Source: a virus. Taken from it: DNA of 64,000 nucleotides. Of this stretch, positions 1 to 64,000 are shown one piece after another. A model generated the notes under the pieces. That model was not told where the DNA came from and ran no database searches. It saw nothing but the letters and a program-made list of their open reading frames with translations. The position numbers were made by a program, and so were the translations under genes. The stretch lies in the IMG/VR virus record IMGVR_UViG_3300025096_003363, positions 1 through 64,000 of that record; one strand, 5' to 3'. The number at the start of each line of letters is the position of its first letter. Within the stretch, counting starts at the first letter, position 1.

Positions 1-1
1 G

Positions 2-1684
2 ACTGAGACCTTTACAGGTTCTGATGAAATTGTAGTATTAGATGGTTCGTCGCAAAAGAGAAAAGCTGCTAGCGAGATTGGTAATAGTGTATTCAATAAT
101 GATAGTGGTTGGACAGATTGTACAGGTACCACAACAGCGAGTAACTCGCAGACCTTTACAAACAAAGCCGGTAACATATCACAATGGACAAATGATAGTG
201 GTTATACAACTTGTACGGGTACTACGACAAATAGTAACTCGCAGACCTTTACAAACAAAGCCGGTAACATATCACAATGGACAAATGATAGTGGCTTTAC
301 CGATTGTACAGGAACCACAACAGCGAGTAACTCGCAGACGTTTACAAACAAAGCCGGTAACATATCACAATGGACAAATGATAGTGGCTTTACCGATTGT
401 ACAGGAACCACAACAGCGAGTAACTCGCAGACGTTTACAAACAAAGCTGGTAACATATCACAATGGACAAATGATAGTGGCTTTACCGATTGTACAGGAA
501 CCACAACAGCGAGTAACTCGCAGACCTTTACAAACAAAGGCGGTAATATATCACAATGGACAAATGATAGTGGCTTCGGAACCGGTGATATTACAGCTGT
601 GGTTGCAGGCACATTGTTAGATGGAGGAGCTACGAGTGGTAGTGCAACTTTAAATGTTGATCTTTCAGAGCTTTCTACATCAACTTCTGACGGTGACGGT
701 GATTATTTTGTTGTAACAGATGCATCAGACGCACAGAGAAAACTTACCAAAGGTAATATTAATAACAGCGGGTTTAATAATGATAGCGGGTTTACTGATT
801 GCGCAGGTACGGTTACAAGTGTCGCTGGTGGTGATGGTATGTCCGGTACCGTAACATCTTCCGGTTCGTTGGCAGTTGACAGCACAGTTATAAGAACGAC
901 AGGTACCCAAACCATAGGAGGATCAAAGACATTTTCTAGTGCGATCTGTACAGATTGTGTCCGGGCGACTGATGGAGACGGTCTTAAATTATATGATGAC
1001 GGTGGTAATGGTATATTTGTTGAAGATGGTGGTAATGTTGGTATAGGCTCCACCAACCCTGCTAACCTTCTCGATGTATGTAGCGGTAACTTAAACATAA
1101 ACAACGGGGGGTATTGCTTAAAATTTGGAGGAGCTTCTTCATGCTCTAGCATGTTCTTTTATGGTGATATGTATTGGTGTAATGAAACCGGTGATGTCAG
1201 GATCGATCAAGCGGCAGAAAATAAGGATATTATTTTCAAGACATGTGATGGGTCTATGAAAGAGACCATGAGGATTGATGGTAGTTCTCAACAAGTGGGC
1301 ATAGGTACTACAGCACCAAATGAACTTCTTACTGTTAAGGGTAGTATAAGTGCTAGTGGCGCGTTACAGGGACAACTTGATATTAATGCACAGACCGGTA
1401 CAACATATACTTTAGTAATAGGTGATAAAGGTAAATTAATTACTCTTAGCAATGGGAGTGCTATTACTCTTACAATACCTCCTAACAGCGATGTCGCCTT
1501 TCCTATAGGTACGGAAATTACAGTTACTCAATTAGGAGCAGGTCAGTTAACAATCGCTGAAGGAAGTGGCGTGACGGCTTCTGCTGCTGACGATGAATTA
1601 AAAACACGGGTACAATATAGTGCAGCTGTTTTAACCAAAATAGCTTCTGATACTTGGTTAGTAGCAGGAGACTTAACAGCATAA
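2..1684 (+). CDS. Tail fibre protein, 5' end missing
   Basis: The reading frame is open from the window edge, so the N-terminus lies outside. The first 190 or so residues contain five copies of a 31-residue repeat rich in Asn, Thr, Ser and Gly, built around NDSGFTDCTGT and NISQWTNDSG. Further on come two VGIG(S/T)(T/N)xPxxLL segments (near 1040 and 1300), a motif common in phage tail fibres, and a C-terminal beta-rich part with TIPPNSDVAFPIGTEITVTQ. Such proteins trimerise and form host-recognising fibres. No intramolecular chaperone (S74-type) catalytic domain is visible at the C-terminus. The downstream fibre gene starts 2 nt after the stop. Assignment as a fibre is secure in class, but not to a T4 gene number. 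Confidence 0.8.
   Translation, partial: TETFTGSDEIVVLDGSSQKRKAASEIGNSVFNNDSGWTDCTGTTTASNSQTFTNKAGNISQWTNDSGYTTCTGTTTNSNSQTFTNKAGNISQWTNDSGFTDCTGTTTASNSQTFTNKAGNISQWTNDSGFTDCTGTTTASNSQTFTNKAGNISQWTNDSGFTDCTGTTTASNSQTFTNKGGNISQWTNDSGFGTGDITAVVAGTLLDGGATSGSATLNVDLSELSTSTSDGDGDYFVVTDASDAQRKLTKGNINNSGFNNDSGFTDCAGTVTSVAGGDGMSGTVTSSGSLAVDSTVIRTTGTQTIGGSKTFSSAICTDCVRATDGDGLKLYDDGGNGIFVEDGGNVGIGSTNPANLLDVCSGNLNINNGGYCLKFGGASSCSSMFFYGDMYWCNETGDVRIDQAAENKDIIFKTCDGSMKETMRIDGSSQQVGIGTTAPNELLTVKGSISASGALQGQLDINAQTGTTYTLVIGDKGKLITLSNGSAITLTIPPNSDVAFPIGTEITVTQLGAGQLTIAEGSGVTASAADDELKTRVQYSAAVLTKIASDTWLVAGDLTA
105..575 (+). repeat. Five 93-bp in-frame tandem repeats in the tail fibre gene
   Basis: The same GTAACTCGCAGAC segment recurs at 141, 234, 327, 420 and 513, an exact 93-bp period (31 codons). 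Copies three to five are almost identical at DNA level, while the first two differ by scattered third-position and small codon changes. A degenerate NNDSGFTDC unit follows near 775-805. Near-identity suggests recent duplication or ongoing unequal recombination that changes fibre length. Confidence 0.95.
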
Positions 1685-1686
1685 AC

Positions 1687-2547
1687 ATGAAAGGCAAAAC
1701 AGGTATAATATCATCTAGACGAGATCTTTTAATGGACCTAGGGACTCCAGGGGATTATGACTTTGCAGTCTATGGAATGTATAGCCTTAGATATTTAAAT
1801 AGAGAATATAACGGTGATGTTATTCTAGGTTATAAGGATAGTTCTGGTGTAACACAGGGATTTACTCCTACGGAAATAATTGATGGAACATTAACAACGT
1901 TTGCAAACGGTGACCATGTAAGAGTTAAAACATTCTACGATCAAAGCGGAAATGGAAATGATGCTACTCAAACTGGTCGGTATAATATGCCGCCTATAGT
2001 TATATCTGGTACTTTAATGAAGCTAGATGGTACAGATTTGCCAGCAATAGACTTTGATGGTACAAATGATTTTATGCCTTTAAATAGCGCCCTTCCAGAT
2101 ATTCGAATAGGCCATTGTAGCTCATTTACTGTAGGTGAGTACGACAACACAACCACAAATCCTTTGGAAATGATGCTATCTTTAGGTTGGACTAATGCAT
2201 CAGCTAGATGGTTTGCACCAGCCGGTTATCAAGGTGACTGGCTTTTTGGTTATGCTAGTGTCTGGAACGAGCAAGTAATAACCGGTTTGGATCTAGATCC
2301 ACATCTCTATACTGCTATAGCCGGGTCTGACCAAGGAGATTGGAGATGTTTTATTGACGGTGACGAGGAAGGTACAGCTACTCGACAAGTTAGAAGCAGC
2401 GCTGGAGTTTATGGGATTGGTGGTGCTAGTAGTGTTACTAGCTATGCTTTAGACGGAAGGGTTGCTGAAGTATTAGTCTTCGACGGTGATTGTAGTACTA
2501 CGCGGGCGGCTATAGAAAAAAATATAATGGATTATTATGGTTTATAA
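1687..2547 (+). CDS. Lectin/arabinofuranosidase-like fibre-associated protein
   Basis: 286 residues from the ATG at 1687, 2 nt after the fibre stop; an upstream in-frame TTG at 1654 lies inside the fibre gene and is less likely. The N-terminal part (AVYGMYSLRYLN, then VRVKTFYDQSGNGNDATQ) matches the pattern of the alpha-L-arabinofuranosidase B catalytic-like/ConA-lectin fold often found in phage fibre and adhesin genes. PAIDFDGTNDFM and the later FIDGDEEGTATRQ and DGRVAEVLVFDG segments fit a LamG/concanavalin-like beta sandwich. It probably binds or trims host surface glycans at the fibre tip. I see no clear catalytic pair, so binding is likelier than hydrolysis. Likely co-transcribed with the fibre gene. 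Confidence 0.7.
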   Translation: MKGKTGIISSRRDLLMDLGTPGDYDFAVYGMYSLRYLNREYNGDVILGYKDSSGVTQGFTPTEIIDGTLTTFANGDHVRVKTFYDQSGNGNDATQTGRYNMPPIVISGTLMKLDGTDLPAIDFDGTNDFMPLNSALPDIRIGHCSSFTVGEYDNTTTNPLEMMLSLGWTNASARWFAPAGYQGDWLFGYASVWNEQVITGLDLDPHLYTAIAGSDQGDWRCFIDGDEEGTATRQVRSSAGVYGIGGASSVTSYALDGRVAEVLVFDGDCSTTRAAIEKNIMDYYGL

Positions 2548-2564
2548 TATACAATAAATTACTT

Positions 2565-2810
2565 ATGAAAGAATACGACTGGAATATAGCAGAATGTGAT
2601 CCGCTAAGAGAGCCCATGAGTGGCTATTACGTAGACTTAGTAGAATATACATTAGACGATGCCGGCATTCGAATATCTGATAACTATTTACAAGAACATC
2701 ATTTTAGTAATTATGCTACAGCATCAGCATATTGGGATAGTAATAAGCAAGATGGTTACATTCTCTACAATGAAGTAGAAGAAGGTATAGCAGGTAGGCA
2801 AGAGTTTTAA
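2565..2810 (+). CDS. Small acidic hypothetical protein
   Basis: 81 residues, starting at the ATG 17 nt after the lectin-like gene and ending before a weak hairpin terminator. The protein is acidic and aromatic (MKEYDWNIAECDPL, then ATASAYWDSNKQDGYILYNE), with no membrane segment or signal peptide. I do not recognise the family. Its position as last gene of the fibre operon suggests a fibre-related accessory (chaperone, adhesin cap) or simply a small virion protein; this is inference only. Confidence 0.55.
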   Translation: MKEYDWNIAECDPLREPMSGYYVDLVEYTLDDAGIRISDNYLQEHHFSNYATASAYWDSNKQDGYILYNEVEEGIAGRQEF

Positions 2811-2856
2811 AACTACTAGGCGTACCCTGTGTATCCCGTGGGAGAAGCAATGACAC

Positions 2857-2883
2857 GAGTAGAATACTACTCTTATTACTTTT
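2857..2883 (+). terminator. Weak hairpin terminator after the fibre operon
   Basis: GAGTAG (2857-2862), loop AATA, CTACTC (2867-2872), followed by TTATTACTTTT. The 6-bp stem is short, but the site lies between convergent genes (+ gene ending 2810, - gene ending 2916), where a terminator is expected. Confidence 0.45.
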
Positions 2884-2915
2884 AACTAAGTAAGGCGCTC
2901 TCCTAGGTTCTCTAG

Positions 2916-3530
2916 TTAGCGATAACCTAAAGCAACTAATCGACGGATATTAGGTCCAACATTTGTTTCAACGTTGTATGCATTACCTGTCGCGCTTAAT
3001 CCACCATAGCCGGTGTACCCATTACCTTTAGCGTTAAAATTAGTGTTACCTGCAGATAAAGTATAAGTAGCTGTAAACCCGTTTCTATATACTACAGCAA
3101 GGTCAATAGCTGCTGAAATAAATGTACAAATTGTAGTGTTTCTATGATTTGTATGAGGGGTTGCTCGGTTAGGCGTACTTAAGTGAATAACTCTTGTAGT
3201 ACGTGAAAGCCCAGAACTAGCATCATCTGCTTGTAGGGATGCATCTGTTTTCCACAAAACTCCCACTGCAGATAATCCGGGTCCTCCGGTAGTGTGTTGT
3301 GTACCCCACTGGTTGCCATATGAAGCTGTGCTGTGTATACCTATAAGAGCTGAACCTGTATCGTTGGGATTTGATCCAGAAGATAAAATATCAAACCCAG
3401 ATGTTCTTGCTATATTCTTACCGATCGCGTTACTTACAAAAGGTACCTCGTCTAAGAGCTGTGGAGGATCGATAACATCGTTAGCAAAAAAGCCATTAGT
3501 GTATGAAGTGATTGGAATATTCTGTGCCAT
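2916..3530 (-). CDS. Virion-type protein with its own late promoter, function unknown
   Basis: 204 residues rich in Gly, Asn, Ser and Thr, without membrane segments. No family is recognised. It lies directly downstream of the major capsid gene but is separated from it by a strong terminator, and has an ATAAATA late box 5 nt before its ATG. The composition (SAGNTNFNAKGNGYTGYGG) resembles small capsid decoration or head-fibre proteins, and independent late expression beside gp23 fits a highly expressed virion component. That role is inferred from context, not from a motif. Confidence 0.6.
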   Translation of the reverse strand: MAQNIPITSYTNGFFANDVIDPPQLLDEVPFVSNAIGKNIARTSGFDILSSGSNPNDTGSALIGIHSTASYGNQWGTQHTTGGPGLSAVGVLWKTDASLQADDASSGLSRTTRVIHLSTPNRATPHTNHRNTTICTFISAAIDLAVVYRNGFTATYTLSAGNTNFNAKGNGYTGYGGLSATGNAYNVETNVGPNIRRLVALGYR

Positions 3531-3535
3531 ATTAA

Positions 3536-3542
3536 TATTTAT
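3536..3542 (-). promoter_or_regulatory. Late promoter box ATAAATA
   Basis: On the - strand ATAAATA is followed by TTAAT and then the ATG at 3530. It lies between the gp23 terminator and this gene. Spacing to ATG is exactly 5 nt. Confidence 0.7.
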
Positions 3543-3572
3543 TGAAATGTGTTTGAATTTACGTAACTAAAG

Positions 3573-3610
3573 CAAAAAAAAACGATGGAACTTTCGTTCC
3601 ACCGTTTTTG
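3573..3610 (-). terminator. Rho-independent terminator after the major capsid gene
   Basis: The - strand reads ACGGTGGAAC, GAAA loop, GTTCCATCGT (10-bp stem with one G-T pair), then a run of eight T. The + strand also has a T run after the hairpin, so it may work both ways. It separates gp23 from the downstream virion gene. Confidence 0.9.
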
Positions 3611-3653
3611 TGATTTGTCTCTCGACTGCTGCTTAATCAGCGACGTTCTAAGA

Positions 3654-5192
3654 TTAGAAGTACACTGACTGAGAAGCCGGAGTAAACGCAGTACCGAGTC
3701 CCTGAACAATAACTACATGGTAGTAGAGATCAGCCCCGAAGATGTTGTCAACAACACCATAACGAGTAAGCAAGCCAACACGTGGCGCGAAGTCGTTAGG
3801 ACCAATAGTTCTCTGAACCATGACAGGAATGTAAGGACAATAAATGATACCAGTGTCGTAGAACTCAGGACCTTTGTAACCAAGCAACGCATACTCGATG
3901 TTAGCAGTACCATTTGAGTCATACTGATTAACATTAGGATTGTTGTAGTAACTAGAGTTCTGAACCTCTGTTCTGGTATCACGGTAAACGTTGAATCTCC
4001 CACCGAGTGAACCAACCTTTGCAATACCAACAGGCTGCGTGTTAACATCACCCTGCACAGGCACCCACTGAAATTCAGGGAGCATCTCGAGGATGGCGCA
4101 AACACGAGGAGTAGCAACAACAAAGTTAGCTGCTCCACGTCTGTTACGTACGGCGATACGATTGGCTTCGATGATAAGACGTTGATAGAAGTCCCTATTA
4201 CGCTCGACCATCCAACGACCATCTGCAGAAGCAGGTGACCAGAGGGAGTAGCCTTTGTTCAGTCCAGCTCCGAGAGCCGACTGGATCATTCTCATGAGCA
4301 TTTCACGGTCGATCTCAGCCTGAATCTCATACGACATAGCGTTTGTGATCTCGGCGTCAATATCGATACCATTCATGTTCTTAAGATCTTGCTCAAGTTC
4401 GACAGACCAACGTGCGCCAAGACGGCGTGTGCCGGCCTCAACTGCTGTTTTCTCGAACTTAACCTCGACCTGAGGAATGTTACCAGTAATCTCGAAAGCG
4501 GAAAGAATCTGAGCGACACCTTTATCTTGCGCAGTGAAGGCCCAAGTTGAACCATCAGGAGTACCACTCAACCGTGTCGAAGACGTACCGGTGAAGCGGG
4601 TATCAAGAAGTTGGTATCCAAGTTCATCACCCGGAAGACCGGCAGCGCCATCATATATCTTGTTATCTCCTGCAATCGTTGGATGCGAACCAGGCGTAAA
4701 TCCTGGACCTGTAGTACCAGATCCAATAGGATTGGTAGTAGCATCACCAGTACCATCAGTACCGGCTCCAAGATAAGTAGACTCGTAAGCATAACGAAGA
4801 GCAAAAGCAAGTCCAACAGGACCTGACATAGGCTGGACACCAACGATTTCGTTAGTGATAAGCTCAGGGAACGTACGACGAATCATCGGGATAAGCACTT
4901 TAGGAAGACGAGCGTCACCAGGAGCATAATTATCATTCGACCCGGTAGTACCAGGCGGAGAGAATATGTTCGAAGTAGAAGCACCGCTACCGAAGGCTCC
5001 ACCGTGACCGGCGGAGTTTGCTTCTTCAATACACCACTTTTCCTGGTTCTCAAGAAGAATGGCGGTATTTAAACGGGTATGATCGTCTTCAATGGGCTTA
5101 ACACTATCAGAAGAATATTCAAGAACAGGTGCCCACTTCTCAAGAAGTGTATCTGCTCTATCTCTATCTATAAATGACTGTGGTTTGTTCAT
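3654..5192 (-). CDS. gp23: Major capsid protein gp23
   Basis: 512 residues, close to the 521 of T4 gp23. It forms the hexameric HK97-fold capsid shell. Recognisable segments are the N-arm (AGHGGAFGSG... YAPGDARLPKVL, residues 61-100), IPMIRRTFPELITNEIVGVQPM and RWSVELEQDLKNMNGIDIDAEI. A predicted gp21 cleavage site is IEE/A at residues 55-58, matching removal of the first 65 residues in T4. Gene order gp20-gp21-gp22-gp23 is conserved. No ATAAATA box lies in the 86-nt gap before it. Instead there are two small hairpins and an AAGGAAA ribosome-binding site 9 nt upstream of ATG, one of few good Shine-Dalgarno sites in the window. Confidence 0.97.
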   Translation of the reverse strand: MNKPQSFIDRDRADTLLEKWAPVLEYSSDSVKPIEDDHTRLNTAILLENQEKWCIEEANSAGHGGAFGSGASTSNIFSPPGTTGSNDNYAPGDARLPKVLIPMIRRTFPELITNEIVGVQPMSGPVGLAFALRYAYESTYLGAGTDGTGDATTNPIGSGTTGPGFTPGSHPTIAGDNKIYDGAAGLPGDELGYQLLDTRFTGTSSTRLSGTPDGSTWAFTAQDKGVAQILSAFEITGNIPQVEVKFEKTAVEAGTRRLGARWSVELEQDLKNMNGIDIDAEITNAMSYEIQAEIDREMLMRMIQSALGAGLNKGYSLWSPASADGRWMVERNRDFYQRLIIEANRIAVRNRRGAANFVVATPRVCAILEMLPEFQWVPVQGDVNTQPVGIAKVGSLGGRFNVYRDTRTEVQNSSYYNNPNVNQYDSNGTANIEYALLGYKGPEFYDTGIIYCPYIPVMVQRTIGPNDFAPRVGLLTRYGVVDNIFGADLYYHVVIVQGLGTAFTPASQSVYF

Positions 5193-5220
5193 ATAAAACG
5201 TTTCCTTTCATTTTACCTCA

Positions 5221-5260
5221 TGGGATCTAGTCCCAAGATACTCAGGTGACAAATGCACCT
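5221..5260 (-). promoter_or_regulatory. Two hairpins in the gp22-gp23 intergenic leader
   Basis: TGGGA/TCCCA (5221-5225 with 5231-5235, loop TCTAG) and AGGTG/CACCT (5244-5248 with 5256-5260, loop of 7). Neither is followed by a T run on the - strand, so they look more like mRNA-processing or stabilising structures for gp23 mRNA than terminators. Confidence 0.45.
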
Positions 5261-5278
5261 CATTGTTCAGGGTTGAAA

Positions 5279-6133
5279 TTATTTGTGAGTTCTTTTAAGT
5301 TCCTCCAAGTATGGATTAGATGAGTTCTCTTTTTTCTTCTCTGAAATCTTTGGTCGTGGGGCATCAGTTTTGACCTTTCGCTGTGTAAATGCCTCCTCTT
5401 TAATAACACTAAGTCTTTCTTTTTCCTTTTTATCAAAAAGCCTTTCTGTGTAATCAAAATTTTCTTCAATAAATTTTGGTGACTTATCATGAAGAATCTT
5501 TATCATATACTCTTTCTTTTTACCTGTTAAATGTGCAGTTTTAGACTCTAATACAAGATCTGCTTTTGTTTTAGTATATGCTTCTTTAAGAAGGTTATTT
5601 TCTTTTTTAAGCGCTGTAACTGTTTGTGACAACTCATCAATCTGTGTCTTACCGTCGACAACCGCCTCTTTAACAGACTCTGCCATAAGAGAAGAATCAA
5701 CAGCAAGAACCTTTCTTAAATTAGCAAGAACTTCACGTGATGTTCTGTTTTTGGTTGCTTCTTCAATAGCCTGTGTAGGTACAGCTTCATTAATATACTC
5801 TTCTAGGTAATCTGAAATACTTTCAACTAAAGTCGACTTGAACTTACTAGCTCTACCATTAAGCTCGCTTTCATAACGCTTTACAACAGTAATAAGCTTA
5901 TTGGCGTTGTTATGATCAACAGCTTCAACCACTCTTTTAAGTTTATTTGTATGATCTTTATCAATTGCGCCTACTAACTCCTCAAGTTTTTCAGCATAGA
6001 GCTCATCTTGATTCGTTAAAGCAGCTTCAACTGATAATTGAATTTTTTCTTCAATAGCAGTTTCAATTTCCTTAACAGACTCTTCTGTTAATACCTCTGC
6101 TGCTTGTTCTGGTAATGCTTTTTCGTTCTTCAT
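5279..6133 (-). CDS. gp22: Prohead scaffold (core) protein gp22
   Basis: 284 residues, strongly charged and predicted almost entirely helical/coiled coil, as for T4 gp22 (269 aa). It nucleates the prohead core and is degraded by gp21 during maturation. Many [LI]xE-type sites (for example VEAALTNQDELY and LRKVLAVDSSLM regions) suit protease digestion. It sits immediately upstream of gp23 and 2 nt after the small core-like gene. Identity rests on gene order, length, composition and the LLKEAYTKTKADLVLESKT-type central segment; sequence identity to T4 itself is low. Confidence 0.88.
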   Translation of the reverse strand: MKNEKALPEQAAEVLTEESVKEIETAIEEKIQLSVEAALTNQDELYAEKLEELVGAIDKDHTNKLKRVVEAVDHNNANKLITVVKRYESELNGRASKFKSTLVESISDYLEEYINEAVPTQAIEEATKNRTSREVLANLRKVLAVDSSLMAESVKEAVVDGKTQIDELSQTVTALKKENNLLKEAYTKTKADLVLESKTAHLTGKKKEYMIKILHDKSPKFIEENFDYTERLFDKKEKERLSVIKEEAFTQRKVKTDAPRPKISEKKKENSSNPYLEELKRTHK

Positions 6134-6135
6134 GT

Positions 6136-6282
6136 TTAAAAGAGTGGTTTTTCAGTTGCGCGATTGATTCTTCTTGTAATCTTATCTTCAATTACGCTCT
6201 TTAAATATTTATGTGCCTGGGCATAATTTTTCTTAGAAATATGCTCAATGACCTTAATAATCTTTAATTTTTCTTTAGCCAT
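6136..6282 (-). CDS. Small basic prohead core-type protein (48 aa)
   Basis: Read directly from the sequence: starts MAKEKLKIIKVIEHISKK and ends NRATEKPLF, stop at 6136-6138, 2 nt before the gp22 ATG at 6133. It is lysine-rich and helical with a YAQAHKYLKSVIEDKI segment. A small basic helical gene between protease and scaffold recalls the T4 prohead core proteins gp67/gp68, although the T4 order differs. A late box overlaps the gp21 stop codon 5 nt before its ATG, supporting real expression. Family assignment is inference. Confidence 0.7.
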   Translation of the reverse strand: MAKEKLKIIKVIEHISKKNYAQAHKYLKSVIEDKITRRINRATEKPLF

Positions 6283-6287
6283 AATAT

Positions 6288-6294
6288 TATTTAT
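6288..6294 (-). promoter_or_regulatory. Late promoter box ATAAATA
   Basis: ATAAATA, then ATATT (5 nt), then the ATG at 6282. It overlaps the stop codon of gp21. Confidence 0.7.
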
Positions 6295-6959
6295 TATATA
6301 GATTTAATAAAGCTAAGGATTCTGTCACGTAAAAAGGTATCAATCTCCTTTTTAGGGAGCTTTTCTAGTGATTTTTCGAAATTTTCGTATACTTCGGTGT
6401 ATTTATCATTACCAACAAGCACCCATTGCTTTGATTCTAAGATTCCATTTACAAATGCCTTGGGGTAGGATGGGTCTGCAACACAGTCAATAGCTACAAG
6501 TTTCATATTTTTTACAGTACTATGATCGCTACTCTCTTCAAGGGTTCCTAATGCGCGTGAAGACATACCAACTTTTACACCGTCGTTAATAAGAGATCTA
6601 ACTATTTGACCGCAGGGTGTAGATAAAACTTTTGATTTACCATAAAACACATTCCCGTCTTGCTTTAATTCGGTTACCATGTGGCAGGCTCTTTCTAGAT
6701 CAACATCTGCTGTAGTTGGGTGATTTAGCTCTCCCATTGCGCGACCAGGCTTGATCATCTCTTCAACATATCGTGTTGCTTCTCTCTCTAACTCGTCTAA
6801 TGGATAAAGCCGGTTGTTTTTGTTTACACCCTCAGCCATCATATAAGGGCCTTTTATATATAAATTGGAAGGGGAGTTTCTATCTACTTCTTCTTCAATG
6901 TATTCGAACTCATCGTTCACATCGGGTTTTTCCACAACCAAGTTAAGTTTTAACGCCAT
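6294..6959 (-). CDS. gp21: Prohead core protein protease gp21
   Basis: 221 residues, like T4 gp21 (212). A serine protease of the herpesvirus-assemblin type that cleaves capsid and core proteins during head maturation. The catalytic His is in GELNHPTTADVD (about residues 76-87) and the Ser in KVGMSSRALG (about 129-138). The following VAIDCVADPSYPKAFVNG is the conserved strand after the active site. It lies between the gp4-like gene and the core/scaffold genes. The late box CTAAATA is 5 nt before ATG. The substrates probably include gp22, gp23 and the cargo candidates at 34751-42889. Confidence 0.95.
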   Translation of the reverse strand: MALKLNLVVEKPDVNDEFEYIEEEVDRNSPSNLYIKGPYMMAEGVNKNNRLYPLDELEREATRYVEEMIKPGRAMGELNHPTTADVDLERACHMVTELKQDGNVFYGKSKVLSTPCGQIVRSLINDGVKVGMSSRALGTLEESSDHSTVKNMKLVAIDCVADPSYPKAFVNGILESKQWVLVGNDKYTEVYENFEKSLEKLPKKEIDTFLRDRILSFIKSI

Positions 6960-6964
6960 ACTAT

Positions 6965-6971
6965 TATTTAG
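6965..6971 (-). promoter_or_regulatory. Late promoter box CTAAATA
   Basis: CTAAATA, then ATAGT (5 nt), then the ATG of gp21 at 6959. Confidence 0.7.
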
Positions 6972-7412
6972 TCACCCCTTTGGATAAAGCTCCTTTTCTG
7001 TAATAATAATGAAAGTGAAGCCGCGCTTTTTACAATATTCTCGAGCAGCTTTCCATTTTGCTTGATTAGTTACATACGCTTTTTGCTCGTAAATTAAATG
7101 CTGCTTTTTTCTATATTTTGTTTGAGGTGGTTTAGTTTGTTTTGATGGTTTAATTTCAACAAGATAGCTAATAGTGTCTTTACCTTCTTTTATAGTTACA
7201 AAATTATCAACATAATATTTATGTACTCTATTGTCCAATGGACTTTTATACGGTACAACTACATTTTCACTTCCCCATTTAATTACATTAGGATTATTAT
7301 CACAAAATCTAAAAAATATTAACTCTAATCCAGACCGATAAATAGCTTTCGACCCAATAAATTTTTCAGAATTTTTAGGTGTAAAAACGCCTTGACGCCA
7401 CTTTTTCCTCAT
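6972..7412 (-). CDS. gp4: Head completion protein gp4-like (TnsA-fold nuclease type)
   Basis: 146 residues, the usual length of T4 gp4(50). The stretch YRSGLELIFFRFCDNNP, then IKWGSENVVVPYKSP, then NRVHKYYVDNF is the conserved core of phage head-completion proteins with an endonuclease-like fold. The E in GLELIF, the D in YVDNF and the ExK in YLVEIKPSK form a plausible E-D-ExK nuclease set. The protein acts after packaging, at the portal. Its ATG overlaps the gp13-like stop (ATGA), so translation is coupled. Confidence 0.83.
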   Translation of the reverse strand: MRKKWRQGVFTPKNSEKFIGSKAIYRSGLELIFFRFCDNNPNVIKWGSENVVVPYKSPLDNRVHKYYVDNFVTIKEGKDTISYLVEIKPSKQTKPPQTKYRKKQHLIYEQKAYVTNQAKWKAAREYCKKRGFTFIIITEKELYPKG

Positions 7413-8641
7413 CCCACAAAGAACATTGGCGGTTCTGTGTCCCCAAATCCAGGTGAAGCTCCCTCCAATAGTTTACCTTCGAGTTCAGCTTTTTTCTCTA
7501 AACCTTCTGTTAACATATCATAATTTAACGCGCCTCCACCTAATAATTGAACATTACCAAATTTACCTCTAACTCGCCCGATTGTTATTTGTGTTAGCGC
7601 TAGCGCATATTCATAAACCCATTGCTCCATAATAACATCTCGTATTGCGCGCTCTAAATAACACCCAATAACGCCATAAAATTTATCGTTATTAGGTTGC
7701 GGGTACATTTGCAAATATTGGGTTCTTGAATCGAATTTTATATCTCTTCGGATTGCTAATAATTTTTCCCTTGTATCAATCCACTCTTTAAGTGAGTACC
7801 AAGACACAAGATCAAACCCGTAATTACCCAGTGCATAACTAAAATAAGTCTGCTGCGCTAGTGTTTGTTCGAGTGTAAATAGTGTATTAATACCGGTAGA
7901 TGAACCTTCTTCAAAGTCTATTACATCAACAACTTTTCTATATTCCATTACATCATAGTCAAATACATTTTGATAATAGAGTGCTGACGAATCTTGACCT
8001 TCAAACGGTACAGTTTGTGGTGGTGTTGCTTTAAAATAAGCGCTAAGACCTGGTGTAAAAGCTGTTATGTCCTTGTAAAGTGTTTCATTAAATACTTCAA
8101 ATGCAGCAATCCCTGGGCCAGTAGATCCGCCCCCTTCTCCAGATTGACTTGCAAAGAGAGATGAAAGACTGTATGAAGTAACAAAATTAGATGCACTTAA
8201 TGTTGAAGTAGCAACATATACAGAGGCGATAGATCTTTCAGAATTACCTTTTCCGGCTGCACTTAATGTAGTAGGTGCATATGAGCCATACCACTCTGGA
8301 CCTGGGCCAAGAGGATTTGTACCATCTACTTGTTTTTGTTTGGTATTTAGATCGGTATTTGCTAGTGTATAAAGGAAATCTAATCGAATTCCTTTATTCT
8401 GTTCATACATATCTGAATCAAATATTAAAAATTCTCTTGTATATCCAGCGTATTTAGTAAAATATTCAACTGCTATTTGAATGCTTTGTCTAAGCTGGTC
8501 TGTATGTATTTCTAAACTAACTAATGGATATCCTAAAGATCTCTTAATTCTATCCCCTAAATTATCATAAGTTTTAATTTTACTATTTAAATTTGTTGAT
8601 AAGAAAGCGGAAAGTGGTGTAATGTTGCATGCAAGTGCCAT
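7409..8641 (-). CDS. gp13: Neck protein gp13-like
   Basis: 410 residues, longer than T4 gp13 (309). The N-terminal IKRSLGYPLVSLEIHTDQLR, then IAVEYFTKYAGYTREFL, and the C-terminal VYEYALALTQITIGRVRGKF, then NVQLLGGGALNYDML match the pattern of gp13-like neck proteins in T4-like phages (short alpha/beta N-part, then helix bundle ending in a QLPGG-like loop). It would form the head-tail connector beneath the portal. A Ser/Gly-rich insertion (about residues 130-180) explains part of the extra length. The late box is 5 nt before ATG, divergent from the + strand gene at 8671. I am confident of a neck role, less so of the exact T4 number. Confidence 0.7.
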   Translation of the reverse strand: MALACNITPLSAFLSTNLNSKIKTYDNLGDRIKRSLGYPLVSLEIHTDQLRQSIQIAVEYFTKYAGYTREFLIFDSDMYEQNKGIRLDFLYTLANTDLNTKQKQVDGTNPLGPGPEWYGSYAPTTLSAAGKGNSERSIASVYVATSTLSASNFVTSYSLSSLFASQSGEGGGSTGPGIAAFEVFNETLYKDITAFTPGLSAYFKATPPQTVPFEGQDSSALYYQNVFDYDVMEYRKVVDVIDFEEGSSTGINTLFTLEQTLAQQTYFSYALGNYGFDLVSWYSLKEWIDTREKLLAIRRDIKFDSRTQYLQMYPQPNNDKFYGVIGCYLERAIRDVIMEQWVYEYALALTQITIGRVRGKFGNVQLLGGGALNYDMLTEGLEKKAELEGKLLEGASPGFGDTEPPMFFVG

Positions 8642-8646
8642 AAAAT

Positions 8647-8653
8647 TATTTAT
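8647..8653 (-). promoter_or_regulatory. Late promoter box ATAAATA
   Basis: ATAAATA, then ATTTT (5 nt), then the ATG at 8641. It forms a divergent pair with the + strand box at 8659-8665. Confidence 0.75.
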
Positions 8654-8658
8654 TCAGC

Positions 8659-8665
8659 ATAAATA
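8659..8665 (+). promoter_or_regulatory. Late promoter box ATAAATA
   Basis: ATAAATA, then AATAT (5 nt), then the ATG at 8671. Only 5 nt separate it from the - strand box. Confidence 0.75.
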
Positions 8666-8670
8666 AATAT

Positions 8671-9024
8671 ATGGCTATAACACCAACAACTAATTACGGT
8701 AGCACTTATTATAATATAAATCAGTGTAGAACATTCAGCATGCGTCTTGCCGCTACTACCTTAACGTGTCTGTCAAGTGTCGACGTTGGAGGCTACGGGG
8801 TTGGGCAACCTTGTTCTGAAGTTATTATAGAGAATAAGACGGGTGGTATTGTTACTATATATGACAACAATAACGCTAGTGGTGCGCACGGGTTTGCGCT
8901 CGACGATAATGACTCTTTTACTTTTAGAGGTTTAACTAACGTTAACGATGTATCCGCGTATGCTGCTAGCACCGGAGCTATTTATTACAGAACTCAGTTC
9001 TTTAGCAGCAACCCAGCGCGTTAA
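8671..9024 (+). CDS. Small late virion-type protein on the opposite strand
   Basis: 117 residues, beta-rich, with FSMRLAATTLTCLSSVDVG and VIIENKTGGIVTIYDNNNAS; the latter looks like a one-domain beta sandwich that decorates virions. No family is recognised. It is the only + strand gene in the capsid block and has its own late box, so it is probably expressed at high level with the structural genes. Its TAA overlaps the portal stop: the palindromic TTAA at 9021-9024 ends both genes. A decoration or head-fibre role is inference. Confidence 0.7.
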   Translation: MAITPTTNYGSTYYNINQCRTFSMRLAATTLTCLSSVDVGGYGVGQPCSEVIIENKTGGIVTIYDNNNASGAHGFALDDNDSFTFRGLTNVNDVSAYAASTGAIYYRTQFFSSNPAR

Positions 9025-10829
9025 ACTACGGGCTCTTCTACTTCGACTTCAGTCTCGGCGACTTCCTCTGTATCGGCTTCACCAACGTCGGCTTCACCGC
9101 CGCCAAACTCTGGGATGCCGCCTTCACCGCCTCCTACACCAGCACCTTCACCACCAACAGCTGCTTCACCTTCTGCTAGCTCGCCGGCTAGAGCAGCTTC
9201 CTTCCAAGCAGGGCCAGCTGCTATAATATTAGCCAGCTCCCATTGCAATTCAGCATCTTTTCTTAAGAATTCTCTGTTAGCTAAGATATCTTTATCTTTC
9301 CACCCAAGATACTTTTTCTGGGCGTAAGTTGCAGAAACGAACTCATTACCTGCTAAATTGGTATAGTTACCGGCTTTAAGCTCGAGTCTCTGATTCTCTC
9401 TTAATTCATAGAAATTAGTAGGTACATTAAACTCGACTTCAATATTCTGTTCAGTAAGTTCTAATTTCTCAAATGTACCCATTAAGGTTAAATGAGTGAT
9501 AAATCCTTTTTTAAGGCCAGCAGCAAATCTTTGCTGTTGTCTCATTACAAACCTCGCAAATTTAAGTTCTTCTCTTAAAATTGTCGACCCGTCAACAGAA
9601 GCTTGGTCTTGAGGATCTAATCTAGCAGCAGGTACTTTAAGCGCTCTATACAGCTTTTTAATAAAGTACATTAGGTCAGATAATTCGCCTAAATTAGCAC
9701 CACCTGCTAATTGATCGACCGTTGTACCGTCTGATCCCTGACGTTTAGCAAACCAAAACGCATCAAGCATTGATTGTGGATTAAATTTCTTTACGATATC
9801 GTCTTGATCAATATCGAATGTCTTTCTCGACCAATAATTTTGAATAAGCTTTTTAAGATATGCTTCAGCTTTTGGTGGAGGCATATTACCAACATCAACA
9901 TTAAAGACCAATCTTTCTGGCGCTCTCACTAGGCGATAGATAACAATAGCATCCTCAATTAAAGATAATTGTCTATACGGGCGTCTAGCATTTTCTAAGA
10001 AAGGTATAATAAAATTCTTTGTTTCGTTGTACACACCAGAATTAACATACATAATCTGGTTTTGATCCATGGGAATAAATTCAACCTTTTCGACTTTATT
10101 TGGCTGAGTAGGACTAAAAATTGGCTTTTTATAAATATACCCTTTAACAAGCATATTTTGTATATTATTATATACCGGGTCAATAATCTCTGAAGGCAAG
10201 TTAATAACACCTAATACACCGTCCTTAACAAACCCTTCGTGAATTATTTGCTCAAAAAATACTTCTCCTTCAACCAATAATTGCCTAAAGTATTGCCATC
10301 CTTTGTTTTTAAGGTCATAATATTCTACATATCTATGAAATTGGGTTTCTAATTCACCTTTTTCATCTAAGGTTAGATCAACCTCTTTTAATTGTAGATT
10401 AGTGATCCACCCTGTTTCATCCGGATTAATGGTCTCGTCACAGATCTCGTCTAACGCATCAGATATCTCTGAATAAGCAGCCATTATCCTATAATCTCTT
10501 AACCTACCAACTTTATCATCGGATATGTTTGCATACATAACGTCACCGAAAGATGAGTCTTTAGCGAAATCACCTATAGGAATGTTGTTGTATGGGTTAG
10601 AAGAAGATACGGAAGCTTTAGCTAAGGCTTCTGCCCTTCTCATACCAGCTTTTTGAAAGAACTTGTACTTAGGATTTAATGCGTCGTTTTCTTCGCGTGC
10701 GTCTGTCGAATAGGGTAGCCTATTCTGGATGTATTGCATTAAATTTCTTCCAAAAGTGGCTGCACGACCGTCATTCGTTACATAGGAGCGGTTTTGACTT
10801 GAACTTGTTGTTGATCCGGATCCAGGCAT
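9021..10829 (-). CDS. gp20: Portal vertex protein gp20
   Basis: 602 residues (T4: 524). Forms the dodecameric portal that initiates head assembly and passes DNA. The diagnostic segment IYRLVRAPERLVFNVDVGNM followed by PKAEAYLKKL is at about residues 300-330. Other conserved parts are EISDALDEICDETINPDE (near 120) and LREELKFARFVMRQQQRF (near 415). The extra length is mainly a C-terminal tail of about 60 residues rich in Gly, Glu and Ala, unusual for a portal. The late box TATAAATA lies 6 nt before ATG. The stop overlaps that of the convergent gene at 8671-9024. Confidence 0.96.
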   Translation of the reverse strand: MPGSGSTTSSSQNRSYVTNDGRAATFGRNLMQYIQNRLPYSTDAREENDALNPKYKFFQKAGMRRAEALAKASVSSSNPYNNIPIGDFAKDSSFGDVMYANISDDKVGRLRDYRIMAAYSEISDALDEICDETINPDETGWITNLQLKEVDLTLDEKGELETQFHRYVEYYDLKNKGWQYFRQLLVEGEVFFEQIIHEGFVKDGVLGVINLPSEIIDPVYNNIQNMLVKGYIYKKPIFSPTQPNKVEKVEFIPMDQNQIMYVNSGVYNETKNFIIPFLENARRPYRQLSLIEDAIVIYRLVRAPERLVFNVDVGNMPPPKAEAYLKKLIQNYWSRKTFDIDQDDIVKKFNPQSMLDAFWFAKRQGSDGTTVDQLAGGANLGELSDLMYFIKKLYRALKVPAARLDPQDQASVDGSTILREELKFARFVMRQQQRFAAGLKKGFITHLTLMGTFEKLELTEQNIEVEFNVPTNFYELRENQRLELKAGNYTNLAGNEFVSATYAQKKYLGWKDKDILANREFLRKDAELQWELANIIAAGPAWKEAALAGELAEGEAAVGGEGAGVGGGEGGIPEFGGGEADVGEADTEEVAETEVEVEEPVV

Positions 10830-10835
10830 TATATA

Positions 10836-10843
10836 TATTTATA
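10836..10843 (-). promoter_or_regulatory. Late promoter box TATAAATA
   Basis: Perfect T4 late consensus TATAAATA, then TATATA (6 nt), then the gp20 ATG at 10829. Confidence 0.8.
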
Positions 10844-12059
10844 CTAATTTAAGGATAGAGCTACTGGCTTGATAGGAAGTTGCCCAGCCAGCCTCGTTTC
10901 CAGTTACAATTGTAAATTCACCAGCTTTGGCAGCACTGAGCGAAGATGCGGGGAAGAAGAAGTTAACTACATTATCGTTAACAACTTTATAAAAATTATT
11001 ACCAAGCTCGTAACCACTAATTGTTGAGTTTTTAGCTGAAGTTATCGCTGTGTAGTTGGTATAGAAACTAGTAACATATGAACTTAAATAAAACTTATTA
11101 TCTGCGTCAAATCTTTTTCCGTATAAAATAAAGTTATTAGCGTCACCGCTGGTGATTTGTGTTAATGTTCCTAGAGGAAAATCATTAATTGCTTGATATG
11201 TACCGGTTGTCGCGTAAAAAATATTAGTAAATTCAGGTATACCTGATACAGTAATTGTCTCTGTGTAGTTTGTGTTTACTGTCGACTGTTGTGCTGAAAC
11301 GCCCGTGTGATAACTAGATAATCGTGCGTAGCCTAATTCTTGATACGTATTATCTTGAACGGGTAATGTAGGATCAAGTGGTGAGTAAATTTTGTTAGCT
11401 AGATCAACGGCTATAAAATTATTATCTATCTTGAAAATATTACCTGATGTATCTTTCTGCTCAGGAAACAACCATCCTTTAATAGTAAATGATGTATCAA
11501 CTGTTACTCTAAATTTATCATTATATGTAGTATCTGTAGGCGTATCATAAGTTAGTTCACCATTCCACAAAACTTCACTTCTTATTTCTTGTGGGTATTG
11601 AGCTCCAAAATCATCCGGTACCTGCCAGGTTAGGATAATATACGGGTTGTTATACGGTACAAAGTTTGAAACGATCTGATCAACATCTTGCATATATCTT
11701 GCAAGAATTGTCATATTGACTTCCAGGTTAACTGGAACGGGCATTAAAAACTTCGAAGAAGCTTTTGGGTTATCTATTTTTTGAACTGGTACGTATGACG
11801 GAGCTAATTTATTAAACACTCTATCATTATCACGTGTCACTGAAGCTAAATTAACTGCCACGACCGGGAGAGTTAAGTTTTGAGCTTTATTTAATATATC
11901 ATACATTACTCTTTGCTTAGGAGCAAAGACATATCGGACCTCAATATTTGATTCAGGATTTCTATTTTTATTGTATCTACTAATAACAGTATTATCAAAC
12001 GCGGCGATAAACTGCGTTAGAAGATCTTTTATTTCAAAATGAAATGCTCGGTTCTTCAT
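10839..12059 (-). CDS. gp15: Tail terminator / sheath stabiliser gp15-like, C-terminally extended
   Basis: 406 residues against 272 in T4 gp15. The N-terminal half follows the gp15 pattern: VRYVFAPKQRVMYDIL, then PVPVNLEVNMTILARY with MQDVDQIVSNFVPYNNPYI, then VDTSFTIKGWLFPEQ; T4 gp15 has the same ordered blocks. It caps the tail tube and sheath and joins the tail to the head. The C-terminal 200 residues (Tyr/Asn/Thr-rich) have no T4 counterpart and may be a virion-surface domain. The ATAAATA box is 11 nt before ATG, longer than for its neighbours. Confidence 0.78.
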   Translation of the reverse strand: MKNRAFHFEIKDLLTQFIAAFDNTVISRYNKNRNPESNIEVRYVFAPKQRVMYDILNKAQNLTLPVVAVNLASVTRDNDRVFNKLAPSYVPVQKIDNPKASSKFLMPVPVNLEVNMTILARYMQDVDQIVSNFVPYNNPYIILTWQVPDDFGAQYPQEIRSEVLWNGELTYDTPTDTTYNDKFRVTVDTSFTIKGWLFPEQKDTSGNIFKIDNNFIAVDLANKIYSPLDPTLPVQDNTYQELGYARLSSYHTGVSAQQSTVNTNYTETITVSGIPEFTNIFYATTGTYQAINDFPLGTLTQITSGDANNFILYGKRFDADNKFYLSSYVTSFYTNYTAITSAKNSTISGYELGNNFYKVVNDNVVNFFFPASSLSAAKAGEFTIVTGNEAGWATSYQASSSILKLV

Positions 12060-12070
12060 GCGTACTTATA

Positions 12071-12077
12071 TATTTAT
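12071..12077 (-). promoter_or_regulatory. Late promoter box ATAAATA
   Basis: ATAAATA overlapping the stop codon of the upstream helicase gene, 11 nt before the ATG at 12059. Confidence 0.55.
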
Positions 12078-13714
12078 TACAGAAACCTGTCGATGAAATA
12101 TTTCGGTAACTTATGCTTATTATTTACAACACTTTCTACAACAGCTCCATCTAGTATATAGGTTGTACAATAGTCTTTTTTAGATCTAACACCCCGACCA
12201 CATGACTGAATCACCGAACATAGCATTTTATTCGAATACCAGTTAAAGTCATCTTTCATTAATCTTTCAATCCTCTTATCTTTTGTTGGTAAATAAGGCG
12301 CTTTAACAATAATTTGAAATCTAGCCAAATTATCTTTTAAATCTACACCACGAGACAAAGAGGGAGACACTAGCACTGTTGGCGCGGGGTTGGCTAAATG
12401 CTGCTCTATTATCATTTCGTTATTTACACCCGGCTCTCTAGCTAGAAATCTCTCATCAGTTAATTGATTTGATAAAAACGACGTTATAGTATTATTATGT
12501 GTGTGTATAATACCTTTATCATTTTTATGAAATTCACAAATTTGCTTTATTTGTTTTACTATCTTAGGTAAGCTTCGCTTTAAATTATGATAGTTTAATT
12601 TAACTTTTGTTGTGCAGTATATTGGAGCGTTTTTTGCATCAAAAGATGACTCAGCTTCCACATACTTAAATTTATCTATACCTAAGCTCTTACAAAAATT
12701 TGAAGGGTCAATAATTGTAGCTGACATTAATACTACCTTATCAGCATATTTAAATAAGTGGTTAGAAAGCTTGTTTACTTTCAACGGCATAAATGTAATA
12801 CCATCTTTACTAGTTTCAAAAAGATATTCGCTATCATTCCACGTATCAATAATTAATGAAAGCTTTGAGTGGAGGTTCCGTATACCCACTATTTGTCGTC
12901 TTGTTTCAATTAGAAATTTTTTATTATTAGTATTACCACTACTAATAATATCGCGGAGTTGATCTATCTTATCGCTCAGATCTAATAATAAATTGTTAAT
13001 CCACTTTATAACATTAGCACTGTTTTTAGAATAGAATGGCCTTACTAATATATCCATTCTTTTTAACATTTCAAAATTAATGTCGCAAGAAAATTCTTTA
13101 ACTAATTGATCTTCTAGTTCAGCGGCTTCATCACAAATTAAGAACTGTCTCTTTTTTATATGATTAGGCAACGAAAAGAACATGTTATAATTTAACGCTG
13201 CAAATTTGTTTATTAGAGCATCTCTACGGTCGTTATGATAGGTGCACTTATGCCTTCTTCTATGATCCTCTAATATATTCTTAGGCATAATCAATGATTC
13301 TAACTCAACATCAATATTTGAATCAATTGTACTAATGTAGTTACTCTTACCTTTAAGTATAGTTGTATCTTTAAATAGATCTCTATATTGATCTTGTAGA
13401 GCTTTTGTTATAGTAAGTGCAAACGCGCCGGGTGGATCTTCTTCTTCGCACTCTTCTTCGTGTATATATGAACCTGTTTGGTCTATTTTAAATGCTGTGT
13501 AGGATGTTATTAGATCCTTAAAATTGGAAGACGATTCTGTTGAGGCGTTCGCGAGAGTTTTTGATATAAAGCTTTTGCCCGACCCGGTAGGCGCATTGCA
13601 TACTACAAATTTGTAACCGTCGTCGAAAGCTTGATCGATATTTTTTAGTAGCTTTACTTGCGCGGAGTTGGGAGTATACCCTTCTGGAAAAACTTTTAAT
13701 AAACCACCTAACAC
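12077..13714 (-). CDS. DinG/XPD-like superfamily 2 DNA helicase
   Basis: 545 residues. Walker A is APTGSGKS (residues about 40-47), the Walker B box is a DEAA variant of DEAH (LICDEAAELED), motif III is VVLMSATI, and the C-terminal RecA domain has VSPSLSRGVDLKDN and QSCGRGVRSKKDY. This is the Rad3/DinG family of 5'-3' helicases. Only two Cys lie between Walker A and DEAA, so the four-Cys Fe-S cluster of XPD/DinG seems absent. Start is GTG at 13714, 6 nt after the upstream stop; no better ATG is near. Last gene of the overlapping operon from 18562. Probable role in replication or recombination. Confidence 0.85.
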   Translation of the reverse strand: MLGGLLKVFPEGYTPNSAQVKLLKNIDQAFDDGYKFVVCNAPTGSGKSFISKTLANASTESSSNFKDLITSYTAFKIDQTGSYIHEEECEEEDPPGAFALTITKALQDQYRDLFKDTTILKGKSNYISTIDSNIDVELESLIMPKNILEDHRRRHKCTYHNDRRDALINKFAALNYNMFFSLPNHIKKRQFLICDEAAELEDQLVKEFSCDINFEMLKRMDILVRPFYSKNSANVIKWINNLLLDLSDKIDQLRDIISSGNTNNKKFLIETRRQIVGIRNLHSKLSLIIDTWNDSEYLFETSKDGITFMPLKVNKLSNHLFKYADKVVLMSATIIDPSNFCKSLGIDKFKYVEAESSFDAKNAPIYCTTKVKLNYHNLKRSLPKIVKQIKQICEFHKNDKGIIHTHNNTITSFLSNQLTDERFLAREPGVNNEMIIEQHLANPAPTVLVSPSLSRGVDLKDNLARFQIIVKAPYLPTKDKRIERLMKDDFNWYSNKMLCSVIQSCGRGVRSKKDYCTTYILDGAVVESVVNNKHKLPKYFIDRFL

Positions 13715-13720
13715 ACTTTA

Positions 13721-14071
13721 TTATATTGTGGATTCTTCAGATGGCAATATATAGACGAGATTATCGTACAGTTTAGATTTTAAGGAACTATCTAGAAACT
13801 TAACCATAGTCATTTGTGGCCTTGGAATAAATGAACTTAGTTGGTAGTTTAATACACCCTTACCTTCTTCATGATGCATTTTAAACGGGTAGGGTATTTC
13901 GTATGACTTTATAGAGTCGTTAAACTCTAAAGTTAAATTTATATAATATTGTTTTATTTGAAAAATTTTAAGCTTTCCTCGCTTTAGAACTTTTTTATCT
14001 GTTCTTATTACTATTTCTTGTAACAAGAATGGTTTTAAAAAATCTGTTACTTTCTCTAAGCTTAGGTTCAT
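13721..14071 (-). CDS. Hypothetical protein (116 aa)
   Basis: 116 residues, ATG overlapping the preceding stop (ATGA), so translationally coupled inside the 12077-18562 operon. Mixed alpha/beta with no Cys and no membrane segment. The middle part (KYYINLTLEFND type, then EIPYPFKMHHEEGKGVLNY) suggests a small beta-sheet domain. I do not recognise the family. Neighbours are the helicase and the WYL_2-like protein. Confidence 0.65.
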   Translation of the reverse strand: MNLSLEKVTDFLKPFLLQEIVIRTDKKVLKRGKLKIFQIKQYYINLTLEFNDSIKSYEIPYPFKMHHEEGKGVLNYQLSSFIPRPQMTMVKFLDSSLKSKLYDNLVYILPSEESTI

Positions 14072-14445
14072 GAATTCATAAAATTAAATTTTTGTTTTGC
14101 TGACATTGGATATATATTTTCATTAAAATATACCCAAAAATCATCATTAGCGGGGATCTCTTGTATTAAATCGCATTGATTCATATTAATATTTCTATAA
14201 TCTTGCATTAATATGTCCCATGCAACGGCTAAGTGATCCGGACCTAAATATGCCTTAGGTGGGCCTTTAGGCGGAAAATAGTTAAGCGAAATTCTACCAT
14301 TAATAGAGTTTAGTAAGGATAATGATTTTGTACAAAGCATTCTTCTCGTAGTAGCTTGTCCAGTTTTAATTATTCTACGAGCGAATCTTATTTCACAAAC
14401 ATTATCCAACAAGAGAGAATCAAGAGCTGCTTTTTGTATTATCAT
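14068..14445 (-). CDS. WYL_2-like small phage protein
   Basis: 125 residues from the ATG at 14445 (AAGAGAAAG just upstream); a TTG at 14466 would add seven residues. The block EIRFARRIIKTGQATTRRML and later LAVAWDILMQDYRNINMNQC resembles small phage proteins of the WYL_2/DUF2693 type, which have a beta-barrel with a conserved R-x-M-x-C(T) strand. Their function is unknown; nucleic-acid or ligand binding is suspected for WYL-type folds. The assignment is from pattern memory only and is tentative. It overlaps the GroES-like gene by 26 nt. Confidence 0.55.
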   Translation of the reverse strand: MIIQKAALDSLLLDNVCEIRFARRIIKTGQATTRRMLCTKSLSLLNSINGRISLNYFPPKGPPKAYLGPDHLAVAWDILMQDYRNINMNQCDLIQEIPANDDFWVYFNENIYPMSAKQKFNFMNS

Positions 14446-14851
14446 CTTTCTCTTTACAGATTCCAAACATTCTTTCTTCGTTTAAAAAGATGCCCTTCTC
14501 TACTGTCCCTTTACCTAGTACTGTGGCGCCTGTGATTGTAACACCCATGTTATTTGGGAAGAGAACAATGTCGCCTTCTTTAGCGTACTTTGCTTTAGGT
14601 CCAGCTAGAATAACCCTACCTTTACGCCAGGCCATTGTTATTTGATTAGTGGGAATTAATATTCCGTTTCTTTCAATCGCATCAGTACCGTTATTAAAAT
14701 CTTCTGCTAGATCAACATACTCAATTAATAAAATATCATCAAAAAGGAAAGTTAAATCATAGTCTTGCAGTCCAAAGTCCCCTTTATCGGATTTTGTTAA
14801 GTCGATTAAACTTCTTGTTGGAGCTAAATTATCTATAGATGCCATTGCCAT
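14420..14851 (-). CDS. GroES-like co-chaperonin (gp31 analogue)
   Basis: 143 residues from ATG 14851 (the upstream TTG at 14866 is less likely; an ATG at 14845 is also possible). The fold pattern of Cpn10 is visible: DDILLIEYVDL, an insertion, ERNGILIPT, ITMAWRKGRVILAGP, YAKEGDIVLFPNNMGVTI, then FLNEERMFGICK, in the order of the GroES beta barrel with a mobile-loop region between the first strands. T4 gp31 and its relatives replace GroES on host GroEL so that gp23 can fold. The operon context is not structural, so the role rests on the domain. A phage co-chaperonin fits a T4-like virus needing gp23 folding. Confidence 0.68.
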   Translation of the reverse strand: MAMASIDNLAPTRSLIDLTKSDKGDFGLQDYDLTFLFDDILLIEYVDLAEDFNNGTDAIERNGILIPTNQITMAWRKGRVILAGPKAKYAKEGDIVLFPNNMGVTITGATVLGKGTVEKGIFLNEERMFGICKEKDDNTKSSS

Positions 14852-14869
14852 GACTCTATTTAACAAGCT

Positions 14870-15769
14870 CTATGATTTAATCCAACCTTCTAGATCAACA
14901 CTAGGCTTATAATTAAGAAGCTTATTACTTTTTGTTAAATCAGCTAACGTCTCACGTGCCTCACCTGGTCGGTTAGGAATGTACTCTGTCTCGCCGCCAA
15001 TAATATCTGCAACATCTAACACGCTGTAATTTTTACCACAACCAACATTAAATACTTCACCTAAAATATCCGGATTGTCGCTGGTGGCTGCTAATATATT
15101 AGCATTAACTACATCTCCAACATATGTAAAGTCTCTTGCCTGTTTACCGTCACCCACGATAGTCAGAGGCACTCCTTGTTCTTTTTGTTTCTGAAAAATA
15201 CCAATAAGAGGTGCGTATTGACCCTTTAAAGGCTGTCGCTCCCCGTAAACATTAAAGTATCTAAAAATAACAGTTTCTACATCGAAGAGATTAAAATACA
15301 TCTTACATAAGTCTTCTGCAGCAGCTTTCGAAACAGAATATGGATTAAGACAGTCTCTTGGCATATCTTCTTTTAAGGGGCACTTGTTACTAAGACCGTA
15401 TACAGAAGATGTTGAAGAAAACATAAATCTTTTAACACCATACTCCCTACTTTGTTGCAACATATTACATGTGCCTACAACATTAACGTCACAGGATTCG
15501 ATAGGGTTCTTAATAGCAATTGGAATTCGTGAATGAGCTGCTAAATGAAAAACATAATCAGGTTTAAAATCCGCAAATACCTTACTACACTCTCTTTGAT
15601 CTGTAATGTTTATTAAGTGATTTTGTGCTTTTTCGTTCCAGTAAAATTGTGCGTTTACTTGTGAACTTTCATTATCAATTACTGCCACTTCGTATCCATC
15701 AGATAGAAGTTGATCGACTAAATTAGACCCGATAAACCCGGCTCCCCCTGTTACTAGTGCTCTATTCAT
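14870..15769 (-). CDS. UDP-hexose 4-epimerase family (GalE/WbpP-like)
   Basis: 299 residues, extended short-chain dehydrogenase. The NAD-binding TGGAGFIGSNLVDQLL is at the N-terminus; the active-site block is SSTSSVYG (Ser/Thr) and PYSVSKAAAEDLC (Tyr-xxx-Lys). Substrate-side segments are FRYFNVYGERQ, IVGDGKQARDFTYVGDVV and FNVGCGKNYSV. Interconverts UDP-Glc/Gal or their N-acetyl forms, supplying a sugar donor to the glycosyltransferases. The exact substrate cannot be called. The start overlaps the gp62-like stop by 8 nt. Confidence 0.9.
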   Translation of the reverse strand: MNRALVTGGAGFIGSNLVDQLLSDGYEVAVIDNESSQVNAQFYWNEKAQNHLINITDQRECSKVFADFKPDYVFHLAAHSRIPIAIKNPIESCDVNVVGTCNMLQQSREYGVKRFMFSSTSSVYGLSNKCPLKEDMPRDCLNPYSVSKAAAEDLCKMYFNLFDVETVIFRYFNVYGERQPLKGQYAPLIGIFQKQKEQGVPLTIVGDGKQARDFTYVGDVVNANILAATSDNPDILGEVFNVGCGKNYSVLDVADIIGGETEYIPNRPGEARETLADLTKSNKLLNYKPSVDLEGWIKS

Positions 15770-16121
15770 ATTCTTTTATATAGTGTTTGAGTTCTCTAAC
15801 GGAAATATTTTTATTTTTTGCAAAAGCAGATAAATCTATTTCTTCTTCCTGTTTCTTTTTTTTCTTAATGTACGTTATTTTTTTCCATTTAAGCCGTGGT
15901 ATAAGATGGTAATAGAGTCGATAAGATTGTTGCTTATCATCAAAAATAACGCTAAATTTATTAACTGTTTCGTTTGTAAAAACAGACATATCATTATTGT
16001 AAAAAGAAAGCCATCTATTAAACAGAAATGGAACAAATGCATCCTCACCTTCCGTGTCTAATTCCCCCGCTTTATCTTTTTTTGAATAAAATAGTTTATT
16101 TTGTAGTTGAAAGAAGTTCAT
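15762..16121 (-). CDS. gp62: Clamp-loader small subunit gp62-like (tentative)
   Basis: 119 residues from the ATG at 16121, which overlaps the gmd stop (ATGA); the TTG at 16136 is an artefact. The block DAFVPFLFNRWLSFYNND, then TNETVNKFSV, then YRLYYHLIPRLKWKKITYIK resembles the N-terminal region of gp62 clamp-loader subunits in marine T4-like phages (PFxxNRxLS, then NExN, then a basic helix). The C-terminal KNKNISVRELKHYIKEYE is also as expected. T4 gp62 is longer (187). It is oddly placed between two sugar-nucleotide genes. gp44 is not in the window. Tentative. Confidence 0.5.
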   Translation of the reverse strand: MNFFQLQNKLFYSKKDKAGELDTEGEDAFVPFLFNRWLSFYNNDMSVFTNETVNKFSVIFDDKQQSYRLYYHLIPRLKWKKITYIKKKKKQEEEIDLSAFAKNKNISVRELKHYIKEYE

Positions 16122-17098
16122 AGTTTTTTGTCCCAATATTCAATCATCTCATCAATCATTTGCTCGAAAGTACACTCTGGCGTCCACCCTAAAGTCTTTT
16201 TTATTTTCGAACTATCGCCTTTAAGATTGCATAATTCTTCTGGTCGTAAAAATTTTTGATCTGTTTTTACACAATCTTTATTTAATTTAAGCCTGGAAAA
16301 TGTGTAATCAACTAGATCTCTTACTGAATGTGATATACCTGTAGCGCATACGAAATCATCCGGCTTGTCGTGTTGTAAAATCATCCACATTGCCTTAACA
16401 TAATCCCTAGCATGGCCCCAATCTCTCGTCGCGTCTAAATTTCCTAACGCTAATTCATCCTTAATTCCTCTTTTAATTTGAACAGCTGTTTTTACAACCT
16501 TTGAAGTTACAAAGTTGCTTCCCCTTCTAGGAGACTCATGATTAAAAAGGATGCCGTTTGCGGCAAATAGGTTATATGACTTACGATAATTCTTACATAT
16601 GTTATATGAAAAAACTTTAGAGCAACCATATGGAGATACCGGGTTCATAGGTGTAGTTTCTCGTTGATACCCGTCGCTGTCTACACTATTACCGAACATC
16701 TCTGAAGAAGATGCTTGATACATTTTTATTGTAGGATCAATTATCCGGATCGCTTCCAATAAATTTAAAGTACCAACTCCTGTGCTTAATGTAGTATATA
16801 TTGGTTGATCGAAGCTAATCCTAACATGGGATTGAGCAGCTAGATTATATACTTCAGTTGGTCTGCTTTTATGAATTGCGGATATTAGCGAAGATAGATC
16901 ACATAAATCTGCATAAAACAAATTGTTCCTTATCTCTTTATATACGTTATCTAACCTAGCAGTCTGATTTTCTGAAACTGAATTACGTTTAATGGTACCA
17001 AATACTTCATACCCTTTATCTAATAAAAATTCCGCTAAGTATGAGCCATCCTGCCCGTTAATACCCGTAATTAATGCTCTATGTCCGTGCGTCTTCAT
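16118..17098 (-). CDS. gmd: GDP-mannose 4,6-dehydratase
   Basis: 326 residues from the ATG at 17098 (the TTG at 17119 lies inside fcl). Family hallmarks: ITGINGQDGSYLAEFLL NADP-binding loop, YNLAAQSHVRISFDQP, the catalytic QASSSEMFGN (Ser/Thr, Glu) with SPYGCSKVFSYN (YxxxK), NHESPRRGSNFVT and LGNLDATRDWGHARDYV. Converts GDP-D-mannose to GDP-4-keto-6-deoxymannose, the first step to GDP-L-fucose. Directly follows fcl with a 20-nt overlap. Slightly shorter than bacterial Gmd (about 370), mostly from C-terminal shortening. Confidence 0.95.
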   Translation of the reverse strand: MKTHGHRALITGINGQDGSYLAEFLLDKGYEVFGTIKRNSVSENQTARLDNVYKEIRNNLFYADLCDLSSLISAIHKSRPTEVYNLAAQSHVRISFDQPIYTTLSTGVGTLNLLEAIRIIDPTIKMYQASSSEMFGNSVDSDGYQRETTPMNPVSPYGCSKVFSYNICKNYRKSYNLFAANGILFNHESPRRGSNFVTSKVVKTAVQIKRGIKDELALGNLDATRDWGHARDYVKAMWMILQHDKPDDFVCATGISHSVRDLVDYTFSRLKLNKDCVKTDQKFLRPEELCNLKGDSSKIKKTLGWTPECTFEQMIDEMIEYWDKKL

Positions 17099-17984
17099 AG
17101 TTCTTATTAAACCATTCAACTGTTTCTTCTAGACCTTCTCTTAAACCTGTAAATTTAAAATCAGTAAATAACTCTCTTACTTTAGAATTATCTGTTGGCT
17201 TTTTATACTGACCATCAGGCTTGTCTGTATTCCAAACAACCTTACCTTCGAATTTAAACACATCTACTAAAATATCAACAACTTCCTTAATAGAGATTTC
17301 TTCACTTGTTGATAGTATTACCGGAGCTGTTCCTTTATATTCATCAAGCAACCTTTCAGTTAATACAGCTACATCTTTAGCAAAAATAAACTCCCTCAAG
17401 GGCTTACCAGTTCCCCATACTTCAAAATCTGTATTATGCTTTTTTGACAAATACATTTTATGTACAAGCATAGGAATTACATGTCCATGTTGTAAAGAAA
17501 AATTATCACCGGGTCCGTAAATGTTTGTTGGAATGACACAAAAATACTCTTTACCGTACTGCTCGTTGATAGTTCTTATTTGAACTTCAGACATTCTTTT
17601 GGCGTATGCATATCCAAAATTTGATTCATGTGGAGGCCCATCGTGAAGGTACTCTGGCCTTATAGGATATTTTACTACACTAGGAAAAATACATGTGGTT
17701 AAAAAGCAAGCTAACCTCTTAACATTATTTTTACGACTCTGTTCAATAACGTTAGTGTTAATACTGATATTTTCATAAAAATAATCAGCCTTGTAGGTCA
17801 TATTCGAGCCTAAACCACCGACCCTAGCTGCTGTGTGAATAACTCGGTCTGGTTTTACCTTTTCAAAAAGATCTGTTGTTTGACTATTGGATATAAGATC
17901 GTAATCCTTGGAAGATACTTTAATAAAATCTTTATTAAAATGACTCCCAACTAATCCAGTTCCTCCGGTTACTAGTGTACTCAT
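17079..17984 (-). CDS. fcl: GDP-L-fucose synthase
   Basis: 301 residues. TGGTGLVGSHF at the N-terminus, then HTAARVGGLGSNM (diagnostic for the family), FLTTCIFPSVVKYPI, and the catalytic GYAYAKRMSE (YxxxK) followed by VIPTNIYGPGDNFSLQHGHVI; HVIP and the later GTGKPLREFIFAKDVA complete the pattern. Epimerises and reduces GDP-4-keto-6-deoxymannose to GDP-L-fucose. With gmd it makes the donor for the GT11 fucosyltransferase at 25694-26503. ATG overlaps the DUF366-like stop (ATGA). Confidence 0.95.
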   Translation of the reverse strand: MSTLVTGGTGLVGSHFNKDFIKVSSKDYDLISNSQTTDLFEKVKPDRVIHTAARVGGLGSNMTYKADYFYENISINTNVIEQSRKNNVKRLACFLTTCIFPSVVKYPIRPEYLHDGPPHESNFGYAYAKRMSEVQIRTINEQYGKEYFCVIPTNIYGPGDNFSLQHGHVIPMLVHKMYLSKKHNTDFEVWGTGKPLREFIFAKDVAVLTERLLDEYKGTAPVILSTSEEISIKEVVDILVDVFKFEGKVVWNTDKPDGQYKKPTDNSKVRELFTDFKFTGLREGLEETVEWFNKNYEDART

Positions 17985-18562
17985 ACAATTACTTTTGTAG
18001 TCGCAGTAAATTGATCTCTAACTTCATTATTGAAATAATCTATTACTGCTTCCATAAATTCTTTAGTCGCTTTTTTTGTTAATCCTGAGGAGTAAGCGAA
18101 AGCCGGGGCTTTCTCACCGGCGACAATATTAATACCGGTATGGCCAACAGCGATATTATCTTTTGAGTAGGTAATAGAAACACTTACCTTACCAGATTGT
18201 CTCACTTTATCATCAGCGCCTACAAACTCATCTTGTACAAGGAGATCGTCGCCATCTATTACAATCGGTTTTTGAATAATATTAGATAAAATATTAGCTA
18301 TAGCTGTATTTAACAGCCGTTGAAAGGAAACAGCTCCAAACGGACATAAGTTTGGGATCTCCCAACAGAAATTTATTGCATCCTGACTGTGAATAAAATC
18401 ATTACTTAATGAATCCTCTAAATCAATTAGAGCGTCAGATACATACATTGGGGATCTAAACGCAACAATATTACCGCATGGCGACACTTCTTTTCGAAAA
18501 AACTTATAAGCAAATCTTTCATGAATTAACTTACCGTCATATACGCTTTGTGTAACTATCAT
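17981..18562 (-). CDS. DUF366-like protein, possible 7-deazaguanine DNA-modification enzyme
   Basis: 193 residues. The blocks YDGKLIHERFAYKFF, IVAFRSPMYVSDALIDLED, SQDAINFCWEIP, QRLLNTAIANIL, DGDDLLV, then KVSVSITYSKDNIAVGHTGI follow the pattern I associate with DUF366. My recollection, not checkable here, is that DUF366 members occur with phage and archaeal 7-deazaguanine genes and have been linked to processing of the base. The window also has folE, queD, queE and queC, which strengthens that reading. It is first in a nine-gene operon and has a strong early-type promoter. No catalytic residues can be assigned safely; conserved Asp/His in DGDD and GHTG are candidates. Confidence 0.6.
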   Translation of the reverse strand: MIVTQSVYDGKLIHERFAYKFFRKEVSPCGNIVAFRSPMYVSDALIDLEDSLSNDFIHSQDAINFCWEIPNLCPFGAVSFQRLLNTAIANILSNIIQKPIVIDGDDLLVQDEFVGADDKVRQSGKVSVSITYSKDNIAVGHTGINIVAGEKAPAFAYSSGLTKKATKEFMEAVIDYFNNEVRDQFTATTKVIV

Positions 18563-18569
18563 ATTTAAT

Positions 18570-18597
18570 ATTATATTATAAATATGTTGAGGTTCAA
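18570..18597 (-). promoter_or_regulatory. Early-type promoter TTGAAC-N16-TATAAT
   Basis: -35 TTGAAC at 18592-18597, 16-nt spacer, -10 TATAAT at 18570-18575, then 7 nt to the ATG at 18562. A second overlapping TATAAT lies 5 nt upstream. It drives the operon down to the helicase. Confidence 0.8.
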
Positions 18598-19452
18598 CTA
18601 TGCGGAATAATTTAAATATTCCTCAAATCGCCACTTTTGCCCGCCAGCAAAGTGCCTTAAGATAGTTTTATCTCTAGTAGAATGACAAATATCATACCCA
18701 TCTCTTAATCCGTTTTGAATATTCCAGTCGCCACCTGACTCACCAAGCAAATGGGTAGTGTTCCAGGTTACCGGGAGTATATCTACATTATCTACGAGTT
18801 CATCTAAACCAAAAACAACATATGGGGTAACATAAGAATGGAATCCATAATTAGGCATTAGATAAAAGGGCAACCAGCTATGACATTTTATACCAGCTGC
18901 AATATAATACGCTTGCTGATCCCCCCAATAATAGAATACTTCCCCGCCGTCATTTTCTTTATAAAATTTCTTTGTTGTTAATAAGTCAAATCTTTCTTTT
19001 GATAGCATTGTATCAATAAGTTTGTTAGCGAAATCACTTACTTTTAAATTAAATGCTCCAAAGCAATGTGTATTACCGGAGTCAATTGCATAAGTAAAAT
19101 TTTTATCATATGGTAACTCTTTTTCCATATCGCAAATAAACACATCTGCATCATGATGCCTAATAACATCTCCCTCTTTAAGATCGCCATTATCGATAAA
19201 ATTTTTAAACAACTGCCATCTAGCAAAATGGTTGTTATTTTTTACTTCAAATTCAGGCATAGAAGGTATAGAGAATAAATGTGGTATTTTAAATACCTCT
19301 TCATCAGCCTCTATATACTCAAAATTATGCTTTAAACAATAATCTTTATTTCGTTTAGAATTATGTTTTTTAAAGAGCTGATATCTCTCCATGTCCTCTT
19401 CACTGTTATAGTCGCTACTATAATTTACAAATGTTACAAAATATTTTTTCAT
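18598..19452 (-). CDS. GT-A-fold glycosyltransferase
   Basis: 284 residues. An N-terminal Rossmann-like half leads to RHHDADVFICD at residues 98-108, the DxD metal/nucleotide-sugar motif, then AFNLKVSDFANKL, YYWGDQQAYYIAAGI and a late HSTRDKTILRHFAGG histidine segment. The arrangement resembles galactosyltransferase-like (GT34/GT8-type) enzymes. Donor and acceptor are unknown. It begins the glycan island proper. A TTGAAT hexamer lies upstream with a poor -10, so its promoter is uncertain. Confidence 0.75.
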   Translation of the reverse strand: MKKYFVTFVNYSSDYNSEEDMERYQLFKKHNSKRNKDYCLKHNFEYIEADEEVFKIPHLFSIPSMPEFEVKNNNHFARWQLFKNFIDNGDLKEGDVIRHHDADVFICDMEKELPYDKNFTYAIDSGNTHCFGAFNLKVSDFANKLIDTMLSKERFDLLTTKKFYKENDGGEVFYYWGDQQAYYIAAGIKCHSWLPFYLMPNYGFHSYVTPYVVFGLDELVDNVDILPVTWNTTHLLGESGGDWNIQNGLRDGYDICHSTRDKTILRHFAGGQKWRFEEYLNYSA

Positions 19453-19497
19453 TGATGTCGGTGTGTGATATTTAATGTGATAAAGTTTTCATTCAAC

Positions 19498-20172
19498 TTA
19501 ACAATATAGCGACTCAATAGGTAGAGTTGGCATTAATTCAGTCAATCGACTTTCTTTATTAGCAGTAAAGAACGTGGCATCATTATTAGACACTATGTCT
19601 TTCCAATTATCAAATGATAGATCTAAAGTATCCATTTCTGAAACATGCCCTCTCCAATCTACATCTTCTTGATATACTTTTGAATCGCAATATATCTCAC
19701 CATCAGTATGTTGTAAGTCGACACCAGCTAAAATTATTTCACTGCAACCAGTAATATAAGCTAGATGCACGGCACATTGCACAGAATCTATTCCTTGAAT
19801 AAATTTATCTCTTTTAGTAAGATCATATAGGTTGGAATGATCTCTCTCAAAGAAATATATTTTATCTTTTAATTGCATATGCAAATTTTTAATATGTTCA
19901 TGGTCATAAAAATTTCCCCATGTAGCAACTTTAGATGTTATGTTAACACCATATTCAAAAAAACTATTCTTTGGTACTGCAAAATCAGTCATACAAAAAT
20001 AATCACACTTAGACATAACTGTAACCGATTGGTTACACGCAAAGATGACGTTATCATCTGATACACGACTAAAATCTATATTGTTTAACGAAGGGGCACT
20101 ACCACACACTATTGCACGTCTGCCTTTATGTATGTCTTCAATTTCCGATGGATGATTTGGGTGTTTAAACAT
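19498..20172 (-). CDS. DUF115/GT42-like protein
   Basis: 224 residues. The start of the fold, RRAIVCGSAPSLNNIDFSRV with NVIFACNQS, is the pattern shared by DUF115 (motility accessory factor-like) and GT42 sialyltransferases, where G-x-(A/G)PSL binds the nucleotide. Later GIDSVQCAVHLAYITGCSEI and ILAGVDLQHT match the second part of the domain. It could transfer a sialic- or pseudaminic-acid-like sugar or act as a nucleotide-sugar binding protein; no NeuA/NeuB genes are in the window. Assignment to fold is better than to reaction. Confidence 0.68.
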   Translation of the reverse strand: MFKHPNHPSEIEDIHKGRRAIVCGSAPSLNNIDFSRVSDDNVIFACNQSVTVMSKCDYFCMTDFAVPKNSFFEYGVNITSKVATWGNFYDHEHIKNLHMQLKDKIYFFERDHSNLYDLTKRDKFIQGIDSVQCAVHLAYITGCSEIILAGVDLQHTDGEIYCDSKVYQEDVDWRGHVSEMDTLDLSFDNWKDIVSNNDATFFTANKESRLTELMPTLPIESLYC

Positions 20173-20178
20173 TTTATA

Positions 20179-21114
20179 TTACCATTTGTCTGCGTGATTT
20201 TTTCCAAATAACATTCCGTTAGCGTCACAATTAGAACAAGGAGATAGGCATCGCTTACCATCTTTAAGTTTATCTCTAAAATCTTTTAAACGTTTATCAC
20301 GCCAGATATCAAAGATAGGTTTTTCTGCTACATTTCCGAATTTTACTGTTCTATTATACATATCTTGACAACATAATAGAACGTCACCGTTCCAGTCTAT
20401 ATACATGGCATAATGTGGATAGTAGCACGGTCTTGTTGTAGCCTTTTTAAGTTCCTTTTGTGCACCGGTTCGGTTAGTATAAATTAAACCAAAATCTTCA
20501 TCTTCACTATACCACCGATCACGTAGCGTATACTTAGACTTAACAATTTGACATTCTGTAAATAGGTTATTAAAGTAATCTATTTGTTCTGGTCCGTCGT
20601 ACATACTCACTACAAACTGTGAAAGGCCAATAGAGTATAAATCTTTTATAAGCCCGGGTTCTAATTTATCTCCATTTGTTACAATTTCAATATTAATTTG
20701 TCTATCACAAAAGCATTTTATAATTTCGAGGAGATTTCTTGTTAAAAGGGGCTCACCTGTACCACTAATATTTATTATACCAGAAAAATCTAACTCATCT
20801 AATTGAAATGCTATAGCTGCAGCTAACCCCGGATCCATATGAAGGTTTTGATTAGGATAATCGCCGCTTCTTGGACAGAATGGACATGTACGATTACAAA
20901 GTTCGTTAAGATTTAACTCCACCCAGCTAAACAACGGTATGTCGCGTACTATCTGTACGTGATCAATTGAAGTTCTCTTTCTATCTATATTTCTCTTAAC
21001 ACTGTGTGTAATTTGTTTAGAAGAAAAGTCTCTAGGTAACCACTTACGAGTTTCTTCGTCAGCTACACCTGATGGTTTATAGAAAAACCCACTATGTTCA
21101 CACTCGCCGTCCAT
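20179..21114 (-). CDS. Radical SAM/SPASM protein
   Basis: 311 residues. CNRTCPFC (C73, C77, C80) is the CxxxCxxC cluster of radical SAM enzymes, followed by INISGTGEPLLTRNL (GGEP-type SAM loop) and IEIVTNGDKL. The C-terminus has a SPASM-like set: CCQDMYNRTVKFGNVAEKP, then CLSPCSNCDANG, which would hold an auxiliary Fe-S cluster. Family members modify peptides or sugars (oxidation, epimerisation, dehydrogenation). It lies beside cupin and aminotransferase genes, suggesting a sugar or amino-acid tailoring step. Overlaps the cupin gene by 17 nt. Confidence 0.85.
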   Translation of the reverse strand: MDGECEHSGFFYKPSGVADEETRKWLPRDFSSKQITHSVKRNIDRKRTSIDHVQIVRDIPLFSWVELNLNELCNRTCPFCPRSGDYPNQNLHMDPGLAAAIAFQLDELDFSGIINISGTGEPLLTRNLLEIIKCFCDRQINIEIVTNGDKLEPGLIKDLYSIGLSQFVVSMYDGPEQIDYFNNLFTECQIVKSKYTLRDRWYSEDEDFGLIYTNRTGAQKELKKATTRPCYYPHYAMYIDWNGDVLLCCQDMYNRTVKFGNVAEKPIFDIWRDKRLKDFRDKLKDGKRCLSPCSNCDANGMLFGKNHADKW

Positions 21115-21442
21115 TTGATTCCCGGTTTATATCATTATGATCAAACTCGGCCCAATATAACTCAAAGGCTACACCATCTTTTATACCTTCAAATTGATGA
21201 TATAATCCGGGTTTAACTTGCATAAAATCACCAGCGTTTAAAATTGTCTCATCAACTAGTTCATAGTCGTCATGCCACACCCGAACAACCATTTGACCAC
21301 TTTCAACAAAAAACCCATTCCATTTAAATTGATGCTTATGCTTCGAGCACTGTACCTTGGCTTTATATTCAATACGATGAAATTCCAAAACACCGTTACT
21401 GTGAATTAATTCAGTTTGACCCCATATTTTACCGGCTTTCAT
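21098..21442 (-). CDS. Small cupin, sugar-isomerase type
   Basis: 114 residues, a single cupin barrel. Metal-ligand residues are visible in KHKHQFKWNGFFVESGQ (HxH... E/Q...) and in PGLYHQFEG (His). Similar small cupins act as mannose-6-phosphate isomerase-like or nucleotide-sugar isomerase enzymes. Its start overlaps the aminotransferase stop (ATGA) and its end overlaps the radical SAM start, so the three are co-translated. Substrate unknown. Confidence 0.78.
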   Translation of the reverse strand: MKAGKIWGQTELIHSNGVLEFHRIEYKAKVQCSKHKHQFKWNGFFVESGQMVVRVWHDDYELVDETILNAGDFMQVKPGLYHQFEGIKDGVAFELYWAEFDHNDINRESNGRRV

Positions 21443-22458
21443 AAATTTATTTCTTGTAAGATGATATCTCTTACTTTATCGTTTTGTGTTACACTAAAAA
21501 CTAAATTATTATTATCAACTATACTCGTTATAATTTTTTTAGCGTATAAATTATTATAAGCTTGCTTTATTTTTTTGCTATCGTCTGAATAAAGTCTCAA
21601 GTTAAAGCCCTTTGAATCATAAGCAGTGAATATTTTATTACAAGATAATTCTTTTAACCACTGTTGTTTTTTATCAATAATATTTTCTTTTAAACATTTA
21701 AAATATTTTTGATGAAGGATTAAAAATTCCAAAGCTTTACAAGAAAAATAATCCAACTCATATGATAATCTTGTTGTTTCAAGCTTTGTTTTAAGCTTAT
21801 TATTTGTTGCTAGCCAACCTGTCTTTATTCCTGGAAATCCAATTTTTGAAAAACTTGAAGATATAATTAAATTATTATATTTTTCGAGGTTAGGTAAAAA
21901 GCTTTTATATTCCCACCCTGCATATATTTCATCTAAAAATACTATTACGTTATGTATCCGACTATGTTCAAGTATGGTATGCAATTCTTCATGTGTGAAG
22001 CAATTTGGTAAGTGCATTTTTGGATTATCTAAAAACAACACTTTGATATCAGGGAGTATTTTTATAATATCTTGTATATTAATGTTATAATTAGGAGATT
22101 CACCTTTTACATTAATAACACGAGCACCATACACTTTTGCATAGACATTATACATTGCAAAGGTAGGGGTTAATAACCCTACATTACAATTTTGTAAGTT
22201 TAAAGTTTCAAATACTTGTTTTATTGCACCTTCAACACCTCTTGTTATTAATAAACAATCTTCATCTACGTTAAGATAATCGCTTAAAGCCTTGTATGAT
22301 GTTGACATATCTGGGTATTGAAAGAGACCGTCTCCTGAACACGTTTCTAATAAATTATTATATATATAATCTGGATGCTTGTCCATTATCATATTTCTAT
22401 TAAGGTAAGTATAACCGCCCTTAAACTCTTTTCTAACTCTATCAATATTATATACCAT
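21439..22458 (-). CDS. PLP aminotransferase, HisC/CobD-like
   Basis: 339 residues, fold type I aminotransferase of the histidinol-phosphate type. LLITRGVEGAIKQVFETL (nucleotide-loop equivalent), VFLDEIYAGWE (Asp binding the PLP pyridine N) and ISSSFSKIGFPGIKTGW (PLP Lys in SFSK) are seen. The final FSVTQNDKVRDIILQE replaces the usual RISIG-like end. In a sugar island such an enzyme may aminate a keto intermediate, or make an amino-acid substrate for the neighbouring radical SAM protein. The short form (339) is usual for HisC/CobD. Confidence 0.8.
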   Translation of the reverse strand: MVYNIDRVRKEFKGGYTYLNRNMIMDKHPDYIYNNLLETCSGDGLFQYPDMSTSYKALSDYLNVDEDCLLITRGVEGAIKQVFETLNLQNCNVGLLTPTFAMYNVYAKVYGARVINVKGESPNYNINIQDIIKILPDIKVLFLDNPKMHLPNCFTHEELHTILEHSRIHNVIVFLDEIYAGWEYKSFLPNLEKYNNLIISSSFSKIGFPGIKTGWLATNNKLKTKLETTRLSYELDYFSCKALEFLILHQKYFKCLKENIIDKKQQWLKELSCNKIFTAYDSKGFNLRLYSDDSKKIKQAYNNLYAKKIITSIVDNNNLVFSVTQNDKVRDIILQEINL

Positions 22459-22460
22459 TG

Positions 22461-24017
22461 TTATTTTTTAATAACACTTTTAAAGTAATTAATTTTAAGC
22501 ATGTCGTGCTTTTCGTCTAACTTGGTTATAAGTGATAATTTGGTTTTTAAAAATTTAGTAGTAACATCATTCCAGTCCTCGATAAAAAGGATTGGTAGAT
22601 CTTTAAATTGTTCAAAGGCGTGGTGATATTTAACTATCGGTATGCATTTAAGATAAAGACATTCCCATATTCTATGACAATCAATACCGTTTCCAGGTGG
22701 AGAGATACAAAAGACAGATCGTGAAATATAATTTAGGTAATCTTCTTGTAATGTACACGGGGACATTTTAATACCATTTTTTGTAGTAATTTCATCTACT
22801 TTTAATCTGTCTTCTGCATTTGTATCAATAGAGAAATTTTTATAAACCAAAATATCTTTAAAGGAATTTTCAGATAACTTGCTTAGTAACTTTGTGTTTC
22901 CGTGATCATATTTTTTTCTAGCAATTCCAATAGGTAACGTTACTGCATTATTGCCTATATGATTATTTTGACCATACCAATTTTTAATTTTTTTACTATA
23001 TGGAAAATGTTTTTTATCTATCCCTATATCTGAATTATGAGTAATAAGATCAAACTTAAAATTAATCTTCTCAACATACTCTAAGAATATATCAATGTCA
23101 TGACCGTATACATATATTACACGCGGATGTTGCTCATTAATTTCATTTATGTATTTGAGTGCAAGTTCGGTTTTTGTAGTTTGTAATTTAGGTCTTCCGT
23201 GATCACCGGTTATAAAGTTATCTACATCAAATACATAATCACCTAACTGCTTTATATTATCCCCGGTTATTATTTCATCTTCGTCCCATCTATATTTTAA
23301 ATGATCTTGGCAAAATGTCTTTATGTTAAAGTATGACATAGGAATATCTGTTACAGTACTAGCGCAATCTTTAACATACTCTCTATCATGTATGAACCAT
23401 TTATGTTCTTCGTAAGGCCACCAGTTGTTCATTTTTAGGTTTAACGCTACAACTGACATAGCCACCTGATCATGTCGATGGCCATGAACTCTGCTGTCTA
23501 CAGAAGCAATATTATTTTCATTTGTATACGGTCCCGGAAATGTTATACCGTCATTAGCTAGCTCTATAACTTCATCTAGGAAGTCTTTACTTCTTTTAAA
23601 ATTAAGATTAAGGCCAAATTGTGTTCCTTGCAGACAGGGTGTATTAAATGATTGCTCTCTAGTTATATTAAGAGTATCTAAAGCCCGGTCGTGACAATAA
23701 TCACCTACAGAGTGATGATTTCTTATAAAAAAATATCCCTGCTTTTCTAATGCATCAAATATATCCTCTAAATTATTTTTAATAATTACTGATGAGTCGG
23801 CCCAAAAGATTATATCATATCCGTTCTTTCGACATTCTTCGATGCAGTAAAATTTAAAGGCGAATGGGGACTCTTCATGTGTAGGGCACCCTTCCGGGTA
23901 TTCAGTAAACGCAAAAAAAGGTATACCGAGAATATTCTTTACATTTTTTTCAAGACGTTCTAATCCTTTTTTAAAATTATGTCCCTTACCGAAACTTACT
24001 ATACATTTTTTTGACAT
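22461..24017 (-). CDS. Two-domain glycosyltransferase: GT-A-like plus exostosin-like
   Basis: 518 residues from the ATG at 24017, 2 nt after the FkbM stop; an upstream reading into FkbM is spurious. The N-terminal half (to about 230) starts KKCIVSFGKGHNFKKG and has DIIFWADSSVIIK, a GT-A donor-site-like motif, and HRHDQVAMSVVALNL. The C-terminal half has IYVYGHDID, TLPIGIARKKYDHGN and SPPGNGIDCHRIWECLYLKC, the nucleotide-binding block of exostosin/GT47-like enzymes. Two enzymes in one chain could add two consecutive sugars. Fusion of such domains in a phage gene is noteworthy. Confidence 0.75.
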   Translation of the reverse strand: MSKKCIVSFGKGHNFKKGLERLEKNVKNILGIPFFAFTEYPEGCPTHEESPFAFKFYCIEECRKNGYDIIFWADSSVIIKNNLEDIFDALEKQGYFFIRNHHSVGDYCHDRALDTLNITREQSFNTPCLQGTQFGLNLNFKRSKDFLDEVIELANDGITFPGPYTNENNIASVDSRVHGHRHDQVAMSVVALNLKMNNWWPYEEHKWFIHDREYVKDCASTVTDIPMSYFNIKTFCQDHLKYRWDEDEIITGDNIKQLGDYVFDVDNFITGDHGRPKLQTTKTELALKYINEINEQHPRVIYVYGHDIDIFLEYVEKINFKFDLITHNSDIGIDKKHFPYSKKIKNWYGQNNHIGNNAVTLPIGIARKKYDHGNTKLLSKLSENSFKDILVYKNFSIDTNAEDRLKVDEITTKNGIKMSPCTLQEDYLNYISRSVFCISPPGNGIDCHRIWECLYLKCIPIVKYHHAFEQFKDLPILFIEDWNDVTTKFLKTKLSLITKLDEKHDMLKINYFKSVIKK

Positions 24018-24018
24018 T

Positions 24019-24807
24019 CTACATCCAACCTCTCTTTCCGTATTCATTATCAACTTCCAGTCCTGGGTACCACTCTTCAAACTGACTTATTTTTTTTCCA
24101 TCCGGATCATATTCGTAAGTTGCCATACCAGTATTATCAGTTTTACAAAAACCTACTATAGGATTTGCTGTCTCTAAAACTGTAATACCATTATTGTGTA
24201 AAAATTCTTTATAGTAATTATTTGGTTTTAAGTCAGTATACAGGTCACTATCTGCTAGTTCTAAAATTCTATTATGAAATTCTATATTTACTGTTGTTAA
24301 GTATTTGTATGCACCTGTATCCATGAGTTGATCTAATACCGGGTACTCAGCACCTTCTATATCCATTTTCATAAAAATATTATCATCATGATGAAAGTTA
24401 TTTTTTAAAAACTTAGAAAAATTTATCGTCTCTACTTCCACTTCCTTCCACGACTCTACATTTGAGTCTACATCATGTTTATGCATAATATTACTAGCTT
24501 GTTGCTTAGATGGTAAAAAACCTATCGTGGTGTGAGCTACATTAAATGTTTTAGTTGTATTTTCTGTCCAAATAGCTTTATTATAAACTTTAGCTACCGA
24601 ATCATATTTATTTGCAAGAAATTTATAAGCATCTGGAATAGGCTCAAACATATATACTTCTGCATCTTGAGGTACATATGATTGTTGTCGCACAATTACC
24701 GACCCACTTTGGTCCCTGTTATTATAATAGGCGCGATAATAATGTCGCCGGATTCTTTCATATCCCTGCCCTATGTTTGACCCTAGATCTAGAAATATAT
24801 TTCTCAT
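24019..24807 (-). CDS. FkbM-family methyltransferase
   Basis: 262 residues. SAM-binding FLDLGSNIGQGYE at the very N-terminus, MFEPIPDAYKFL, then IFMKMDIEGAEYPVLDQL, the FkbM signature. The family O-methylates sugars in glycans and antibiotics. A 40-residue insertion rich in Tyr/Arg follows the first glycine loop. It probably methylates a hydroxyl of the glycan made by the surrounding transferases. Tight spacing to both neighbours shows one transcription unit. Confidence 0.88.
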   Translation of the reverse strand: MRNIFLDLGSNIGQGYERIRRHYYRAYYNNRDQSGSVIVRQQSYVPQDAEVYMFEPIPDAYKFLANKYDSVAKVYNKAIWTENTTKTFNVAHTTIGFLPSKQQASNIMHKHDVDSNVESWKEVEVETINFSKFLKNNFHHDDNIFMKMDIEGAEYPVLDQLMDTGAYKYLTTVNIEFHNRILELADSDLYTDLKPNNYYKEFLHNNGITVLETANPIVGFCKTDNTGMATYEYDPDGKKISQFEEWYPGLEVDNEYGKRGWM

Positions 24808-24815
24808 TTTATATA

Positions 24816-25688
24816 CTAATACGATATAAATTTATCTAAATTTTTTCCATGTACGTGGAGATTACTTAGTTTAAATTCCCCGTGTTTGTTTTTTGCGAAA
24901 GGAACTTTAAGATCAAAGTCAAACCAACAAGATAGTTCGTTACGTTTTAATTGTTTACCAATAAAATGCTTTTTATCAATAAAGGGTTCTCCTGTTCCTC
25001 CTGCTTGTGATGATAGTCCGGATATGTATTGACCATAGGAAATAGGATCAAAAATAAGACCGGTGTCTGAATCAGGAATTGAAGGGAAGACATAATACTT
25101 AATAGGGCGCTTCTGGAAGATAAGATATATTATGCCCATTTCATTAGGATGCTTACCTTTTAAATCTAATAAACCATTTAGCTCTTCTTCTGTATATCTA
25201 AATATTGACTTAAAGTCGCCGGCGATTTCTACTAGGTCGTCCGGGGATCTAAAATACGTCATGGCGCAAATAAGCTCATCCTCTAAGGCTTGTGTGATCG
25301 CGATGTTTTTATCATCAGGAATACACTTAACAACGTCTTGTAAGTTATCATAAATTAATACGTCGTTATCAAACGTAAATATATTTTTTAAATTAAGCTT
25401 TCTTGCTAATTCCTCGATGTATAGGAACCTAACTGCACTCGAAAAGAATAGTTCCTTATGTTCCTTTACAGGATTATTTTGAAAATATTTAACATCTTCT
25501 TGTTGTAGTAACGGTGTCGTTAAAAATTGATTTATATGATATACATTAACACCTTCGGCTCCTTTAACATCCTTATCTGATATTAAGTGAATAGTAGTTT
25601 CAGGAGAATGATGCTTAATTTGTGTAATACAGTCTTTTAAATATTTTGGAAAATCATATAGACTAAATAAAATAACGTTTGTTTCCAT
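24816..25688 (-). CDS. GT-A-fold glycosyltransferase
   Basis: 290 residues. VILFSLYDFPKYLKDCITQI begins the fold and IFTFDNDVLIYDN (DND at 107-109) is the DxD motif. ELFFSSAVRFLYIEELARK precedes it as in many GT8-like enzymes, and KLSNLHVHGKNLDKF ends the domain with a His metal ligand. Transfers an unidentified sugar. Eight nt from FkbM and 5 nt from the fucosyltransferase. Confidence 0.72.
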   Translation of the reverse strand: METNVILFSLYDFPKYLKDCITQIKHHSPETTIHLISDKDVKGAEGVNVYHINQFLTTPLLQQEDVKYFQNNPVKEHKELFFSSAVRFLYIEELARKLNLKNIFTFDNDVLIYDNLQDVVKCIPDDKNIAITQALEDELICAMTYFRSPDDLVEIAGDFKSIFRYTEEELNGLLDLKGKHPNEMGIIYLIFQKRPIKYYVFPSIPDSDTGLIFDPISYGQYISGLSSQAGGTGEPFIDKKHFIGKQLKRNELSCWFDFDLKVPFAKNKHGEFKLSNLHVHGKNLDKFISY

Positions 25689-25693
25689 GGCTT

Positions 25694-26503
25694 TTATGAA
25701 ATATATTTAACGCTAGTATTGTTAAAGTCAAAAAATAAATCTTGATCATCCGGAAGTGGTTTTTCCGGCCACATTGCTTTATCACTTGTTGTGGTGTATG
25801 GAAAAATGATTTTTTTATGATAGCCTAAAAATGCCGGCCACCAAGAAAAAGAAGATTGTGATGTCGCTATATTTTCACTATATAGAAGTGTTTTAAAGTC
25901 ATCAAGCGCGCTTCTATCTCCACTAACACTAAATTTTGAGACACCGGATGTTACTAATTCACAACCGTCCTCTACTAACCTGCTAACTGTTTCGCTAGCA
26001 GGATCATCAGTTACAATTTTTATTTTTGTAAATCCTGAATCCTGTATTAGGTTTTTGTAAAATTCATAACCTAGAAAAAAGCCTAGGGTATTATAATCTG
26101 TACCTCTAATATGTAGTACTAGGGAATCTTCATTAATTGGTTCAAGCTTTTTAATGCCAAAAATCTCTCTTAAAAAGTCTTGGTGATCTATATAATATTC
26201 AGATTTTTGAACCCAAGAATCAATAACAATATCACCGTCAAAGTCTTCTACGGCACTAAAGTCAAAATATTGCTCGCCCATATCTCTAGACATAATTGCA
26301 TTCTTTGAAATTCTAAATACACCCTCTGGAAGTCCAACTCGAAACTTTTCTTCCGGAAGCTTTGGAGCAATACCAAAGTTAGGTAACCCTTCATTGCAAC
26401 ATAGCTCACAATTATATTTTTTTGCTAATATAACTCCAAAAGCATATTGAAACATTCTATTACCTAGCCTATTATACGGATCATATTTAATTATTATTCT
26501 CAT
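25694..26503 (-). CDS. Alpha-1,2-fucosyltransferase-like (GT11)
   Basis: 269 residues, typical for bacterial GT11. Motifs in order: NRLGNRMFQYAFGV (N-terminal binding loop), VLHIRGTDYNTL (HxRxxDY motif that binds GDP-fucose), KIKIVTDDPAS and SQSSFSWWPAFLGYHKKI. It uses GDP-L-fucose, which fcl and gmd in this window make. Acceptor sugar unknown. Start overlaps the AsnB stop (ATGA). Co-occurrence of donor synthesis and transferase makes the fucose assignment strong. Confidence 0.88.
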   Translation of the reverse strand: MRIIIKYDPYNRLGNRMFQYAFGVILAKKYNCELCCNEGLPNFGIAPKLPEEKFRVGLPEGVFRISKNAIMSRDMGEQYFDFSAVEDFDGDIVIDSWVQKSEYYIDHQDFLREIFGIKKLEPINEDSLVLHIRGTDYNTLGFFLGYEFYKNLIQDSGFTKIKIVTDDPASETVSRLVEDGCELVTSGVSKFSVSGDRSALDDFKTLLYSENIATSQSSFSWWPAFLGYHKKIIFPYTTTSDKAMWPEKPLPDDQDLFFDFNNTSVKYIS

Positions 26504-27813
26504 GATATTTTTAAATCAAACCCTCTTTTCGCTTCAACGAACGGAAAATTACATTTCGTAAGCATTGAATGAAGAGGAGCTTTATAGTTTTTATTTTTTA
26601 GGTCCACTGTTAGATTAATAAAACTTTGAACTACGTGTTTATCTAAAAAGGGGTACCTAGTTTCTATTCCTACGCTGCCGGCAATGCATTCTTCTTTGTT
26701 TAAATAACTCCAATTAGCACCATAATAAAAATTACCCCACGGAAAGACGTCTAATAAATTATCAGGCCATATATATGGATTAGGTGTATTAAATCCATAT
26801 GTTTGTATGTTACTCATAACCTCGTCTGCACCTTGACCAGACAACTGTACTTTAACCCCGTGTTTTTCTCTACATTCTTTAAGTAGATGTAAGAGACCTG
26901 TACCGCCTTTATCCTCAAAGCCCTCGTGTGTTTTGTTATTGGGAGTCGGGCCATAGAAAAACGGCTCGACAAAGTCACGTTTAAAGTTGTTAATATCGAT
27001 ATTTTCTTGAGGTGTAATACCTTCTTTAAGAATTTTCTTACTTATATGATGTACTCTTTTTTCAATTATATCTGGTTCCTCGTTAGCAGTAAAAGAGTAC
27101 GTCATAAAGTCAGTTATATTCAGTTCTTTTAAACCGCAGACTATACCACCACTATCATGCCCACTACTTACCGGGACCAGAAAGTCATCTTTAATACCTG
27201 TTACTCTTTTTTTAAGTGCTTTTAAAAAATTTTCTTCCCACAATTCATATGTATCGATGTGTTGATCTAGATTCCATTCATATGTCTGTCTTTTTTGTGC
27301 TTTAAACGTCTTTAAATCAATAATATAAAATGAATTAGGCTCTGCTCGGATTATTTTATCAAAGCCTAGTGACGTAATAGCAGATTTATATGATGATATA
27401 CAAATATTACTCCCATCTTTACCGATATAAAGAGGCTTTGTTAAAAATAAATCCCCACCAAATATTAACTTATTATTATTAAGGTCTAATAAAGCTACAG
27501 CAAATTCACCATCAAGGTGCTTAAGGAAATCATCACCATGCTGTTCGTATGCATCTAAAATATAATAACCATCGCTTTTATATTCTTTTGTCTCGTTTTG
27601 AATATTGTAAATCTCACCATTGTATATTAAATGTACATTATTTTTAGACAATGGTTGCGGTGTAAAATCACCGGTAATTGATAACAGATTATGGATTAAT
27701 GTCCAGTTGTCTATTTCTGTCACTGTAGTTTCATCAGGCCCTCGACGCTGTAAATAGAAGTTAGTTTCTTCTACATCAGACACCTTTTTATTTGTCATTA
27801 ATATACTACACAT
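26500..27813 (-). CDS. asnB: Asparagine synthetase B-like amidotransferase
   Basis: 437 residues. Cys2 after the initiator Met (MCSILMTN) is the Ntn glutaminase nucleophile; YLQRRGPDETTV and LIYNGEIYN complete the GATase II domain. The synthetase domain has PVSSGHDSGGI, a PP-loop in which the first Gly of SGGxDS is Ser, then LSGQGADEVMS and GIETRYPFLDK. It is shorter than E. coli AsnB (554). In surface-polysaccharide clusters AsnB-like enzymes amidate sugar uronic acids or make amides of amino sugars, so free Asn synthesis is not the only option. Confidence 0.9.
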   Translation of the reverse strand: MCSILMTNKKVSDVEETNFYLQRRGPDETTVTEIDNWTLIHNLLSITGDFTPQPLSKNNVHLIYNGEIYNIQNETKEYKSDGYYILDAYEQHGDDFLKHLDGEFAVALLDLNNNKLIFGGDLFLTKPLYIGKDGSNICISSYKSAITSLGFDKIIRAEPNSFYIIDLKTFKAQKRQTYEWNLDQHIDTYELWEENFLKALKKRVTGIKDDFLVPVSSGHDSGGIVCGLKELNITDFMTYSFTANEEPDIIEKRVHHISKKILKEGITPQENIDINNFKRDFVEPFFYGPTPNNKTHEGFEDKGGTGLLHLLKECREKHGVKVQLSGQGADEVMSNIQTYGFNTPNPYIWPDNLLDVFPWGNFYYGANWSYLNKEECIAGSVGIETRYPFLDKHVVQSFINLTVDLKNKNYKAPLHSMLTKCNFPFVEAKRGFDLKIS

Positions 27814-28618
27814 AATTTAATAATATTTTGTATACGTTATAGTTAGATATATTATTCCAGTAATCAATATGTAGTGATTCACTTTGATCAATATATGTCT
27901 CGGGGTTAATATCATAAACTTCATTAACCGTCTTAAGCCTAATTATATGTTTTTCAAACCCATATGGAACTTTTACATCATTAAAAATAATTGGCATGCT
28001 GCCTACAGCCATTGATTCATATAATCTTATAGTTGACGGGCCAGTTCCTTGCGGACATAAGCTAAGCTTACTGTTAAGTAAAAACTCTTTAAATTTATCT
28101 GAATATTTCTCCCTATCTGTAGATTCCTTTTCGTAAAACCAATTACCGGTGTCTCTGATAATAATATCTTTATCGTTGTTTAAATCAAATAACTCTTTAC
28201 GAATATTATGTGTTGAAGAGCTACCTATAAAACTAGCTTTATATTTTCGTGTACTGTAGTCGATTGCATCTTCTTTGTTAAAGAAACTATTATAATGTGG
28301 AATACATATCCAATCATCTGAAGAAACTGCATGTGGTGTAAAAACTGTATTATTATAAAAGTTAAGCTTATTAACTAGAATATGTTGACATACAAATTTC
28401 TTTTTACATTTATATTTTGCTTCAATATCATTAATTGCTCTCTGCGCTGCAGGTACACCATACTTATTAATAGTTTGAGCTATTGGTATATTAACGTAGT
28501 TAAAATCATCGGGTAGGTCTTCAAGATGGTTAAACAAACTCTCTTGAATATTTTGCTCTGTTTTTACAGGGTCGCAATATTCTTCTTTAGATAATATATC
28601 ATGATTTATTATTTTCAT
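27806..28618 (-). CDS. Exostosin-like glycosyltransferase
   Basis: 270 residues. The GT47/exostosin C-terminal block is visible as LLNSKLSLCPQGTGPSTIRL then YESMAVGSMPIIFND, with an upstream KASFIGSSSTHNIRKEL strand. The N-terminal half has no recognised motif. It probably transfers a hexose or hexuronic acid from a nucleotide sugar. Overlaps the next exostosin gene by 4 nt (ATGA), which suggests tandem duplication followed by strong divergence. Confidence 0.78.
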   Translation of the reverse strand: MKIINHDILSKEEYCDPVKTEQNIQESLFNHLEDLPDDFNYVNIPIAQTINKYGVPAAQRAINDIEAKYKCKKKFVCQHILVNKLNFYNNTVFTPHAVSSDDWICIPHYNSFFNKEDAIDYSTRKYKASFIGSSSTHNIRKELFDLNNDKDIIIRDTGNWFYEKESTDREKYSDKFKEFLLNSKLSLCPQGTGPSTIRLYESMAVGSMPIIFNDVKVPYGFEKHIIRLKTVNEVYDINPETYIDQSESLHIDYWNNISNYNVYKILLNYV

Positions 28619-29517
28619 CTCTTTAAGAATGTACCGGTAGATAGATAATAAGCAAATCCTGAAGGACTTAGATAGACATCGTAGACATGTCGACTGTATT
28701 GCTGCTGAGTTGTGTACGAATCTGTATTATGACTATCCCACCAACTGTTAATATCATCGTTTATTGTTTCCGGTGTCGTAATAATAAATTTATCCCATTT
28801 AACTTTATCCGAGCATGGTAATGATATATCCGTATCCACTATAATGGGTATTTTACCACATGATAATGTCTCATAGAGCCTATATGAAAAATTACCCGCT
28901 CCACGACAGCATAATACCATGTCACTATTTTTTATATTTTGTATATATTCATGTCGTAAGGTAGGATTATGTGGATCACCTCCCCAAAATGCACTTCTAA
29001 TAATAAAATCCGTCTCTAATTTAGGGTTATTTTTTAACTGATGAATGCATCTTTCTCTAACTGGGTCTGTTATTGCCCCGCAAAAACTAACAACAGGCTT
29101 AGAGGTAAATGATGCGGAAGAGCCAGAAATCTTAAAATCACGACTCCATGCCGGCATTGCAAATTCGTTTTGTTTTTGCTTAGATTTATTAATTGATGTT
29201 CTAAACACATATATATTACTAGGTAGCTTATCGCTAATAGGCTTGCAGTTATCGTCATTAAAGAAAGCTAATATTGGCTTATCGTTATACTGCGAGTAGT
29301 GAATAATATCTTGATTAAATTTATCATGGTAAACTATATAATCAGCATCTTCTATGGATGTGTATTCAACAATACTTTCTATTTCATCTGACCAACTATT
29401 ATTACCGAAATCATTATTTTCATCTATTACCTCTTTACTATATAAAGGTAAAAATAAAAACTTTTCAGATTTAAATTCATTTAAATTTAATTTACCCTTA
29501 TCATACCAAATCTTCAT
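28615..29517 (-). CDS. Exostosin-like glycosyltransferase
   Basis: 300 residues. VVSFCGAITDPVRERCIHQL, then SDMVLCCRGAGNFSYRLY then ETLSCGKIPIIVDTD match the same GT47-type block as its neighbour. N-terminal FLFLPLYSKEVI and ADYIVYHDKF fit the first Rossmann domain. No transmembrane anchor, so it acts in the cytoplasm. Donor unknown. The start overlaps the next gene by 17 nt. Confidence 0.78.
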   Translation of the reverse strand: MKIWYDKGKLNLNEFKSEKFLFLPLYSKEVIDENNDFGNNSWSDEIESIVEYTSIEDADYIVYHDKFNQDIIHYSQYNDKPILAFFNDDNCKPISDKLPSNIYVFRTSINKSKQKQNEFAMPAWSRDFKISGSSASFTSKPVVSFCGAITDPVRERCIHQLKNNPKLETDFIIRSAFWGGDPHNPTLRHEYIQNIKNSDMVLCCRGAGNFSYRLYETLSCGKIPIIVDTDISLPCSDKVKWDKFIITTPETINDDINSWWDSHNTDSYTTQQQYSRHVYDVYLSPSGFAYYLSTGTFLKR

Positions 29518-30160
29518 AATTTTTCTTTATTAAATTAATCAATTTGACTTTATCAGAGACACCTACCACATAATTAGCATGATGCATTTTCATTTCTTTT
29601 GGAGGTATTATATTGCTTACCCCATCCCACCTATGAGTACCGTCATTATTGTCAAAGAAATTGCCTATTGTATAGTATTTTTTCTTATTAAGAAGTTTAT
29701 ACTTAACCATATCTTTAAATTGGTTTAAAGCTACCTGATCATTTACCATCTGTGTAAAGTTATTATATATCTCTGTAAATAGTTTTTTATTAGCATCATT
29801 ACCACGGGCTATAAAGAACCCCGCGCATAAAGAATTACAATCTTCTTGGCATGCTATATCATAACCTTTAACTTCTTCTAGTAAATCTTCAATAAATGGC
29901 TGGTAAAATATAATATCTGTATCAGCAAAAATAAAATAATCGTCTTTATTTTCATCTATAGCTTGCAGTATAACTTGTAGCTTATATTTCATGCTCTCAA
30001 GCCAGCCGGCTTCCATAAACTTACCCTCAACTGTGGTTTGCTTGTGATATGCAGCCCGGATAGATACTTCATCTTTAGGATATAATTTTCTTAAAGATGA
30101 TTTAAAGTAATTATCATATAGCTCTTTATGAGAATCACTATAATGAGTATATATTATCAC
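29501..30160 (-). CDS. Nucleotide-diphospho-sugar transferase
   Basis: 219 residues, GTG start at 30160 overlapping the upstream stop (GTGA). DYFIFADTDIIFYQPF (DTD at 80-82) is the metal/nucleotide-sugar motif; SLCAGFFIARGND, MVNDQVALNQF and KMHHANYVVGV follow in the order of the PF03407-type GT-A family. Transfers an unknown sugar. Part of the coupled run of transferase genes. Confidence 0.78.
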   Translation of the reverse strand: MIIYTHYSDSHKELYDNYFKSSLRKLYPKDEVSIRAAYHKQTTVEGKFMEAGWLESMKYKLQVILQAIDENKDDYFIFADTDIIFYQPFIEDLLEEVKGYDIACQEDCNSLCAGFFIARGNDANKKLFTEIYNNFTQMVNDQVALNQFKDMVKYKLLNKKKYYTIGNFFDNNDGTHRWDGVSNIIPPKEMKMHHANYVVGVSDKVKLINLIKKNYEDLV

Positions 30161-30885
30161 GAAATTTTTGCTTTTATAATTTCTACCTCTTTTAGGATCT
30201 CTGGCATTAATTTTTCTTCGAAGAGGTTATTATTGTCCCATACACCTTCTCTTTGTTTTTCAAGATCTATAGATGCTTGATCCTTACCGCCATATTCTGA
30301 AAAATGTAAATGTCTTATTACAATGTCGTGAAAATATATCTTTCGATTTAAAGTCTCAAATAATTTATCTAGATACGTATCATGGAATGTATTTATTTCG
30401 ATTTCTTCTACATAATGACCAATTGTTTCAACATAGTCTCGGTGTATAAAGGAGTTAACTGCCAAAGGCGCAACATTGGCGTACTTATTACCCGATCCTC
30501 TCATCCCGTCATTGCAATGAATAAGATAAAAATTATCTTGCTTGTTGGAAAACTCCTTAATTATTTTTTCATCCCAATCCGGAGTCTCAAACTTCATATC
30601 ATCGCCTACCATAGCAATAATACTATTAGTTGTTTCTTCAGCCATTCTATTCCATAGACCAGATAAACCTTTTTCCTTAAACATGTTAGCTGGAAATTCC
30701 ACTAATTGTATAAAGCTAAAATTTTGAGCGATCTTTAAATAAATATCACGCTTTGGATCATCATCATCAACACCTAAAACAAAATTAATGTTATTAATAT
30801 CTTTAGCGGTTGTAGCTATGCTGCAAATAAAGGTTAATACCTTATTAATTCTTTCTCTACTTGGACAAAACAGGTCTATTTTCAT
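30157..30885 (-). CDS. GT2-like glycosyltransferase
   Basis: 242 residues from the ATG at 30885 (a TTG at 30909 lies further inside the upstream gene). Begins IDLFCPSRERINKVLTFI, then NINFVLGVDDDDPKR and SIIAMVGDDMKFETPDW, where DD is the likely donor-binding acidic pair, and ends with IVIRHLHFSEYGGKDQAS. This is the GT2 N-terminal domain architecture. Overlaps the preceding GT2 gene by 29 nt. Confidence 0.75.
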   Translation of the reverse strand: MKIDLFCPSRERINKVLTFICSIATTAKDINNINFVLGVDDDDPKRDIYLKIAQNFSFIQLVEFPANMFKEKGLSGLWNRMAEETTNSIIAMVGDDMKFETPDWDEKIIKEFSNKQDNFYLIHCNDGMRGSGNKYANVAPLAVNSFIHRDYVETIGHYVEEIEINTFHDTYLDKLFETLNRKIYFHDIVIRHLHFSEYGGKDQASIDLEKQREGVWDNNNLFEEKLMPEILKEVEIIKAKIS

Positions 30886-31654
30886 TTTTAATGTTTTTAA
30901 GTTTAGCAATTACTTCTTCTACCGGTGTATCGGCAACTTCTACGGGTGATACACCATGCTTCTCTGAAAACCTTATAGCAGACTTCTGTATATTTGATTG
31001 CCAGTCTGATCTTGGTCGTATGGCGGAGTTATCTTCTGAACATGCTTGCTCTACCACATAATCTAAACTGTTTTCAATATCTGCCCACCACCAATACGGT
31101 GGACTAAAATTTGATTTAGCTAATTCATAGCTATGATCTACGTGCTCAAATGCATTAGTATACGATTCATCGTATAGCCCTACTTTATCTAAACATTCCC
31201 GTGTATAAAAACAAACAGCTCCAACGCAATGCTGATTTAAGGCAATTTTAACGTCGTTATAATCAATAATCTTACGTGGTACTGGCCTACCTCTGCTTAT
31301 TCCTGCTTTATTTGCTGGTCCGTGATAAGCAAACATGAAGTGGTGTATACCTGTTGCTTTATGAGCTTTAATATACTGCTCAAAAAGGTTATCTTTAAAC
31401 AACATATCGTCTTCTACCAAAATAATATAATCACAACCCTTCTTTAATAGGTGCTTAAAGGCCATATTCTTGGCGCGACCCACACCCTCCATTCCGGATG
31501 TTGCAATTACCGGTGATCGCGCGTCAAATATTGGCCCTTTACCATCATTAACTACAACGATATGATTATACCACTCTGTTTTAATAGACTCTCTACACTT
31601 TTTAAAGAAGTCAGGCCTATTACACGTAATAATACCAATACCTATTTGACTCAT
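30857..31654 (-). CDS. GT2-family glycosyltransferase
   Basis: 265 residues. GIGIITCNRPDFFKKCRESI and HIVVVNDGKGP form the nucleotide-binding start; CDYIILVEDDMLFKDNLF holds the acidic EDD motif; NQHCVGAVCFYTRECLDKVGLYDESYT is the acceptor-side block where GT2 members carry the ED base. Similar proteins glycosylate polysaccharides. ATG overlaps the kinase stop (ATGA). Confidence 0.8.
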   Translation of the reverse strand: MSQIGIGIITCNRPDFFKKCRESIKTEWYNHIVVVNDGKGPIFDARSPVIATSGMEGVGRAKNMAFKHLLKKGCDYIILVEDDMLFKDNLFEQYIKAHKATGIHHFMFAYHGPANKAGISRGRPVPRKIIDYNDVKIALNQHCVGAVCFYTRECLDKVGLYDESYTNAFEHVDHSYELAKSNFSPPYWWWADIENSLDYVVEQACSEDNSAIRPRSDWQSNIQKSAIRFSEKHGVSPVEVADTPVEEVIAKLKNIKNENRPVLSK

Positions 31655-32409
31655 AATGTTACTTGGGGATAATCACCGTCAGATATTCCAAACTTTTTCT
31701 TAAGCTCTTTTTCTTTTTCTTCAGATTCATGAGCACCCTGCTGTTGCTTTACTAACTCCTCTAACTGATCGATGTTTTGTTGATTGAATATAGAGCTATC
31801 ATCGCCATACATATTGCCTTCTGGTGTTATATACTCACCTATTAAGTCAATTCTTTCTTGACCCTTATCTGGAAGCAGAATTATACACGGAGAGTCGCTT
31901 TTTGGAAAGAAAATATCAGCTTCCGGGTGTTCAGTATATTGTCTGTAAAGGGAATAAAAAATATTATCTACTTCTACAATAAAATCCTTATCTGTATCAC
32001 GGAACCCGTCGTCTTGGATAGCTTGTGTAGGATCAAAGCGACATAAAAAGACAATATCAAGAGATCTCATAGACTCTCTCATTAATTTAATTTGCTTAGT
32101 TACAAATTCTTTAGTAAAGCCTTCTACTTCTTTACCATGCGCCCACATTGAATAAGCGATAGCATCCAATGAACATCTATCAAACGCAATATTGTCATCT
32201 TTGCCTGTTGATTGAACATCATCAACCATAAAGTTAAGTATCGACTCTTGTGTTGCCGTTGTTAATTTTGAAGAATGAGGTAATCCTTCTTCTTCCAGCA
32301 CATTTCTATACGTTTTTTTTGGTGTCGTATAATTTGACCACGTAAAAAGAAAGCTCTTTAAAAGTGTGGTCTTACCACTGTTCCCTGTCCCTGAAAATGC
32401 GATTCTCAT
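31651..32409 (-). CDS. AAA_28/NadR-like P-loop kinase
   Basis: 252 residues. FSGTGNSGKTTLLKSF is the Walker A P-loop directly at the N-terminus; NIAFDRCSLDAIAYSMWAHG is the DRxxxD segment of AAA_28/NadR-type small-molecule kinases, and IVFLCRFDPTQA the Walker B-like strand. NadR members phosphorylate nicotinamide riboside; other family members act on nucleosides. A charged tail of about 50 residues follows. With the NMN adenylyltransferase-like protein at 37480-38019 it could form a two-step NAD salvage route, which is inference. Confidence 0.68.
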   Translation of the reverse strand: MRIAFSGTGNSGKTTLLKSFLFTWSNYTTPKKTYRNVLEEEGLPHSSKLTTATQESILNFMVDDVQSTGKDDNIAFDRCSLDAIAYSMWAHGKEVEGFTKEFVTKQIKLMRESMRSLDIVFLCRFDPTQAIQDDGFRDTDKDFIVEVDNIFYSLYRQYTEHPEADIFFPKSDSPCIILLPDKGQERIDLIGEYITPEGNMYGDDSSIFNQQNIDQLEELVKQQQGAHESEEKEKELKKKFGISDGDYPQVTL

Positions 32410-32424
32410 ACTATATATATTAGG

Positions 32425-33180
32425 TTATACCTTTAATGCCATATCCCAGATTAAGAGATGCAACCTAGGTGAAAAATTTACATCCATAGCTTTTGCATAT
32501 TCTGCTACAGCTGGTGCGTTTTCGATATGTTCTTTTCTGCTACCTGAACAAGGCATAAACCATATTCTATTTTTTGGAACCCGGACAGTTTTATCGTCAA
32601 CATATTTACGCCATATTTCGTTAATATCTTCATCAGACGTAATAACAAACTTAAAGCCGGATCCAACCTCTCTATGCCATTTTAACACTTCCGGTTTATA
32701 TGAACGCTCTTCGGGATCCCCGTTGGATATAAGTTTAGGTGAAGTTGTAAACGAGGCAAAAAATTCATCTAACCACCTTTCATCGGGTTTAATTGTAGCA
32801 TTGGTTTCAAAATCTATTACAGGGTGGTAATTATATTTTTTAATAAATGCTGTCATAAACTTAAGAAGCTGCTTTTGCTGGACTAGAGGCTCACCACCGG
32901 TAATTTTGAGAATAGCTCCGTTACGTAATTTGTCTACTAATTTATGCTCTTCAAAATATTTAAATATTTCATTAAATGTCATTTTGTTTTTTACAGACCA
33001 AGAGATATATGAGTCACAGCCATGCGGTGAGTCCTCTGAAGCAAAGCCTTTGCATGTTAGGTTACACATCGAAAGTCTAAAAAACACCGATGGCATGCCA
33101 ACATATTCACCCTCACCTTCAAGTGTATAAAATGCCTTATCATCAGATACAAGGAGAGTTTCTTTATTACAATCAATCAT
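32425..33180 (-). CDS. queE: 7-carboxy-7-deazaguanine synthase (QueE), unusual Cys spacing
   Basis: 251 residues from the ATG at 33180. An early promoter 7 nt upstream favours this over the in-frame TTG at 33216, which overlaps the -35 box. FYTLEGEGEYVGMPSVFFRL is the QueE N-terminus. The radical SAM cysteines are C39, C43 and C55, spacing CX3CX11C instead of CX3CX2C, with an 11-residue insertion before CDSYISW. ILKITGGEPLVQQKQLL is the SAM loop, FETNATIKPD and SPKLISNGDPEERSY follow. Makes CDG from carboxy-tetrahydropterin, the step after QueD. Confidence 0.9.
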   Translation of the reverse strand: MIDCNKETLLVSDDKAFYTLEGEGEYVGMPSVFFRLSMCNLTCKGFASEDSPHGCDSYISWSVKNKMTFNEIFKYFEEHKLVDKLRNGAILKITGGEPLVQQKQLLKFMTAFIKKYNYHPVIDFETNATIKPDERWLDEFFASFTTSPKLISNGDPEERSYKPEVLKWHREVGSGFKFVITSDEDINEIWRKYVDDKTVRVPKNRIWFMPCSGSRKEHIENAPAVAEYAKAMDVNFSPRLHLLIWDMALKV

Positions 33181-33187
33181 TTCTTTA

Positions 33188-33216
33188 ATTATATTAACAA
33201 CCTGGTGTGAATTCAA
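33188..33216 (-). promoter_or_regulatory. Early-type promoter TTGAAT-N17-TATAAT
   Basis: -35 TTGAAT at 33211-33216, 17-nt spacer, -10 TATAAT at 33188-33193, then 7 nt to the queE ATG at 33180. It abuts the + strand CTAAATA late box of phoH at 33217-33223. Confidence 0.78.
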
Positions 33217-33223
33217 CTAAATA
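33217..33223 (+). promoter_or_regulatory. Late promoter box CTAAATA before phoH
   Basis: CTAAATA, then 7 nt, then the phoH ATG at 33231. It directly touches the -35 box of the divergent queE promoter. Confidence 0.55.
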
Positions 33224-33230
33224 ATAATAC

Positions 33231-33962
33231 ATGAGTGTTAAATCTGCGCGGCTGCGTCGGGTAAGCTCTTCTGATACTGAGCTTACAGAATCCCTTGAAC
33301 ATAATTGGTTGTTTAATTTTAAAATTAAGAGGCCTTTTTACTTTAACCCCAAACATCGCGAGTTCTATAACTGTGTTAAGAACCCTAAAACAAAAATGGG
33401 GTTTGTTGATGGGCCTGCAGGTAGTATGAAGACATATATTGCTGTATACGCCGGTTTAGAATTAATAAGAGAGGAGAAGTTCCAGCGACTGGTTTACATT
33501 AGATCTGTTACAGAATCCGCAGAGAGAAGCTTAGGGTCACTTCCGGGTGAAATTGATGATAAGTTTTCACCGTATTCAATTCCTCTTGAAGAAAAGATAA
33601 CTGAAATTGCTGATCGTGGTACATATGGTATGCTTAAGCAAAAGGGTGTTGTTGAGGCTATACCTGTTAACTTTGTTAGAGGTTTAACGTTTAACAAAGC
33701 TTTAGTTATTGTTGATGAAGCACAAAATTTATCTCGTAAAGAACTAACAACAATCCTAACTAGATTTGGAAGAGATACAAAATATATTGTAATTGGTGAC
33801 TGTAATCAAGCTGATGTAAATAAATCTGGGTATAAAGAAATATTTAACATGTTTAATAATAAACAATGTACGGATAATGATATATATTCCTTTAAGTTCG
33901 GGATCTCAGAAATAGCTAGAAGTAAGATACTTCGTTTTATTTGCTCTGTATTAGGAACTTAA
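33231..33962 (+). CDS. phoH: PhoH-family ATPase
   Basis: 243 residues. NPKHREFYNCVKNPKTKMGF precedes the P-loop VDGPAGSMKTYIAVYAGLEL, in which the usual Gly before Lys is Met; ALVIVDEAQNLSRKEL is Walker B and YIVIGDCNQADVN sensor I. PhoH genes are a marker of marine phages; the protein is an ATPase of the RNA-helicase-like PhoH family with unclear role in infection. The stop overlaps the queD stop by 4 nt. It has a late box in front and is divergent from queE. Confidence 0.92.
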   Translation: MSVKSARLRRVSSSDTELTESLEHNWLFNFKIKRPFYFNPKHREFYNCVKNPKTKMGFVDGPAGSMKTYIAVYAGLELIREEKFQRLVYIRSVTESAERSLGSLPGEIDDKFSPYSIPLEEKITEIADRGTYGMLKQKGVVEAIPVNFVRGLTFNKALVIVDEAQNLSRKELTTILTRFGRDTKYIVIGDCNQADVNKSGYKEIFNMFNNKQCTDNDIYSFKFGISEIARSKILRFICSVLGT

Positions 33963-34663
33963 TTACCCCAAGAAGTACCTTTAAAGGGATCACTAAAATT
34001 AGTGTCTCGATCTACATCACCACCTACACGAGCTGCTTTTGGATTTTCATTGGATGAATCATCCTTTGGCTGTATAGTAGTTGTTACCGGTCCTTCCTGA
34101 TCCACATCTGCAGAAGATTCCCTTTGTTGTTGCCAATCTTTCCAAGTTTTTTCGAATTCTTCATGTGTGACATATAGTTTACCACCTTCCTCATCAACAT
34201 ATGTTGTATTCTCAGTTAAGGGCTTTGTATAACTTGCCCAATTATCCCCATGCTCTGTTACAGTAACGTTTACAACAAAACATCTCCCTTCAGTAACTTC
34301 ATCAATCCACGTATCTGCAGTTTTAAAGACCCATTCTGCAAATCTTTCAACACCTACGCCACCATCCATAATTCTAAGTTGAATTATATTCTTTTCATGA
34401 AGTGTTTTAAAAGTATCTAATTCCGGATCATCACCTGCAACTACAGTAGTATGATCAAATTGATCTCGTAAAGCTTGTTTAAGATCATCTAACCCTCCAA
34501 AGTCAACACACCAGTTTTTATCATCTAATGATTTACAGCCAAAGGTAAATTTAGCTTTAAGTTGATATCCATGCAAATATTTACAGTGGCTATGTGATGC
34601 TCTCCATTGACGAAATGCTGCAGAGCCTAATTCAATTAGTTTTGACGATGTATAAACGCTCAT
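33959..34663 (-). CDS. queD: 6-carboxy-tetrahydropterin synthase (QueD)
   Basis: 234 residues, with a T-fold domain to about 155 and a disordered tail of about 70. FRQWRASHSHCKYLHGYQL contains the catalytic Cys27 and zinc-ligand region; the canonical HGH is HGY here (H31, Y33), so one zinc His appears replaced, perhaps by H24 or H26. DFGGLDDLKQALRDQFDHTTVV and VNVTVTEHGDNWASY (catalytic Glu/His area) complete the family. Makes 6-carboxytetrahydropterin from dihydroneopterin triphosphate. The promoter has a perfect TTGACA and TATAAT. Confidence 0.9.
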   Translation of the reverse strand: MSVYTSSKLIELGSAAFRQWRASHSHCKYLHGYQLKAKFTFGCKSLDDKNWCVDFGGLDDLKQALRDQFDHTTVVAGDDPELDTFKTLHEKNIIQLRIMDGGVGVERFAEWVFKTADTWIDEVTEGRCFVVNVTVTEHGDNWASYTKPLTENTTYVDEEGGKLYVTHEEFEKTWKDWQQQRESSADVDQEGPVTTTIQPKDDSSNENPKAARVGGDVDRDTNFSDPFKGTSWGN

Positions 34664-34669
34664 ATTAAT

Positions 34670-34697
34670 ATTATATTATATACTGGAACGATGTCAA
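34670..34697 (-). promoter_or_regulatory. Early promoter, perfect TTGACA-N16-TATAAT
   Basis: -35 TTGACA at 34692-34697, spacer 16 nt, -10 TATAAT at 34670-34675, then 6 nt to the queD ATG at 34663. Best sigma70-consensus promoter in the window. Confidence 0.88.
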
Positions 34698-34750
34698 CTA
34701 TATAGGGAAGAACTTTAAAGAGTCTCCCTCGTCCAGTCTCGGTTAATTAA

Positions 34751-35956
34751 TTAACTGGAAAGCAGAGTCAACTGTCTTAGCAGATCTTTTTGATTAGTTC
34801 CTTCTTTAATGACCCCTTGCTTAATTAATCCCGCTTTAAGCTTATCAATTTCATCATCTTGTAACTTAACACTTTCATCTCTACCGGTAATCTTTACAAT
34901 TGTTTCTGTATTAATCTTTAGCGCAGGTGCTAATGTAGCCGCGGTAATAGGTGAATTTTTGTCTTTAAAAGTTTTTATAGTCACATCAAACGGAGACAGT
35001 TTAGGTTTACTTTCTTTCTTAGGTTGCTTTGCACCTCTTATAATAGCCGTTGGATCTCCCTCCCGGTATATATCACCAAGCTTTAAGCCATCTTTTGTTC
35101 GAAATATTTCTGCTACAAACATTCCCTCGTCGTAGTCTGATGGTGTATCTTCTTTCTTTTCTTTTGTTTCTGTAAACTCTATCTCATACCCCGGTTGAGC
35201 TTCTTGTAAAGTCTTTAACAACTCTATAATAACCTCATCATCTAAACTTTCTAAAAATTTTACTCGACCCATTTTCATGTAGTCAGAAAATTCCTCTTGC
35301 TCTTCATCAGGTAAATCAACAACCCCGAGTTCAGGCTTTCCTTTATATGTAAACTCCGGAATATTTGGACGCGCCTCTGTTATATACTTGAGAAAACCTT
35401 TCATGTTTTTACTGATATACTCAGTTACGTCCCTTGCGGAATCCTCCTTAACACCAGACTTAACTAAAGAACCAATGATTTGTTTCTTCACCGACCCCTT
35501 CTTACTAACAGGGTTATATTTTCCCTCTTTACTTCTAGACCCGGGACCATGCCCCATCGCCGCTCGAGCTTCCTTTATAGTACCGGCGTCAGCACCTTCA
35601 TATTCTCTTGTACCTTTATCATATAAGACACCCTGAAACGGAATTAGGGTTACAGTTTTTGGGCCGACAATTCTACCGAGGTAACCCTTTTTACCACTAG
35701 CTTGCTGCTTTGTAATACCCTTCTTATTAATTTTAACTATTTCTATGCTCGGGTCATTAGCTAGTTCCTTTTTAAGAACCGCGATCGGTTGTTCACCCTT
35801 ATAAGATTTCGTCATTCCCTTTACAAGCTTACCGGTATCAAGATTTATACCCTGTTGAGCGGCTTGCTTTACACCCGCTGCCGCGGCTTTCGCTATTCCA
35901 CGTATCTTATCTGAAAATCCCTCTTCAAGCAGCTCCTTTTGTGACAGTTTTGCCAT
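34751..35956 (-). CDS. Late hypothetical protein with LLEEGF N-terminus
   Basis: 401 residues from the ATG at 35956; a TTG two codons earlier is discounted. Lysine-rich, no membrane helix. The N-terminus MAKLSQKELLEEGFSDKIRG ends in LLEE/G, a [LI]xE prohead protease type site, then GIAKAAAAGVKQAAQQG. The centre (PKTVTLIPFQGVLYDKGT and PGSRSKEGKYNPVSKKGS) is basic. A CTAAATA box lies 6 nt before ATG. I do not recognise a domain; the processed N-terminus plus late promoter suggests a capsid-internal or virion protein. Confidence 0.65.
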   Translation of the reverse strand: MAKLSQKELLEEGFSDKIRGIAKAAAAGVKQAAQQGINLDTGKLVKGMTKSYKGEQPIAVLKKELANDPSIEIVKINKKGITKQQASGKKGYLGRIVGPKTVTLIPFQGVLYDKGTREYEGADAGTIKEARAAMGHGPGSRSKEGKYNPVSKKGSVKKQIIGSLVKSGVKEDSARDVTEYISKNMKGFLKYITEARPNIPEFTYKGKPELGVVDLPDEEQEEFSDYMKMGRVKFLESLDDEVIIELLKTLQEAQPGYEIEFTETKEKKEDTPSDYDEGMFVAEIFRTKDGLKLGDIYREGDPTAIIRGAKQPKKESKPKLSPFDVTIKTFKDKNSPITAATLAPALKINTETIVKITGRDESVKLQDDEIDKLKAGLIKQGVIKEGTNQKDLLRQLTLLSS

Positions 35957-35962
35957 ATACAA

Positions 35963-35969
35963 TATTTAG
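35963..35969 (-). promoter_or_regulatory. Late promoter box CTAAATA
   Basis: CTAAATA, then 6 nt, then the ATG at 35956. Its upstream edge is 2 nt from the -35 box of the divergent folE promoter. Confidence 0.65.
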
Positions 35970-35971
35970 TC

Positions 35972-35998
35972 TTGAAAACAAAAATTAATATATATAAT
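35972..35998 (+). promoter_or_regulatory. Early-type promoter TTGAAA-N15-TATAAT
   Basis: -35 TTGAAA at 35972-35977, spacer 15 nt, -10 TATAAT at 35993-35998, then 7 nt to the folE ATG at 36006. Confidence 0.75.
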
Positions 35999-36005
35999 AT
36001 AAGAT

Positions 36006-36662
36006 ATGGATCGAACTAAAGTTACTAAATTACCGACGGCTAATGGTAATATGCCTCTAACAGGTGTAGAAAAGGAAGAAATTATTGAAGATGCAGCAAA
36101 GGCTTATGAGAAGTACCTAGATGCGCTTAGAATTGACTGGCGAAACGATCCTAATAGCGATAATACACCTAAAAGAGTAGCAAAAGCTTTTGTAACTGAC
36201 TTAGCTGCTGGTTGTTATAACGAACTTCCAAATGTTACAGCATTTCCATCAGATGGATACGATGGAATGGTGTTTCAAGGTGGTATTCCTGTTAAGTCAT
36301 TTTGTTCACACCACCATTTACCGTTTTCAGGTAGAGCTCATGTAGCTTATATACCGTCTCCGAGCGGAAAGGTCATTGGATTGAGTAAATTAAACAGAAT
36401 TGTTGAGCATTATGCAAGAAGACCGCAGATTCAAGAAGGTTTAACCATGCAGATTCATAAAGCTATTGATGAAATTTGTGAAGGTAATAAAGGAGTTGCT
36501 GTTATGATTTCTGCTACTCATACATGTGCTTGTCTAAGGGGAATTAAGCACGATGGGTGTGAAATGAAGACTAGTCGACTTAGTAGTGACTTTTTAGATG
36601 ATATTGCTACTAGAAATGAGTTTTATCAGTTTGTGTCTGACTGGAGAGGTCAATGTATCTAA
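36006..36662 (+). CDS. folE: GTP cyclohydrolase I (FolE)
   Basis: 218 residues, full length. [20 protein letters not shown] carries the zinc Cys and His residues, [20 protein letters not shown] is the conserved catalytic block, and [21 protein letters not shown] has the second zinc Cys. Makes 7,8-dihydroneopterin triphosphate from GTP, which QueD then uses; this is the entry to preQ0. Early promoter. The stop overlaps the retropepsin-like gene stop by 4 nt. Confidence 0.95.
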
Positions 36663-37099
36663 TAAGATGCCTCTATTTCTTCATCAGCGATGTTTTCTTG
36701 ACTAACATCAATAAGAGCACCTAGCTCTTTTTCAATAAAATCCTTACTTACTAAGATTTTAAATAGGTTTGTAGATCTATCGCCTACTGAAAAGGGTATA
36801 TCTTTAAATTCCTTGTTGCCGATTTTAAGATCGAAGTTAACTACAGGTCTTTCTTCAGTATTACCAGCACCGACATTAATAACAATAGTATCTACCTTAT
36901 CCTTTATAAGATGTTTGTTGTTAACTGTCTTAAAAAGCACTTTATTACCCTGCACTTGTATATCTTCCCCATGAATAACGTTAAATGCACCGTTACCAGA
37001 GTCGAGTTTTGATGGAATTTTACCAATACCATCTACATCAAAGAACTCGATGAGTCCTAAGACTTGTTTTTCTAAAAAGAACCGGTTAAAATTTTTCAT
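36659..37099 (-). CDS. Retropepsin-like / RimB-type protease domain protein
   Basis: 146 residues. After an [11 protein letters not shown] peptide comes [26 protein letters not shown], the pattern of ATP-dependent zinc protease/retropepsin-like (DUF785) proteins, where a DTG-type loop is DSG here. [25 protein letters not shown] strands follow. T4-like marine phages carry similar proteins of unknown role; a peptidase active in the capsid is possible. The N-terminus resembles T4 capsid-targeting sequences. Late box 9 nt before ATG. Confidence 0.55.
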
Positions 37100-37108
37100 A
37101 GCAACTGC

Positions 37109-37115
37109 TATTTAT
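37109..37115 (-). promoter_or_regulatory. Late promoter box ATAAATA
   Basis: ATAAATA, then 9 nt, then the ATG at 37099. Confidence 0.6.
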
Positions 37116-37123
37116 GATTATGG

Positions 37124-37471
37124 TCAAGTGTTTTCAATATCCTCGTACCCTACATTAAATTGATCCACTACTTCAACTTCATCAACTACCTCTTCACCTA
37201 TATCTACCGCTACAGAGATAGTAGCACCAGCAGCTGTAGCTAATTCAGCTATAGCACCAATTGCCTGAGCGGCTATAACCGCTATATCTGGTGTCACGTT
37301 ACCACACTCTTCCGATTCAACCTCAGGGACCGGCATTTCATCACCCGTAATAAGAGGTCCCACGGCTCCAATAGAAGCAGTTTGTGCACCATGACCTAGA
37401 CCTATACTCTCCTGTACCTTATGGTAGGCGTGTTCTAGAAGTTGTTTCTCTTTACGCTTCTCATCTCTCAT
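37124..37471 (-). CDS. Small acidic late protein with hydrophobic segment
   Basis: 115 residues. A charged N-terminal helix (MRDEKRKEKQLLEHAYHKVQ) is followed by a long small-residue hydrophobic stretch (VIAAQAIGAIAELATAAGAT, about 67-86) that could cross or insert in a membrane, then an acidic tail. No family recognised. The late box is 5 nt before ATG. It may be a virion-internal protein; a membrane-active segment in a capsid-carried protein would suit DNA delivery, but this is speculation. Confidence 0.6.
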   Translation of the reverse strand: MRDEKRKEKQLLEHAYHKVQESIGLGHGAQTASIGAVGPLITGDEMPVPEVESEECGNVTPDIAVIAAQAIGAIAELATAAGATISVAVDIGEEVVDEVEVVDQFNVGYEDIENT

Positions 37472-37476
37472 ACTAT

Positions 37477-37483
37477 TATTTAT
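37477..37483 (-). promoter_or_regulatory. Late promoter box ATAAATA
   Basis: ATAAATA, then ATAGT (5 nt), then the ATG at 37471. It lies at the 3' end of the adenylyltransferase-like gene. Confidence 0.7.
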
Positions 37484-38019
37484 GCTAGTATGGCCTTTAT
37501 TTGATCTCTATCCTCAATGGATATTTCCTCGGGTACAAAATAATCTAACGCTTCGTCAATATCTTGCTGTATTATTTGTCTTGTCTCACTACCAGATATA
37601 CCTTCCTCCTGCATTGGTATCTTTACCACATTCACATAAGGGTACTTTTCAACATTATCCTGAAAATACTTGTATCGTTTAACATCCGCATCCTTTTCAC
37701 CCGCACCAACTAACAATGTTTTATCTAAATTTGCATCAGCGAAGTCGTAAACAGCCTTTACAGGGTTAGGTACATACACAACCTCTACATTCTTATCAAA
37801 ATATCTTGAGTATATCTTCCATATTTGTTCAGACTGCTCAGGTGTAATACCTTCACGCTCCTTACCACCAATAAATACGACACCTCTATCAGCATCATCA
37901 AGCAAATACCTTAAAGCATTAAAGTGACCCTTTGTAGGCGGTTTAAATCCACCGGGAAGCAGAGCGATTCGCTCAACTCTTGTCTCCATATCTTCAAAAT
38001 ATTCTATAAATGTCCTCAT
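37480..38019 (-). CDS. NMN adenylyltransferase-like nucleotidyltransferase
   Basis: 179 residues. An MRTFIEYFEDM N-terminal peptide precedes IALLPGGFKPPTKGHFNALR, in which TKGH is the (T/H)xGH nucleotide-binding motif; EEGISGSETRQIIQQD is the C-terminal ISSTxxR-like motif. These define the NMNAT/cytidylyltransferase fold. The substrate may be NMN (making NAD) or another mononucleotide or phospho-alcohol. ATG overlap with the next gene upstream (38016) couples it to the KxDG protein. The N-terminal peptide is like T4 capsid-targeting sequences. Confidence 0.75.
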   Translation of the reverse strand: MRTFIEYFEDMETRVERIALLPGGFKPPTKGHFNALRYLLDDADRGVVFIGGKEREGITPEQSEQIWKIYSRYFDKNVEVVYVPNPVKAVYDFADANLDKTLLVGAGEKDADVKRYKYFQDNVEKYPYVNVVKIPMQEEGISGSETRQIIQQDIDEALDYFVPEEISIEDRDQIKAILA

Positions 38020-39224
38020 GACCCGGGTTTATCTTTTTGAAAGTTAGCTGAACTAAAATCTAATCTGTTAACAAGCTTAACAGCATTACCATCTCTATCA
38101 ACCGCTACATATCCCTCTGGAGAAGTAACTCTCAACTTACCTTCACCCTCGTCGATAAAGTGTTTAGTGTTATAAACAGCATTATTGTACTTGTTAATAA
38201 AGATTTGCTTAGCCTGTGATAATAAACTACTAACCTTAAACAGATTAACTATGTCATCCTTTTGAGCTTGGAACTGAGCTGTTTTTTGCTTAAGAGTTTC
38301 TTCTAATCTTTGCTTTCCACGCTTAGATTTTCTCTTATCAACCTCTTTATTAATTCTAGTAGTATACCATTCAATAAAGTTTCTATAAGACTCTTCTGGA
38401 TCATTTAAGAACTTACCTTCTCGAATCTCCGTATTAATATAAGGGTTGAGAAGATCAGAAGGTAAGTCCTTGTAATCTATTTTGATTGAATCAGCGGTTT
38501 TTATTAAGTCTCTAACCTGCTTTACTTCATCTTTTGTTAAATTTACAACGCCTGTATCGTCTTTAAAGTAGGCATCATCAAACCAAACACCTGGAACCTG
38601 CTTCAACCGGTTAACTTTAGCACCAAACGCCGCCGGGCTGTCTAAATCGTTATATTCTGTATGGAATATGATACCAAACACGGAGTTAGCTATCTTTTTA
38701 CCTAGATCTGAATTAGCCTCTACTGCATATTTGATCGTATTAGGTTGAAATGTGTAATGAACTACACCATCTATGTTCTCTTTCTTAACCGATGAAGAAT
38801 CAAACATAAAATCACCCTGCATTATGTTCTTAATACCTAACTTAGGTAGATATTTTAAAGCCTTCTTAAGTTTATCCGCTAAACCAGGGGCATGCCCGTG
38901 ATTAACTTCAACATCTTGGTCATTATAGTTAATTTTAGGCTCTTTATTAAAGACAGCCTTAGTACCAACAAAGAATTTACCGGTATCAGGGTGCTTTCCA
39001 GCAAAGATAGCAGGGGCTCCATCCCATTTTACCGTAGTACCGATCTTTCTTTTACTCTTTCCTTGTAAATGGCCGAGTAAATTAGTTAAAAAGCCCCTAG
39101 CCTGGTCATAACCACCCTTACCTCTTGTAAGGATCAGTTCTTCTAAGTGTGTAAGGTGTGTATTAGCCTTAGCTTCCTCGATTAACTCTAAGTAATGTTC
39201 GAAATATAGTTTAAAGTTTTTCAT
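38016..39224 (-). CDS. Putative KxDG covalent nucleotidyltransferase (ligase-like)
   Basis: 402 residues. Usually annotated only as hypothetical in such phages. K66-W-D-G (TVKWDGAPAIFAG) is a perfect motif I of ATP ligases and capping enzymes; QGDF (136-139) could be motif III, FGIIFHTEY (183-191) motif IIIa, EGYVAVD (370-376) motif IV and VKLVNR (382-387) motif V, with a 180-residue helical insertion between. The N-terminus MKNFKLYFEHYLELIEEAK contains an IEE/A prohead-protease-type site and resembles capsid-targeting peptides. If active it would join or adenylate RNA or DNA ends. The assignment is mine from motif order. Confidence 0.5.
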   Translation of the reverse strand: MKNFKLYFEHYLELIEEAKANTHLTHLEELILTRGKGGYDQARGFLTNLLGHLQGKSKRKIGTTVKWDGAPAIFAGKHPDTGKFFVGTKAVFNKEPKINYNDQDVEVNHGHAPGLADKLKKALKYLPKLGIKNIMQGDFMFDSSSVKKENIDGVVHYTFQPNTIKYAVEANSDLGKKIANSVFGIIFHTEYNDLDSPAAFGAKVNRLKQVPGVWFDDAYFKDDTGVVNLTKDEVKQVRDLIKTADSIKIDYKDLPSDLLNPYINTEIREGKFLNDPEESYRNFIEWYTTRINKEVDKRKSKRGKQRLEETLKQKTAQFQAQKDDIVNLFKVSSLLSQAKQIFINKYNNAVYNTKHFIDEGEGKLRVTSPEGYVAVDRDGNAVKLVNRLDFSSANFQKDKPGS

Positions 39225-40592
39225 TTATTTTATTGTTAAGTTATAACCTCCGCGTCCCCCACCTGTATTAGGTGAAATAGTAATACTGTCACCTAATTCG
39301 AATAATTTCTGTATAGAGCTGGTTGCATATTCCCTGTAACCCTTTCCCTTAAAGGGGCCTATTGTTACCATGTTAAAGTTATCCTTATTAAAGAATAAAA
39401 AGTAATTAAAGCCTTGACCCTTTTCTTCTTCTTCTTTAAAATATTCTGCTATTTGAAACCCAGCAGCTATTTTACGGCCCTTTAACTCCGGATCACCAGC
39501 CGCATCTAAAAAGGAATCAATAATACTAACTGCACTATCTGGTTCAGATGAAAATTCCGACAAACCAGCTACTAATTTTTCACGTGGTGCTTTAGCAAAA
39601 AAACTATTTGTAATTATAGCCTCACCAGCATCTCTCATTTTAAGTTCTTCTCTTTGATCAGCTAAATATTTTGTTACATCAATACCTTTACTATCTTTTA
39701 TATTCTCAAAATAATCTCTACGCCGTACATCCTTTTCAACCAACTTTAACTTAGTCTCTAAATCGTAACTACTATTATCAATAACACTAATTACCCGGTC
39801 AACAACGCGTTGTTGTGCTGGAGCTACATTAAATTCGTAATCTTTTATAGCACTAAACACAGTCTGAATTATATTTTCATCTATATTGGCTTCTTTTAAT
39901 TGAAGTTTTGCAAATTTATTAAAGTTACGTATTAAACCTAACGTTTTTCCCTTACCCGGTCTACCTGCACCTGACTTGACCTCAACCAACGATCCATCTG
40001 GTAGTGTTATATCACCCTCTTTTGGATTTTTACCCTCTGAAAACAATGTTAAAACCGCCTCCCCGGGCCCAACTCCAACTGCCCCCTCTTCAAAAGTTAT
40101 CTGTGACATTAATTCGACAGCCTTTCTATTTGTTACATGCTTAAGATCGTATTTAGCTCCTAGTTTTTCAATTACACGTAAAAAATTAGCTGTTCCCTTA
40201 TTTAGCGCTTGTTGTAAATCTGATAATCTGTTTGAATTTTTTAAACGAGTTAATCTTTCTACTTCATCATAAAATTCTTCCCTAATACCCACGTTATCTA
40301 ATTGTATAGACTTAGCATATATGTCATTTATTCGAACACTTAAATTATAGATAGCCGAAGGGCTATCCCAACCCCCTGATTCAACCCAGTCGTTAATTAC
40401 ACCAATTGATGTATTCTGTTTACCTAATCTTAATAACTTTCTAGCTTCGTCTTGATCTATTTCAACCTCTTTAATATTACCATCGTCAAACTCTATAGTT
40501 ACTTTTGCTTCATCTAGTACATGAAGATGTTCACGAGGTGGAATATTACCACGTACCCGCTTTTTATAAACGTCTTCTAATGACCATTGCAT
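39225..40592 (-). CDS. PD-(D/E)XK-like nuclease-fold protein
   Basis: 455 residues. The core GPGEAVLTLFSEGKNPKEGD followed by ITLPDGSLVEVKSGAGR gives E178, D194 and E204-x-K206, spaced as in PD-(D/E)XK nucleases. The rest is helical; the C-terminus has FNYFLFFNKDNFNMVTIGPF and a Gly-rich end (NTGGGRGGYNLTIK). No CTS-like start (MQWSLEDVYKKRVRG). It lies between two CTS-type genes with 2-nt and 0-nt gaps, and may be a capsid-borne or packaging-associated nuclease. Confidence 0.6.
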   Translation of the reverse strand: MQWSLEDVYKKRVRGNIPPREHLHVLDEAKVTIEFDDGNIKEVEIDQDEARKLLRLGKQNTSIGVINDWVESGGWDSPSAIYNLSVRINDIYAKSIQLDNVGIREEFYDEVERLTRLKNSNRLSDLQQALNKGTANFLRVIEKLGAKYDLKHVTNRKAVELMSQITFEEGAVGVGPGEAVLTLFSEGKNPKEGDITLPDGSLVEVKSGAGRPGKGKTLGLIRNFNKFAKLQLKEANIDENIIQTVFSAIKDYEFNVAPAQQRVVDRVISVIDNSSYDLETKLKLVEKDVRRRDYFENIKDSKGIDVTKYLADQREELKMRDAGEAIITNSFFAKAPREKLVAGLSEFSSEPDSAVSIIDSFLDAAGDPELKGRKIAAGFQIAEYFKEEEEKGQGFNYFLFFNKDNFNMVTIGPFKGKGYREYATSSIQKLFELGDSITISPNTGGGRGGYNLTIK

Positions 40593-40594
40593 GA

Positions 40595-40939
40595 TTAGTG
40601 TGCGTCTACAGTTTCAAGCTCTTGTTCAACGGTCTCGTCAGAAAATTCAACTAACCTTTCTATTGTTTCAATAACCTTTCTAGGCTGTGTCCTCCCAAAC
40701 TCTTTGTTGACCTGTGCAGCAATGTTTATATCTTGCATATTAGGTGCATATATAAAGGCATTAGTCAACAGCTCAGCAACATATATTTCACCTTCTGGAG
40801 AAATGCCTGTTGGCGCTGGGGGAATATCTGCAACATCAGTAGCATCCGCTTCGACATCGACGTTAACGTCAACCTCCTCTACTTCATCCTGCTCAGAATA
40901 AAGCTCTTTATATTGTTCAAATAGTTTTAATGTTTTCAT
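40595..40939 (-). CDS. Small acidic late-cluster protein
   Basis: 114 residues, very acidic centre (VEEVDVNVDVEAD). N-terminus MKTLKLFEQYKELYSEQDE is amphipathic and close to the T4 capsid-targeting type (MKTYQEFIAE). The second half is helical (LLTNAFIYAPNMQDINIAAQ). No family recognised. It is in one operon with its neighbours (stop 2 nt before the next ATG). A capsid-internal protein is suggested by start peptide and acidity. Confidence 0.6.
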   Translation of the reverse strand: MKTLKLFEQYKELYSEQDEVEEVDVNVDVEADATDVADIPPAPTGISPEGEIYVAELLTNAFIYAPNMQDINIAAQVNKEFGRTQPRKVIETIERLVEFSDETVEQELETVDAH

Positions 40940-40941
40940 AA

Positions 40942-41349
40942 TTATTGTTCTGTGGGTTCTGTGGCTTTATCTCTTATTGCTTGTTTTAACTCTTCTGTCT
41001 TCTTTTGAAAAACTGATACAGCGTCTTTTGCTACTCTCTGTCTTTCCTTTACAGCTTTTTTAGCGCCTCTAGCACCGGAAAACATACCACCTTGATTTGC
41101 TAATCTGTTAACCTCTCTATCAACATCATATTTCTCAGGCCCGGTTTGAATTTCTTGATCTTCCACAGGAATAAGCGGAACCTCTATACCACCAACACTA
41201 TCCTCAAAAGCTAAAAAATTCTCAAAAGGCGATCCAACACCAGATATTGCAAAACGTCTCATTACTTTACCATTAACATCCTTCAACTCTACAGTATATT
41301 TGTCCTCACCTGGTCGATTCTCTTCTAACAGTTTAAGAAACTTATTCAT
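40942..41349 (-). CDS. Small late protein with MNKFLKLLEE start
   Basis: 135 residues, charged. The N-terminus MNKFLKLLEENRPGEDKY has LEE/N, a [LI]xE-type cleavage site, following an amphipathic helix. The middle KVMRRFAISGVGSPFENFLAF is beta-like; the C-terminal third is a Lys/Glu-rich coiled coil. No known domain. Its late box lies 5 nt before ATG. Confidence 0.6.
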   Translation of the reverse strand: MNKFLKLLEENRPGEDKYTVELKDVNGKVMRRFAISGVGSPFENFLAFEDSVGGIEVPLIPVEDQEIQTGPEKYDVDREVNRLANQGGMFSGARGAKKAVKERQRVAKDAVSVFQKKTEELKQAIRDKATEPTEQ

Positions 41350-41354
41350 GTATA

Positions 41355-41361
41355 TATTTAT
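41355..41361 (-). promoter_or_regulatory. Late promoter box ATAAATA
   Basis: ATAAATA, then TATAC (5 nt), then the ATG at 41349. It overlaps the end of the upstream gene. Confidence 0.7.
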
Positions 41362-41870
41362 GGAAGTAGTGAGAGTTTTATATTCACATTAGCAAGAAAC
41401 TCTTTCTCTAAGTGCTTTAGATCATATCTTTTAAGAAAGTTCCGAAAGTTTCTAAAAGACAATTGAGCCTCAGTAGGGCTTTTCCATACTTCATAGTCCT
41501 GTCCTTCAATAAATTCCCTAAATCCTACCTCATCATACTTAATTATACTCGGCAGCGTGTTAAAAATACGCCTTACAAGCTGATGTTCAATGACTTTTTT
41601 ATCCACCTTGTAATAAAACAGCTTTTTATGCTCTTTATCTATTTTAACAGCATGTATTATCTGCTTTAGTATAAAATGAATACCAAGCTTGTTTTTATCA
41701 TGTCGATTTAACCTTAAATCGTTTTCAACGAGGTGATAATTATACTCATTAAAGGATTTAGTTAAGAAATAATTAAGATTCATTATAGTCTTATGAATCT
41801 TCGGTACATAGAGATGGCTACTTTCGTCGTTTACCGATTCTAAGGTTGATGATTCCATTATAGTAGTCAT
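41358..41870 (-). CDS. Hypothetical protein (170 aa)
   Basis: 170 residues from the ATG at 41870 with AAGAG just upstream; an ATG at 41858 is also possible. Rich in Tyr, Lys, His and Phe, mostly helical, with YVPKIHKTIMNLNYFLTKSF and KKVIEHQLVRRIFNTLPS. The C-terminal RNFRNFLKRYDLKHLEKEF is a basic helix. No family recognised. It overlaps the GIY-YIG gene by 53 nt, an unusually long overlap for this genome. Confidence 0.6.
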   Translation of the reverse strand: MTTIMESSTLESVNDESSHLYVPKIHKTIMNLNYFLTKSFNEYNYHLVENDLRLNRHDKNKLGIHFILKQIIHAVKIDKEHKKLFYYKVDKKVIEHQLVRRIFNTLPSIIKYDEVGFREFIEGQDYEVWKSPTEAQLSFRNFRNFLKRYDLKHLEKEFLANVNIKLSLLP

Positions 41871-42228
41871 CTCTTAACAATACTTCTTCTTTAAATTGTA
41901 ATCTAGCTTCGTAATAACTCAACTCCCACTTAGAATCACACCATCTAAGGATTTCGAACTTAAAATTACCTTTACCGAGTACACTTATATGCTCATTAAG
42001 CTGATTTGACGAAGAAGTGTACCCCTTCCAGTCAGTTTCGACTTCATACCGTCGTTTATTCTTCTTTCCCTTTAAAGGCGGTCGCTTTCTAATACACTTA
42101 CACTGCTTTTTACCAATATACTTCTTATCATTAGTAAGATTTGTTATCTTATAAATGAAACCGTAAGGTAAGTCCGTCCCTTCCTCGAGGATCCCCTCCC
42201 AATGTCCTAAATCACTCACTCTATCCAA
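41818..42228 (-). CDS. GIY-YIG-like endonuclease domain protein
   Basis: 136 residues. GFIYKITNLTNDKKYIGKKQ (residues 23-42) is the GIY-x10-YIG strand pair (GFIY and KYIG here). GYTSSSNQLN and ELSYYEARLQF with the catalytic-type Glu follow at the expected positions. The start is TTG at 42228, overlapping the ParB-gene stop; a GTG at 42219 is an alternative. It could be a homing endonuclease-like DNase, a repair/recombination nuclease, or a capsid-carried nuclease. No intron is evident here. Confidence 0.72.
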   Translation of the reverse strand: MDRVSDLGHWEGILEEGTDLPYGFIYKITNLTNDKKYIGKKQCKCIRKRPPLKGKKNKRRYEVETDWKGYTSSSNQLNEHISVLGKGNFKFEILRWCDSKWELSYYEARLQFKEEVLLRDDYYNGIINLRIGKRRK

Positions 42229-42889
42229 ATACGCTTAACCACTCATCCGGTACTTTTGATAAATCTAATACCTTAGCCTGTATATTATCGTCTCCTAGTT
42301 CAACAGCTTTATGTAATCTATGATTACCATCTAATATCATATCATATTTACCACTATTCTTTGTAATAATAATAGGATACTTCAAATCAGCTTTCATAGC
42401 CCTATCATATGTAGACTTTACTTGCTCCGGAGTCTTATTAGGCTTGTGTCGTGTATGTATGTCTAAATGAGCGACACCCTCTACTGGGATAGAGATAACA
42501 GGCGATTCTAATTCCGCTAGCTTACTCTCTACATCCTGCATCGTGATGGTAAGCTTACCATCAGACCATGTGGTATCTTCGTACCCCGGGTGAGTATCCT
42601 CTTCTCCCTCTTCGCCAGTTAAAAACACCCCATCTATACCATCAGTTTCTTTCTTTTTCTTCTTTTTCTTACCAGTAGAACCTTTACGTGTTTGAACCTT
42701 ACCCTTACCCAACACTTTAGGCACTCTTGCATCACCTGGTGCGTATGTATCGCCGGAGTCAATAGTATCAGGTGGACTATAGACTGCATGTCCAGATGGG
42801 CCGTCACCAAATACACCACCAGCACCAGCTGTCATCGACTCTTTTAACATCTTAAAAAATAACTGTTCAAATCTACCACTTGATTCCAT
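42221..42889 (-). CDS. ParB/sulfiredoxin-like domain protein with a gp23-like N-arm
   Basis: 222 residues. The C-terminal third has KYPIIITKNSGKYDMILDGN then HRLHKAVELG, the ParB-like nuclease/NTPase fold (DGNHR in place of GERR). Residues 18-60 align without gaps to residues 58-100 of this phage's own gp23 (25 of 40 identical over 21-60), including YAPGDARxPKVL, and LKE at 15-17 matches the gp23 IEE cleavage site at 55-57. A run of seven lysines separates the two parts. It is probably processed by gp21 and built into or packed in the capsid. Late box 8 nt before ATG. Confidence 0.72.
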   Translation of the reverse strand: MESSGRFEQLFFKMLKESMTAGAGGVFGDGPSGHAVYSPPDTIDSGDTYAPGDARVPKVLGKGKVQTRKGSTGKKKKKKKETDGIDGVFLTGEEGEEDTHPGYEDTTWSDGKLTITMQDVESKLAELESPVISIPVEGVAHLDIHTRHKPNKTPEQVKSTYDRAMKADLKYPIIITKNSGKYDMILDGNHRLHKAVELGDDNIQAKVLDLSKVPDEWLSVFG

Positions 42890-42907
42890 TGTAACTATAT
42901 TTATAAT
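42880..42907 (+). promoter_or_regulatory. Early-type promoter TTGATT-N16-TATAAT (uvsY)
   Basis: -35 TTGATT at 42880-42885, spacer 16 nt, -10 TATAAT at 42902-42907, then 6 nt to the GTG start of uvsY at 42914. The -10 overlaps the divergent late box at 42898-42904. Confidence 0.78.
42898..42904 (-). promoter_or_regulatory. Late promoter box ATAAATA
   Basis: ATAAATA, then 8 nt, then the ATG at 42889. It shares three bases with the -10 of the opposite uvsY promoter. Confidence 0.65.
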
Positions 42908-42913
42908 AGTATT

Positions 42914-43309
42914 GTGGAATTGCTAAAGAAGTATATGGAAGACATTGGGCAAGATCTTGTACTAAATGATCTCAACCTTAAAGAACAACAGCAAAGACTA
43001 CCTGCTCGTAAGCATTTTTGGGTAGGAAGACTAATAGAAGCTAAGATTAAACGCAATAAGTTTTTTGCGCAAAAGAGTAAGCTTAAAAAAGACCTAGTTA
43101 AAAAGGTAATTACCGATTCGCCTGTACGCATCAATCAAGCTTCCGCGGAATCCGCTGCTGAAAAGTATGAATCTGTGGTTAAGCTTAATAATAGCATAAA
43201 AGAACAAGATACTATTATAGAATATCTCGAAAAGGTGGAAAAGATTCTTGGTAACATGCATTGGGAAATTAAAAATGTTATCGATATGAATAAAATGGAG
43301 CAGTATTAA
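42914..43309 (+). CDS. uvsY: Recombination mediator UvsY
   Basis: 131 residues, T4 UvsY 137. Highly charged helical protein; KKYMEDIGQDLVLNDLNLKE and the C-terminal VEKILGNMHWEIKNVIDMNK follow the T4 pattern. UvsY loads UvsX on gp32-covered ssDNA. Start chosen is GTG at 42914 because an early promoter lies 6 nt before it; an ATG at 42935 is the alternative. The stop overlaps the uvsW ATG (TAATG). Confidence 0.8.
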   Translation: MELLKKYMEDIGQDLVLNDLNLKEQQQRLPARKHFWVGRLIEAKIKRNKFFAQKSKLKKDLVKKVITDSPVRINQASAESAAEKYESVVKLNNSIKEQDTIIEYLEKVEKILGNMHWEIKNVIDMNKMEQY

Positions 43310-44730
43310 TGCTAACTTTTGACTATAACCCGGGGACGCGCAAGCTTTTACTAAAAACAGAAGATCTAGATCTGTTTAATCGTATAAGAAAACATTTTAG
43401 CATTATTAATGATGCAGCTCGATTCGGTAGACGGTATGGTCGTTACATACCTCAAAGAAAATACGCTATTACTACAGCAGGCGCGTGTGAAATAGGTTTG
43501 TATTGGGAGATTAAGAAGTTTTTAGGTAAAGAAGAAACAACAATAACCGATAAATTACAAAAAGTATTAAAAGTCGGTAGAGATATAGATCTTTATAAGG
43601 ATTTTGCGTTTGATTTAAGAGAGTATCAAGAGGATGTTGTTAAAAAGGCACTTAAGCTTGGTAGAGGTACATGTGTCTTAGGTACAGGAGCAGGTAAAAC
43701 CTTTGCAACGGCCGCCTTAGTTGAAAACTACTTTAGAAGTAGTAAAGATAAAGACACATTTAAATGTATTGTGCTTGTACCTGACTTAGGCCTAGTGACA
43801 CAAACATACGACGAGTTCTTAAATTGCGGTACAACCTTTAAAATAACTAAATGGACAGGTAAAACTAAACCTGACCTTACTGCTAATGTTATTATTTGTA
43901 ATATTGGCATTGTTCAGAGCCGGTTTGAGCAGAATGATTGGTTAAAACATATTGATCTACTTATTGTTGATGAGTGTCATAAGATAAAAGCATCAAATAA
44001 GATTAGCAAAATAGTATCTAGGATAAGAACACCTAACAAATATGGGTTTACTGGTACATTACCGGAAAATAATTTAGATAAATGGTCGATTATAGGTAAA
44101 TTAGGACCAGTTATATATGAAAAAACGAGTTATGAGTTAAGATTGGAGGATTATCTCGCAAATGTTAACGTAAAGATACTAAACTTAGAGTATAATACAC
44201 CTCCGAGATACCTTTCCGATAACGCCTATAGGGAAGAGTTAGATTTTATATATGAAAACCACTTTAGAAGTGACCTTATTACTAAATTATGTGAAAAGCT
44301 CGAAAATAATACACTTATATTAGTAAATCACCTTAAACATGGCCATTACTTAACAGATTACCTCTGTACTATACCCGATAAGCGCATTTACTTTATTAGA
44401 GGTGAGGTAGATGTTGAAGAACGTGATGAAATTAAGAAAATAATGGAAAACAACACAAATGTAATATGTGTTGCTATGAGCTCAATTTTTTCGACCGGAA
44501 TTAACATTAAAAACCTGCATAACATTATTTTGGCATCCGGAGGCAAGTCTTTTGTACGGACCGTACAGTCGATTGGGAGAGGGTTACGAAAACATAGCCT
44601 AAAGTCAAAGCTAATTATATTTGATATTTGTGATAGATTGAGATACGGTATAAGACACTGCGAAAAGCGTAAAGAAATTTATGATATTGAGAAGATAAAG
44701 TATAGTGAAACTAATATTGTTGAAAAATAG
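43309..44730 (+). CDS. uvsW: DNA/RNA helicase UvsW
   Basis: 473 residues, superfamily 2. Motifs in order: LREYQEDVVKKAL (Q-type), VLGTGAGKTFATAAL (Walker A), LLIVDECHKIKA (DECH), YGFTGTLPENNL (SAT equivalent), then VICVAMSSIFSTGINIKNLH and TVQSIGRGLRKHSLK (motifs V, VI). In T4 it unwinds branched intermediates and shuts off origin-dependent initiation. Translationally coupled to uvsY. Confidence 0.93.
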   Translation: MLTFDYNPGTRKLLLKTEDLDLFNRIRKHFSIINDAARFGRRYGRYIPQRKYAITTAGACEIGLYWEIKKFLGKEETTITDKLQKVLKVGRDIDLYKDFAFDLREYQEDVVKKALKLGRGTCVLGTGAGKTFATAALVENYFRSSKDKDTFKCIVLVPDLGLVTQTYDEFLNCGTTFKITKWTGKTKPDLTANVIICNIGIVQSRFEQNDWLKHIDLLIVDECHKIKASNKISKIVSRIRTPNKYGFTGTLPENNLDKWSIIGKLGPVIYEKTSYELRLEDYLANVNVKILNLEYNTPPRYLSDNAYREELDFIYENHFRSDLITKLCEKLENNTLILVNHLKHGHYLTDYLCTIPDKRIYFIRGEVDVEERDEIKKIMENNTNVICVAMSSIFSTGINIKNLHNIILASGGKSFVRTVQSIGRGLRKHSLKSKLIIFDICDRLRYGIRHCEKRKEIYDIEKIKYSETNIVEK

Positions 44731-44747
44731 CAATATTATATTATAAT
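44720..44747 (+). promoter_or_regulatory. Early-type promoter TTGAAA-N16-TATAAT (gp55)
   Basis: -35 TTGAAA at 44720-44725, spacer 16 nt, -10 TATAAT at 44742-44747, then 7 nt to the ATG at 44755. Confidence 0.8.
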
Positions 44748-44754
44748 AAAACAA

Positions 44755-45201
44755 ATGGCCGCAAAAGAGAAAAAAGAGAAAAAACCATATTATATTGAAC
44801 CTAAAGTCTTTAAAGCATCGTTACAAAAGTACTATGACACTGATATTCTTACTGACGACTTAGCAGAAAACATTAAAAAAATTGCTTATGGTCTAAGTTA
44901 CAACGCATCATTTATCAACTATACCTATAAAGACGATATGATTGGTGATGCTCTTATTAAAATGTATTCTGCACTAAAATATAAAAAATTTGACTTTTCA
45001 AAAGCTACAAATCCCTTTTCCTACTTTACAACTATTGCATATCATGCGTTTATTAACAGAATTAAGAAAGAGAAAAAGCATCATGAAGCCGTTACAAAGT
45101 ATAGAGAGCGTGTATATGAAGATTATATGTCCAACCCGGATAATACACATGGACATGTTTACGTAAAACCAGCAGACGAAGAAAATTCTTTTGAAGATTA
45201 G
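44755..45201 (+). CDS. gp55: Late sigma factor gp55
   Basis: 148 residues. The sigma region 2-like core is DDMIGDALIKMYSALKYKKF then DFSKATNPFSYFTTIAYHAF then INRIKKEKKHH, conserved among T4-type gp55. It recognises late boxes such as the ATAAATA elements found across this window. T4 gp55 is 185 residues. The early promoter suits a factor needed for late transcription. The last 11 nt overlap gp47. Confidence 0.9.
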   Translation: MAAKEKKEKKPYYIEPKVFKASLQKYYDTDILTDDLAENIKKIAYGLSYNASFINYTYKDDMIGDALIKMYSALKYKKFDFSKATNPFSYFTTIAYHAFINRIKKEKKHHEAVTKYRERVYEDYMSNPDNTHGHVYVKPADEENSFED

Positions 45202-46240
45202 TAAACCCAGAGTTGCTATTTTTTCAGATCTTCACCTAGGAGTCCATACAAACAGTTCTAATTGGCATAATTATGCTGTAGAGTGGGCTCACTGGTTTAA
45301 AGAAGAGTGTAAACGGAAAAATATCAAAGATCTTATTTTTTGTGGTGATTGGCATCATAACAGAAGTGAGATATCAGTTAACACACTACAAATATCTGCA
45401 GATATATTAGATATTTTGTGTGATTTTAATATTATTGCTATTACCGGTAATCATGATATTTACTATAAACATAGAACTGATGTTAATTCATTATCAATAT
45501 TTAAGAAACGCAAAAATGTCACTATATTAGACACTTTTGACACGATCGAAGCCTTTGATCGTACTATTACCTTCTGCCCCTGGAACACAAACATAAAAGA
45601 AGTACCTGAAAGCGATGTTATCTTTGGCCATTTTGAGATAGAAACTTTCAAAATGAACTCTTATAGGGTTTGTGAGGAGGGGTTTAAGGTTAAGGACCTA
45701 CTTAAAAAGAGCCCACTAATAATATCTGGTCACTTTCATACAAGACACGAAAAAAAGTTTGGGAGAGGTACAATACTGTATGTAGGTAACCCGTTTCAGA
45801 TGGATTTTGGTGATACAGACAATCAAAAAGGGTATTACATCTTAGATTTTGATACTCTAGAGTATAACTTTACACCCAACAACATCTCACCTTCATATAA
45901 AAAGATCTCGCTTGGTGAGTTAGTAAGGGAAGGCTCTATTACTAAAAATATTATAGATAGTTTTGCTGGTAACATTACACGCTTAAAGGTTGATATGAAT
46001 ATTTCACAAGTAGATATGGACCTACTACTTAAAAAATTAACCTTACTTAAGCCTGAAGCCCTAACCATTGATTACGACATAAATTTTAATCGATTACTTG
46101 ATGATACAGAAAATAAAGAAGACTTATCAGGTATAGATATACCTCAAGCGATAGAAGAATTTGTAAATCTTCTTGAAATTAAGAATAAAAAAGAGATAAT
46201 AAAATACACTCTTGGTTTATATGAAAAAAGTAAACTTTAA
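45191..46240 (+). CDS. gp47: Recombination endonuclease subunit gp47 (Mre11-like)
   Basis: 349 residues, T4 339. Metallophosphoesterase motifs: FSDLHLGVH, FCGDWHHNRSE, ITGNHDIYY, ISGHFHTR then VGNPFQMDFGD. With gp46 it resects DNA ends and degrades host DNA. The start is TTG at 45191, inside the end of gp55; no upstream ATG fits and the first residues MKISKPRVAIF give a complete N-terminal strand, so the rare start is probably real. Confidence 0.93.
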   Translation: MKISKPRVAIFSDLHLGVHTNSSNWHNYAVEWAHWFKEECKRKNIKDLIFCGDWHHNRSEISVNTLQISADILDILCDFNIIAITGNHDIYYKHRTDVNSLSIFKKRKNVTILDTFDTIEAFDRTITFCPWNTNIKEVPESDVIFGHFEIETFKMNSYRVCEEGFKVKDLLKKSPLIISGHFHTRHEKKFGRGTILYVGNPFQMDFGDTDNQKGYYILDFDTLEYNFTPNNISPSYKKISLGELVREGSITKNIIDSFAGNITRLKVDMNISQVDMDLLLKKLTLLKPEALTIDYDINFNRLLDDTENKEDLSGIDIPQAIEEFVNLLEIKNKKEIIKYTLGLYEKSKL

Positions 46241-48026
46241 GAAACTCAGCATAATAAATTTTTTATCTGTAGGTGAAGATCCTGTTACAATAGAGTTCAG
46301 TAAGGGTCTTCATGTTATTACGGGTAAAAATAAAGATAAACCTGACCGTAGAAACGCTATTGGTAAAAGTACCATAGCTGATGCTTTGTATTTTGCTATA
46401 TTTGGTGAGACATTACGTGAGCTCAAAAAAGATCTTATACCTAATAATCTTACAAACGGTAAAACACATATTGAGTTAGATTTTGAGCTCGATTCCTCCA
46501 AAGGTAAGAACAACTATAAAATAATTCGCACACTGTCACCGTCAAAGGTTCTTATTTTTAAGGATGGTGTTGATAGAACAAGAGATAGTATTAAGAATAC
46601 CACCGCGTATATTAATCGTGTATTAAGTGCCTCACCATCAATTTTTCAAAACTGTGTTATTATGACAGTTAACAATGCTGTTCCTTTTATGGCTAAAAAT
46701 AAAATCGAAAAACGAAAGTTTATTGAAGATATTTTTGGTATGGAAATCTTCAGTATAATGCTTACATCTTTACGTAATGAATATAATGAGATATCACGCG
46801 ATCATGACACGCAGTTAACTAAATTGGAAGAAATAGAAAAGGCCTATAAGAACTATGAAGACCAAAAACAAAGGATCCTCCAAACAAGAAAAGAAAAGAA
46901 AGAAAAATATCTCACGCGTCAAGAAAATAATACCAAAGAAAAAGAAGATCTTAAAAAGGAACTTACATGCATACAAGAAGTAAATATCAATAAGGTTCAA
47001 ACGCAGATAGTTGCTTTAGAAGAGGCTGCTCAAGATCAAGATGTAAGGATTGAAACAAATTTAGAGGCAGTGGCTCGTAATAAAGCATTAGCATCTACAA
47101 GAAAAGAAAATTATAAGAAAATGGGTACGGATGAAGAGAAATGCCCGGTATGTCTTCGTAGTGTGGAAGAGCATGACGCTGATCATATAGCTAAAGAAAA
47201 AGAAAAGCTTAAAGAAAGTATTCATGAAGCAATAGAAGATATTAAGAATTATTCTGATGGTCTAAAGGAATTAAAAATAAGAAAGGAAAGATTTTTAAAA
47301 GCAATAAATGAATGTCAAAATAAATTATCTGAAGCTAGACTACAAGAGCAAAATAAAAAGAATATTACACGACGTATAGCTCAACTAGATGAGTGGCAAA
47401 AGGAACTTAAAGACGATTTAGAGGTTATTGAATCTACTGAAACTGATTTTGATTCGTTAATAATTGAGACAAAACAACGCGTTGATAACCTAGAAAAGAA
47501 AGTAAAGAAGTTTAGAGATGAATTAGCTAGGTTAGATATTGTAAAGTATGTTGTTTCAGAAGAAGGTGTAAAGTCTTATATTGTAAACAAGTTATTGGAC
47601 CTTTTAAATAGTAAATTGCTACATTATCTTAAACGCTTAGACTCTAACTCAATTTGTATCTTTAATGAATATTTTGAAGAAGAAATTTTAAACGAAAAAA
47701 ATAAAGTTTGTTCCTATTTTAACTTTTCTGGAGCAGAGCGTAAATCGATCGATTTAGCATGCCTGTTTACGTTTTCTGACATAAGAAGACTACAAGGCGG
47801 GGTACAATATAATATCGCAATTTATGATGAGCTGTTTGATTCATCTTTTGATGAAAAGGGAATTGAGCTTATTACGCGAATTTTACAAGACAGGGTTGAA
47901 GAGCTAGATGAGTGTTCAATTGTGATATCTCATAGAAAAGAATCCGTTAAAGCCGTCACAGGAGATGTCATTTACCTAGAAAAAGAAAATGGTATAACAC
48001 ACCGGGTAGATTATAAGGAACTTTAA
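46221..48026 (+). CDS. gp46: Recombination endonuclease subunit gp46 (Rad50-like)
   Basis: 601 residues from the ATG at 46221, which overlaps the gp47 end; an earlier in-frame TTG is disregarded. N-terminal Walker A RRNAIGKSTIADALYFAIFG, a long coiled coil (about 190-440) with the zinc-hook CPVC, then the signature FNFSGAERKSIDLACLFTF and Walker B IAIYDELFDSSFD with SIVISHRKE. ATP-driven partner of gp47. Confidence 0.93.
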   Translation: MKKVNFKKLSIINFLSVGEDPVTIEFSKGLHVITGKNKDKPDRRNAIGKSTIADALYFAIFGETLRELKKDLIPNNLTNGKTHIELDFELDSSKGKNNYKIIRTLSPSKVLIFKDGVDRTRDSIKNTTAYINRVLSASPSIFQNCVIMTVNNAVPFMAKNKIEKRKFIEDIFGMEIFSIMLTSLRNEYNEISRDHDTQLTKLEEIEKAYKNYEDQKQRILQTRKEKKEKYLTRQENNTKEKEDLKKELTCIQEVNINKVQTQIVALEEAAQDQDVRIETNLEAVARNKALASTRKENYKKMGTDEEKCPVCLRSVEEHDADHIAKEKEKLKESIHEAIEDIKNYSDGLKELKIRKERFLKAINECQNKLSEARLQEQNKKNITRRIAQLDEWQKELKDDLEVIESTETDFDSLIIETKQRVDNLEKKVKKFRDELARLDIVKYVVSEEGVKSYIVNKLLDLLNSKLLHYLKRLDSNSICIFNEYFEEEILNEKNKVCSYFNFSGAERKSIDLACLFTFSDIRRLQGGVQYNIAIYDELFDSSFDEKGIELITRILQDRVEELDECSIVISHRKESVKAVTGDVIYLEKENGITHRVDYKEL

Positions 48027-48030
48027 ACTA

Positions 48031-48038
48031 TATAAATA
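48031..48038 (+). promoter_or_regulatory. Late promoter box TATAAATA (perfect T4 consensus)
   Basis: TATAAATA at 48031-48038, 2 nt before the ATG at 48041. If the T4 rule for the start site holds, transcription would begin within the first codons, so either translation starts lower down or the start site is shifted. Confidence 0.6.
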
Positions 48039-48040
48039 GC

Positions 48041-49282
48041 ATGATATCACCGTCACCGTACCCACAGCCACATGTCGCTCCATTAACTCCACCCGGTGGT
48101 AGCTCTAGTTCTATACCTGGTCAAATGCCAGGCGTTCCTTTAAACAAACAAGAGGAGACGCCTCATGAAGCAAACCTTCCACGGTATGTAAATTACCTAG
48201 CAGATTACTCAGGTTGTGGTCATTGGAGAATTCTTTGGCCGGAGGCAACTATTAACGCTAGAGGTGACGGCATGTCACAATCAACAACTGCTATGGTTGC
48301 TGATCCAAGATGGTATCAAAATGTAACGGCTGTAAAGTTACAGCGACAAGCGTCTTCAGCACAAGTAGAATTCGTTAAGTACTTAAAACAAATTCAACAG
48401 GAACATGGATTTAAACTAATGTATGAAGTTGATGATGTTGTGTTTAAGGAAGTAATTCCAGATTATAATAAGTTTAAATTTGCATTTGATACGGAAGAAA
48501 TTCGAGAAAATTGTATCGAAATTATTAACTTAGTTGATGAAGTAACAGTCACATGTGACTTTATGAGAAGGCTTTATCAAGAAAAAACCGATCAGAAAAA
48601 TATTACAGTTATTCCAAACTTTATTCCAAATGGTTGGATGGGTCAACTTTTCAATCCTAGAGATATAGAAAGAAATTACGAGGCAAATAAAAGAAAGCCA
48701 CGTATTCTATATACAGGCTCCGGAGCACACTACGATGTAGAAAATAAAACAGGCGGTAAGGACGATATGTATGAAGTGCGCGATTTTATAAGAAAGACTG
48801 TCGATAAATATCAGTGGATTTTTGTTGGGGCCTTTCCTCCACAACTTGCTGATTTAGTTGAGCAACAAAAGATTGAATTTTACCAGTGGCAAACATTATT
48901 AAAATATCCATACTTTGTTAGCAGCTTAAGAGCTCAATTAATGGTTGCGCCACTTCAAGTTAACGATTTTAATAGAGCTAAATCTGATATCAAATATATT
49001 GAAGGATGTATACTCGGTATACCATGCCTGTGTCAGGATATGGATACGTATGCTGCAGCGCCTGATAACCTCAAATTTAGTTCTGTAGAAGAGTTTGAAG
49101 ATAAAATTAATCGCATCCTAAACCCGAAAAAGAAGAACAAATATTTTCAAAATGTTCATAAGCTTAGAAGAATAGGTGAACAGCGAATTCTTGAACTAGA
49201 TGAAAATATTGGCGCGCATCTTGAAGCGCTAAATACACCGTACGGTAGTTCTGAAAGACGGTTCCTTAGAGAGTGGAATTAG
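48041..49282 (+). CDS. GT-B-like glycosyltransferase in the replication block
   Basis: 413 residues. A Pro-rich start (to about 35) precedes a GT4-like fold: YLADYSGCGHWRILWP, LMYEVDDVVFKEVIPDY, IINLVDEVTVTCDFMRRLY, then NITVIPNFIPNGWM (domain boundary), RKPRILYTGSGAHYDVEN, and a C-terminal DIKYIEGCILGIPCLCQDMD block that binds the nucleotide sugar. Phages of this type often carry such a gene near gp43. Acceptor could be DNA base, virion or host glycan. It has a late box though its neighbours are early, hinting at virion or late DNA modification. Confidence 0.75.
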   Translation: MISPSPYPQPHVAPLTPPGGSSSSIPGQMPGVPLNKQEETPHEANLPRYVNYLADYSGCGHWRILWPEATINARGDGMSQSTTAMVADPRWYQNVTAVKLQRQASSAQVEFVKYLKQIQQEHGFKLMYEVDDVVFKEVIPDYNKFKFAFDTEEIRENCIEIINLVDEVTVTCDFMRRLYQEKTDQKNITVIPNFIPNGWMGQLFNPRDIERNYEANKRKPRILYTGSGAHYDVENKTGGKDDMYEVRDFIRKTVDKYQWIFVGAFPPQLADLVEQQKIEFYQWQTLLKYPYFVSSLRAQLMVAPLQVNDFNRAKSDIKYIEGCILGIPCLCQDMDTYAAAPDNLKFSSVEEFEDKINRILNPKKKNKYFQNVHKLRRIGEQRILELDENIGAHLEALNTPYGSSERRFLREWN

Positions 49283-49300
49283 GAACTATACTACTATAAT
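49273..49300 (+). promoter_or_regulatory. Early-type promoter, weak -35 (gp43)
   Basis: -10 TATAAT at 49295-49300, 8 nt before the gp43 ATG at 49309. The hexamer 16 nt upstream is GTGGAA, matching only four bases of the other promoters. Confidence 0.55.
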
Positions 49301-49308
49301 AGTAGTAG

Positions 49309-51882
49309 ATGTCATATCGTAATGTTGTTTACAACGGTAGAAACCGTTGTGTTAATTTATTTACCTGGGATAAAGATGGTAAGCGTGTAATGAATGAGTG
49401 CTCGTTCGAACCTTATCTCTATATTGAAAGTGCTGTAGGTGATAAGACATCTATTTACGGTACAAAAGTTAAGAAGCGTAAATTTAATACAAGCTTTGAT
49501 CGATCTAGATTTGTTCGCGACTCAAACATAAAGCGAGTGTTTGAAAATATGCCTCCAGCGCAACAATTTTTACTCGATATGTATTGGCAGGAAAATGAGA
49601 CTCCTGAATTTAGCACGCACCCATTAAAGACATGTTTGTTAGATATTGAGACATACTCTCCGGACTCCTTTCCGGATACAGAAGACCCTACACATGTTGT
49701 AAACGTCATAACATGCTATGATAACTTTACAGAACAGTTTCACACCTTCGGTATTAAGCCCTATAACGGTAAAGGTAGATCAGACCTGAATTATGTTTAC
49801 TGTAAAGATGAGCGAGAGATGTTTATTAAATTTATTGAATATCTTGAAAACGATTATCCTGACATTTTAAGTGGTTGGAATTCAGAGTTTTTTGATATAC
49901 CTTACATTATTAATAGAATTGAGCGAATACTCGGTCAAGATTATGTAGATAGACTATCACCGCTAGGTAGAGTACATTTTCGAGCTGTTAAAGGTAAGTT
50001 TGGTAGAGATCTCAAAAGGTATTATCTTGATGGTATTGCGTGTTTAGATTATCTAGATGTATACAGGAGGTTTTGTTTAAAGCTTCGTGAGTCATATAAA
50101 CTTGATGCAATTGGTGAGGTTGAATTAGGCGAACGAAAGATTGATTACGGGGATACAAATCTTGCAACCCTATCTGATGAAGACTGGGACACATTTATTG
50201 ACTACAACATTCAGGACGTTAATCTTCTTGTTAGGTTAGAACAAAAGCTACAATATGTCCCGTTATTGAGAATGCTCTCATATGTTGGACTGACTACTCT
50301 AGAAGGGGCAATGGGTACCATTCAAGGGATTAATGGAGCTCTCTGTATTAAGGCTAGGCACCGAGGTGAGATTATTTCAACATTTGTACGAAATGCTGAT
50401 ACAGGTAAAAATCCTGGTGCTTATGTTGCAGAACCTAAACAAGGATTTAAAAATCATGTTGTTTCGTTTGACGCTAATTCACTATATCCAAATGTAATGA
50501 TATCTCTTAACACTTCACCTGAAACAAAAGTAGGTAAAGTGGAAACAACTGATAATAAAATTATTATTCGACATGTCACTGGTAAAGTGTTTGAACTCGA
50601 TAGACCGGCTTTTGCGAAGTTCCTTAAAGATGAGGAATGCGCCTTATCAAAAGCCGGGATTTTATTTACGCAAAAGAAAAAAGGTATTATACCGGAGTTC
50701 TTAGAGTACTACTACAATCAACGCGTAAAAATTAAGAAAGATCTCTTTAAAGCTAAAACCAAGCTTAAAAAGCTTAAAAAAGATACTCCGGAGTATACAG
50801 ATGCTAAGTACGAGGTCGAACGACTTAATACATCTCAGATGGTTATCAAGATTCTTATTAACTCGTGTTATGGTTATATGGGTAATAAAAACGCTCCTAT
50901 TGGAGATGATGATATCGCATCATCGGTGACATTAACAGGTCAAGCAGTAATTAAGTTTTCGAATGAGCTTATTAAAGAGTTTATTAAAAAGGAAATACCC
51001 ACAATTACCGACCATGAATTAGAACAATGCATTGTATACAATGATACCGATTCATCATATGTTTCTATTACACCGCTTGTAGATAAAGGTCTAAAGTTTT
51101 TAGATGGTGATGATATACATCAAGATACACATGACAAAATTCAAGAGATTGAAAATTATCTAAATACCGGTGTTGAGAGCTGGGCTAAAAAATCTCTACT
51201 GTCAAAGGATAGCCGGTTTGTGTTTAAGCGAGAGTGTATTGCAGATGTAGGTGTATTTTTACAAAAGAAAAGATATGTAATGCATATTCTCGATGATGAA
51301 GGTATTAAGGAAAATAAATTTAAATATACAGGTGTTGAGGTGGTACGTACAACAATGCCTAATGCTATTAAGCCATATGCAAAAAAGATTATTGAAACAA
51401 TGTTAAGTACACAGTCTTTAACTAAGACAAATAAAGTGCTTAATAAAACATATGATATTTTTAAGGAACTAAGTCCAGAAGAACTTGCGTTTGTTATGGG
51501 TGTTAAAGGATATGAAAAATATGCGGTTGCTTGTAATGAATTTAATACAGTTAAAAGTATGCCTATTCATGTTAAGTCTGCATATTTTTATAACTTACTT
51601 TTAGATAAACTTAATACTGGCAACAAGTACGAATCATTAGGTTCTGGTGATAAGGTTCGTTATATGTACGTGGAGACACCAAATAAGTATGGGCTAAATA
51701 GTATTGGATTTAAATATAATTACCCTTCCGAGTTTAAAGATACTTTTAAAATTGATTATGACAAAATGTTTGAAAAGATTTTATTTCAAGGCATTCAGAG
51801 ATTTTATGATTGTGTGGGTTGGAATATTCGTAAGCCGGCTGAGAATGTTACAGTAGAACTTTTTGACTTGTTTAGTAAATAA
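49309..51882 (+). CDS. gp43: DNA polymerase gp43 (family B)
   Basis: 857 residues, full length (T4 898). Exonuclease motifs: LLDIETYSP (Exo I), ILSGWNSEFFDIPYI (Exo II), FIDYNIQDVNLL (Exo III). Polymerase motifs: VSFDANSLYPNVMISLN (motif A), QMVIKILINSCYGYMGNK (motif B), VYNDTDSSYVS (motif C), KKRYVM (KxY). No intein or intron. It forms the replisome with gp45, gp62-like, gp41 and gp32 in this window. Confidence 0.97.
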   Translation: MSYRNVVYNGRNRCVNLFTWDKDGKRVMNECSFEPYLYIESAVGDKTSIYGTKVKKRKFNTSFDRSRFVRDSNIKRVFENMPPAQQFLLDMYWQENETPEFSTHPLKTCLLDIETYSPDSFPDTEDPTHVVNVITCYDNFTEQFHTFGIKPYNGKGRSDLNYVYCKDEREMFIKFIEYLENDYPDILSGWNSEFFDIPYIINRIERILGQDYVDRLSPLGRVHFRAVKGKFGRDLKRYYLDGIACLDYLDVYRRFCLKLRESYKLDAIGEVELGERKIDYGDTNLATLSDEDWDTFIDYNIQDVNLLVRLEQKLQYVPLLRMLSYVGLTTLEGAMGTIQGINGALCIKARHRGEIISTFVRNADTGKNPGAYVAEPKQGFKNHVVSFDANSLYPNVMISLNTSPETKVGKVETTDNKIIIRHVTGKVFELDRPAFAKFLKDEECALSKAGILFTQKKKGIIPEFLEYYYNQRVKIKKDLFKAKTKLKKLKKDTPEYTDAKYEVERLNTSQMVIKILINSCYGYMGNKNAPIGDDDIASSVTLTGQAVIKFSNELIKEFIKKEIPTITDHELEQCIVYNDTDSSYVSITPLVDKGLKFLDGDDIHQDTHDKIQEIENYLNTGVESWAKKSLLSKDSRFVFKRECIADVGVFLQKKRYVMHILDDEGIKENKFKYTGVEVVRTTMPNAIKPYAKKIIETMLSTQSLTKTNKVLNKTYDIFKELSPEELAFVMGVKGYEKYAVACNEFNTVKSMPIHVKSAYFYNLLLDKLNTGNKYESLGSGDKVRYMYVETPNKYGLNSIGFKYNYPSEFKDTFKIDYDKMFEKILFQGIQRFYDCVGWNIRKPAENVTVELFDLFSK

Positions 51883-51889
51883 GATTACT

Positions 51890-52207
51890 ATGGCAGTACA
51901 ACCCGGCGGATATTTAGATAGACCAGAAGACGATAATACTCATAACGCACACCCGGCGTGGAAGAGAGGAAAGATCGCTGGTATTTTAGAAACTTTAGCT
52001 ATTCTAAAGGAGATTATTACAGGAGCAGATAATGGCACCGGAACTATTAACTCCACGGAGATTGAAAAAATTAGAAGATCAGTTTTTATAATGAGAGATG
52101 CTCTTACTCATGCATCTGATAAATCAACATATCTCTCGAAACAAGCGAAAGAAGCGCTTGACGAGGCAATTAAGGTGGCAAGTACTTTAGTTTATCAAAA
52201 AAAATAG
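51890..52207 (+). CDS. Small hypothetical protein (105 aa)
   Basis: 105 residues from the ATG at 51890, 7 nt after gp43; a longer frame into gp43 is not supported. Helical after a GGYLDRPEDDNTHNAHPAWK start. The rest is two or three helices (GILETLAILKEIITGADN, SVFIMRDALTHASDK). No family recognised. The context (replication block) suggests a replisome accessory, but nothing in the sequence shows this. Confidence 0.65.
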   Translation: MAVQPGGYLDRPEDDNTHNAHPAWKRGKIAGILETLAILKEIITGADNGTGTINSTEIEKIRRSVFIMRDALTHASDKSTYLSKQAKEALDEAIKVASTLVYQKK

Positions 52208-52241
52208 TGGACTATTACCAAATTTAATTTAATATATTATT

Positions 52242-52598
52242 ATGGCAGACAAAAAACCAATTAAGACAATTATTGATCACATCGGCCGGACTGTCGTAGG
52301 TTCAGTCACAAAAGAGGATACTAAGAACATTACTCTTTTTAACCCTGTGATTATTCACGTACAACCAGACTCCCAATCCGGTCAATTACAAGTACAATCG
52401 TTTCCGTATATCTTTATGGAGTTCCTAAAGGATAAGGACAAGAACAACTGGACCTTTAATAAGGCAGCCATTAGTACGTCTGATGTTGAGCTAGACGAGA
52501 GAATCATTACTCAGTACGAAAATATCAATAATCCTCAGCCGCCTATTCAAGAAACTTCAGCAGAAGAGCCAGAAGTAATTAAGCTCTTTGATGATTAA
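52242..52598 (+). CDS. Small beta-barrel-type conserved phage protein
   Basis: 118 residues. DHIGRTVVGSVTKEDTKNIT then LFNPVIIHVQPD, SGQLQVQSFPYIFMEFLKDK looks like an Sm-like or OB-like small barrel with conserved IGRTVVG and NPVII segments common to marine T4-like phages. The C-terminal 25 residues are acidic. Function unknown. A TATATT/ATG spacing upstream is poor, so the promoter is unclear. Confidence 0.6.
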   Translation: MADKKPIKTIIDHIGRTVVGSVTKEDTKNITLFNPVIIHVQPDSQSGQLQVQSFPYIFMEFLKDKDKNNWTFNKAAISTSDVELDERIITQYENINNPQPPIQETSAEEPEVIKLFDD

Positions 52599-52620
52599 TT
52601 GCTAAAATACGCATTGTGTA

Positions 52621-52627
52621 ATAAATA
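52621..52627 (+). promoter_or_regulatory. Late promoter box ATAAATA (hsp20)
   Basis: ATAAATA, then 8 nt, then the hsp20 ATG at 52636. Confidence 0.6.
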
Positions 52628-52635
52628 ATTTTACT

Positions 52636-53046
52636 ATGAAACTAACTAAGTACACACACAACCCAATCGCAGAAATCGAAAGAGCCTTTGATGGTTTTTT
52701 CAATCTGACACCAGTCTTCCACCAGTTGGAAGAAGTATATAAAACAGGAGATCAAGTTCGATTTGCATCGGATGAAGATGCACTAAGCGTGCAAATTGAT
52801 CTGCCAGGAGTCACAAAAGAGAATTTAGATCTTTCTACTGACACCGATCAACGCGAGGTCTATATTAAGGCAAAGCGTCAAGTAAAAGCCCATGACGGGG
52901 AAAAGGAACAAACCTATAATAGGTCGTTCTCAGTTGGAAGAGAGTTTGATCTTAACAAGATTGATTTCACTTATGTCAATGGAGTCCTTGAGGTCGATGT
53001 ACCTCGTAGGAAGAAAGAAGAATATATTAAAACATATAAAGTTTAA
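52636..53046 (+). CDS. hsp20: Small heat shock protein Hsp20
   Basis: 136 residues. The alpha-crystallin domain is clear: DALSVQIDLPGVTKENLDLS, then REVYIKAKRQVK, YNRSFSVGREFDLNKID, then YVNGVLEVDVPRRK. The C-terminal IxI anchor is not clearly present. A common passenger in marine T4-like phages; it holds unfolded proteins, perhaps capsid or photosystem/host proteins, late in infection. Has a late box although neighbouring replication genes are early. Confidence 0.93.
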   Translation: MKLTKYTHNPIAEIERAFDGFFNLTPVFHQLEEVYKTGDQVRFASDEDALSVQIDLPGVTKENLDLSTDTDQREVYIKAKRQVKAHDGEKEQTYNRSFSVGREFDLNKIDFTYVNGVLEVDVPRRKKEEYIKTYKV

Positions 53047-53280
53047 CAATTAAATGGGCTTAGCTAGCCCAACCCGGGTGTGCCTGAATAAACATTTTAA
53101 GCAAGAGTGTTAAGGGGGCTGCAACTTACATGGAGGGTCAACTGACTATTATGTGTAAGGGAACGGAGTACAAGTAGGGAAAAAGATGAAACTGCATCTT
53201 GCCCACCCGAAAGTTGGAGGTAACCAGAAAATCCTCTCACCCACCTTTTTTAAAAGCCCCGAAAGGGGCTTTTTTTATTG
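53047..53280 (+). ncRNA. Candidate structured RNA / attenuator before uvsX
   Basis: The longest gap in the window (266 nt, 53047-53312) in a genome where gaps are mostly under 40 nt, and more GC-rich than its surroundings. Hairpins: GGGCT/AGCCC (53056-53060 with 53066-53070), CTTACA/TGTAAG (53125-53130 with 53154-53159), AAGATG/CATCTT (near 53183-53199) inside GGG/CCC. GGGGCT at 53115-53120 equals the 3' arm of the terminator and could pair with AGCCCC (53255-53260), giving an alternative fold. Either a phage ncRNA or an attenuator. No protein-coding potential is convincing. Confidence 0.6.
53252..53278 (+). terminator. Strong Rho-independent terminator
   Basis: AAAAGCCCC, GAAA loop, GGGGCTTTT (stem at 53252-53260 and 53265-53273) followed by a run of T. 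It ends the structured RNA/hsp20 transcript just before the uvsX promoter. Confidence 0.95.
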
Positions 53281-53305
53281 AATTTAAGGACGTATATTAT
53301 ATAAT
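53278..53305 (+). promoter_or_regulatory. Early-type promoter TTGAAT-N16-TATAAT (uvsX)
   Basis: -35 TTGAAT at 53278-53283, spacer 16 nt, -10 TATAAT at 53300-53305, then 7 nt to the uvsX ATG at 53313. It lies directly after the terminator. Confidence 0.8.
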
Positions 53306-53312
53306 ACTTTAT

Positions 53313-54449
53313 ATGGATAAAGATATTACTAGTGCATTGGATGCTATTGATAAAGTAAACCCCTTCGCAACTTATTTAGATAACAATTCACTCAGTCACG
53401 TTGGATCATGGATTGATACAGGATCTTATGTGCTAAACGCAATTATTTCCGGTTCAATTCACGGCGGAATACCTAAAGGTAGAGTAACAGTACTTGCCGG
53501 TGAGTCGATGACAGGTAAGTCGCTTTTTGTCCAAAAAATTCTAGCCAAGGCCCAGGAGGACGGGCTCGTCCCTGTTATCTTTGATACTGAAAATGCTATT
53601 GACCCGGAAGGAGCTGCAAGATTAGGGCTAGATATTAGCAAAGTTAAATATGTTCCTTGTACTAGTATTGAACAAACTCGTAATTCACTGTATAAGTTTC
53701 TTATGGTGGTAAAAGAAAAGGGACTAGAGGGTAAGTTTATTGTAGCTATTGACTCACTAGCTAATCTTCAATCAGAGCTTGAACTGTCGCGGATGAGTAA
53801 AGACAGTGTTAGTTCAGATATGGGTACAAAAGCGCGCGCAATGAAGACATTAATGCAAACTTGTACAAATTTAGGGTCAGTTACACAAACCACTATCCTA
53901 TGTACTAATCATGTCTATGATGACCCAACAGCTCTGTTTCCTTCTATTGAAAAAAATATGCCAGGTGGTAAATCATGCATTTATCTTCCATCAGTAACAG
54001 TTCAACTAGCACGCAAGCCAATGAAATCAGATGGCGGTAAGACTGTTGATGGGGAATTGGCAGTTGGTCAGAAAAAATACGCTGGAATTATTATTAGAGC
54101 CCTTACGCGTAAAAATAGATTTATTAAACAGTACCTTGAAGGTGAAATATACCTTTCATTTGCTTCTGGACTTGATCGCTACTATGGATTAGTTGATCTG
54201 GCCGTTGGTGTTGGTGCAGTAGTTCAAACTGGAGCAACTTATCAGCTTGAAGATGGTACTAAGCTAGGCTATTATAAGAATTGGAGGAAGGATGTTAAAC
54301 TTTGGGAAGAGACTATTCTTCCAAAACTTGAAGAACGAATTAAAGATGAGTGGTCTTATAGTAATAAAGAAGAAGAGCCACCTGATGAATTAGGTTTAGA
54401 TGGTTTAGATGATTTAATTAATGAAAAAGAAACTAGTACTGACTCTTAG
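53313..54449 (+). CDS. uvsX: Recombinase UvsX (RecA-like)
   Basis: 378 residues from the ATG at 53313 (T4 391). An open frame reaching back to 53199 crosses the terminator and is not coding. Walker A LAGESMTGKSLFVQKIL, the catalytic Glu in VIFDTENAIDPEG, Walker B FIVAIDSLANLQSEL, then SDMGTKARAMKTLMQTCTN (loop region) and TTILCTNHVYDDP. Strand exchange in recombination-dependent replication with UvsY and gp32. Its end overlaps queC by 29 nt. Confidence 0.95.
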   Translation: MDKDITSALDAIDKVNPFATYLDNNSLSHVGSWIDTGSYVLNAIISGSIHGGIPKGRVTVLAGESMTGKSLFVQKILAKAQEDGLVPVIFDTENAIDPEGAARLGLDISKVKYVPCTSIEQTRNSLYKFLMVVKEKGLEGKFIVAIDSLANLQSELELSRMSKDSVSSDMGTKARAMKTLMQTCTNLGSVTQTTILCTNHVYDDPTALFPSIEKNMPGGKSCIYLPSVTVQLARKPMKSDGGKTVDGELAVGQKKYAGIIIRALTRKNRFIKQYLEGEIYLSFASGLDRYYGLVDLAVGVGAVVQTGATYQLEDGTKLGYYKNWRKDVKLWEETILPKLEERIKDEWSYSNKEEEPPDELGLDGLDDLINEKETSTDS

Positions 54450-55179
54450 TGGGGGAATGGACTCATCTGTGCTGTTGTATATGGCACAAGATAGAGGCTA
54501 TGATCATATACATACCATAACCTTTGACTATGGTCAAAGGCATAAACAAGAACTCGCTTGTGTTAAAAAACAAATTAATAATTTTAATAACATGTTTAGC
54601 GGGTGGTTTAATTTAAAGATTACTAATAAGGTCTTAGATGTAAAGTATATTAAAGACATTGCGCCTACCTCATCTTTAACTAATAAAGATATTGATAATC
54701 CTAATATTAGCGAGATGGCAGGTGATGCACAGCCTGTCTCATACGTACCGTTTCGGAATTTAATGTTTCTATCTATTTGCTCGTCATATGCTGAAAGTGT
54801 AGGTGCAGATACAGTATGGTATGGTGCTGCACAGGTTGATTCACTAGCTGGGTATTGGGACGGTAGTGAAGAGTTTGTTAATGTAGTTAATGAAGTAACA
54901 GATCTTAATAGAGAGAACAGAATTAACATTGAAGCACCGCTTCTTGACATGTCGAAGGCTGCAATTGTTAAAGAAGGAATTAGACTAGGAGTTACATATG
55001 GTGATACATGGACATGCTATTCGAATAGAGAAGATGGGCTAGCTGATGCCACAACTCCGTCAAGTAGTATGCGAATAACGGGGTTTATTGATGCTGGGTA
55101 TGAAGACCCTATTCAATATGTCCAACAGGAAAAGTTGGATGACCTATACAAAGAAAATAACTGCAAGGAGTGTGCTTAG
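54421..55179 (+). CDS. queC: 7-cyano-7-deazaguanine synthase (QueC) lacking the usual zinc Cys cluster
   Basis: 252 residues. PP-loop LSGGMDSSVLLY (residues 9-20), TITFDYGQRHKQEL, VSYVPFRNLMFLS, INIEAPLLDMSKAAIVKEG and GDTWTCY (C199) are QueC. The usual CxxCxxC zinc cluster after it is replaced by ADATTPSSSMR, while the C-terminus gains C248-KE-C251. The zinc site may thus be rewired (C199, C248, C251) or lost. Converts CDG to preQ0 with ATP and ammonia. Starts inside the uvsX end, so it is co-expressed with uvsX. Confidence 0.9.
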   Translation: MKKKLVLTLSGGMDSSVLLYMAQDRGYDHIHTITFDYGQRHKQELACVKKQINNFNNMFSGWFNLKITNKVLDVKYIKDIAPTSSLTNKDIDNPNISEMAGDAQPVSYVPFRNLMFLSICSSYAESVGADTVWYGAAQVDSLAGYWDGSEEFVNVVNEVTDLNRENRINIEAPLLDMSKAAIVKEGIRLGVTYGDTWTCYSNREDGLADATTPSSSMRITGFIDAGYEDPIQYVQQEKLDDLYKENNCKECA

Positions 55180-56591
55180 AGACCGTAGCGTCTAAGCTCT
55201 TCTAGCTGCCAGTGTGTCTTAGGCTTGTATTTTTCCTTAAATGACTGACTTTTAACTTCAGTCAGTTTATTACGTTTGTCAGAAGCTACTTGCTCGTTAA
55301 TATAACGGGAAGTATCGGTTTGATGTGAGTCGAGCATTGGACTGTAACTAAAGTCCTCTTCTAGTGTCTCTTCATTCTCTCCATTTAATTTCTTTTTTGC
55401 ATGCTCTCTTTTATCATCATCGACAAGAGCATCTAAAACATCTTCGTAATCGGTTGAAGGGATATAATCCTCCGGCTGCTCTTTAGTTAAGAAATGATCA
55501 AGCTCTAAGCCACCAAATTCATCATCCTCTTCATCACTGACATTTGCTCTAAACTGACATCTTTTTTTAGCTAACTTTGATGGAGGCGATGCACAATACT
55601 GACTCATTGACTCACCAGCTGCTTTTGCGGCTCTAGTTAAAGCGCCTTCTGTCCCCTTCTTCTTCATACCCTTAACTGCACCCTGAATCCAATCTTCATT
55701 ATCTTCTGGTGTAGTAAGACCACCTCCCTCTTCACCCATTGAATACTCATCAGGCATACCCTCCGGTTCGTCTATTCCATAACCCACTTGCTCATCTTCG
55801 TCTGGAGCCATAACAACAACTACACTATCACTAATTTTATCAACGTCTCTCTTTAGCGCTGCTTCAATCTTATCAATACCGTGTGCTATAACTGCTTTAG
55901 CAAGCGGCGTTCCAGGGTCAACTGAAAACTGTACAGTATCATTACTAATATCTAAACCATCCTCATTAGCATACTTAGAAACGATATTACCGACATCTTC
56001 AACACGCTCAGCATCTCTAATTTTAATCTCAATAAAGGTAGTTGGATCTGCTTTTGAATCTTCTAAGCTTTGCGCTAATTCTTGTTCTGCGTCATCCAAC
56101 TGACCAACTGTATCTTCAACCGCGTCCCCTACATCTGCACCTGCTTTAATATCCTTTGCGAGCTCTATAGCAGCTTTTTGCGCCGCGTATTTTTCTTCTC
56201 TTCCTCTATTAGTAGTAGCTCTATTAATATACGTCGCGAGACCGTCTTTTATTGCATCAGCAATCTCATCTTTACTTTTTTCAATTTCTCTTTCCTTAGA
56301 ATCTAATAAAGCTAATAAGTTATTCTTTTTAGCAGAAAACCCTGTACCCCTTTTCGCAGCATTCAATTCTTCATCACTAATTACCTCGAGATCATATAAT
56401 ACCGTTCTAATAAAGTTAATTGTATCTAATGGTGCAGAACTAAACCCCGCAGATCTTAGCTCTCTTGTAACAGGACCGAAAGAAGGGTGATATTTTTCAT
56501 AAGGAGATTTTTTAGCTTCCTCGAGAAACTCTGACCTGTTGAATAAATCATTAAAGCCACTAAAATTGTCGGTGTAGTTAAAGGAACTCAT
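55176..56591 (-). CDS. Large acidic late protein on the - strand of the replication block
   Basis: 471 residues, acidic and low-complexity in parts (EDEQVGYGIDEPEGMPDEYS, EEDDEFGGLELDH), long helical stretch near 90-170. The N-terminus ...NRSEFLEEAKKSPYEKY contains LEE/A, a [LI]xE-type prohead-protease site. TATAAATA lies 6 nt before its ATG. No domain recognised. A late, antisense-oriented gene in the early block is most simply a virion or capsid-internal protein. Stop overlaps queC by 4 nt. Confidence 0.65.
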   Translation of the reverse strand: MSSFNYTDNFSGFNDLFNRSEFLEEAKKSPYEKYHPSFGPVTRELRSAGFSSAPLDTINFIRTVLYDLEVISDEELNAAKRGTGFSAKKNNLLALLDSKEREIEKSKDEIADAIKDGLATYINRATTNRGREEKYAAQKAAIELAKDIKAGADVGDAVEDTVGQLDDAEQELAQSLEDSKADPTTFIEIKIRDAERVEDVGNIVSKYANEDGLDISNDTVQFSVDPGTPLAKAVIAHGIDKIEAALKRDVDKISDSVVVVMAPDEDEQVGYGIDEPEGMPDEYSMGEEGGGLTTPEDNEDWIQGAVKGMKKKGTEGALTRAAKAAGESMSQYCASPPSKLAKKRCQFRANVSDEEDDEFGGLELDHFLTKEQPEDYIPSTDYEDVLDALVDDDKREHAKKKLNGENEETLEEDFSYSPMLDSHQTDTSRYINEQVASDKRNKLTEVKSQSFKEKYKPKTHWQLEELRRYGL

Positions 56592-56597
56592 TTAATA

Positions 56598-56605
56598 TAT
56601 TTATA
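56598..56605 (-). promoter_or_regulatory. Late promoter box TATAAATA
   Basis: Perfect TATAAATA, then 6 nt, then the ATG at 56591. It lies in a divergent gap of 17 nt. Confidence 0.75.
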
Positions 56606-56608
56606 TCT

Positions 56609-57061
56609 ATGAAGCTGAATTATAAGGATTTTAACAAAATGACTGAAAAAGAGCTGTGTAAACTACCAGGAGTAGGAAGAACCACAGCTAGACGTATTGT
56701 TGGATTTAGACCTTTTCGTCATAATGACGATTTATTTAAAGTAAAGGGACTAGGGAAAAAGACACTTAAAAATTTGGGAATTCAAAAAACCAAAAAGAAA
56801 AAGAAAAAATGGTATACCATCGATGGTGTCGATTACCCAGATTGTGCACTGGCTAGAGATACGAGATACGGTCACATTGATCTGTTTTGGAGAGTACCTA
56901 AAGAACACCGGGAAAGTATAGGTCCCCCATCCCCGTGGATACTCAGAAATCGTCGTATAGATGAAAAGACAAGGGCAGAAGGGCCTGATGGGCTTATGAG
57001 TAGGTACGTCGACAACTCTTTTATGTGGGAACCAGGGTTTAAATTTCCATGGGAAGATTGA
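56609..57061 (+). CDS. Helix-hairpin-helix protein
   Basis: 150 residues. Residues 9-60 contain two HhH motifs: EKELCKLPGVGRTTARRIVG and DLFKVKGLGKKTLKNLGI, the ComEA-like pattern that binds DNA backbone without sequence specificity. A run of seven basic residues (KKKKKK) links it to a C-terminal half (WYTIDGVDYPDCALARDT, then GHIDLFWRVPKEHRES) of unknown fold. The ATG is 17 nt from the divergent late gene. DNA-binding accessory, role unknown. Confidence 0.72.
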   Translation: MKLNYKDFNKMTEKELCKLPGVGRTTARRIVGFRPFRHNDDLFKVKGLGKKTLKNLGIQKTKKKKKKWYTIDGVDYPDCALARDTRYGHIDLFWRVPKEHRESIGPPSPWILRNRRIDEKTRAEGPDGLMSRYVDNSFMWEPGFKFPWED

Positions 57062-57090
57062 TTACCTCGTAAAATATATTAACATATGTT

Positions 57091-57753
57091 ATGTGCGCTA
57101 TTTTTGGATCGTTCGACAAAACAATGTTAGAGATTTTATACCAAGCTAATAAGGAGCGTGGTAATTTTGCTAGCAGCGTTGTATGCATATCAGATGATGA
57201 TCAATATATCTCTAAACATGAAGGTGATATAAATTTTGATAAGTTTAATTATGCTGGTAGGGAAAATATAGAATATCTTCTTGGGCATGTACAGGCACCT
57301 ACTTCCGCTAAAAGAACCTGGAACTACAACACATCTCACCCATTCGAATCTCTGACATGGCTGGTTAGTCATAATGGTGTTTTAACAAATGAGAAAAAAC
57401 TAAGAAGAAAACATACAAGATTTTTAGAAAATCCCGTTGATACAGCGGTAATAGTTGAACTATTAGAAAAATTTACTCAGGTAAATAAAAACCCAGTTAA
57501 TACCATAAAGCAAGTATTATCAATGTTAGAGGGGTCGTATGCTTTAAGTATGGTGCATTCTAATACTAACGATATCTATATAGCGAGAGTAGGGTCACTT
57601 CTTCACTATAATAATAAGGGCAACTACTCTACAATGATGGGATCCGGTTATAAAATATTACCTGAAGGAATTATAATGAAGTTAAATAAAAAAACAAAAC
57701 GATGGAATAAAGTAGGCACTTTTGAATCCAAGTCACCGTTTACATTTGTATGA
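57091..57753 (+). CDS. Stand-alone class II glutamine amidotransferase domain
   Basis: 220 residues. MCAIFGSF gives Cys2 as the Ntn-hydrolase nucleophile; EYLLGHVQAPTSAK, SHPFESLTWLVSHNGVLTNE (Asn and Gly oxyanion residues) and NPVDTAVIVELLEKF follow, then LEGSYALSMVHSNTND. It is the glutaminase domain of AsnB/GlmS-type enzymes with no synthetase domain fused. In archaea and some phages a GAT domain is fused to QueC and makes 7-formamidino-7-deazaguanine. Here the same two parts are separate genes 1.9 kb apart. Partner is unproven. Confidence 0.85.
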   Translation: MCAIFGSFDKTMLEILYQANKERGNFASSVVCISDDDQYISKHEGDINFDKFNYAGRENIEYLLGHVQAPTSAKRTWNYNTSHPFESLTWLVSHNGVLTNEKKLRRKHTRFLENPVDTAVIVELLEKFTQVNKNPVNTIKQVLSMLEGSYALSMVHSNTNDIYIARVGSLLHYNNKGNYSTMMGSGYKILPEGIIMKLNKKTKRWNKVGTFESKSPFTFV

Positions 57754-58409
57754 GTAAAACATTTATATTTTCTGCTACAGCAGGTAAAAAAGAAGACTCA
57801 ATGCTTTACAATACGTGTAAAGATGAAAATATCGACATCTTTATAAAAGAGTATAATAAAGAGTCTATACAAAAAACCTACAACAAGGCGATTGATTTTT
57901 CAATTAGGGAAGGAGTTAAAAACTTAGTATTAGTTCATGACGATGTAATACTCGAAGCTTTTTCTGAAAGAAGAATTGAAAGAAATTTTAAAAATTTTGA
58001 TCTAATTGGTGTAGCTGGCTGCAATCAGGTCAAGCTCGAAAAGCCAGTTCTCTGGCATTTAATGGGCGGTGGCTTCGACTCCGGTAATTTAGTAGGCGCA
58101 GTTGCCCACGGTACTGAAAATCAAAAAAATATGGGAGGGTTTGGATTTTATCCAAATAGAGCTATTTTAGTAGACGGAGTTTTTCTCGTAATTAAAAGAA
58201 AAGTATTTAAAAAAATTAGATTTGATGAAACCTGTCCTTCTAAATGGCATTTTTATGATCTTGATTACTCTATGCAGTGTCATAAAGCCGGCTTTAAAGT
58301 TGGAGTCGGCGACTTTATTGTAACTCATAAATCCCCCGGTCTTACTTCTTTTACTGAAGAATTTCAGAAGGGCGAAGATTGGTTTTTAGATAAGTGGAAA
58401 ACCGAATAA
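57750..58409 (+). CDS. GT2-like glycosyltransferase
   Basis: 219 residues. NLVLVHDDVILEAFS (donor-site acidic motif), VAGCNQVKLEKPVLWHLMGG, AILVDGVFLVIKRKVFKKI and FYDLDYSMQCHKAGFKVGVG then VTHKSPG follow the PF13712-type GT2 architecture. ATG overlaps the amidotransferase stop (ATGA), so the two are coupled. The pairing of GAT and GT genes may mean they act on the same product. Acceptor unknown. Confidence 0.75.
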   Translation: MSKTFIFSATAGKKEDSMLYNTCKDENIDIFIKEYNKESIQKTYNKAIDFSIREGVKNLVLVHDDVILEAFSERRIERNFKNFDLIGVAGCNQVKLEKPVLWHLMGGGFDSGNLVGAVAHGTENQKNMGGFGFYPNRAILVDGVFLVIKRKVFKKIRFDETCPSKWHFYDLDYSMQCHKAGFKVGVGDFIVTHKSPGLTSFTEEFQKGEDWFLDKWKTE

Positions 58410-58427
58410 CATATAATACCATAAGGC

Positions 58428-59735
58428 GTGAGTAAGTTAGACTTAGACTATTTTGAAAATGTTCTTATATATAAGTCCCTTACAGATAGTGGGTATTTGG
58501 CTTCTATTGCTGATTTTGTAAAGCCTGAATATTTTAAAGATAAAGCGATCGCTAGTATCTTTAATATTATTAAAGACTTTACAGAAAAAAGAAATAAGCT
58601 TCCAACAACGACAGAGATTAAGTCTTACTTAGTATCAGATGAACAAAAGAACTCTTTTAAAGAGCTCGTTAAGACGTTTAGTGATATTGATAAGACTCTA
58701 GATAAAGAAGAACTATATGATAATACGGAACAGTTTCTTAAAGAGAAGGCCGTATATCATACAATGCTTAATGTAGCAGAAGATGTATCAAAAGGTAAAG
58801 TTGATACATCAGTCGTTTTAGATAAATTTGAAAAATCATGCAACATTAATTTAGTAACTGATTTAGGACTAGAACTGTATGGTGATGTTGATAAGCTTAT
58901 TGATGATCTTAACTGTGTTGAAAGATATGTTCCAAGTAAATGGGAGTGGTTAGACAATTGTCTCGGAGGCGGTTTTTTAGAAGCTGGAAAAGCTTTATAT
59001 GTGTTTGCTGGTGAGACAAATATTGGTAAGTCAATATTTTTGGGTAATATTGCCAGTAATATGGCTGAAGATGGTAAAAACGTTTTGTTAGTTACTTTAG
59101 AAATGTCTGAGCTGTTATATGCTAGACGAATTTGTAGTAACGTTACAAAAATTCCAATGAAGCAGTTAGCTGAAAATGCACCTAGTATTAAACAGGCTAT
59201 GAATGATCAAGGTGGTAAAATTTTTATTAAAGAGTTTCCACCTGCCACTATTACGGCTAATCAATTAAAAGCGTTTGTTAAGAAGTTTCAAGAACAAGGC
59301 ATTAAGCTAGATGCTATTGTATTAGATTACCTAAACTTGATGCACTCACCTGTAGGTAATAACTCTTATGAGCGCATTAAACATGTAACTGAACAGGTAC
59401 GTGCAATGAGCTATTTGTTTAACTGTCCTATTATTTCAGCCACACAGTTAAACCGAGCTGGGTTTGATACAGATAACCCTGATCTAGCAACAATTTCTGA
59501 ATCTATCGGGTTGGCGGCCACTGCTGATGCTATTATATCTATCTTTCAAAATGAAGAAGATAGAGGAATTGGAGTCATACGCTTAGGTATGATGAAAAAC
59601 CGGTATGGTCCGCGTGGTATTACACAAGCTATGAGAATCGATTATAATACGCTAACAATCGAACAAGCTGATGATATCGAAATAGATGAAGATATGGATA
59701 ATACTCTTAATGTATTAGCTGGGCTTGCATCATAA
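58428..59735 (+). CDS. gp41: Replicative DNA helicase gp41 (DnaB-like)
   Basis: 435 residues, T4 475. N-terminal helical domain, then the RecA-like motor: YVFAGETNIGKSIFLGNIAS (Walker A), LLVTLEMSELLYARRICSN, LDAIVLDYLNLMHSP (Walker B) and IISATQLNRAG, KNRYGPRGI (arginine finger area). GTG start with AAGG upstream; a TATAAT lies 10 nt before the start but no clear -35. Unwinds the fork ahead of gp43. Confidence 0.93.
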   Translation: MSKLDLDYFENVLIYKSLTDSGYLASIADFVKPEYFKDKAIASIFNIIKDFTEKRNKLPTTTEIKSYLVSDEQKNSFKELVKTFSDIDKTLDKEELYDNTEQFLKEKAVYHTMLNVAEDVSKGKVDTSVVLDKFEKSCNINLVTDLGLELYGDVDKLIDDLNCVERYVPSKWEWLDNCLGGGFLEAGKALYVFAGETNIGKSIFLGNIASNMAEDGKNVLLVTLEMSELLYARRICSNVTKIPMKQLAENAPSIKQAMNDQGGKIFIKEFPPATITANQLKAFVKKFQEQGIKLDAIVLDYLNLMHSPVGNNSYERIKHVTEQVRAMSYLFNCPIISATQLNRAGFDTDNPDLATISESIGLAATADAIISIFQNEEDRGIGVIRLGMMKNRYGPRGITQAMRIDYNTLTIEQADDIEIDEDMDNTLNVLAGLAS

Positions 59736-59759
59736 GGAACCTTTAGTAAATAATCAAAA

Positions 59760-60635
59760 GTGAATATCCAAATATGGACAGATACTGATTTACATGGAGC
59801 TGGTTCTGCTCTTGTTTTAAAGTGGTTATATAAAGATGCTAAAACATTTAGTATTAATGATGTTTCAGAATATACTTTTTCTGGTAGATTTAAGGGATCG
59901 CTACAAGCATTAGATCATTATGATAGAGTCTACATTGTTGATTTGGATTTATCACCAGAACAAATTCAATTAGCTGATAGAGATAATGTTGTTGTTATTG
60001 ATACACATAAAGGACATGTCAGCCATAAGCATTTATACAAAAAAGCTAAAACCATATTAGACAGCAGTCAGTATGCTTGTTTAGATCTAATTTTTAATAA
60101 ATTTAAAAGTCACCTAACACATTTAACTGACAAGCAACTACAATTAATCAAATACATCAGCAAGTACGATTGGTATAATACACAGCACAAAGAGTCCTTA
60201 AAATTAAACGCTATATATTACAATTTAAATTCTCCAAAAACAGAAAAGTTTATTTCGGCATTTTCAGACGGGTTTAGAGATTTTACAATTCATGAAAAAA
60301 ATGCTATTAAGCTGTATTTTAAAAAATTTAAAGATCAGATAGATAGTGGGCAGGTATTTACAGGGATGATAAAAAACTATAGTGTTGTAGCGACGTTCGC
60401 GAACTATGCTGTAAATGAGCTAACTCATTTTTTAATTAAAAAATATAATACTGATATTGGTATGGTTATTAATACTGGAGCTAAGACTGTATCATTTAGA
60501 CGATCTAGACAAAGTGATGTTGACTTAAGCATATTAGCTACAAAACTTTGTGATGGTGGCGGTCACGCAGCATCCGCCGGCGGTAAATTAACTGAACAAT
60601 TCGCGAATTTAACCAAAACATTTGTACCGTGTTAA
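59760..60635 (+). CDS. DHH-family phosphoesterase
   Basis: 291 residues, GTG start. N-terminal TDTDLHGAGSALVLKWL replaces the DHDxDG loop, VVVIDTHKGHVSHKHLYK is the DHH(A) motif equivalent, and GGGHAASAGGKLTEQF is the C-terminal DHHA1 GGGH motif. RecJ/NrnA-like enzymes degrade ssDNA or oligonucleotides, or 3'-phosphoadenosine phosphate. Placed between gp41 and gp32, which fits a role in nucleotide recycling or RNA primer removal. Confidence 0.83.
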   Translation: MNIQIWTDTDLHGAGSALVLKWLYKDAKTFSINDVSEYTFSGRFKGSLQALDHYDRVYIVDLDLSPEQIQLADRDNVVVIDTHKGHVSHKHLYKKAKTILDSSQYACLDLIFNKFKSHLTHLTDKQLQLIKYISKYDWYNTQHKESLKLNAIYYNLNSPKTEKFISAFSDGFRDFTIHEKNAIKLYFKKFKDQIDSGQVFTGMIKNYSVVATFANYAVNELTHFLIKKYNTDIGMVINTGAKTVSFRRSRQSDVDLSILATKLCDGGGHAASAGGKLTEQFANLTKTFVPC

Positions 60636-60928
60636 CAACCAGTAATATATCTCCAAACCCCTCAAAGACTTTAATACATGATGAAACAGAACATCTGTTA
60701 CTTTGCTTTTGTACGTTCTGCTCCCTACTAAAAGGTAAAAAACTTTCACTACAAAATATTTTTATATTAGTTTTACAGGAGGAGAGATTGAGAAATATAT
60801 TAAAGGACCTTCTAACAATCGAAACTAATTTTGATATAGTAAAGCTATTCATAGATTTTGAGCCGGCAATAACAAAGTCAAAATATATCACCAAGTTCCT
60901 TAATTCGAACTCTAAAATACAGTTATAA
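60629..60928 (+). CDS. Small hypothetical protein (99 aa)
   Basis: 99 residues, GTG start overlapping the DHH stop. Leu-rich and helical with several Cys (HLLLCFCTFCSLLKGKK); the run ERLRNILKDLLTIETNFDIV is amphipathic. No family recognised. It fills the gap to the gp32 promoter. I am not certain it is expressed. Confidence 0.5.
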   Translation: MLTTSNISPNPSKTLIHDETEHLLLCFCTFCSLLKGKKLSLQNIFILVLQEERLRNILKDLLTIETNFDIVKLFIDFEPAITKSKYITKFLNSNSKIQL

Positions 60929-60935
60929 AAACCGG

Positions 60936-60963
60936 TTGAAGTTTTCCTTTTTGTGGTTATAAT
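60936..60963 (+). promoter_or_regulatory. Early-type promoter TTGAAG-N16-TATAAT (gp32)
   Basis: -35 TTGAAG at 60936-60941, spacer 16 nt, -10 TATAAT at 60958-60963, then 6 nt to the gp32 ATG at 60970. Confidence 0.82.
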
Positions 60964-60969
60964 TATGGC

Positions 60970-61800
60970 ATGAGTACTTTTAATACTTCAATGTTCCAAT
61001 CAATTAAAGACGCGTTAGCAAGCTCCGAAAGTAAGGGGTCCGCTACATTTAACGAAATTATGCCTACTAAAGTAGGTAATACGTATACGGTAAGACTTTT
61101 ACCTTATGCTAAAGATCCTAGTAAAACATTTTTCCATTATTATAACCATGGATGGAATTCTTTTGCTACCGGCCAGTATGTTCAGACATTAAGTCCGCAA
61201 ACATTTGGTGAGCGAGATCCTATTGCAGAAGAACGCTTTAAGGTCCTTAGAACTGGCAGTGAGGAAGAAAAAGAAAAGATGCTAGCAGTCCGCCGTCTCG
61301 AAAAGTGGCTGGTTAATATTTACGTTGTTGATGATCCTGCAAATCCGGATAATAACGGCAAAGTAAAAATTCTTCGATATGGTAAACAACTTCAAAAAAT
61401 TATTACTGAAGCTATTGAAGGTGAAGATGCAGAAGAGTTCGGACCTCGTATTTTTGATCTTGGTGATGGTGGTGTAAACTTTAAGATTAAGGTTGAACAG
61501 CAAGGTGATTATCCAACATATGTCTCTTCGAGATTTACAACTGCTGGTAAAATTAATCTTTCCGAAGATAAACAAAAAGATGTTTATGAAGGGTGTTTTG
61601 ATCTTGGTGAAGTGTTTACACAAAAGACATATGATGAACTTAAGGATATGTTAAGAGAGCATTATTATTGCAGGGCTGATGAGCCTGAGGCTCCAACATC
61701 AGCACCAGAACCGGATACTACTCCAGCCGAGCCGGAACCAGTCGCTGCTGGAAAAGATACGGTTGAAGAGGACATTGATGATTTGTTAAAAGATCTCTAA
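60970..61800 (+). CDS. gp32: Single-stranded DNA-binding protein gp32
   Basis: 276 residues, T4 301. N-terminal basic segment, then the OB-fold: NTYTVRLLPYAKDPSKTFFHYYNHGW (split over 61060-61150), IYVVDDPANPDNNGKVKILRY and FKIKVEQQGDYPTYVSSRF. The C-terminus is Pro/Glu-rich and very acidic (VEEDIDDLLKDL), as needed for partner binding. The zinc-binding Cys of T4 gp32 are not seen. Confidence 0.93.
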   Translation: MSTFNTSMFQSIKDALASSESKGSATFNEIMPTKVGNTYTVRLLPYAKDPSKTFFHYYNHGWNSFATGQYVQTLSPQTFGERDPIAEERFKVLRTGSEEEKEKMLAVRRLEKWLVNIYVVDDPANPDNNGKVKILRYGKQLQKIITEAIEGEDAEEFGPRIFDLGDGGVNFKIKVEQQGDYPTYVSSRFTTAGKINLSEDKQKDVYEGCFDLGEVFTQKTYDELKDMLREHYYCRADEPEAPTSAPEPDTTPAEPEPVAAGKDTVEEDIDDLLKDL

Positions 61801-61804
61801 TAAA

Positions 61805-62296
61805 ATGAGCCAAGGAATCACTCCAGAAGAAAAGGCGGCAGTTATGCAGTTGATGGGGCAGACCTACGGCCAGGTAAACCAACAAGATCAAATGATTGTT
61901 GGTCAATCTGGTAATCTCCGCCCGGATGCCCATAAAATGAAACAGGCATTTGAACAAACTGCACATATGCCGACTGTCGATGCTAATCCACAGCATGCAC
62001 AACAACCACCGCCACCAGAGCGACCTCAGCAAGTTGCACCAGTAACTCCGGAGCAAGCTGCACAGGAGCTAGCTGAATCAGCTTCACCACCAACACCGGT
62101 CCCAGTACCAGTTTTTGATGATGAGGACCGTGTGCAAGAAGATAAAAATACTAACCAAATGGAGTTAGATTTATCCGAGCCTAAGTTTGCTGATAAGTTG
62201 CTTGATTTAATGAAAGAGCAAAATTTGATATTAAAAGAAATTAGCTTAAAATTAGATAATGGAAAAAAGACAACTAGAGGTCGCAAACAAGGGTGA
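61805..62296 (+). CDS. Hypothetical protein with Pro/Gln-rich linker and coiled coil
   Basis: 163 residues. N-terminal helix, then a low-complexity middle rich in Pro/Gln/Glu (about 60-110), and an ending helical LLDLMKEQNLILKEISLKLD coiled coil with a basic KKTTRGRKQG tail. 4 nt after gp32 and overlapping gp45 by 38 nt. The disordered, adaptor-like build suggests a replisome linker, but I do not recognise it and T4 has no obvious counterpart here. Confidence 0.65.
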   Translation: MSQGITPEEKAAVMQLMGQTYGQVNQQDQMIVGQSGNLRPDAHKMKQAFEQTAHMPTVDANPQHAQQPPPPERPQQVAPVTPEQAAQELAESASPPTPVPVPVFDDEDRVQEDKNTNQMELDLSEPKFADKLLDLMKEQNLILKEISLKLDNGKKTTRGRKQG

Positions 62297-62984
62297 ATTT
62301 TTAAGATTATTAGACGCTATATCAAAAATAAATGACAGTGGCGTTATTCTTGATCTTAAAAAAGATAAAGTATCAAGCTTAGTTTCTAGTATAGATAGCA
62401 CCTTAATACTACATTCAGAGTATAAAACTAACTCAGAGTTTGAGAATACATTAAACATCCCGGATGTAAAAAAATTAAGGAATGTATTAGACACAATTGA
62501 AGATAAAAATATATCTTTAGAAATAAATTCTAACAATATTCAATATAACGGTAATGGTGTTAAATTTAAGTACCATCTCTTTGAAGAAGGCTTTATAACT
62601 AGACCAAATATTAATTTAGATAAAATTAATAAATTTACCTTTGATGTTGAATTTACTCTCGACAAGCCCACTTTGCAAAGATTGTTTAAAGGAAGTACCT
62701 TTGCGTCAGAAACAAATAAAATTTATTTTTATACTGAAAATAATAATTTAATGGCTGAGCTTACAGATAGGTCTCGTCATAATACTGATAACTTTACTTT
62801 AAATTTAGGAAAAGCTGACTTTAGTCTTAATCCAATTCCAGTGAATTTAGATAATATTAGATTACTCTCTATTATTAATAACGAATTTAATGTAAAAGTA
62901 AATACTGAGTATGGTGTTGTTGTATTTGATATTGAAGATAAAGATATTAAATTAAAGTATATAATTTCAGCTTTAACTCAATGA
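62259..62984 (+). CDS. gp45: Sliding clamp gp45
   Basis: 241 residues, T4 228. PCNA-like two-domain repeat: KGEFLRLLDAISKINDSGVI, then LILHSEYKTNSEFENTLNIP, KKLRNVLDTIEDKNISLEIN; the second half has LDKPTLQRLFKGSTFASET, FYTENNNLMAELTDRSRHNT then LIISALTQ-type end (IKLKYIISALTQ). Tethers gp43 and, in T4, activates late transcription with gp55. Overlaps both neighbours. Confidence 0.82.
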   Translation: MEKRQLEVANKGEFLRLLDAISKINDSGVILDLKKDKVSSLVSSIDSTLILHSEYKTNSEFENTLNIPDVKKLRNVLDTIEDKNISLEINSNNIQYNGNGVKFKYHLFEEGFITRPNINLDKINKFTFDVEFTLDKPTLQRLFKGSTFASETNKIYFYTENNNLMAELTDRSRHNTDNFTLNLGKADFSLNPIPVNLDNIRLLSIINNEFNVKVNTEYGVVVFDIEDKDIKLKYIISALTQ

Positions 62985-63319
62985 CATCACAACATAAAAA
63001 GAACAAATTAAGAACCCCGGGATACTTTATAAAGAGATTAAAAGATAATAATTTTGTAACATTGCGAATGTTTCATAAGTATAGTCCAACTGATCCTCGG
63101 AGATGGACAGTGTTAGTCGATCCGGGTGGATCCTCTGTATTTGTTACATGCTTCGAGAATACGCCGTTTGTAGGGGAATATTTGTTTAGTTTTAATGACG
63201 GTAATCAAAATTTTAATAATAACTTTAGCTTAAAAACTGACTCGATCGAGGTTGTTGTTAGTAAACTGCTAAAAACCGGAGTGCGACAAAATGATAAGAG
63301 CGATTTTTTAGATAAATAA
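62981..63319 (+). CDS. Small hypothetical protein (112 aa)
   Basis: 112 residues, ATGA overlap with gp45. KLRTPGYFIKRLKDNNFVTL then TDPRRWTVLVDPGGSSVFVT then CFENTPF and FSLKTDSIEVVVSKLLKTGV look like a conserved alpha/beta domain of T4-like marine phages. Function unknown. Its position next to gp45 and gp32 suggests a replication accessory. Confidence 0.65.
   Translation: MTSQHKKNKLRTPGYFIKRLKDNNFVTLRMFHKYSPTDPRRWTVLVDPGGSSVFVTCFENTPFVGEYLFSFNDGNQNFNNNFSLKTDSIEVVVSKLLKTGVRQNDKSDFLDK
63312..63318 (+). promoter_or_regulatory. Late-type box ATAAATA
   Basis: ATAAATA, then ATAAT (5 nt), then the ATG at 63324. It lies at the end of the upstream gene, so read-through is also likely. Confidence 0.6.
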
Positions 63320-63323
63320 TAAT

Positions 63324-63659
63324 ATGAGCGACGAAGTTAACCAAAACTCTGAAAATTTCGATAATGATGAAGAGTTAAGAGAAATGGTTGAAAAGGCTCT
63401 AAAGCAAAGTCTTGTTGAGAGGAAGACATTTAAAAGAAGACAAGACTTAGCGCTAAGATTGAGTAATATTATTAGTGAATATTTAGATTGTTATATTTTA
63501 TTGGGTTATGACTTTCAAGGAAGACATCTAGATATAAAATCGTCCAAAACACCACAACAAACTGAAGCGCTACATTCATTCCTATTAAAATATTTTGCCT
63601 CTGAAATGCATCATATAAAAGGGTTAGATCATGGCATGGGTCCAGATGAAATACTGTAA
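63324..63659 (+). CDS. Small hypothetical protein (111 aa)
   Basis: 111 residues. Acidic N-terminus (DDEELREMVEKALKQS), then LALRLSNIISEYLDCYILLG then YDFQGRHLDIKSSKTPQQ. Mixed alpha/beta, no known domain. A late-type box is 5 nt before ATG. It overlaps the next gene by 29 nt. Confidence 0.62.
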   Translation: MSDEVNQNSENFDNDEELREMVEKALKQSLVERKTFKRRQDLALRLSNIISEYLDCYILLGYDFQGRHLDIKSSKTPQQTEALHSFLLKYFASEMHHIKGLDHGMGPDEIL

Positions 63660-63960
63660 AAGAGATATATATGCTGTTGAAACAGGCGACTACGTAGGGC
63701 AGATGTTTGCTATAGTCGACCTTAAAGATGATACTATCGGCTGTCTTTCGCTTCCACGAATGGAAAATATTGATGTTCCAAAAGAATCATTTGATACCGG
63801 AAGGAACGGTGATATAATTAAATTTGTAGAGAAGCTTCCAGAAGACGTTTTTTCGGTTGTAGAGGCACAATATATAAAGAATGAAAACTCTAATAATAGA
63901 CGGGAACAACTTAATACACCGAACGTTTTATACGGCGAAAGCACAGTCAAAAAAGACTGA
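63631..63960 (+). CDS. Small hypothetical protein (109 aa)
   Basis: 109 residues from the ATG at 63631, inside the previous gene. KRDIYAVETGDYVGQMFAIV then DDTIGCLSLPRMENIDVPKE suggests a small beta domain; the last 30 residues are polar. Function unknown. It ends 40 nt before the window edge, where nothing else can be called. Confidence 0.62.
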   Translation: MAWVQMKYCKRDIYAVETGDYVGQMFAIVDLKDDTIGCLSLPRMENIDVPKESFDTGRNGDIIKFVEKLPEDVFSVVEAQYIKNENSNNRREQLNTPNVLYGESTVKKD

Positions 63961-64000
63961 AGCACACACAGATTATCAAGTAAGCAACTTTCATATATAC

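Follow-up and report, generated by a model that had tools for sequence, protein, structure and literature searches.

In phage T4, the internal proteins IPI–III and Alt carry the capsid targeting sequence described by Mullaney and Black in 1996 (summarized in PMC9026906). T4 mutants divide the work of this leader among its residues: residues 4 and 7 serve targeting, residues 8 and 10 serve processing, and Asp at position 10 blocks processing only (PMC9026906). Many T-even ip genes were found through their shared leader (Repoila 1994, as cited in PMC12373910), and IPs block GmrSD enzymes. Among cyanophages, an NMNAT-like cytidylyltransferase bearing such a tag is listed as a virion protein in S-CREM2, S-SZBM1 (PMC9146016 Table 1), S-SM1 (PMC3037559) and S-SCSM1, and S-CREM2 virions also yielded a tagged SAM lyase and a tagged kinase (PMC10665884 Table 3). 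The sections of these virion-protein papers available to us report such enzymes without a targeting signal. One group, in the text available, left virion NMNAT, kinase and SAM hydrolase open as possible contamination.

The window analyzed here, a stretch of 64,000 nucleotides, belongs to a T4-like virus record of 98.8 kb (IMG/VR IMGVR_UViG_3300025096_003363) of a marine, Kyanoviridae-like phage. An initial annotation had proposed that adjacent minus-strand genes encode enzymes packed in the head by means of T4-type N-termini. The six N-termini it quoted match minus-strand genes exactly (34751, 36659, 37480, 38016, 40595 and 40942 in Table 1). We conclude that the cassette, 11 minus-strand genes running from 42889 to 34751, is very probably a late operon of head-packed and probably injected cargo enzymes. 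The sequences themselves show the leaders and their excess over chance, the protease, the late promoter, the leader swaps and the capsid-arm copy, and the virion data on tagged homologues come from published work on relatives; that this uncultured phage packs, cuts and injects the proteins, and what they do, is what we infer.

The cassette and the head genes

Table 1. Features of the window. Genes are called in the text by their lower coordinate; ↓ marks the predicted cut.
Feature	Coordinates	Strand	Leader or N-terminus	Remarks
gp23-type major capsid protein	3654..5192	-		phrog_138 E=1.6e-82
Probable gp22-type scaffold	5279..6133	-		Between gp21 and gp23; many [LI]xE sites
gp21-type prohead protease	6294..6959	-		PF03420 E=2.2e-33; phrog_207 head maturation protease E=2.8e-55
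Protein without known family	34751..35956	-	N-terminus MAKLSQKELLEEGF; leader MAKLSQKELLEE↓G	
Retropepsin-like (RimB/'ATP-dependent zinc protease' type) protein	36659..37099	-	Short leader	Follows T4 rule
Protein without known family	37124..37471	-	MRDEKRKEKQLLEHAYHKVQE↓S	Possible leader; weak
NMN adenylyltransferase-like (HxGH) protein	37480..38019	-	MRTFIEYFED	phrog_3041 cytidyltransferase E=1.3e-4
DUF6267 protein, nucleotidyltransferase/ligase-like motifs	38016..39224	-	N-terminus MKNFKLYFEHYLELIEEA; leader MKNFKLYFEHYLELIEE↓A	PF19782 E=2.3e-98
PD-(D/E)XK nuclease-like protein	39225..40592	-	MQWSLEDVYKKRVRGNIPPREHLHVLDE↓A	28-residue leader
Small acidic protein	40595..40939	-	MKTLKLFEQYKELYSE	Resembles other leaders
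Protein without known family	40942..41349	-	MNKFLKLLEE↓N	Follows T4 4/7/8/10 rule
ParB-like protein	42221..42889	-	MESSGRFEQLFFKMLKE↓S	gp23 N-arm copy, then lysine-rich stretch; PHROG ParB-like matches
T4-type late promoter TATAAATA	42898..42905	-		8 bases before ATG of first cassette gene
gp55-type late sigma factor	44755..45201	+		phrog_234 E=3.4e-26
Candidate further virion protein	55176..56591	-	N-terminus ending FLEE↓A	Own TATAAATA promoter

The virus encodes a prohead protease of the gp21 (S77) type. The predicted maturation site of its gp23, IEE57↓A58, lies at the same place as LTE↓A in T4, and the same type of site ends the leader of the DUF6267 protein (LIEE↓A). The gp22-type scaffold candidate gave no family match above cut-offs, and family searches with gene 55176 returned no match. 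The late promoter sequence occurs 6 times in the window, against 14 copies expected by shuffling; other copies stand 6 bases before the portal gene gp20 and before gene 55176. It is kept in all 16 of the 16 homologous upstream regions listed.

The body assignments of the initial annotation hold to different degrees. For gene 36659 the PF05618 match (E=9.6e-5, 22.8 bits) lies under the curated cut-off of 27 bits; its family profile matches 9g58 (E=3.6e-7) and 2pma, DSG and ILVxKDF motifs are conserved, and a RimK-fused relative in phage Mosig passes the PF05618 cut-off with 28 bits. Gene 37480 scores 14.7 bits against PF01467 (cut-off 21 bits). It contains KPPTKGH, of which both prolines, the G and the H are invariant among homologues, and its phage homologues carry NMNAT annotation. 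The functions suggested for genes 38016 and 39225 rest on motifs, since the AlphaFold model of the former (overall pLDDT 75) gave no fold match in the PDB and the structure prediction of the latter failed (pLDDT 38). In gene 38016, KWDG (motif I), QGDF, EGYV and K383 are conserved in that order, with KWDG, GD, EG and the K invariant in 26 homologues, and the first 24 residues of the model have pLDDT<50. In gene 39225, E178, GD194 and E204xK206 are invariant in 10 sequences.

The ParB-like protein carries, behind its leader, a copy of the capsid arm. Its residues 15–60 align without gaps to residues 55–100 of the phage's own gp23 (46 residues, Smith-Waterman score 140, shuffle maximum 55), and the copied segment includes the gp23 cleavage site. 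Scores against the capsid proteins of other phages are 26–41. Arm and copy co-vary from one phage group to another (140 vs 26–41), but not among close relatives. The alignment makes the copy a possible second docking signal, or route into the head. This copy, the 28-residue leader of gene 39225 and the leader of gene 42221 had escaped the initial annotation.

Likeness of the leaders and their predicted cleavage sites

A motif-free comparison of residues 2–11 of the 11 cassette genes gives a mean pairwise BLOSUM62 score of -3.5. Random 11-gene sets from the same genome score -8.76 +/- 1.13, and 0 of 20,000 reach the cassette value. The likeness is limited to the first ~10 residues, later segments of the same proteins being at background (-7.2 to -10.8); position shuffling gives p = 0.004. 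Of the cassette genes, 5/11 match a heptad regex within their first 22 residues, compared with 1/101 other genes (p = 2e-5), although the match in one of the five, the GIY-YIG gene 41818, is probably coincidental. The T4 residue 4/7/8/10 rule, a test applied after the sequences were seen and to a small set (11 genes), is followed by 3/11 cassette genes and 0/101 others (Fisher p = 7e-4), and at 2/359 internal methionines. The genes following the full rule are 36659, 37480 and 40942; gene 38016 agrees at positions 4 and 7. The remaining leaders only resemble these or, as in gene 39225, are of a longer kind. Thus, the shared N-termini claimed by the initial annotation stand.

A 9-column profile built from T4 and virion-verified cyanophage leaders places a single window gene above the 1% null and finds few good leaders in HTVC008M. 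Such a profile is too narrow for the dialect of the window and did not serve as our principal test; with one window gene picked, that dialect was judged by similarity rather than identity. Two cassette genes were rejected as cargo: gene 41358, which has no credible leader, and gene 41818, a SegE-type homing endonuclease with only the loose regex match.

Leader ends of the canonical [LI]xE form occur in genes 34751 (LEE), 38016 (IEE↓A), 39225 (LDE↓A), 40942 (LEE) and 42221 (LKE↓S). Ends are non-canonical in genes 36659 (FLE↓K), 37480 (FED), 40595 (YSE↓Q) and 37124 (VQE, with VNE in relatives). A motif as brief and frequent as [LI]xE is weak evidence when taken by itself; it becomes informative here through where it lies and through the gp23 of the phage itself, which carries IEE↓A in the position that LTE↓A occupies in T4.

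Leader exchange and virion proteomes in relatives

Leaders are conserved in relatives, and they change bodies. The MNKFLKLLEE-type leader of gene 40942 is kept in relatives, that of gene 34751 is retained at four relative loci (L023, L039, L057 and L063), and in gene 37480 leader columns M1, T3, F4, E6, Y7 and F8 are at least 90% conserved among homologues down to 18% identity. The leader of gene 39225 is nearly invariant across homologues although their bodies share 19–28% identity. It was also considered as an exchanged module, but the 28 stretches carrying it have one body family only; these sequences support a conserved leader, not exchange. Exchange is seen elsewhere: in related phages, MQFDELVKQILE↓AKEAPKGKHY and MKSFKYYFFE↓AKEAPKGKHY differ by a leader swap exactly at E↓A, and nearly the same leader, MKTFKQFFYE or MKTFKQFFEK, precedes unrelated bodies. 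Unrelated same-locus pairs with like N-termini number 39, against 1–2 in any later segment. At the related loci, the T4 rule is followed in 18/324 clusters and at 6/1342 internal methionines (p=4.5e-9). Another dialect, MKLLxENWRxYLxE, is found on 89 sequence-distinct body families; in 186/195 of these leaders a gp21-type site, [LIVMF]xE, comes next, and a prohead protease is present in 8/8 contigs >150 kb that carry the dialect. Cultured relatives with a cassette of this type are HTVC008M, Melnitz EXVC044M and Mosig EXVC030M; Melnitz has leaders MKKFSEIIE↓A, MQGFKTFLSE↓A and MKNFKNHIAE↓E, and Mosig has MQVQPFKNYLEE↓A. Bodies with enzyme signatures in relatives include SAM lyase, kinases, zeta-toxin-like proteins, RNase T and ART-like proteins.

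The cytidylyltransferase leaders of the four cyanophages end in F[IL]xE↓A; in S-CREM2, S-SZBM1 and S-SCSM1 a cut after LTE, IIE or LKE would leave A11 as the first residue. In the matching cassette of S-SCSM1, genes 89–93, 95 and 97 are labelled 'virion protein' in the record. Among S-CREM2 proteins, 5/15 non-structural virion proteins, 0/28 structural virion proteins and 1/118 undetected proteins follow the T4 rule (5/15 vs 1/118, p=5e-5); the loose heptad regex over all S-CREM2 proteins gives p = 0.065, so that only the anchored rule is significant. Several virion-detected proteins in cyanophage cassettes have no clear leader. Published cyanophage proteomes may include co-purified proteins, as the S-CREM2 authors state of theirs in the text available. 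Together with the S77 protease, the shared leaders and the exchange at E↓A, the tagged NMNAT in four virions and the S-CREM2 enrichment support the claim of the initial annotation that T4-type leaders target enzymes to the head.

Proposed route into the head and known systems

We propose that the leaders, with a hydrophobic or aromatic residue at about positions 4 and 7, a hydrophobic residue at 8 and an acidic one at 10, or else of a longer form ending in [LI]xE, would direct proteins with unrelated bodies to the core of the prohead. The proposed cargo comprises the NMNAT-like, RimB/retropepsin-like, KxDG nucleotidyltransferase-like and PD-(D/E)XK nuclease-like proteins and others of unassigned family. 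For most of these proteins the gp21 protease would then cut off the leader at [LI]xE↓, and the lysine-rich ParB-like protein would additionally use its gp23 N-arm copy with the cleavage site. At infection, the cargo would leave the head with the DNA and act first in the host. By analogy with T4, MRTFIEYFED of gene 37480, with Asp at 10, is predicted to be targeted and left uncleaved.

The leaders could instead be head-assembly tags on structural or core parts that stay in the head, comparable to T4 gp67/gp68 or to decoration proteins. The capsid-arm copy does resemble shell docking, some small cassette proteins have no known domain, and syntenic cyanophage cassettes also contain S-layer-like and other proteins called structural; yet bodies with enzyme signatures would be odd building blocks, and they are freely exchanged between related phages. 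We regard this alternative as unlikely. The N-termini might also be alike for another reason (translation-start context, a helix for membrane or partner binding, a few paralogues with a shared ancestor) in proteins that act unpackaged inside the cell late in infection. Many MK.. starts in an AT-rich genome, and several leaders with no canonical cleavage site, are compatible with that view, but it fits poorly with a similarity limited to residues 2–11, with exchange at E↓A, with the gp21-type site after 186/195 ENWR-dialect leaders and with tagged homologues in virions of four phages, and we think it quite improbable. As for a chance selection, by eye, of short hydrophobic N-termini, the brevity of [LI]xE makes evidence from any single gene weak; against chance stand the 0/20,000 random sets, the Fisher value of 7e-4 with a T4-derived rule and the 18/324 against 6/1342 at related loci (p=4.5e-9), and coincidence is hardly credible.

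Head-packed cargo thus remains our reading of the cassette. A broader proposal, to which we lean, is that head loading in marine T4-like viruses follows a modular code, in which lineage-specific leader dialects are passed between genes so that almost any enzyme can be loaded and injected, with the capsid-arm copy as a second route. Its dialects would include MKxFxxFxxE, MKLLxENWRxYLxE, MQWSLEDxYxxxVxGxIPPRxHLxVLxE and others, all with a prohead-protease site at the end, and its cargo kinases, ADP-ribosyltransferase-like proteins, zeta-toxin-like kinases, NMNAT, SAM lyase and RimK/RimB-type proteins. If this is true, the leader would serve generally to predict injected phage effectors, mostly uncharacterized, and sequence alone would reveal which proteins abundant marine viruses inject. 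Searching contigs for leaders gives hundreds of candidate effectors, one dialect having given 89 body families. Targeting also offers an explanation for the NMNAT, kinase and SAM hydrolase in cyanophage virions.

Compared with known systems, the cassette is closest to T4 IPI–III and Alt, with which it shares a short leader of the same residue pattern, [LI]xE sites in several leaders, a gp21-type protease and one leader type before unrelated bodies. T4 cargo consists of small inhibitors and one ADP-ribosyltransferase, whereas the window has a contiguous late operon with several predicted enzyme types; unlike T4, some of its leaders are longer and one gene has a capsid-arm copy. With the T-even ip genes it shares a constant leader, changing bodies and fast hot-spot exchange; it differs in its marine Kyanoviridae-like phages, in carrying enzymes rather than small inhibitors and in its lineage-specific leader dialects. 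In cyanophages, the NMNAT/cytidylyltransferase, kinase and SAM hydrolase found in virions have leaders ending in F[IL]xE↓A, and the cassette position matches, between mazG/gp41 and primase in S-SZBM1, S-SCSM1 and S-SM1 and between gp55 and primase in S-CREM2, although the enzyme set of the window phage differs from theirs. P1 DarA/Hdf and the ejection proteins of phiKZ/SPN3US are carried in the head and pass into the host, and a prohead protease processes some of them (PMC5694885, PMC12810830), but SPN3US propeptides are mostly >100 residues, in contrast to the short shared leader of the window. The T4 targeting principle has been known since 1996; it is greatly widened here, and a possible second docking signal is added.

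Leader likeness and cleavage sites

Adjacent minus-strand genes had been described in the initial annotation as sharing capsid-targeting-like N-termini. The cassette comprises 11 such genes, running from 42889 down to 34751 and named here by left coordinate. The six N-termini quoted there are exact in the sequence, and the likeness holds: in a motif-free test, pairwise BLOSUM62 scores over residues 2–11 of the 11 proteins average -3.5, whereas 11-gene sets drawn at random from this genome give -8.76 +/- 1.13 and 0/20,000 of them reach the cassette's score. Windows deeper in the same proteins are at background. In T4, mutants of the leader MKTYQEFIAE indicate that targeting needs residues 4 and 7 and processing residues 8 and 10; Asp at 10 blocks processing, with targeting kept (PMC9026906). 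The residue types required at these positions (the T4 rule), picked after the cassette sequences had been seen and applied to a small set (n = 11), occur in 36659, 37480, and 40942, in 0/101 other genes (p = 7e-4), and at 2/359 internal methionines. Because Asp10 spares targeting in T4, the 37480 product (MRTFIEYFED) should be packaged yet uncut. Outside the window, an isolated gene at 65792-66229 of the record (L002:2293-2730, minus strand) has the leader-like N-terminus MTKFERRFFKSLNE/Q, where a slash marks the predicted prohead-protease cut; a search for a family match to it found none.

The phage's own capsid protein has IEE/ANSAGHGG at the place of LTE/A in T4 gp23, and the DUF6267 protein (LIEE/A) and the PD-(D/E)XK-like protein (LDE/A) have this same site type. 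Canonical sites are also found in 34751 (LEE/G), 40942 (LEE/N), and 42221 (LKE/S). The leader ends FLE/K, YSE/Q, FED, and VQE are non-canonical. The PD-(D/E)XK-like gene, uncounted in the initial annotation, has an almost invariant leader of 28 residues, found in 28 stretches and every time on one body family, the bodies being 19-28% identical.

Exchange of leaders between bodies

Among 80 related contigs, homologous bodies follow different leaders, with the junction at E/A (MQFDELVKQILE/AKEAPKGKHY in L023 vs MKSFKYYFFE/AKEAPKGKHY in L039), and like leaders precede unrelated bodies of one genome: MKTFKQFFYE/A (cytidylyltransferase) and MKTFKQFFEK (retropepsin-like) in L045, MKTFREYFEE and MRTFREYFED in L039. 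N-termini are alike in 39/3,828 unrelated same-locus pairs, later windows in 1-2 each. The leaders are modular. A lineage-specific pattern, MKLL[LFM]ENWRx[YF], begins at least 195 ORFs at no fewer than 124 loci, with up to 8 copies per genome (reversed pattern, 0), and [LIVMF]xE follows it in 186/195 ORFs listed. Its bodies fall into at least 89 families mutually without blastp match, a count made at lower stringency, so that remote homology among some families is possible; they include zeta-toxin-like kinase, RNase T exonuclease, protein kinase, and ART-PolyVal-like domains. An S77 protease is present in 8/8 contigs >150 kb and in 1/12 shorter fragments (20 contigs with the pattern tested).

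This leader, in its fuller form MKLLxENWRx[YF][LI]xE (contigs L238-L357, L053, L090), is often encoded by an identical 24-base DNA repeat within one genome, which would fit cassette exchange driven by the leader's own DNA. In related contigs of a different lineage (L069, L078, L087), MKKKDIIQLVKKIVKE, MTKKELRELIKSTIKE, and MKKSQLRNIIKEEISKVLNE stand on unrelated genes, possibly a further leader dialect.

Head genes, late promoter, and a capsid-arm copy

The source record has 98,842 bases, of which the window is the first 64,000. The virus is T4-like, and its closest cultured relatives are Kyanoviridae, as the cassette's DUF6267 gene (406 phage records matched overall) is best matched in Pelagibacter phage HTVC008M and cyanophages. 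The nearly complete set of predicted preQ0 pathway genes suggests that the phage DNA carries 7-deazaguanine modifications. Between the structural genes and the cassette, at ~14,870-32,400, lies a minus-strand island of NAD-epimerase-like, sugar-nucleotide, and glycosyltransferase-like genes (ORF reading), probably for surface-sugar or DNA-sugar modification.

Features in the window and fused cargo counterparts on related contigs
Feature	Position	Strand	Evidence
Major capsid protein	3654-5192		
Portal	9021-10829		
Prohead protease, S77/gp21 family	6294-6959		PF03420 E=2.2e-33; phrog_207 E=2.8e-55
Tail sheath stabiliser, gp15-type	within window		
Late sigma factor gp55	44755-45201		
GTP cyclohydrolase I	36006-36662	+	
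PTPS/QueD-like	33959-34663	-	
Radical-SAM QueE-like	32425-33216	-	
QueC	54421-55179	+	
Fused NMNAT-like + DUF6267	L060:8045-11227, L079:61-4215, L083:3810-5714, others		

The sequence TATAAATA, the T4 late promoter core, is depleted in the whole window (6 found vs 14 expected) apart from a few late promoters. It lies 6-8 bases upstream of three genes: portal, 55176, and 42221, which opens the cassette. The copy at 42221 is conserved in 16/16 relatives' upstream regions listed. An operon of head cargo would have to be expressed late, along with the head genes.

In the ParB-like 42221 protein, the leader is directly followed by a 46-residue gapless match to the phage's own capsid protein, maturation site included (LKE/SMTAGAGGVFGDG...SPPDTIDSGDTYAPGDARVPKVL aligned to IEE/ANSAGHGGAFGSG...SPPGTTGSNDNYAPGDARLPKVL). 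The score is 140, against a shuffle maximum of 55 and 26-41 for other phages' capsid proteins; among close relatives the match is without pair specificity. A capsid-protein query recovers the arm in cassette genes of related contigs. In cyanophages, gp160 of S-CREM2 (virion-detected) and S-SCSM1_97 (marked virion protein) each hold a copy of the arm found in their phage group, which is quite unlike that of 42221 (scores 95 and 83). The copy may serve docking through imitation of the gp23 N-arm.

Virion enzymes, possible functions, and known systems

The virion proteins of S-CREM2 without an obvious structural role, per its Table 3 (PMC10665884), include a SAM hydrolase (leader MKDFDSFLEE), an APH-like kinase (VKRFDAFLTE/E), a cytidylyltransferase (MKNFSSFLTE/A), gp13 (MKDLHSFLTE/Q), gp136 (MQTFSMFFSE/D), and a protein annotated Cas9-like, with RFASFMAE/A beginning at ~residue 18. 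The T4 rule picks out 5/15 virion non-structural, 0/28 virion structural, and 1/118 undetected proteins (p = 5e-5). The S-CREM2 authors regard such enzymes as possible contaminants; that they share a leader of the head-targeting kind speaks against contamination. Cytidylyltransferase/NMNAT is also reported as a virion protein of S-SM1 (MKKFSAFLNE/A), S-SZBM1 (MRFRQFIIE/A), and S-SCSM1 (MKSFLQFLKE/A), and F[IL]xE/A closes the leader in 22/22 environmental homologues listed (e.g., MRFIEFIRE/A, MNFTQFLRE/A, LTFHVFITE/A). The S-SCSM1 record labels genes 89-93, 95, and 97 (cassette, mazG to primase) virion proteins. The leaderless S-SZBM1 DUF6267 protein (N-terminus MAKNTHLEHLEDD) is absent from that phage's virion protein list, as expected if leaders direct packaging, a single case. 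S-SCSM1_93 (L180:46627-46836), a 69-residue virion protein, ends C-terminally in the leader-like KRTFKEFLEYIE; T4 Alt is also cut C-terminally (PMC9026906).

Functional ideas on the cargo are of low confidence. The family profile of retropepsin-like 36659 matches 9g58/2pma, and its relative in Pelagibacter phage Mosig (L005:7035-8420) is the C-terminal RimB/retropepsin-like part of a fusion to a RimK-like ATP-grasp, which bears its own leader, MQVQPFKNYLEE/A. By sequence, 37480 is NMNAT-like. In the DUF6267 protein 38016, the ordered series KWDG, QGDF, EGYV and, further on, K is preserved, as in covalent nucleotidyltransferases; a PDB search with its structure model (pLDDT 75) found no match. 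Because counterparts of 37480 and 38016 are fused in other lineages (a single protein of ~630-1,380 residues), there is a hint that the two work together, e.g., on NAD or RNA ends.

The phage is uncultured and its leaders are partly non-canonical; from its sequence, the cassette would be head cargo. A partial search for literature linking capsid targeting sequences with Synechococcus phages found none, bar one jumbo-phage study naming both, where the sequences are not discussed in that context. The T4 capsid targeting sequence and injected internal proteins are already known (PMC9026906, PMC12373910), T-even ip genes are recognised through their leader (PMC12373910), and the sequence had been suggested to be a general device among T4-like phages. 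New, as far as can be seen, would be that marine T4-like phages have an operon of leader-bearing enzyme cargo, that the leaders fall into dialects, that they are tied to the enzymes in cyanophage virions, and that the capsid arm is copied.

What the first reader, a model, noticed from the sequence alone, without database searches (positions are those of the whole stretch)
38016..39224. Candidate divergent RNA/DNA ligase or capping-type nucleotidyltransferase
KWDG at 66-69 is a motif I; QGDF, FGIIFHTEY, EGYVAVD and VKLVNR follow in the order and character of motifs III, IIIa, IV and V of covalent nucleotidyltransferases, split by a helical insertion of about 180 residues. Such a protein is normally left as hypothetical. 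The overlapping gene is an NMNAT-type nucleotidyltransferase, so both may act on adenylylated or NAD-type ends. A ligase in the capsid would be a way to repair cut tRNA or DNA at once after entry.
Basis: inference. Interest (0 to 1): 0.7.

Follow-up and report, generated by a model that had tools for sequence, protein, structure and literature searches.

The report
Hidden ligase-like enzyme in ocean phages
A protein of unknown function carried by nearly all T4-like viruses of ocean cyanobacteria has the fold and conserved active-site residues of enzymes that rejoin broken RNA or DNA, and in this virus it probably carries a tag that packs it into the virus head, so it may repair cut nucleic acid as soon as the virus enters a cell.

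Summary
The gene is on the minus strand (window 38016-39224, 402 aa) and belongs to Pfam DUF6267, a family without assigned function. Across 111 non-redundant relatives, K66, D68, G69, K89, D138, E370, G371 and K383 are essentially invariant. An AlphaFold model (pLDDT 89) aligns best to RNA ligases: all 50 best PDB entries are covalent nucleotidyltransferases, led by Naegleria RNA ligase (Z 8.9), then Trl1, TbREL1, T4 Rnl2/Rnl1. Sequence profiles do not detect this kinship and no activity has been shown. Motif V is atypical and no OB domain follows, so an RNA-type or minimal ligase is likelier than a classical DNA ligase.

DUF6267 is fused or next to an HxGH nucleotidyltransferase in most loci, here follows a PD-(D/E)xK-like gene, and sometimes has HAD phosphatases or P-loop kinases beside it. 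Many of these proteins begin with a leader like that of T4 internal proteins. In phage S-CREM2, 5 of 6 proteins with such a leader were found in virions. T4-like cyanophages reportedly lack a recognised DNA ligase; DUF6267 is near-universal in them. Best reading: an unrecognised ligase family, head-packaged in this lineage, for repair at entry. Ligation, substrate and packaging are inferred.

The parts
38016..39224 (-). DUF6267 protein (P0001, 402 aa), predicted covalent nucleotidyltransferase of the polynucleotide ligase superfamily
   Evidence: Pfam DUF6267 2.3e-98; AF2 pLDDT 89, pTM 0.86; VIA-align: all 50 listed PDB entries are covalent nucleotidyltransferases
39174..39224 (-). N-terminal leader, residues 1-17 (MKNFKLYFEHYLELIEE), candidate capsid-targeting sequence with LxE/IxE possible prohead-protease sites
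   Evidence: low confidence in the model; leaders of relatives resemble T4 ipII/ipIII MKTYQEFIAEA; this copy itself scores only 11 against that template
39018..39029 (-). motif I, K66-W-D-G69 (predicted AMP-accepting lysine)
   Evidence: K66, D68, G69 in 110 of 110 readable non-redundant relatives
38958..38960 (-). K89, invariant basic residue after the hairpin that follows motif I (position like R55 of T4 Rnl2, by inspection)
   Evidence: 110 of 110; strands 72-77 and 84-87 precede it
38808..38819 (-). motif III, Q136-G-D138-F
   Evidence: D138 110 of 110; in strand 134-142
38652..38678 (-). motif IIIa, FGIIFHTEY (183-191)
   Evidence: H188 111 of 111; strand 183-191
38169..38567 (-). mostly helical insertion between IIIa and IV (about residues 220-352), much shorter in P-SSM2-type members
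   Evidence: DSSP on model; alignment A1
38100..38117 (-). motif IV, E370-G-Y-V-A-V
   Evidence: E370, G371, V373 invariant
38064..38078 (-). motif V, K383-L-V-N-R387 (single lysine plus invariant arginine: atypical)
   Evidence: K383 and R387 110 of 110, V385 102 V and 8 I
37480..38019 (-). P0002, HxGH (cytidylyltransferase/NMNAT-like) nucleotidyltransferase, 4-base overlap with the ligase gene, leader MRTFIEYFEDM
   Evidence: CTase fused to or within 2.5 kb of DUF6267 in 101 of 170 loci
39225..40592 (-). P0003, PD-(D/E)xK-like protein directly upstream, with a different leader ending near a conserved LxE
   Evidence: invariant G175, E178, G193, D194, E204 and near-invariant K206 and E28 in 33 relatives; AF2 model too poor to test the fold (pLDDT 59)
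36659..37099 (-). retropepsin-like gene (PF05618 sub-threshold) with leader [11 protein letters not shown], a possible further head protein of the same cluster
   Evidence: E 9.6e-5, 22.8 bits against a cut-off of 27; best leader score in the window (22)

Best explanation
DUF6267 is an unrecognised family of covalent nucleotidyltransferases in the polynucleotide ligase superfamily. K66 takes AMP from a nucleotide cofactor (ATP or NAD+) and the protein then seals nucleic-acid ends, most likely RNA. In this phage it is made with a T4-type capsid-targeting leader, packed into the prohead with its co-operonic HxGH nucleotidyltransferase and PD-(D/E)xK-like partner, clipped by the prohead protease, and injected with the DNA to repair breaks made by host defences at entry. 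Shown: conservation of motifs, predicted fold, gene linkage and fusions, leader statistics. Inferred: AMPylation, ligation, RNA as substrate, packaging of this very protein, and the biological role.
For: Motif residues invariant. Model pLDDT 89, pTM 0.86. VIA-align: Naegleria RNA ligase Z 8.9, rmsd 3.7, 184 aa; Trl1 7.9; TbREL1 7.7; T4 Rnl2 7.4; T4 Rnl1 7.3; human DNA ligases 6.1-6.6; no unrelated fold among 50 entries. BFVD: RNA ligase of Agrobacterium phage Atu_ph07 at E 2e-3, prob 0.99. Linkage: CTase fused (37) or within 2.5 kb (64) in 170 loci, with both N- and C-terminal fusions; HAD-like domain fused in 16; P-loop kinases and HAD phosphatases beside it in distant relatives, several with the leader. 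Leader: DUF6267 scores higher than other ORFs, MWU P 2e-18 (sequences not independent); in S-CREM2 5 of 6 high-scoring leader proteins are in the published virion proteome against 19 of 97 others, P 0.0024. The S-SM1 cytidylyltransferase found in virions (PMC3037559) starts MKKFSAFLNEA. Cyanomyoviruses lack a recognised g30 ligase (PMC2984593), while DUF6267 is in 371 Synechococcus-named records against 374 with UvsX.
Against: No sequence-profile similarity to T4 Rnl2 (hhalign) or to any Pfam ligase family; Foldseek alone is weak (best E 0.28). Z of 7-9 can occur without kinship, as the tool warns. Motif V has one lysine, motif III has D instead of the usual E. The window copy's own leader scores only 11 against the T4 template (background median 6; 20 or more in 6.7%). 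Leaderless members exist, and the leaderless S-CREM2 member is not in its virion proteome. Stenotrophomonas phage DLP_6 carries DUF6267 and a normal DNA ligase, so DUF6267 is not simply the missing replicative ligase.
Confidence: 0.58

Rival explanations
1. Cytosolic ligase that replaces T4 gene 30: it seals nicks in phage DNA during replication and recombination, and the leader is incidental.
For: T4-like cyanophages have no recognised g30 ligase (PMC2984593); 9 of 10 DUF6267 phages searched have no PF01068, and none has PF09414 or PF01653; DUF6267 is near-universal in them and often lies by uvsX/g41; many cyanophage copies have no leader.
Against: No OB domain or DNA-binding domain; best structural matches are RNA ligases; DLP_6 has both; linkage with CTase, HAD and kinase genes rather than replication genes in distant phages.
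Confidence: 0.2
2. Covalent nucleotidyltransferase that acts on something other than a strand break: caps or adenylylates RNA ends, a small molecule or a protein, working with the HxGH enzyme in nucleotide or NAD metabolism.
Against: Closest folds are ligases; HAD phosphatase and P-loop kinase partners fit end healing; no OB domain with motif VI as in capping enzymes.
Confidence: 0.15
3. A catalytically dead nucleotidyltransferase fold used as a structural or scaffold head protein.
For: Atypical motif V and III; head-protein-like leader.
Against: The catalytic lysine and acidic residues are invariant in 110 of 110 relatives, which a dead enzyme would be unlikely to keep.
Confidence: 0.05

Closest known systems
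Naegleria gruberi RNA ligase (PDB 5cot, 6vt3)
   Same: best structural match of the nucleotidyltransferase core, Z 8.9 over 184 aa; motifs I, III, IIIa, IV in the same order
   Different: 12% identity; no N-terminal OB domain here; helical insertion before motif IV; single-lysine motif V
T4 RNA ligase 2 (PF09414) and T4 RNA ligase 1
   Same: fold match (Z 7.4 and 7.3); KxxG-type motif I, EG motif IV; phage-encoded
   Different: no profile similarity to Rnl2; no Rnl2-type C-terminal domain; not known to be packaged in the head
T4 internal head proteins ipI, ipII, ipIII
   Same: short N-terminal leader of the MKTYQEFIAEA kind in many family members; expected to be packaged, cleaved and injected
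   Different: T4 internal proteins are small inhibitors or unknowns, not a recognised ligase-fold enzyme; this copy's leader is a weak match
Kinase/HAD phosphatase plus RNA ligase repair sets of phages (e.g. T4 pseT and Rnl1; jumbo phages, PMC7824862)
   Same: ligase fold with HAD phosphatase and P-loop kinase neighbours in some relatives
   Different: the commonest partner here is an HxGH nucleotidyltransferase, and several partners carry head-targeting-like leaders

Membership tests
DUF6267 (PF19782) | match above Pfam's gathering score over the whole model | tested here: met
   330 bits against 27, model 1-376 of 376
Covalent nucleotidyltransferase (ligase/capping) superfamily | motif I KxDG with invariant lysine | tested here: met
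   110 of 110 readable relatives
Covalent nucleotidyltransferase (ligase/capping) superfamily | motifs III, IIIa and IV in order, on the matching strands | tested here: met
   D138, H188, E370/G371 invariant and located on or beside strands 134-142, 183-191, 371-375
Covalent nucleotidyltransferase (ligase/capping) superfamily | motif V with two lysines (KxK) | tested here: not met
   K383-x-V385-x-R387 in all; only one lysine
Covalent nucleotidyltransferase (ligase/capping) superfamily | nucleotidyltransferase core fold | tested here: met
   all 50 VIA-align entries belong to the superfamily, best Z 8.9; Foldseek alone weak
Covalent nucleotidyltransferase (ligase/capping) superfamily | formation of lysyl-NMP | not testable with these tools
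   needs purified protein
RNA ligase family PF09414 / T4 Rnl2 | sequence-profile similarity | tested here: not met
   no Pfam hit at E 1; hhalign E 0.1-0.9, probability under 1%
ATP-dependent DNA ligases (PF01068) | OB domain with motif VI after motif V | tested here: not met
   protein ends 15 residues after motif V
T4-type internal head proteins | N-terminal capsid-targeting leader with LxE-type cleavage site | tested here: inconclusive
   family-level enrichment strong, S-CREM2 test supports the leader, but this copy scores 11
T4-type internal head proteins | presence in the virion | not testable with these tools
   no virion proteome of this phage; the CTase partner type is found in virions of S-SM1 and S-CREM2

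The most novel reading that the evidence does not exclude
Marine T4-like phages carry a head-packaged nucleic-acid repair set (ligase-fold DUF6267, HxGH nucleotidyltransferase, PD-(D/E)xK protein, in some lineages HAD phosphatase and P-loop kinase), sometimes fused into one large protein, that is injected with the genome to mend tRNA or DNA cut by host defences, and leaderless versions serve as the unrecognised ligase of T4-like cyanophages.
Probability: 0.3. Interest if true: 0.9.

Novelty: new variant of a known kind. Interest (0 to 1): 0.7.

Why it matters
DUF6267 is nearly universal in T4-like cyanophages, among the most abundant viruses of the ocean, and has no assigned function; no paper in the searched library mentions it. 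A published review left open whether these phages lack a ligase or carry a distant homologue not yet identified (PMC2984593). This finding names a candidate and a residue (K66) to mutate. If the leader works as it seems to, it also gives a simple sequence rule for finding injected enzymes in marine phages.

Tried and rejected
Profile-profile comparison with T4 Rnl2, with and without the helical insertion, local and global: nothing significant. PDB sequence search with the single protein and the family profile: only chance hits, mostly in the helical region. Sequence search of the L067 HAD-like segment and an L147 HAD neighbour against PDB: nothing, so HAD rests on motifs and sub-threshold Pfam hits. 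AlphaFold of P0003: pLDDT 59, not used for a fold search. P0003 has no match in the phage collection. A plain rank test of leader scores of S-CREM2 virion proteins against the rest is not significant (P 0.46), because most virion proteins have no leader; only the high-score tail is informative. A first, stricter leader pattern gave a weaker but same-direction contrast (36 of 141 against 52 of 1139). S-CREM2 gp190, annotated DNA ligase, is 167 aa without KxDG and was not counted as a ligase. Capping enzyme: considered and ranked low.

Full report
1. Observation. The ORF lies at window 38016-39224 on the minus strand and encodes 402 aa. The quoted motifs are there at the quoted residue numbers. 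The gene stops inside the start of the next gene (37480-38019, 4-base overlap) and follows directly on 39225-40592.

2. Family. The protein is a full-length member of Pfam DUF6267 (E 2.3e-98) and of phrog_455, function unknown. It occurs in 465-470 phage records, nearly all T4-like phages of Synechococcus and Prochlorococcus plus phages of Pelagibacter, Methylophilales and Stenotrophomonas; the listed isolates annotate it as hypothetical or give it the name of a fused neighbour. As a rough denominator, 374 Synechococcus-named records have a UvsX/RecA match and 371 have DUF6267.

3. Conservation. In 111 relatives below 90% identity, K66, D68, G69, K89, D138, E370, G371, K383 and R387 are present in every readable sequence and H188 in all. 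Also invariant are H23, H26, E28 near the start of the domain, and F390, N394, F395 after motif V; their roles are unknown.

4. Fold. AlphaFold2 with 60 homologues gives pLDDT 89, pTM 0.86; only residues 1-19 and the last four are of low confidence. VIA-align gives Naegleria RNA ligase Z 8.9, tRNA ligase Trl1 7.9, TbREL1 7.7, T4 Rnl2 7.4, T4 Rnl1 7.3, archaeal RNA ligases 6.5-7.2, human DNA ligases I, III, IV 6.1-6.6; no other fold appears among the 50 entries shown. The strands carrying motifs I, III, IIIa, IV and V occur in the expected order. Foldseek alone is not significant and profile-profile comparison with T4 Rnl2 finds nothing, so the assignment rests on fold plus motifs. Departures from textbook ligases: D instead of E in motif III, one lysine plus an arginine in motif V, a long helical insertion, no OB domain.

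5. Neighbourhood. Of 170 DUF6267 loci, 37 have an HxGH nucleotidyltransferase fused (at either end) and 64 more have one within 2.5 kb; of 104 loci with at least 2.5 kb held downstream, 66 have it. In Synechococcus phage S-PM2 the two are fused as well. Some metagenomic relatives of up to 1384 aa join CTase, a HAD-like segment (DFDDT...LTAR...DDS) and DUF6267. In more distant phages the genes just downstream include P-loop kinases (ADK, AAA_33/zeta type) and HAD phosphatases. The gene directly upstream in this lineage (P0003) has the invariant E...GD...ExK signature of PD-(D/E)xK nucleases, and D...(S/E)xK proteins are common there elsewhere. These partners fit end processing and sealing, but none has been assayed.

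6. Leader. T4 ipII and ipIII start MKTYQEFIAEA and ipI MKTFKEFTST. DUF6267 copies with a leader start, for example, MKFSEYITESK, MNRFAQYISEAK, MKTLSNFLVEEK just before the conserved NxHLEHLE; a cut after an LxE/IxE-type sequence by the prohead protease is my inference. Scored against the T4 leader, DUF6267 proteins without an N-terminal fusion (median 14) and CTases (16.5) exceed other ORFs (6), P 2e-18 and 1e-7, without correction for relatedness. Several of the high-scoring 'other' ORFs are neighbours: kinase, HAD, retropepsin-like, nuclease-like. An independent check: in S-CREM2, of 103 non-structural or hypothetical proteins tested, 6 score 17 or more and 5 of these (CTase, APH-like kinase, SAM hydrolase, gp13, gp136) are in the published virion proteome, against 19 of 97 others, Fisher P 0.0024; cut-offs of 14, 17 and 20 all gave P about 0.002. 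The S-SM1 CTase, found in virions (PMC3037559), has the leader. Against: the window copy scores 11, short cyanophage copies have no leader, and the leaderless S-CREM2 copy was not in virions.

7. The missing ligase. PMC2984593 states that homologues of T4 g30 are not found in cyanomyoviruses and that either distant homologues are unidentified or they are absent; its authors thought absence more probable. Of ten DUF6267 phages searched, only DLP_6 has a PF01068 ligase; none has PF09414 or PF01653. DLP_6 having both argues that DUF6267 does something beyond replicative sealing.

8. Verdict. My estimates: nucleotidyltransferase core about 0.9; nucleic-acid ligase about 0.65; RNA rather than DNA, a modest preference; packaged in this phage about 0.6. 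It is a new variant of a known kind.

Noticed in passing
window 36659-37099 (-): Retropepsin-like protein (PF05618, sub-threshold) with the strongest T4-like leader in the window; the same gene with the leader recurs in many related loci.
   Followed up: partly
window 40595-41349 (-): Two more small genes start MKTLKLFEQYKELYSEQ and MNKFLKLLEENRPGE; 34751-41349 may be a cluster of head-packaged proteins.
   Followed up: no
L205-L207 (S-CREM2): The MKxFxxFLxE leader picks out virion proteins of unrelated function (SAM hydrolase, APH-like kinase, CTase, gp13, gp136): a possible general predictor of injected proteins in cyanomyoviruses.
   Followed up: partly
L207:38030-38533 (S-CREM2 gp190): Annotated DNA ligase, but 167 aa without a KxDG motif; probably misnamed.
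   Followed up: partly
L082 (S-PM2, AJ630128): DUF6267 is split over two frames in this record, the second part fused to the CTase; another S-PM2 record (LN828717) has a single match.
   Followed up: no
window 32425-33180, 33959-34663, 36006-36662, 54421-55179: By inspection QueE-, QueD-, FolE- and QueC-like genes, suggesting a 7-deazaguanine pathway in this phage.
   Followed up: no
L230 (Nonlabens xiamenensis 1Q3, 188 kb contig): DUF6267 in a bacterial isolate assembly; the contig size suggests a co-sequenced phage genome rather than a chromosome.
   Followed up: no
L067:61-4215: 1384-aa fusion CTase + HAD-like segment + middle region of unknown function + DUF6267, reminiscent of polyvalent injected proteins.
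   Followed up: partly
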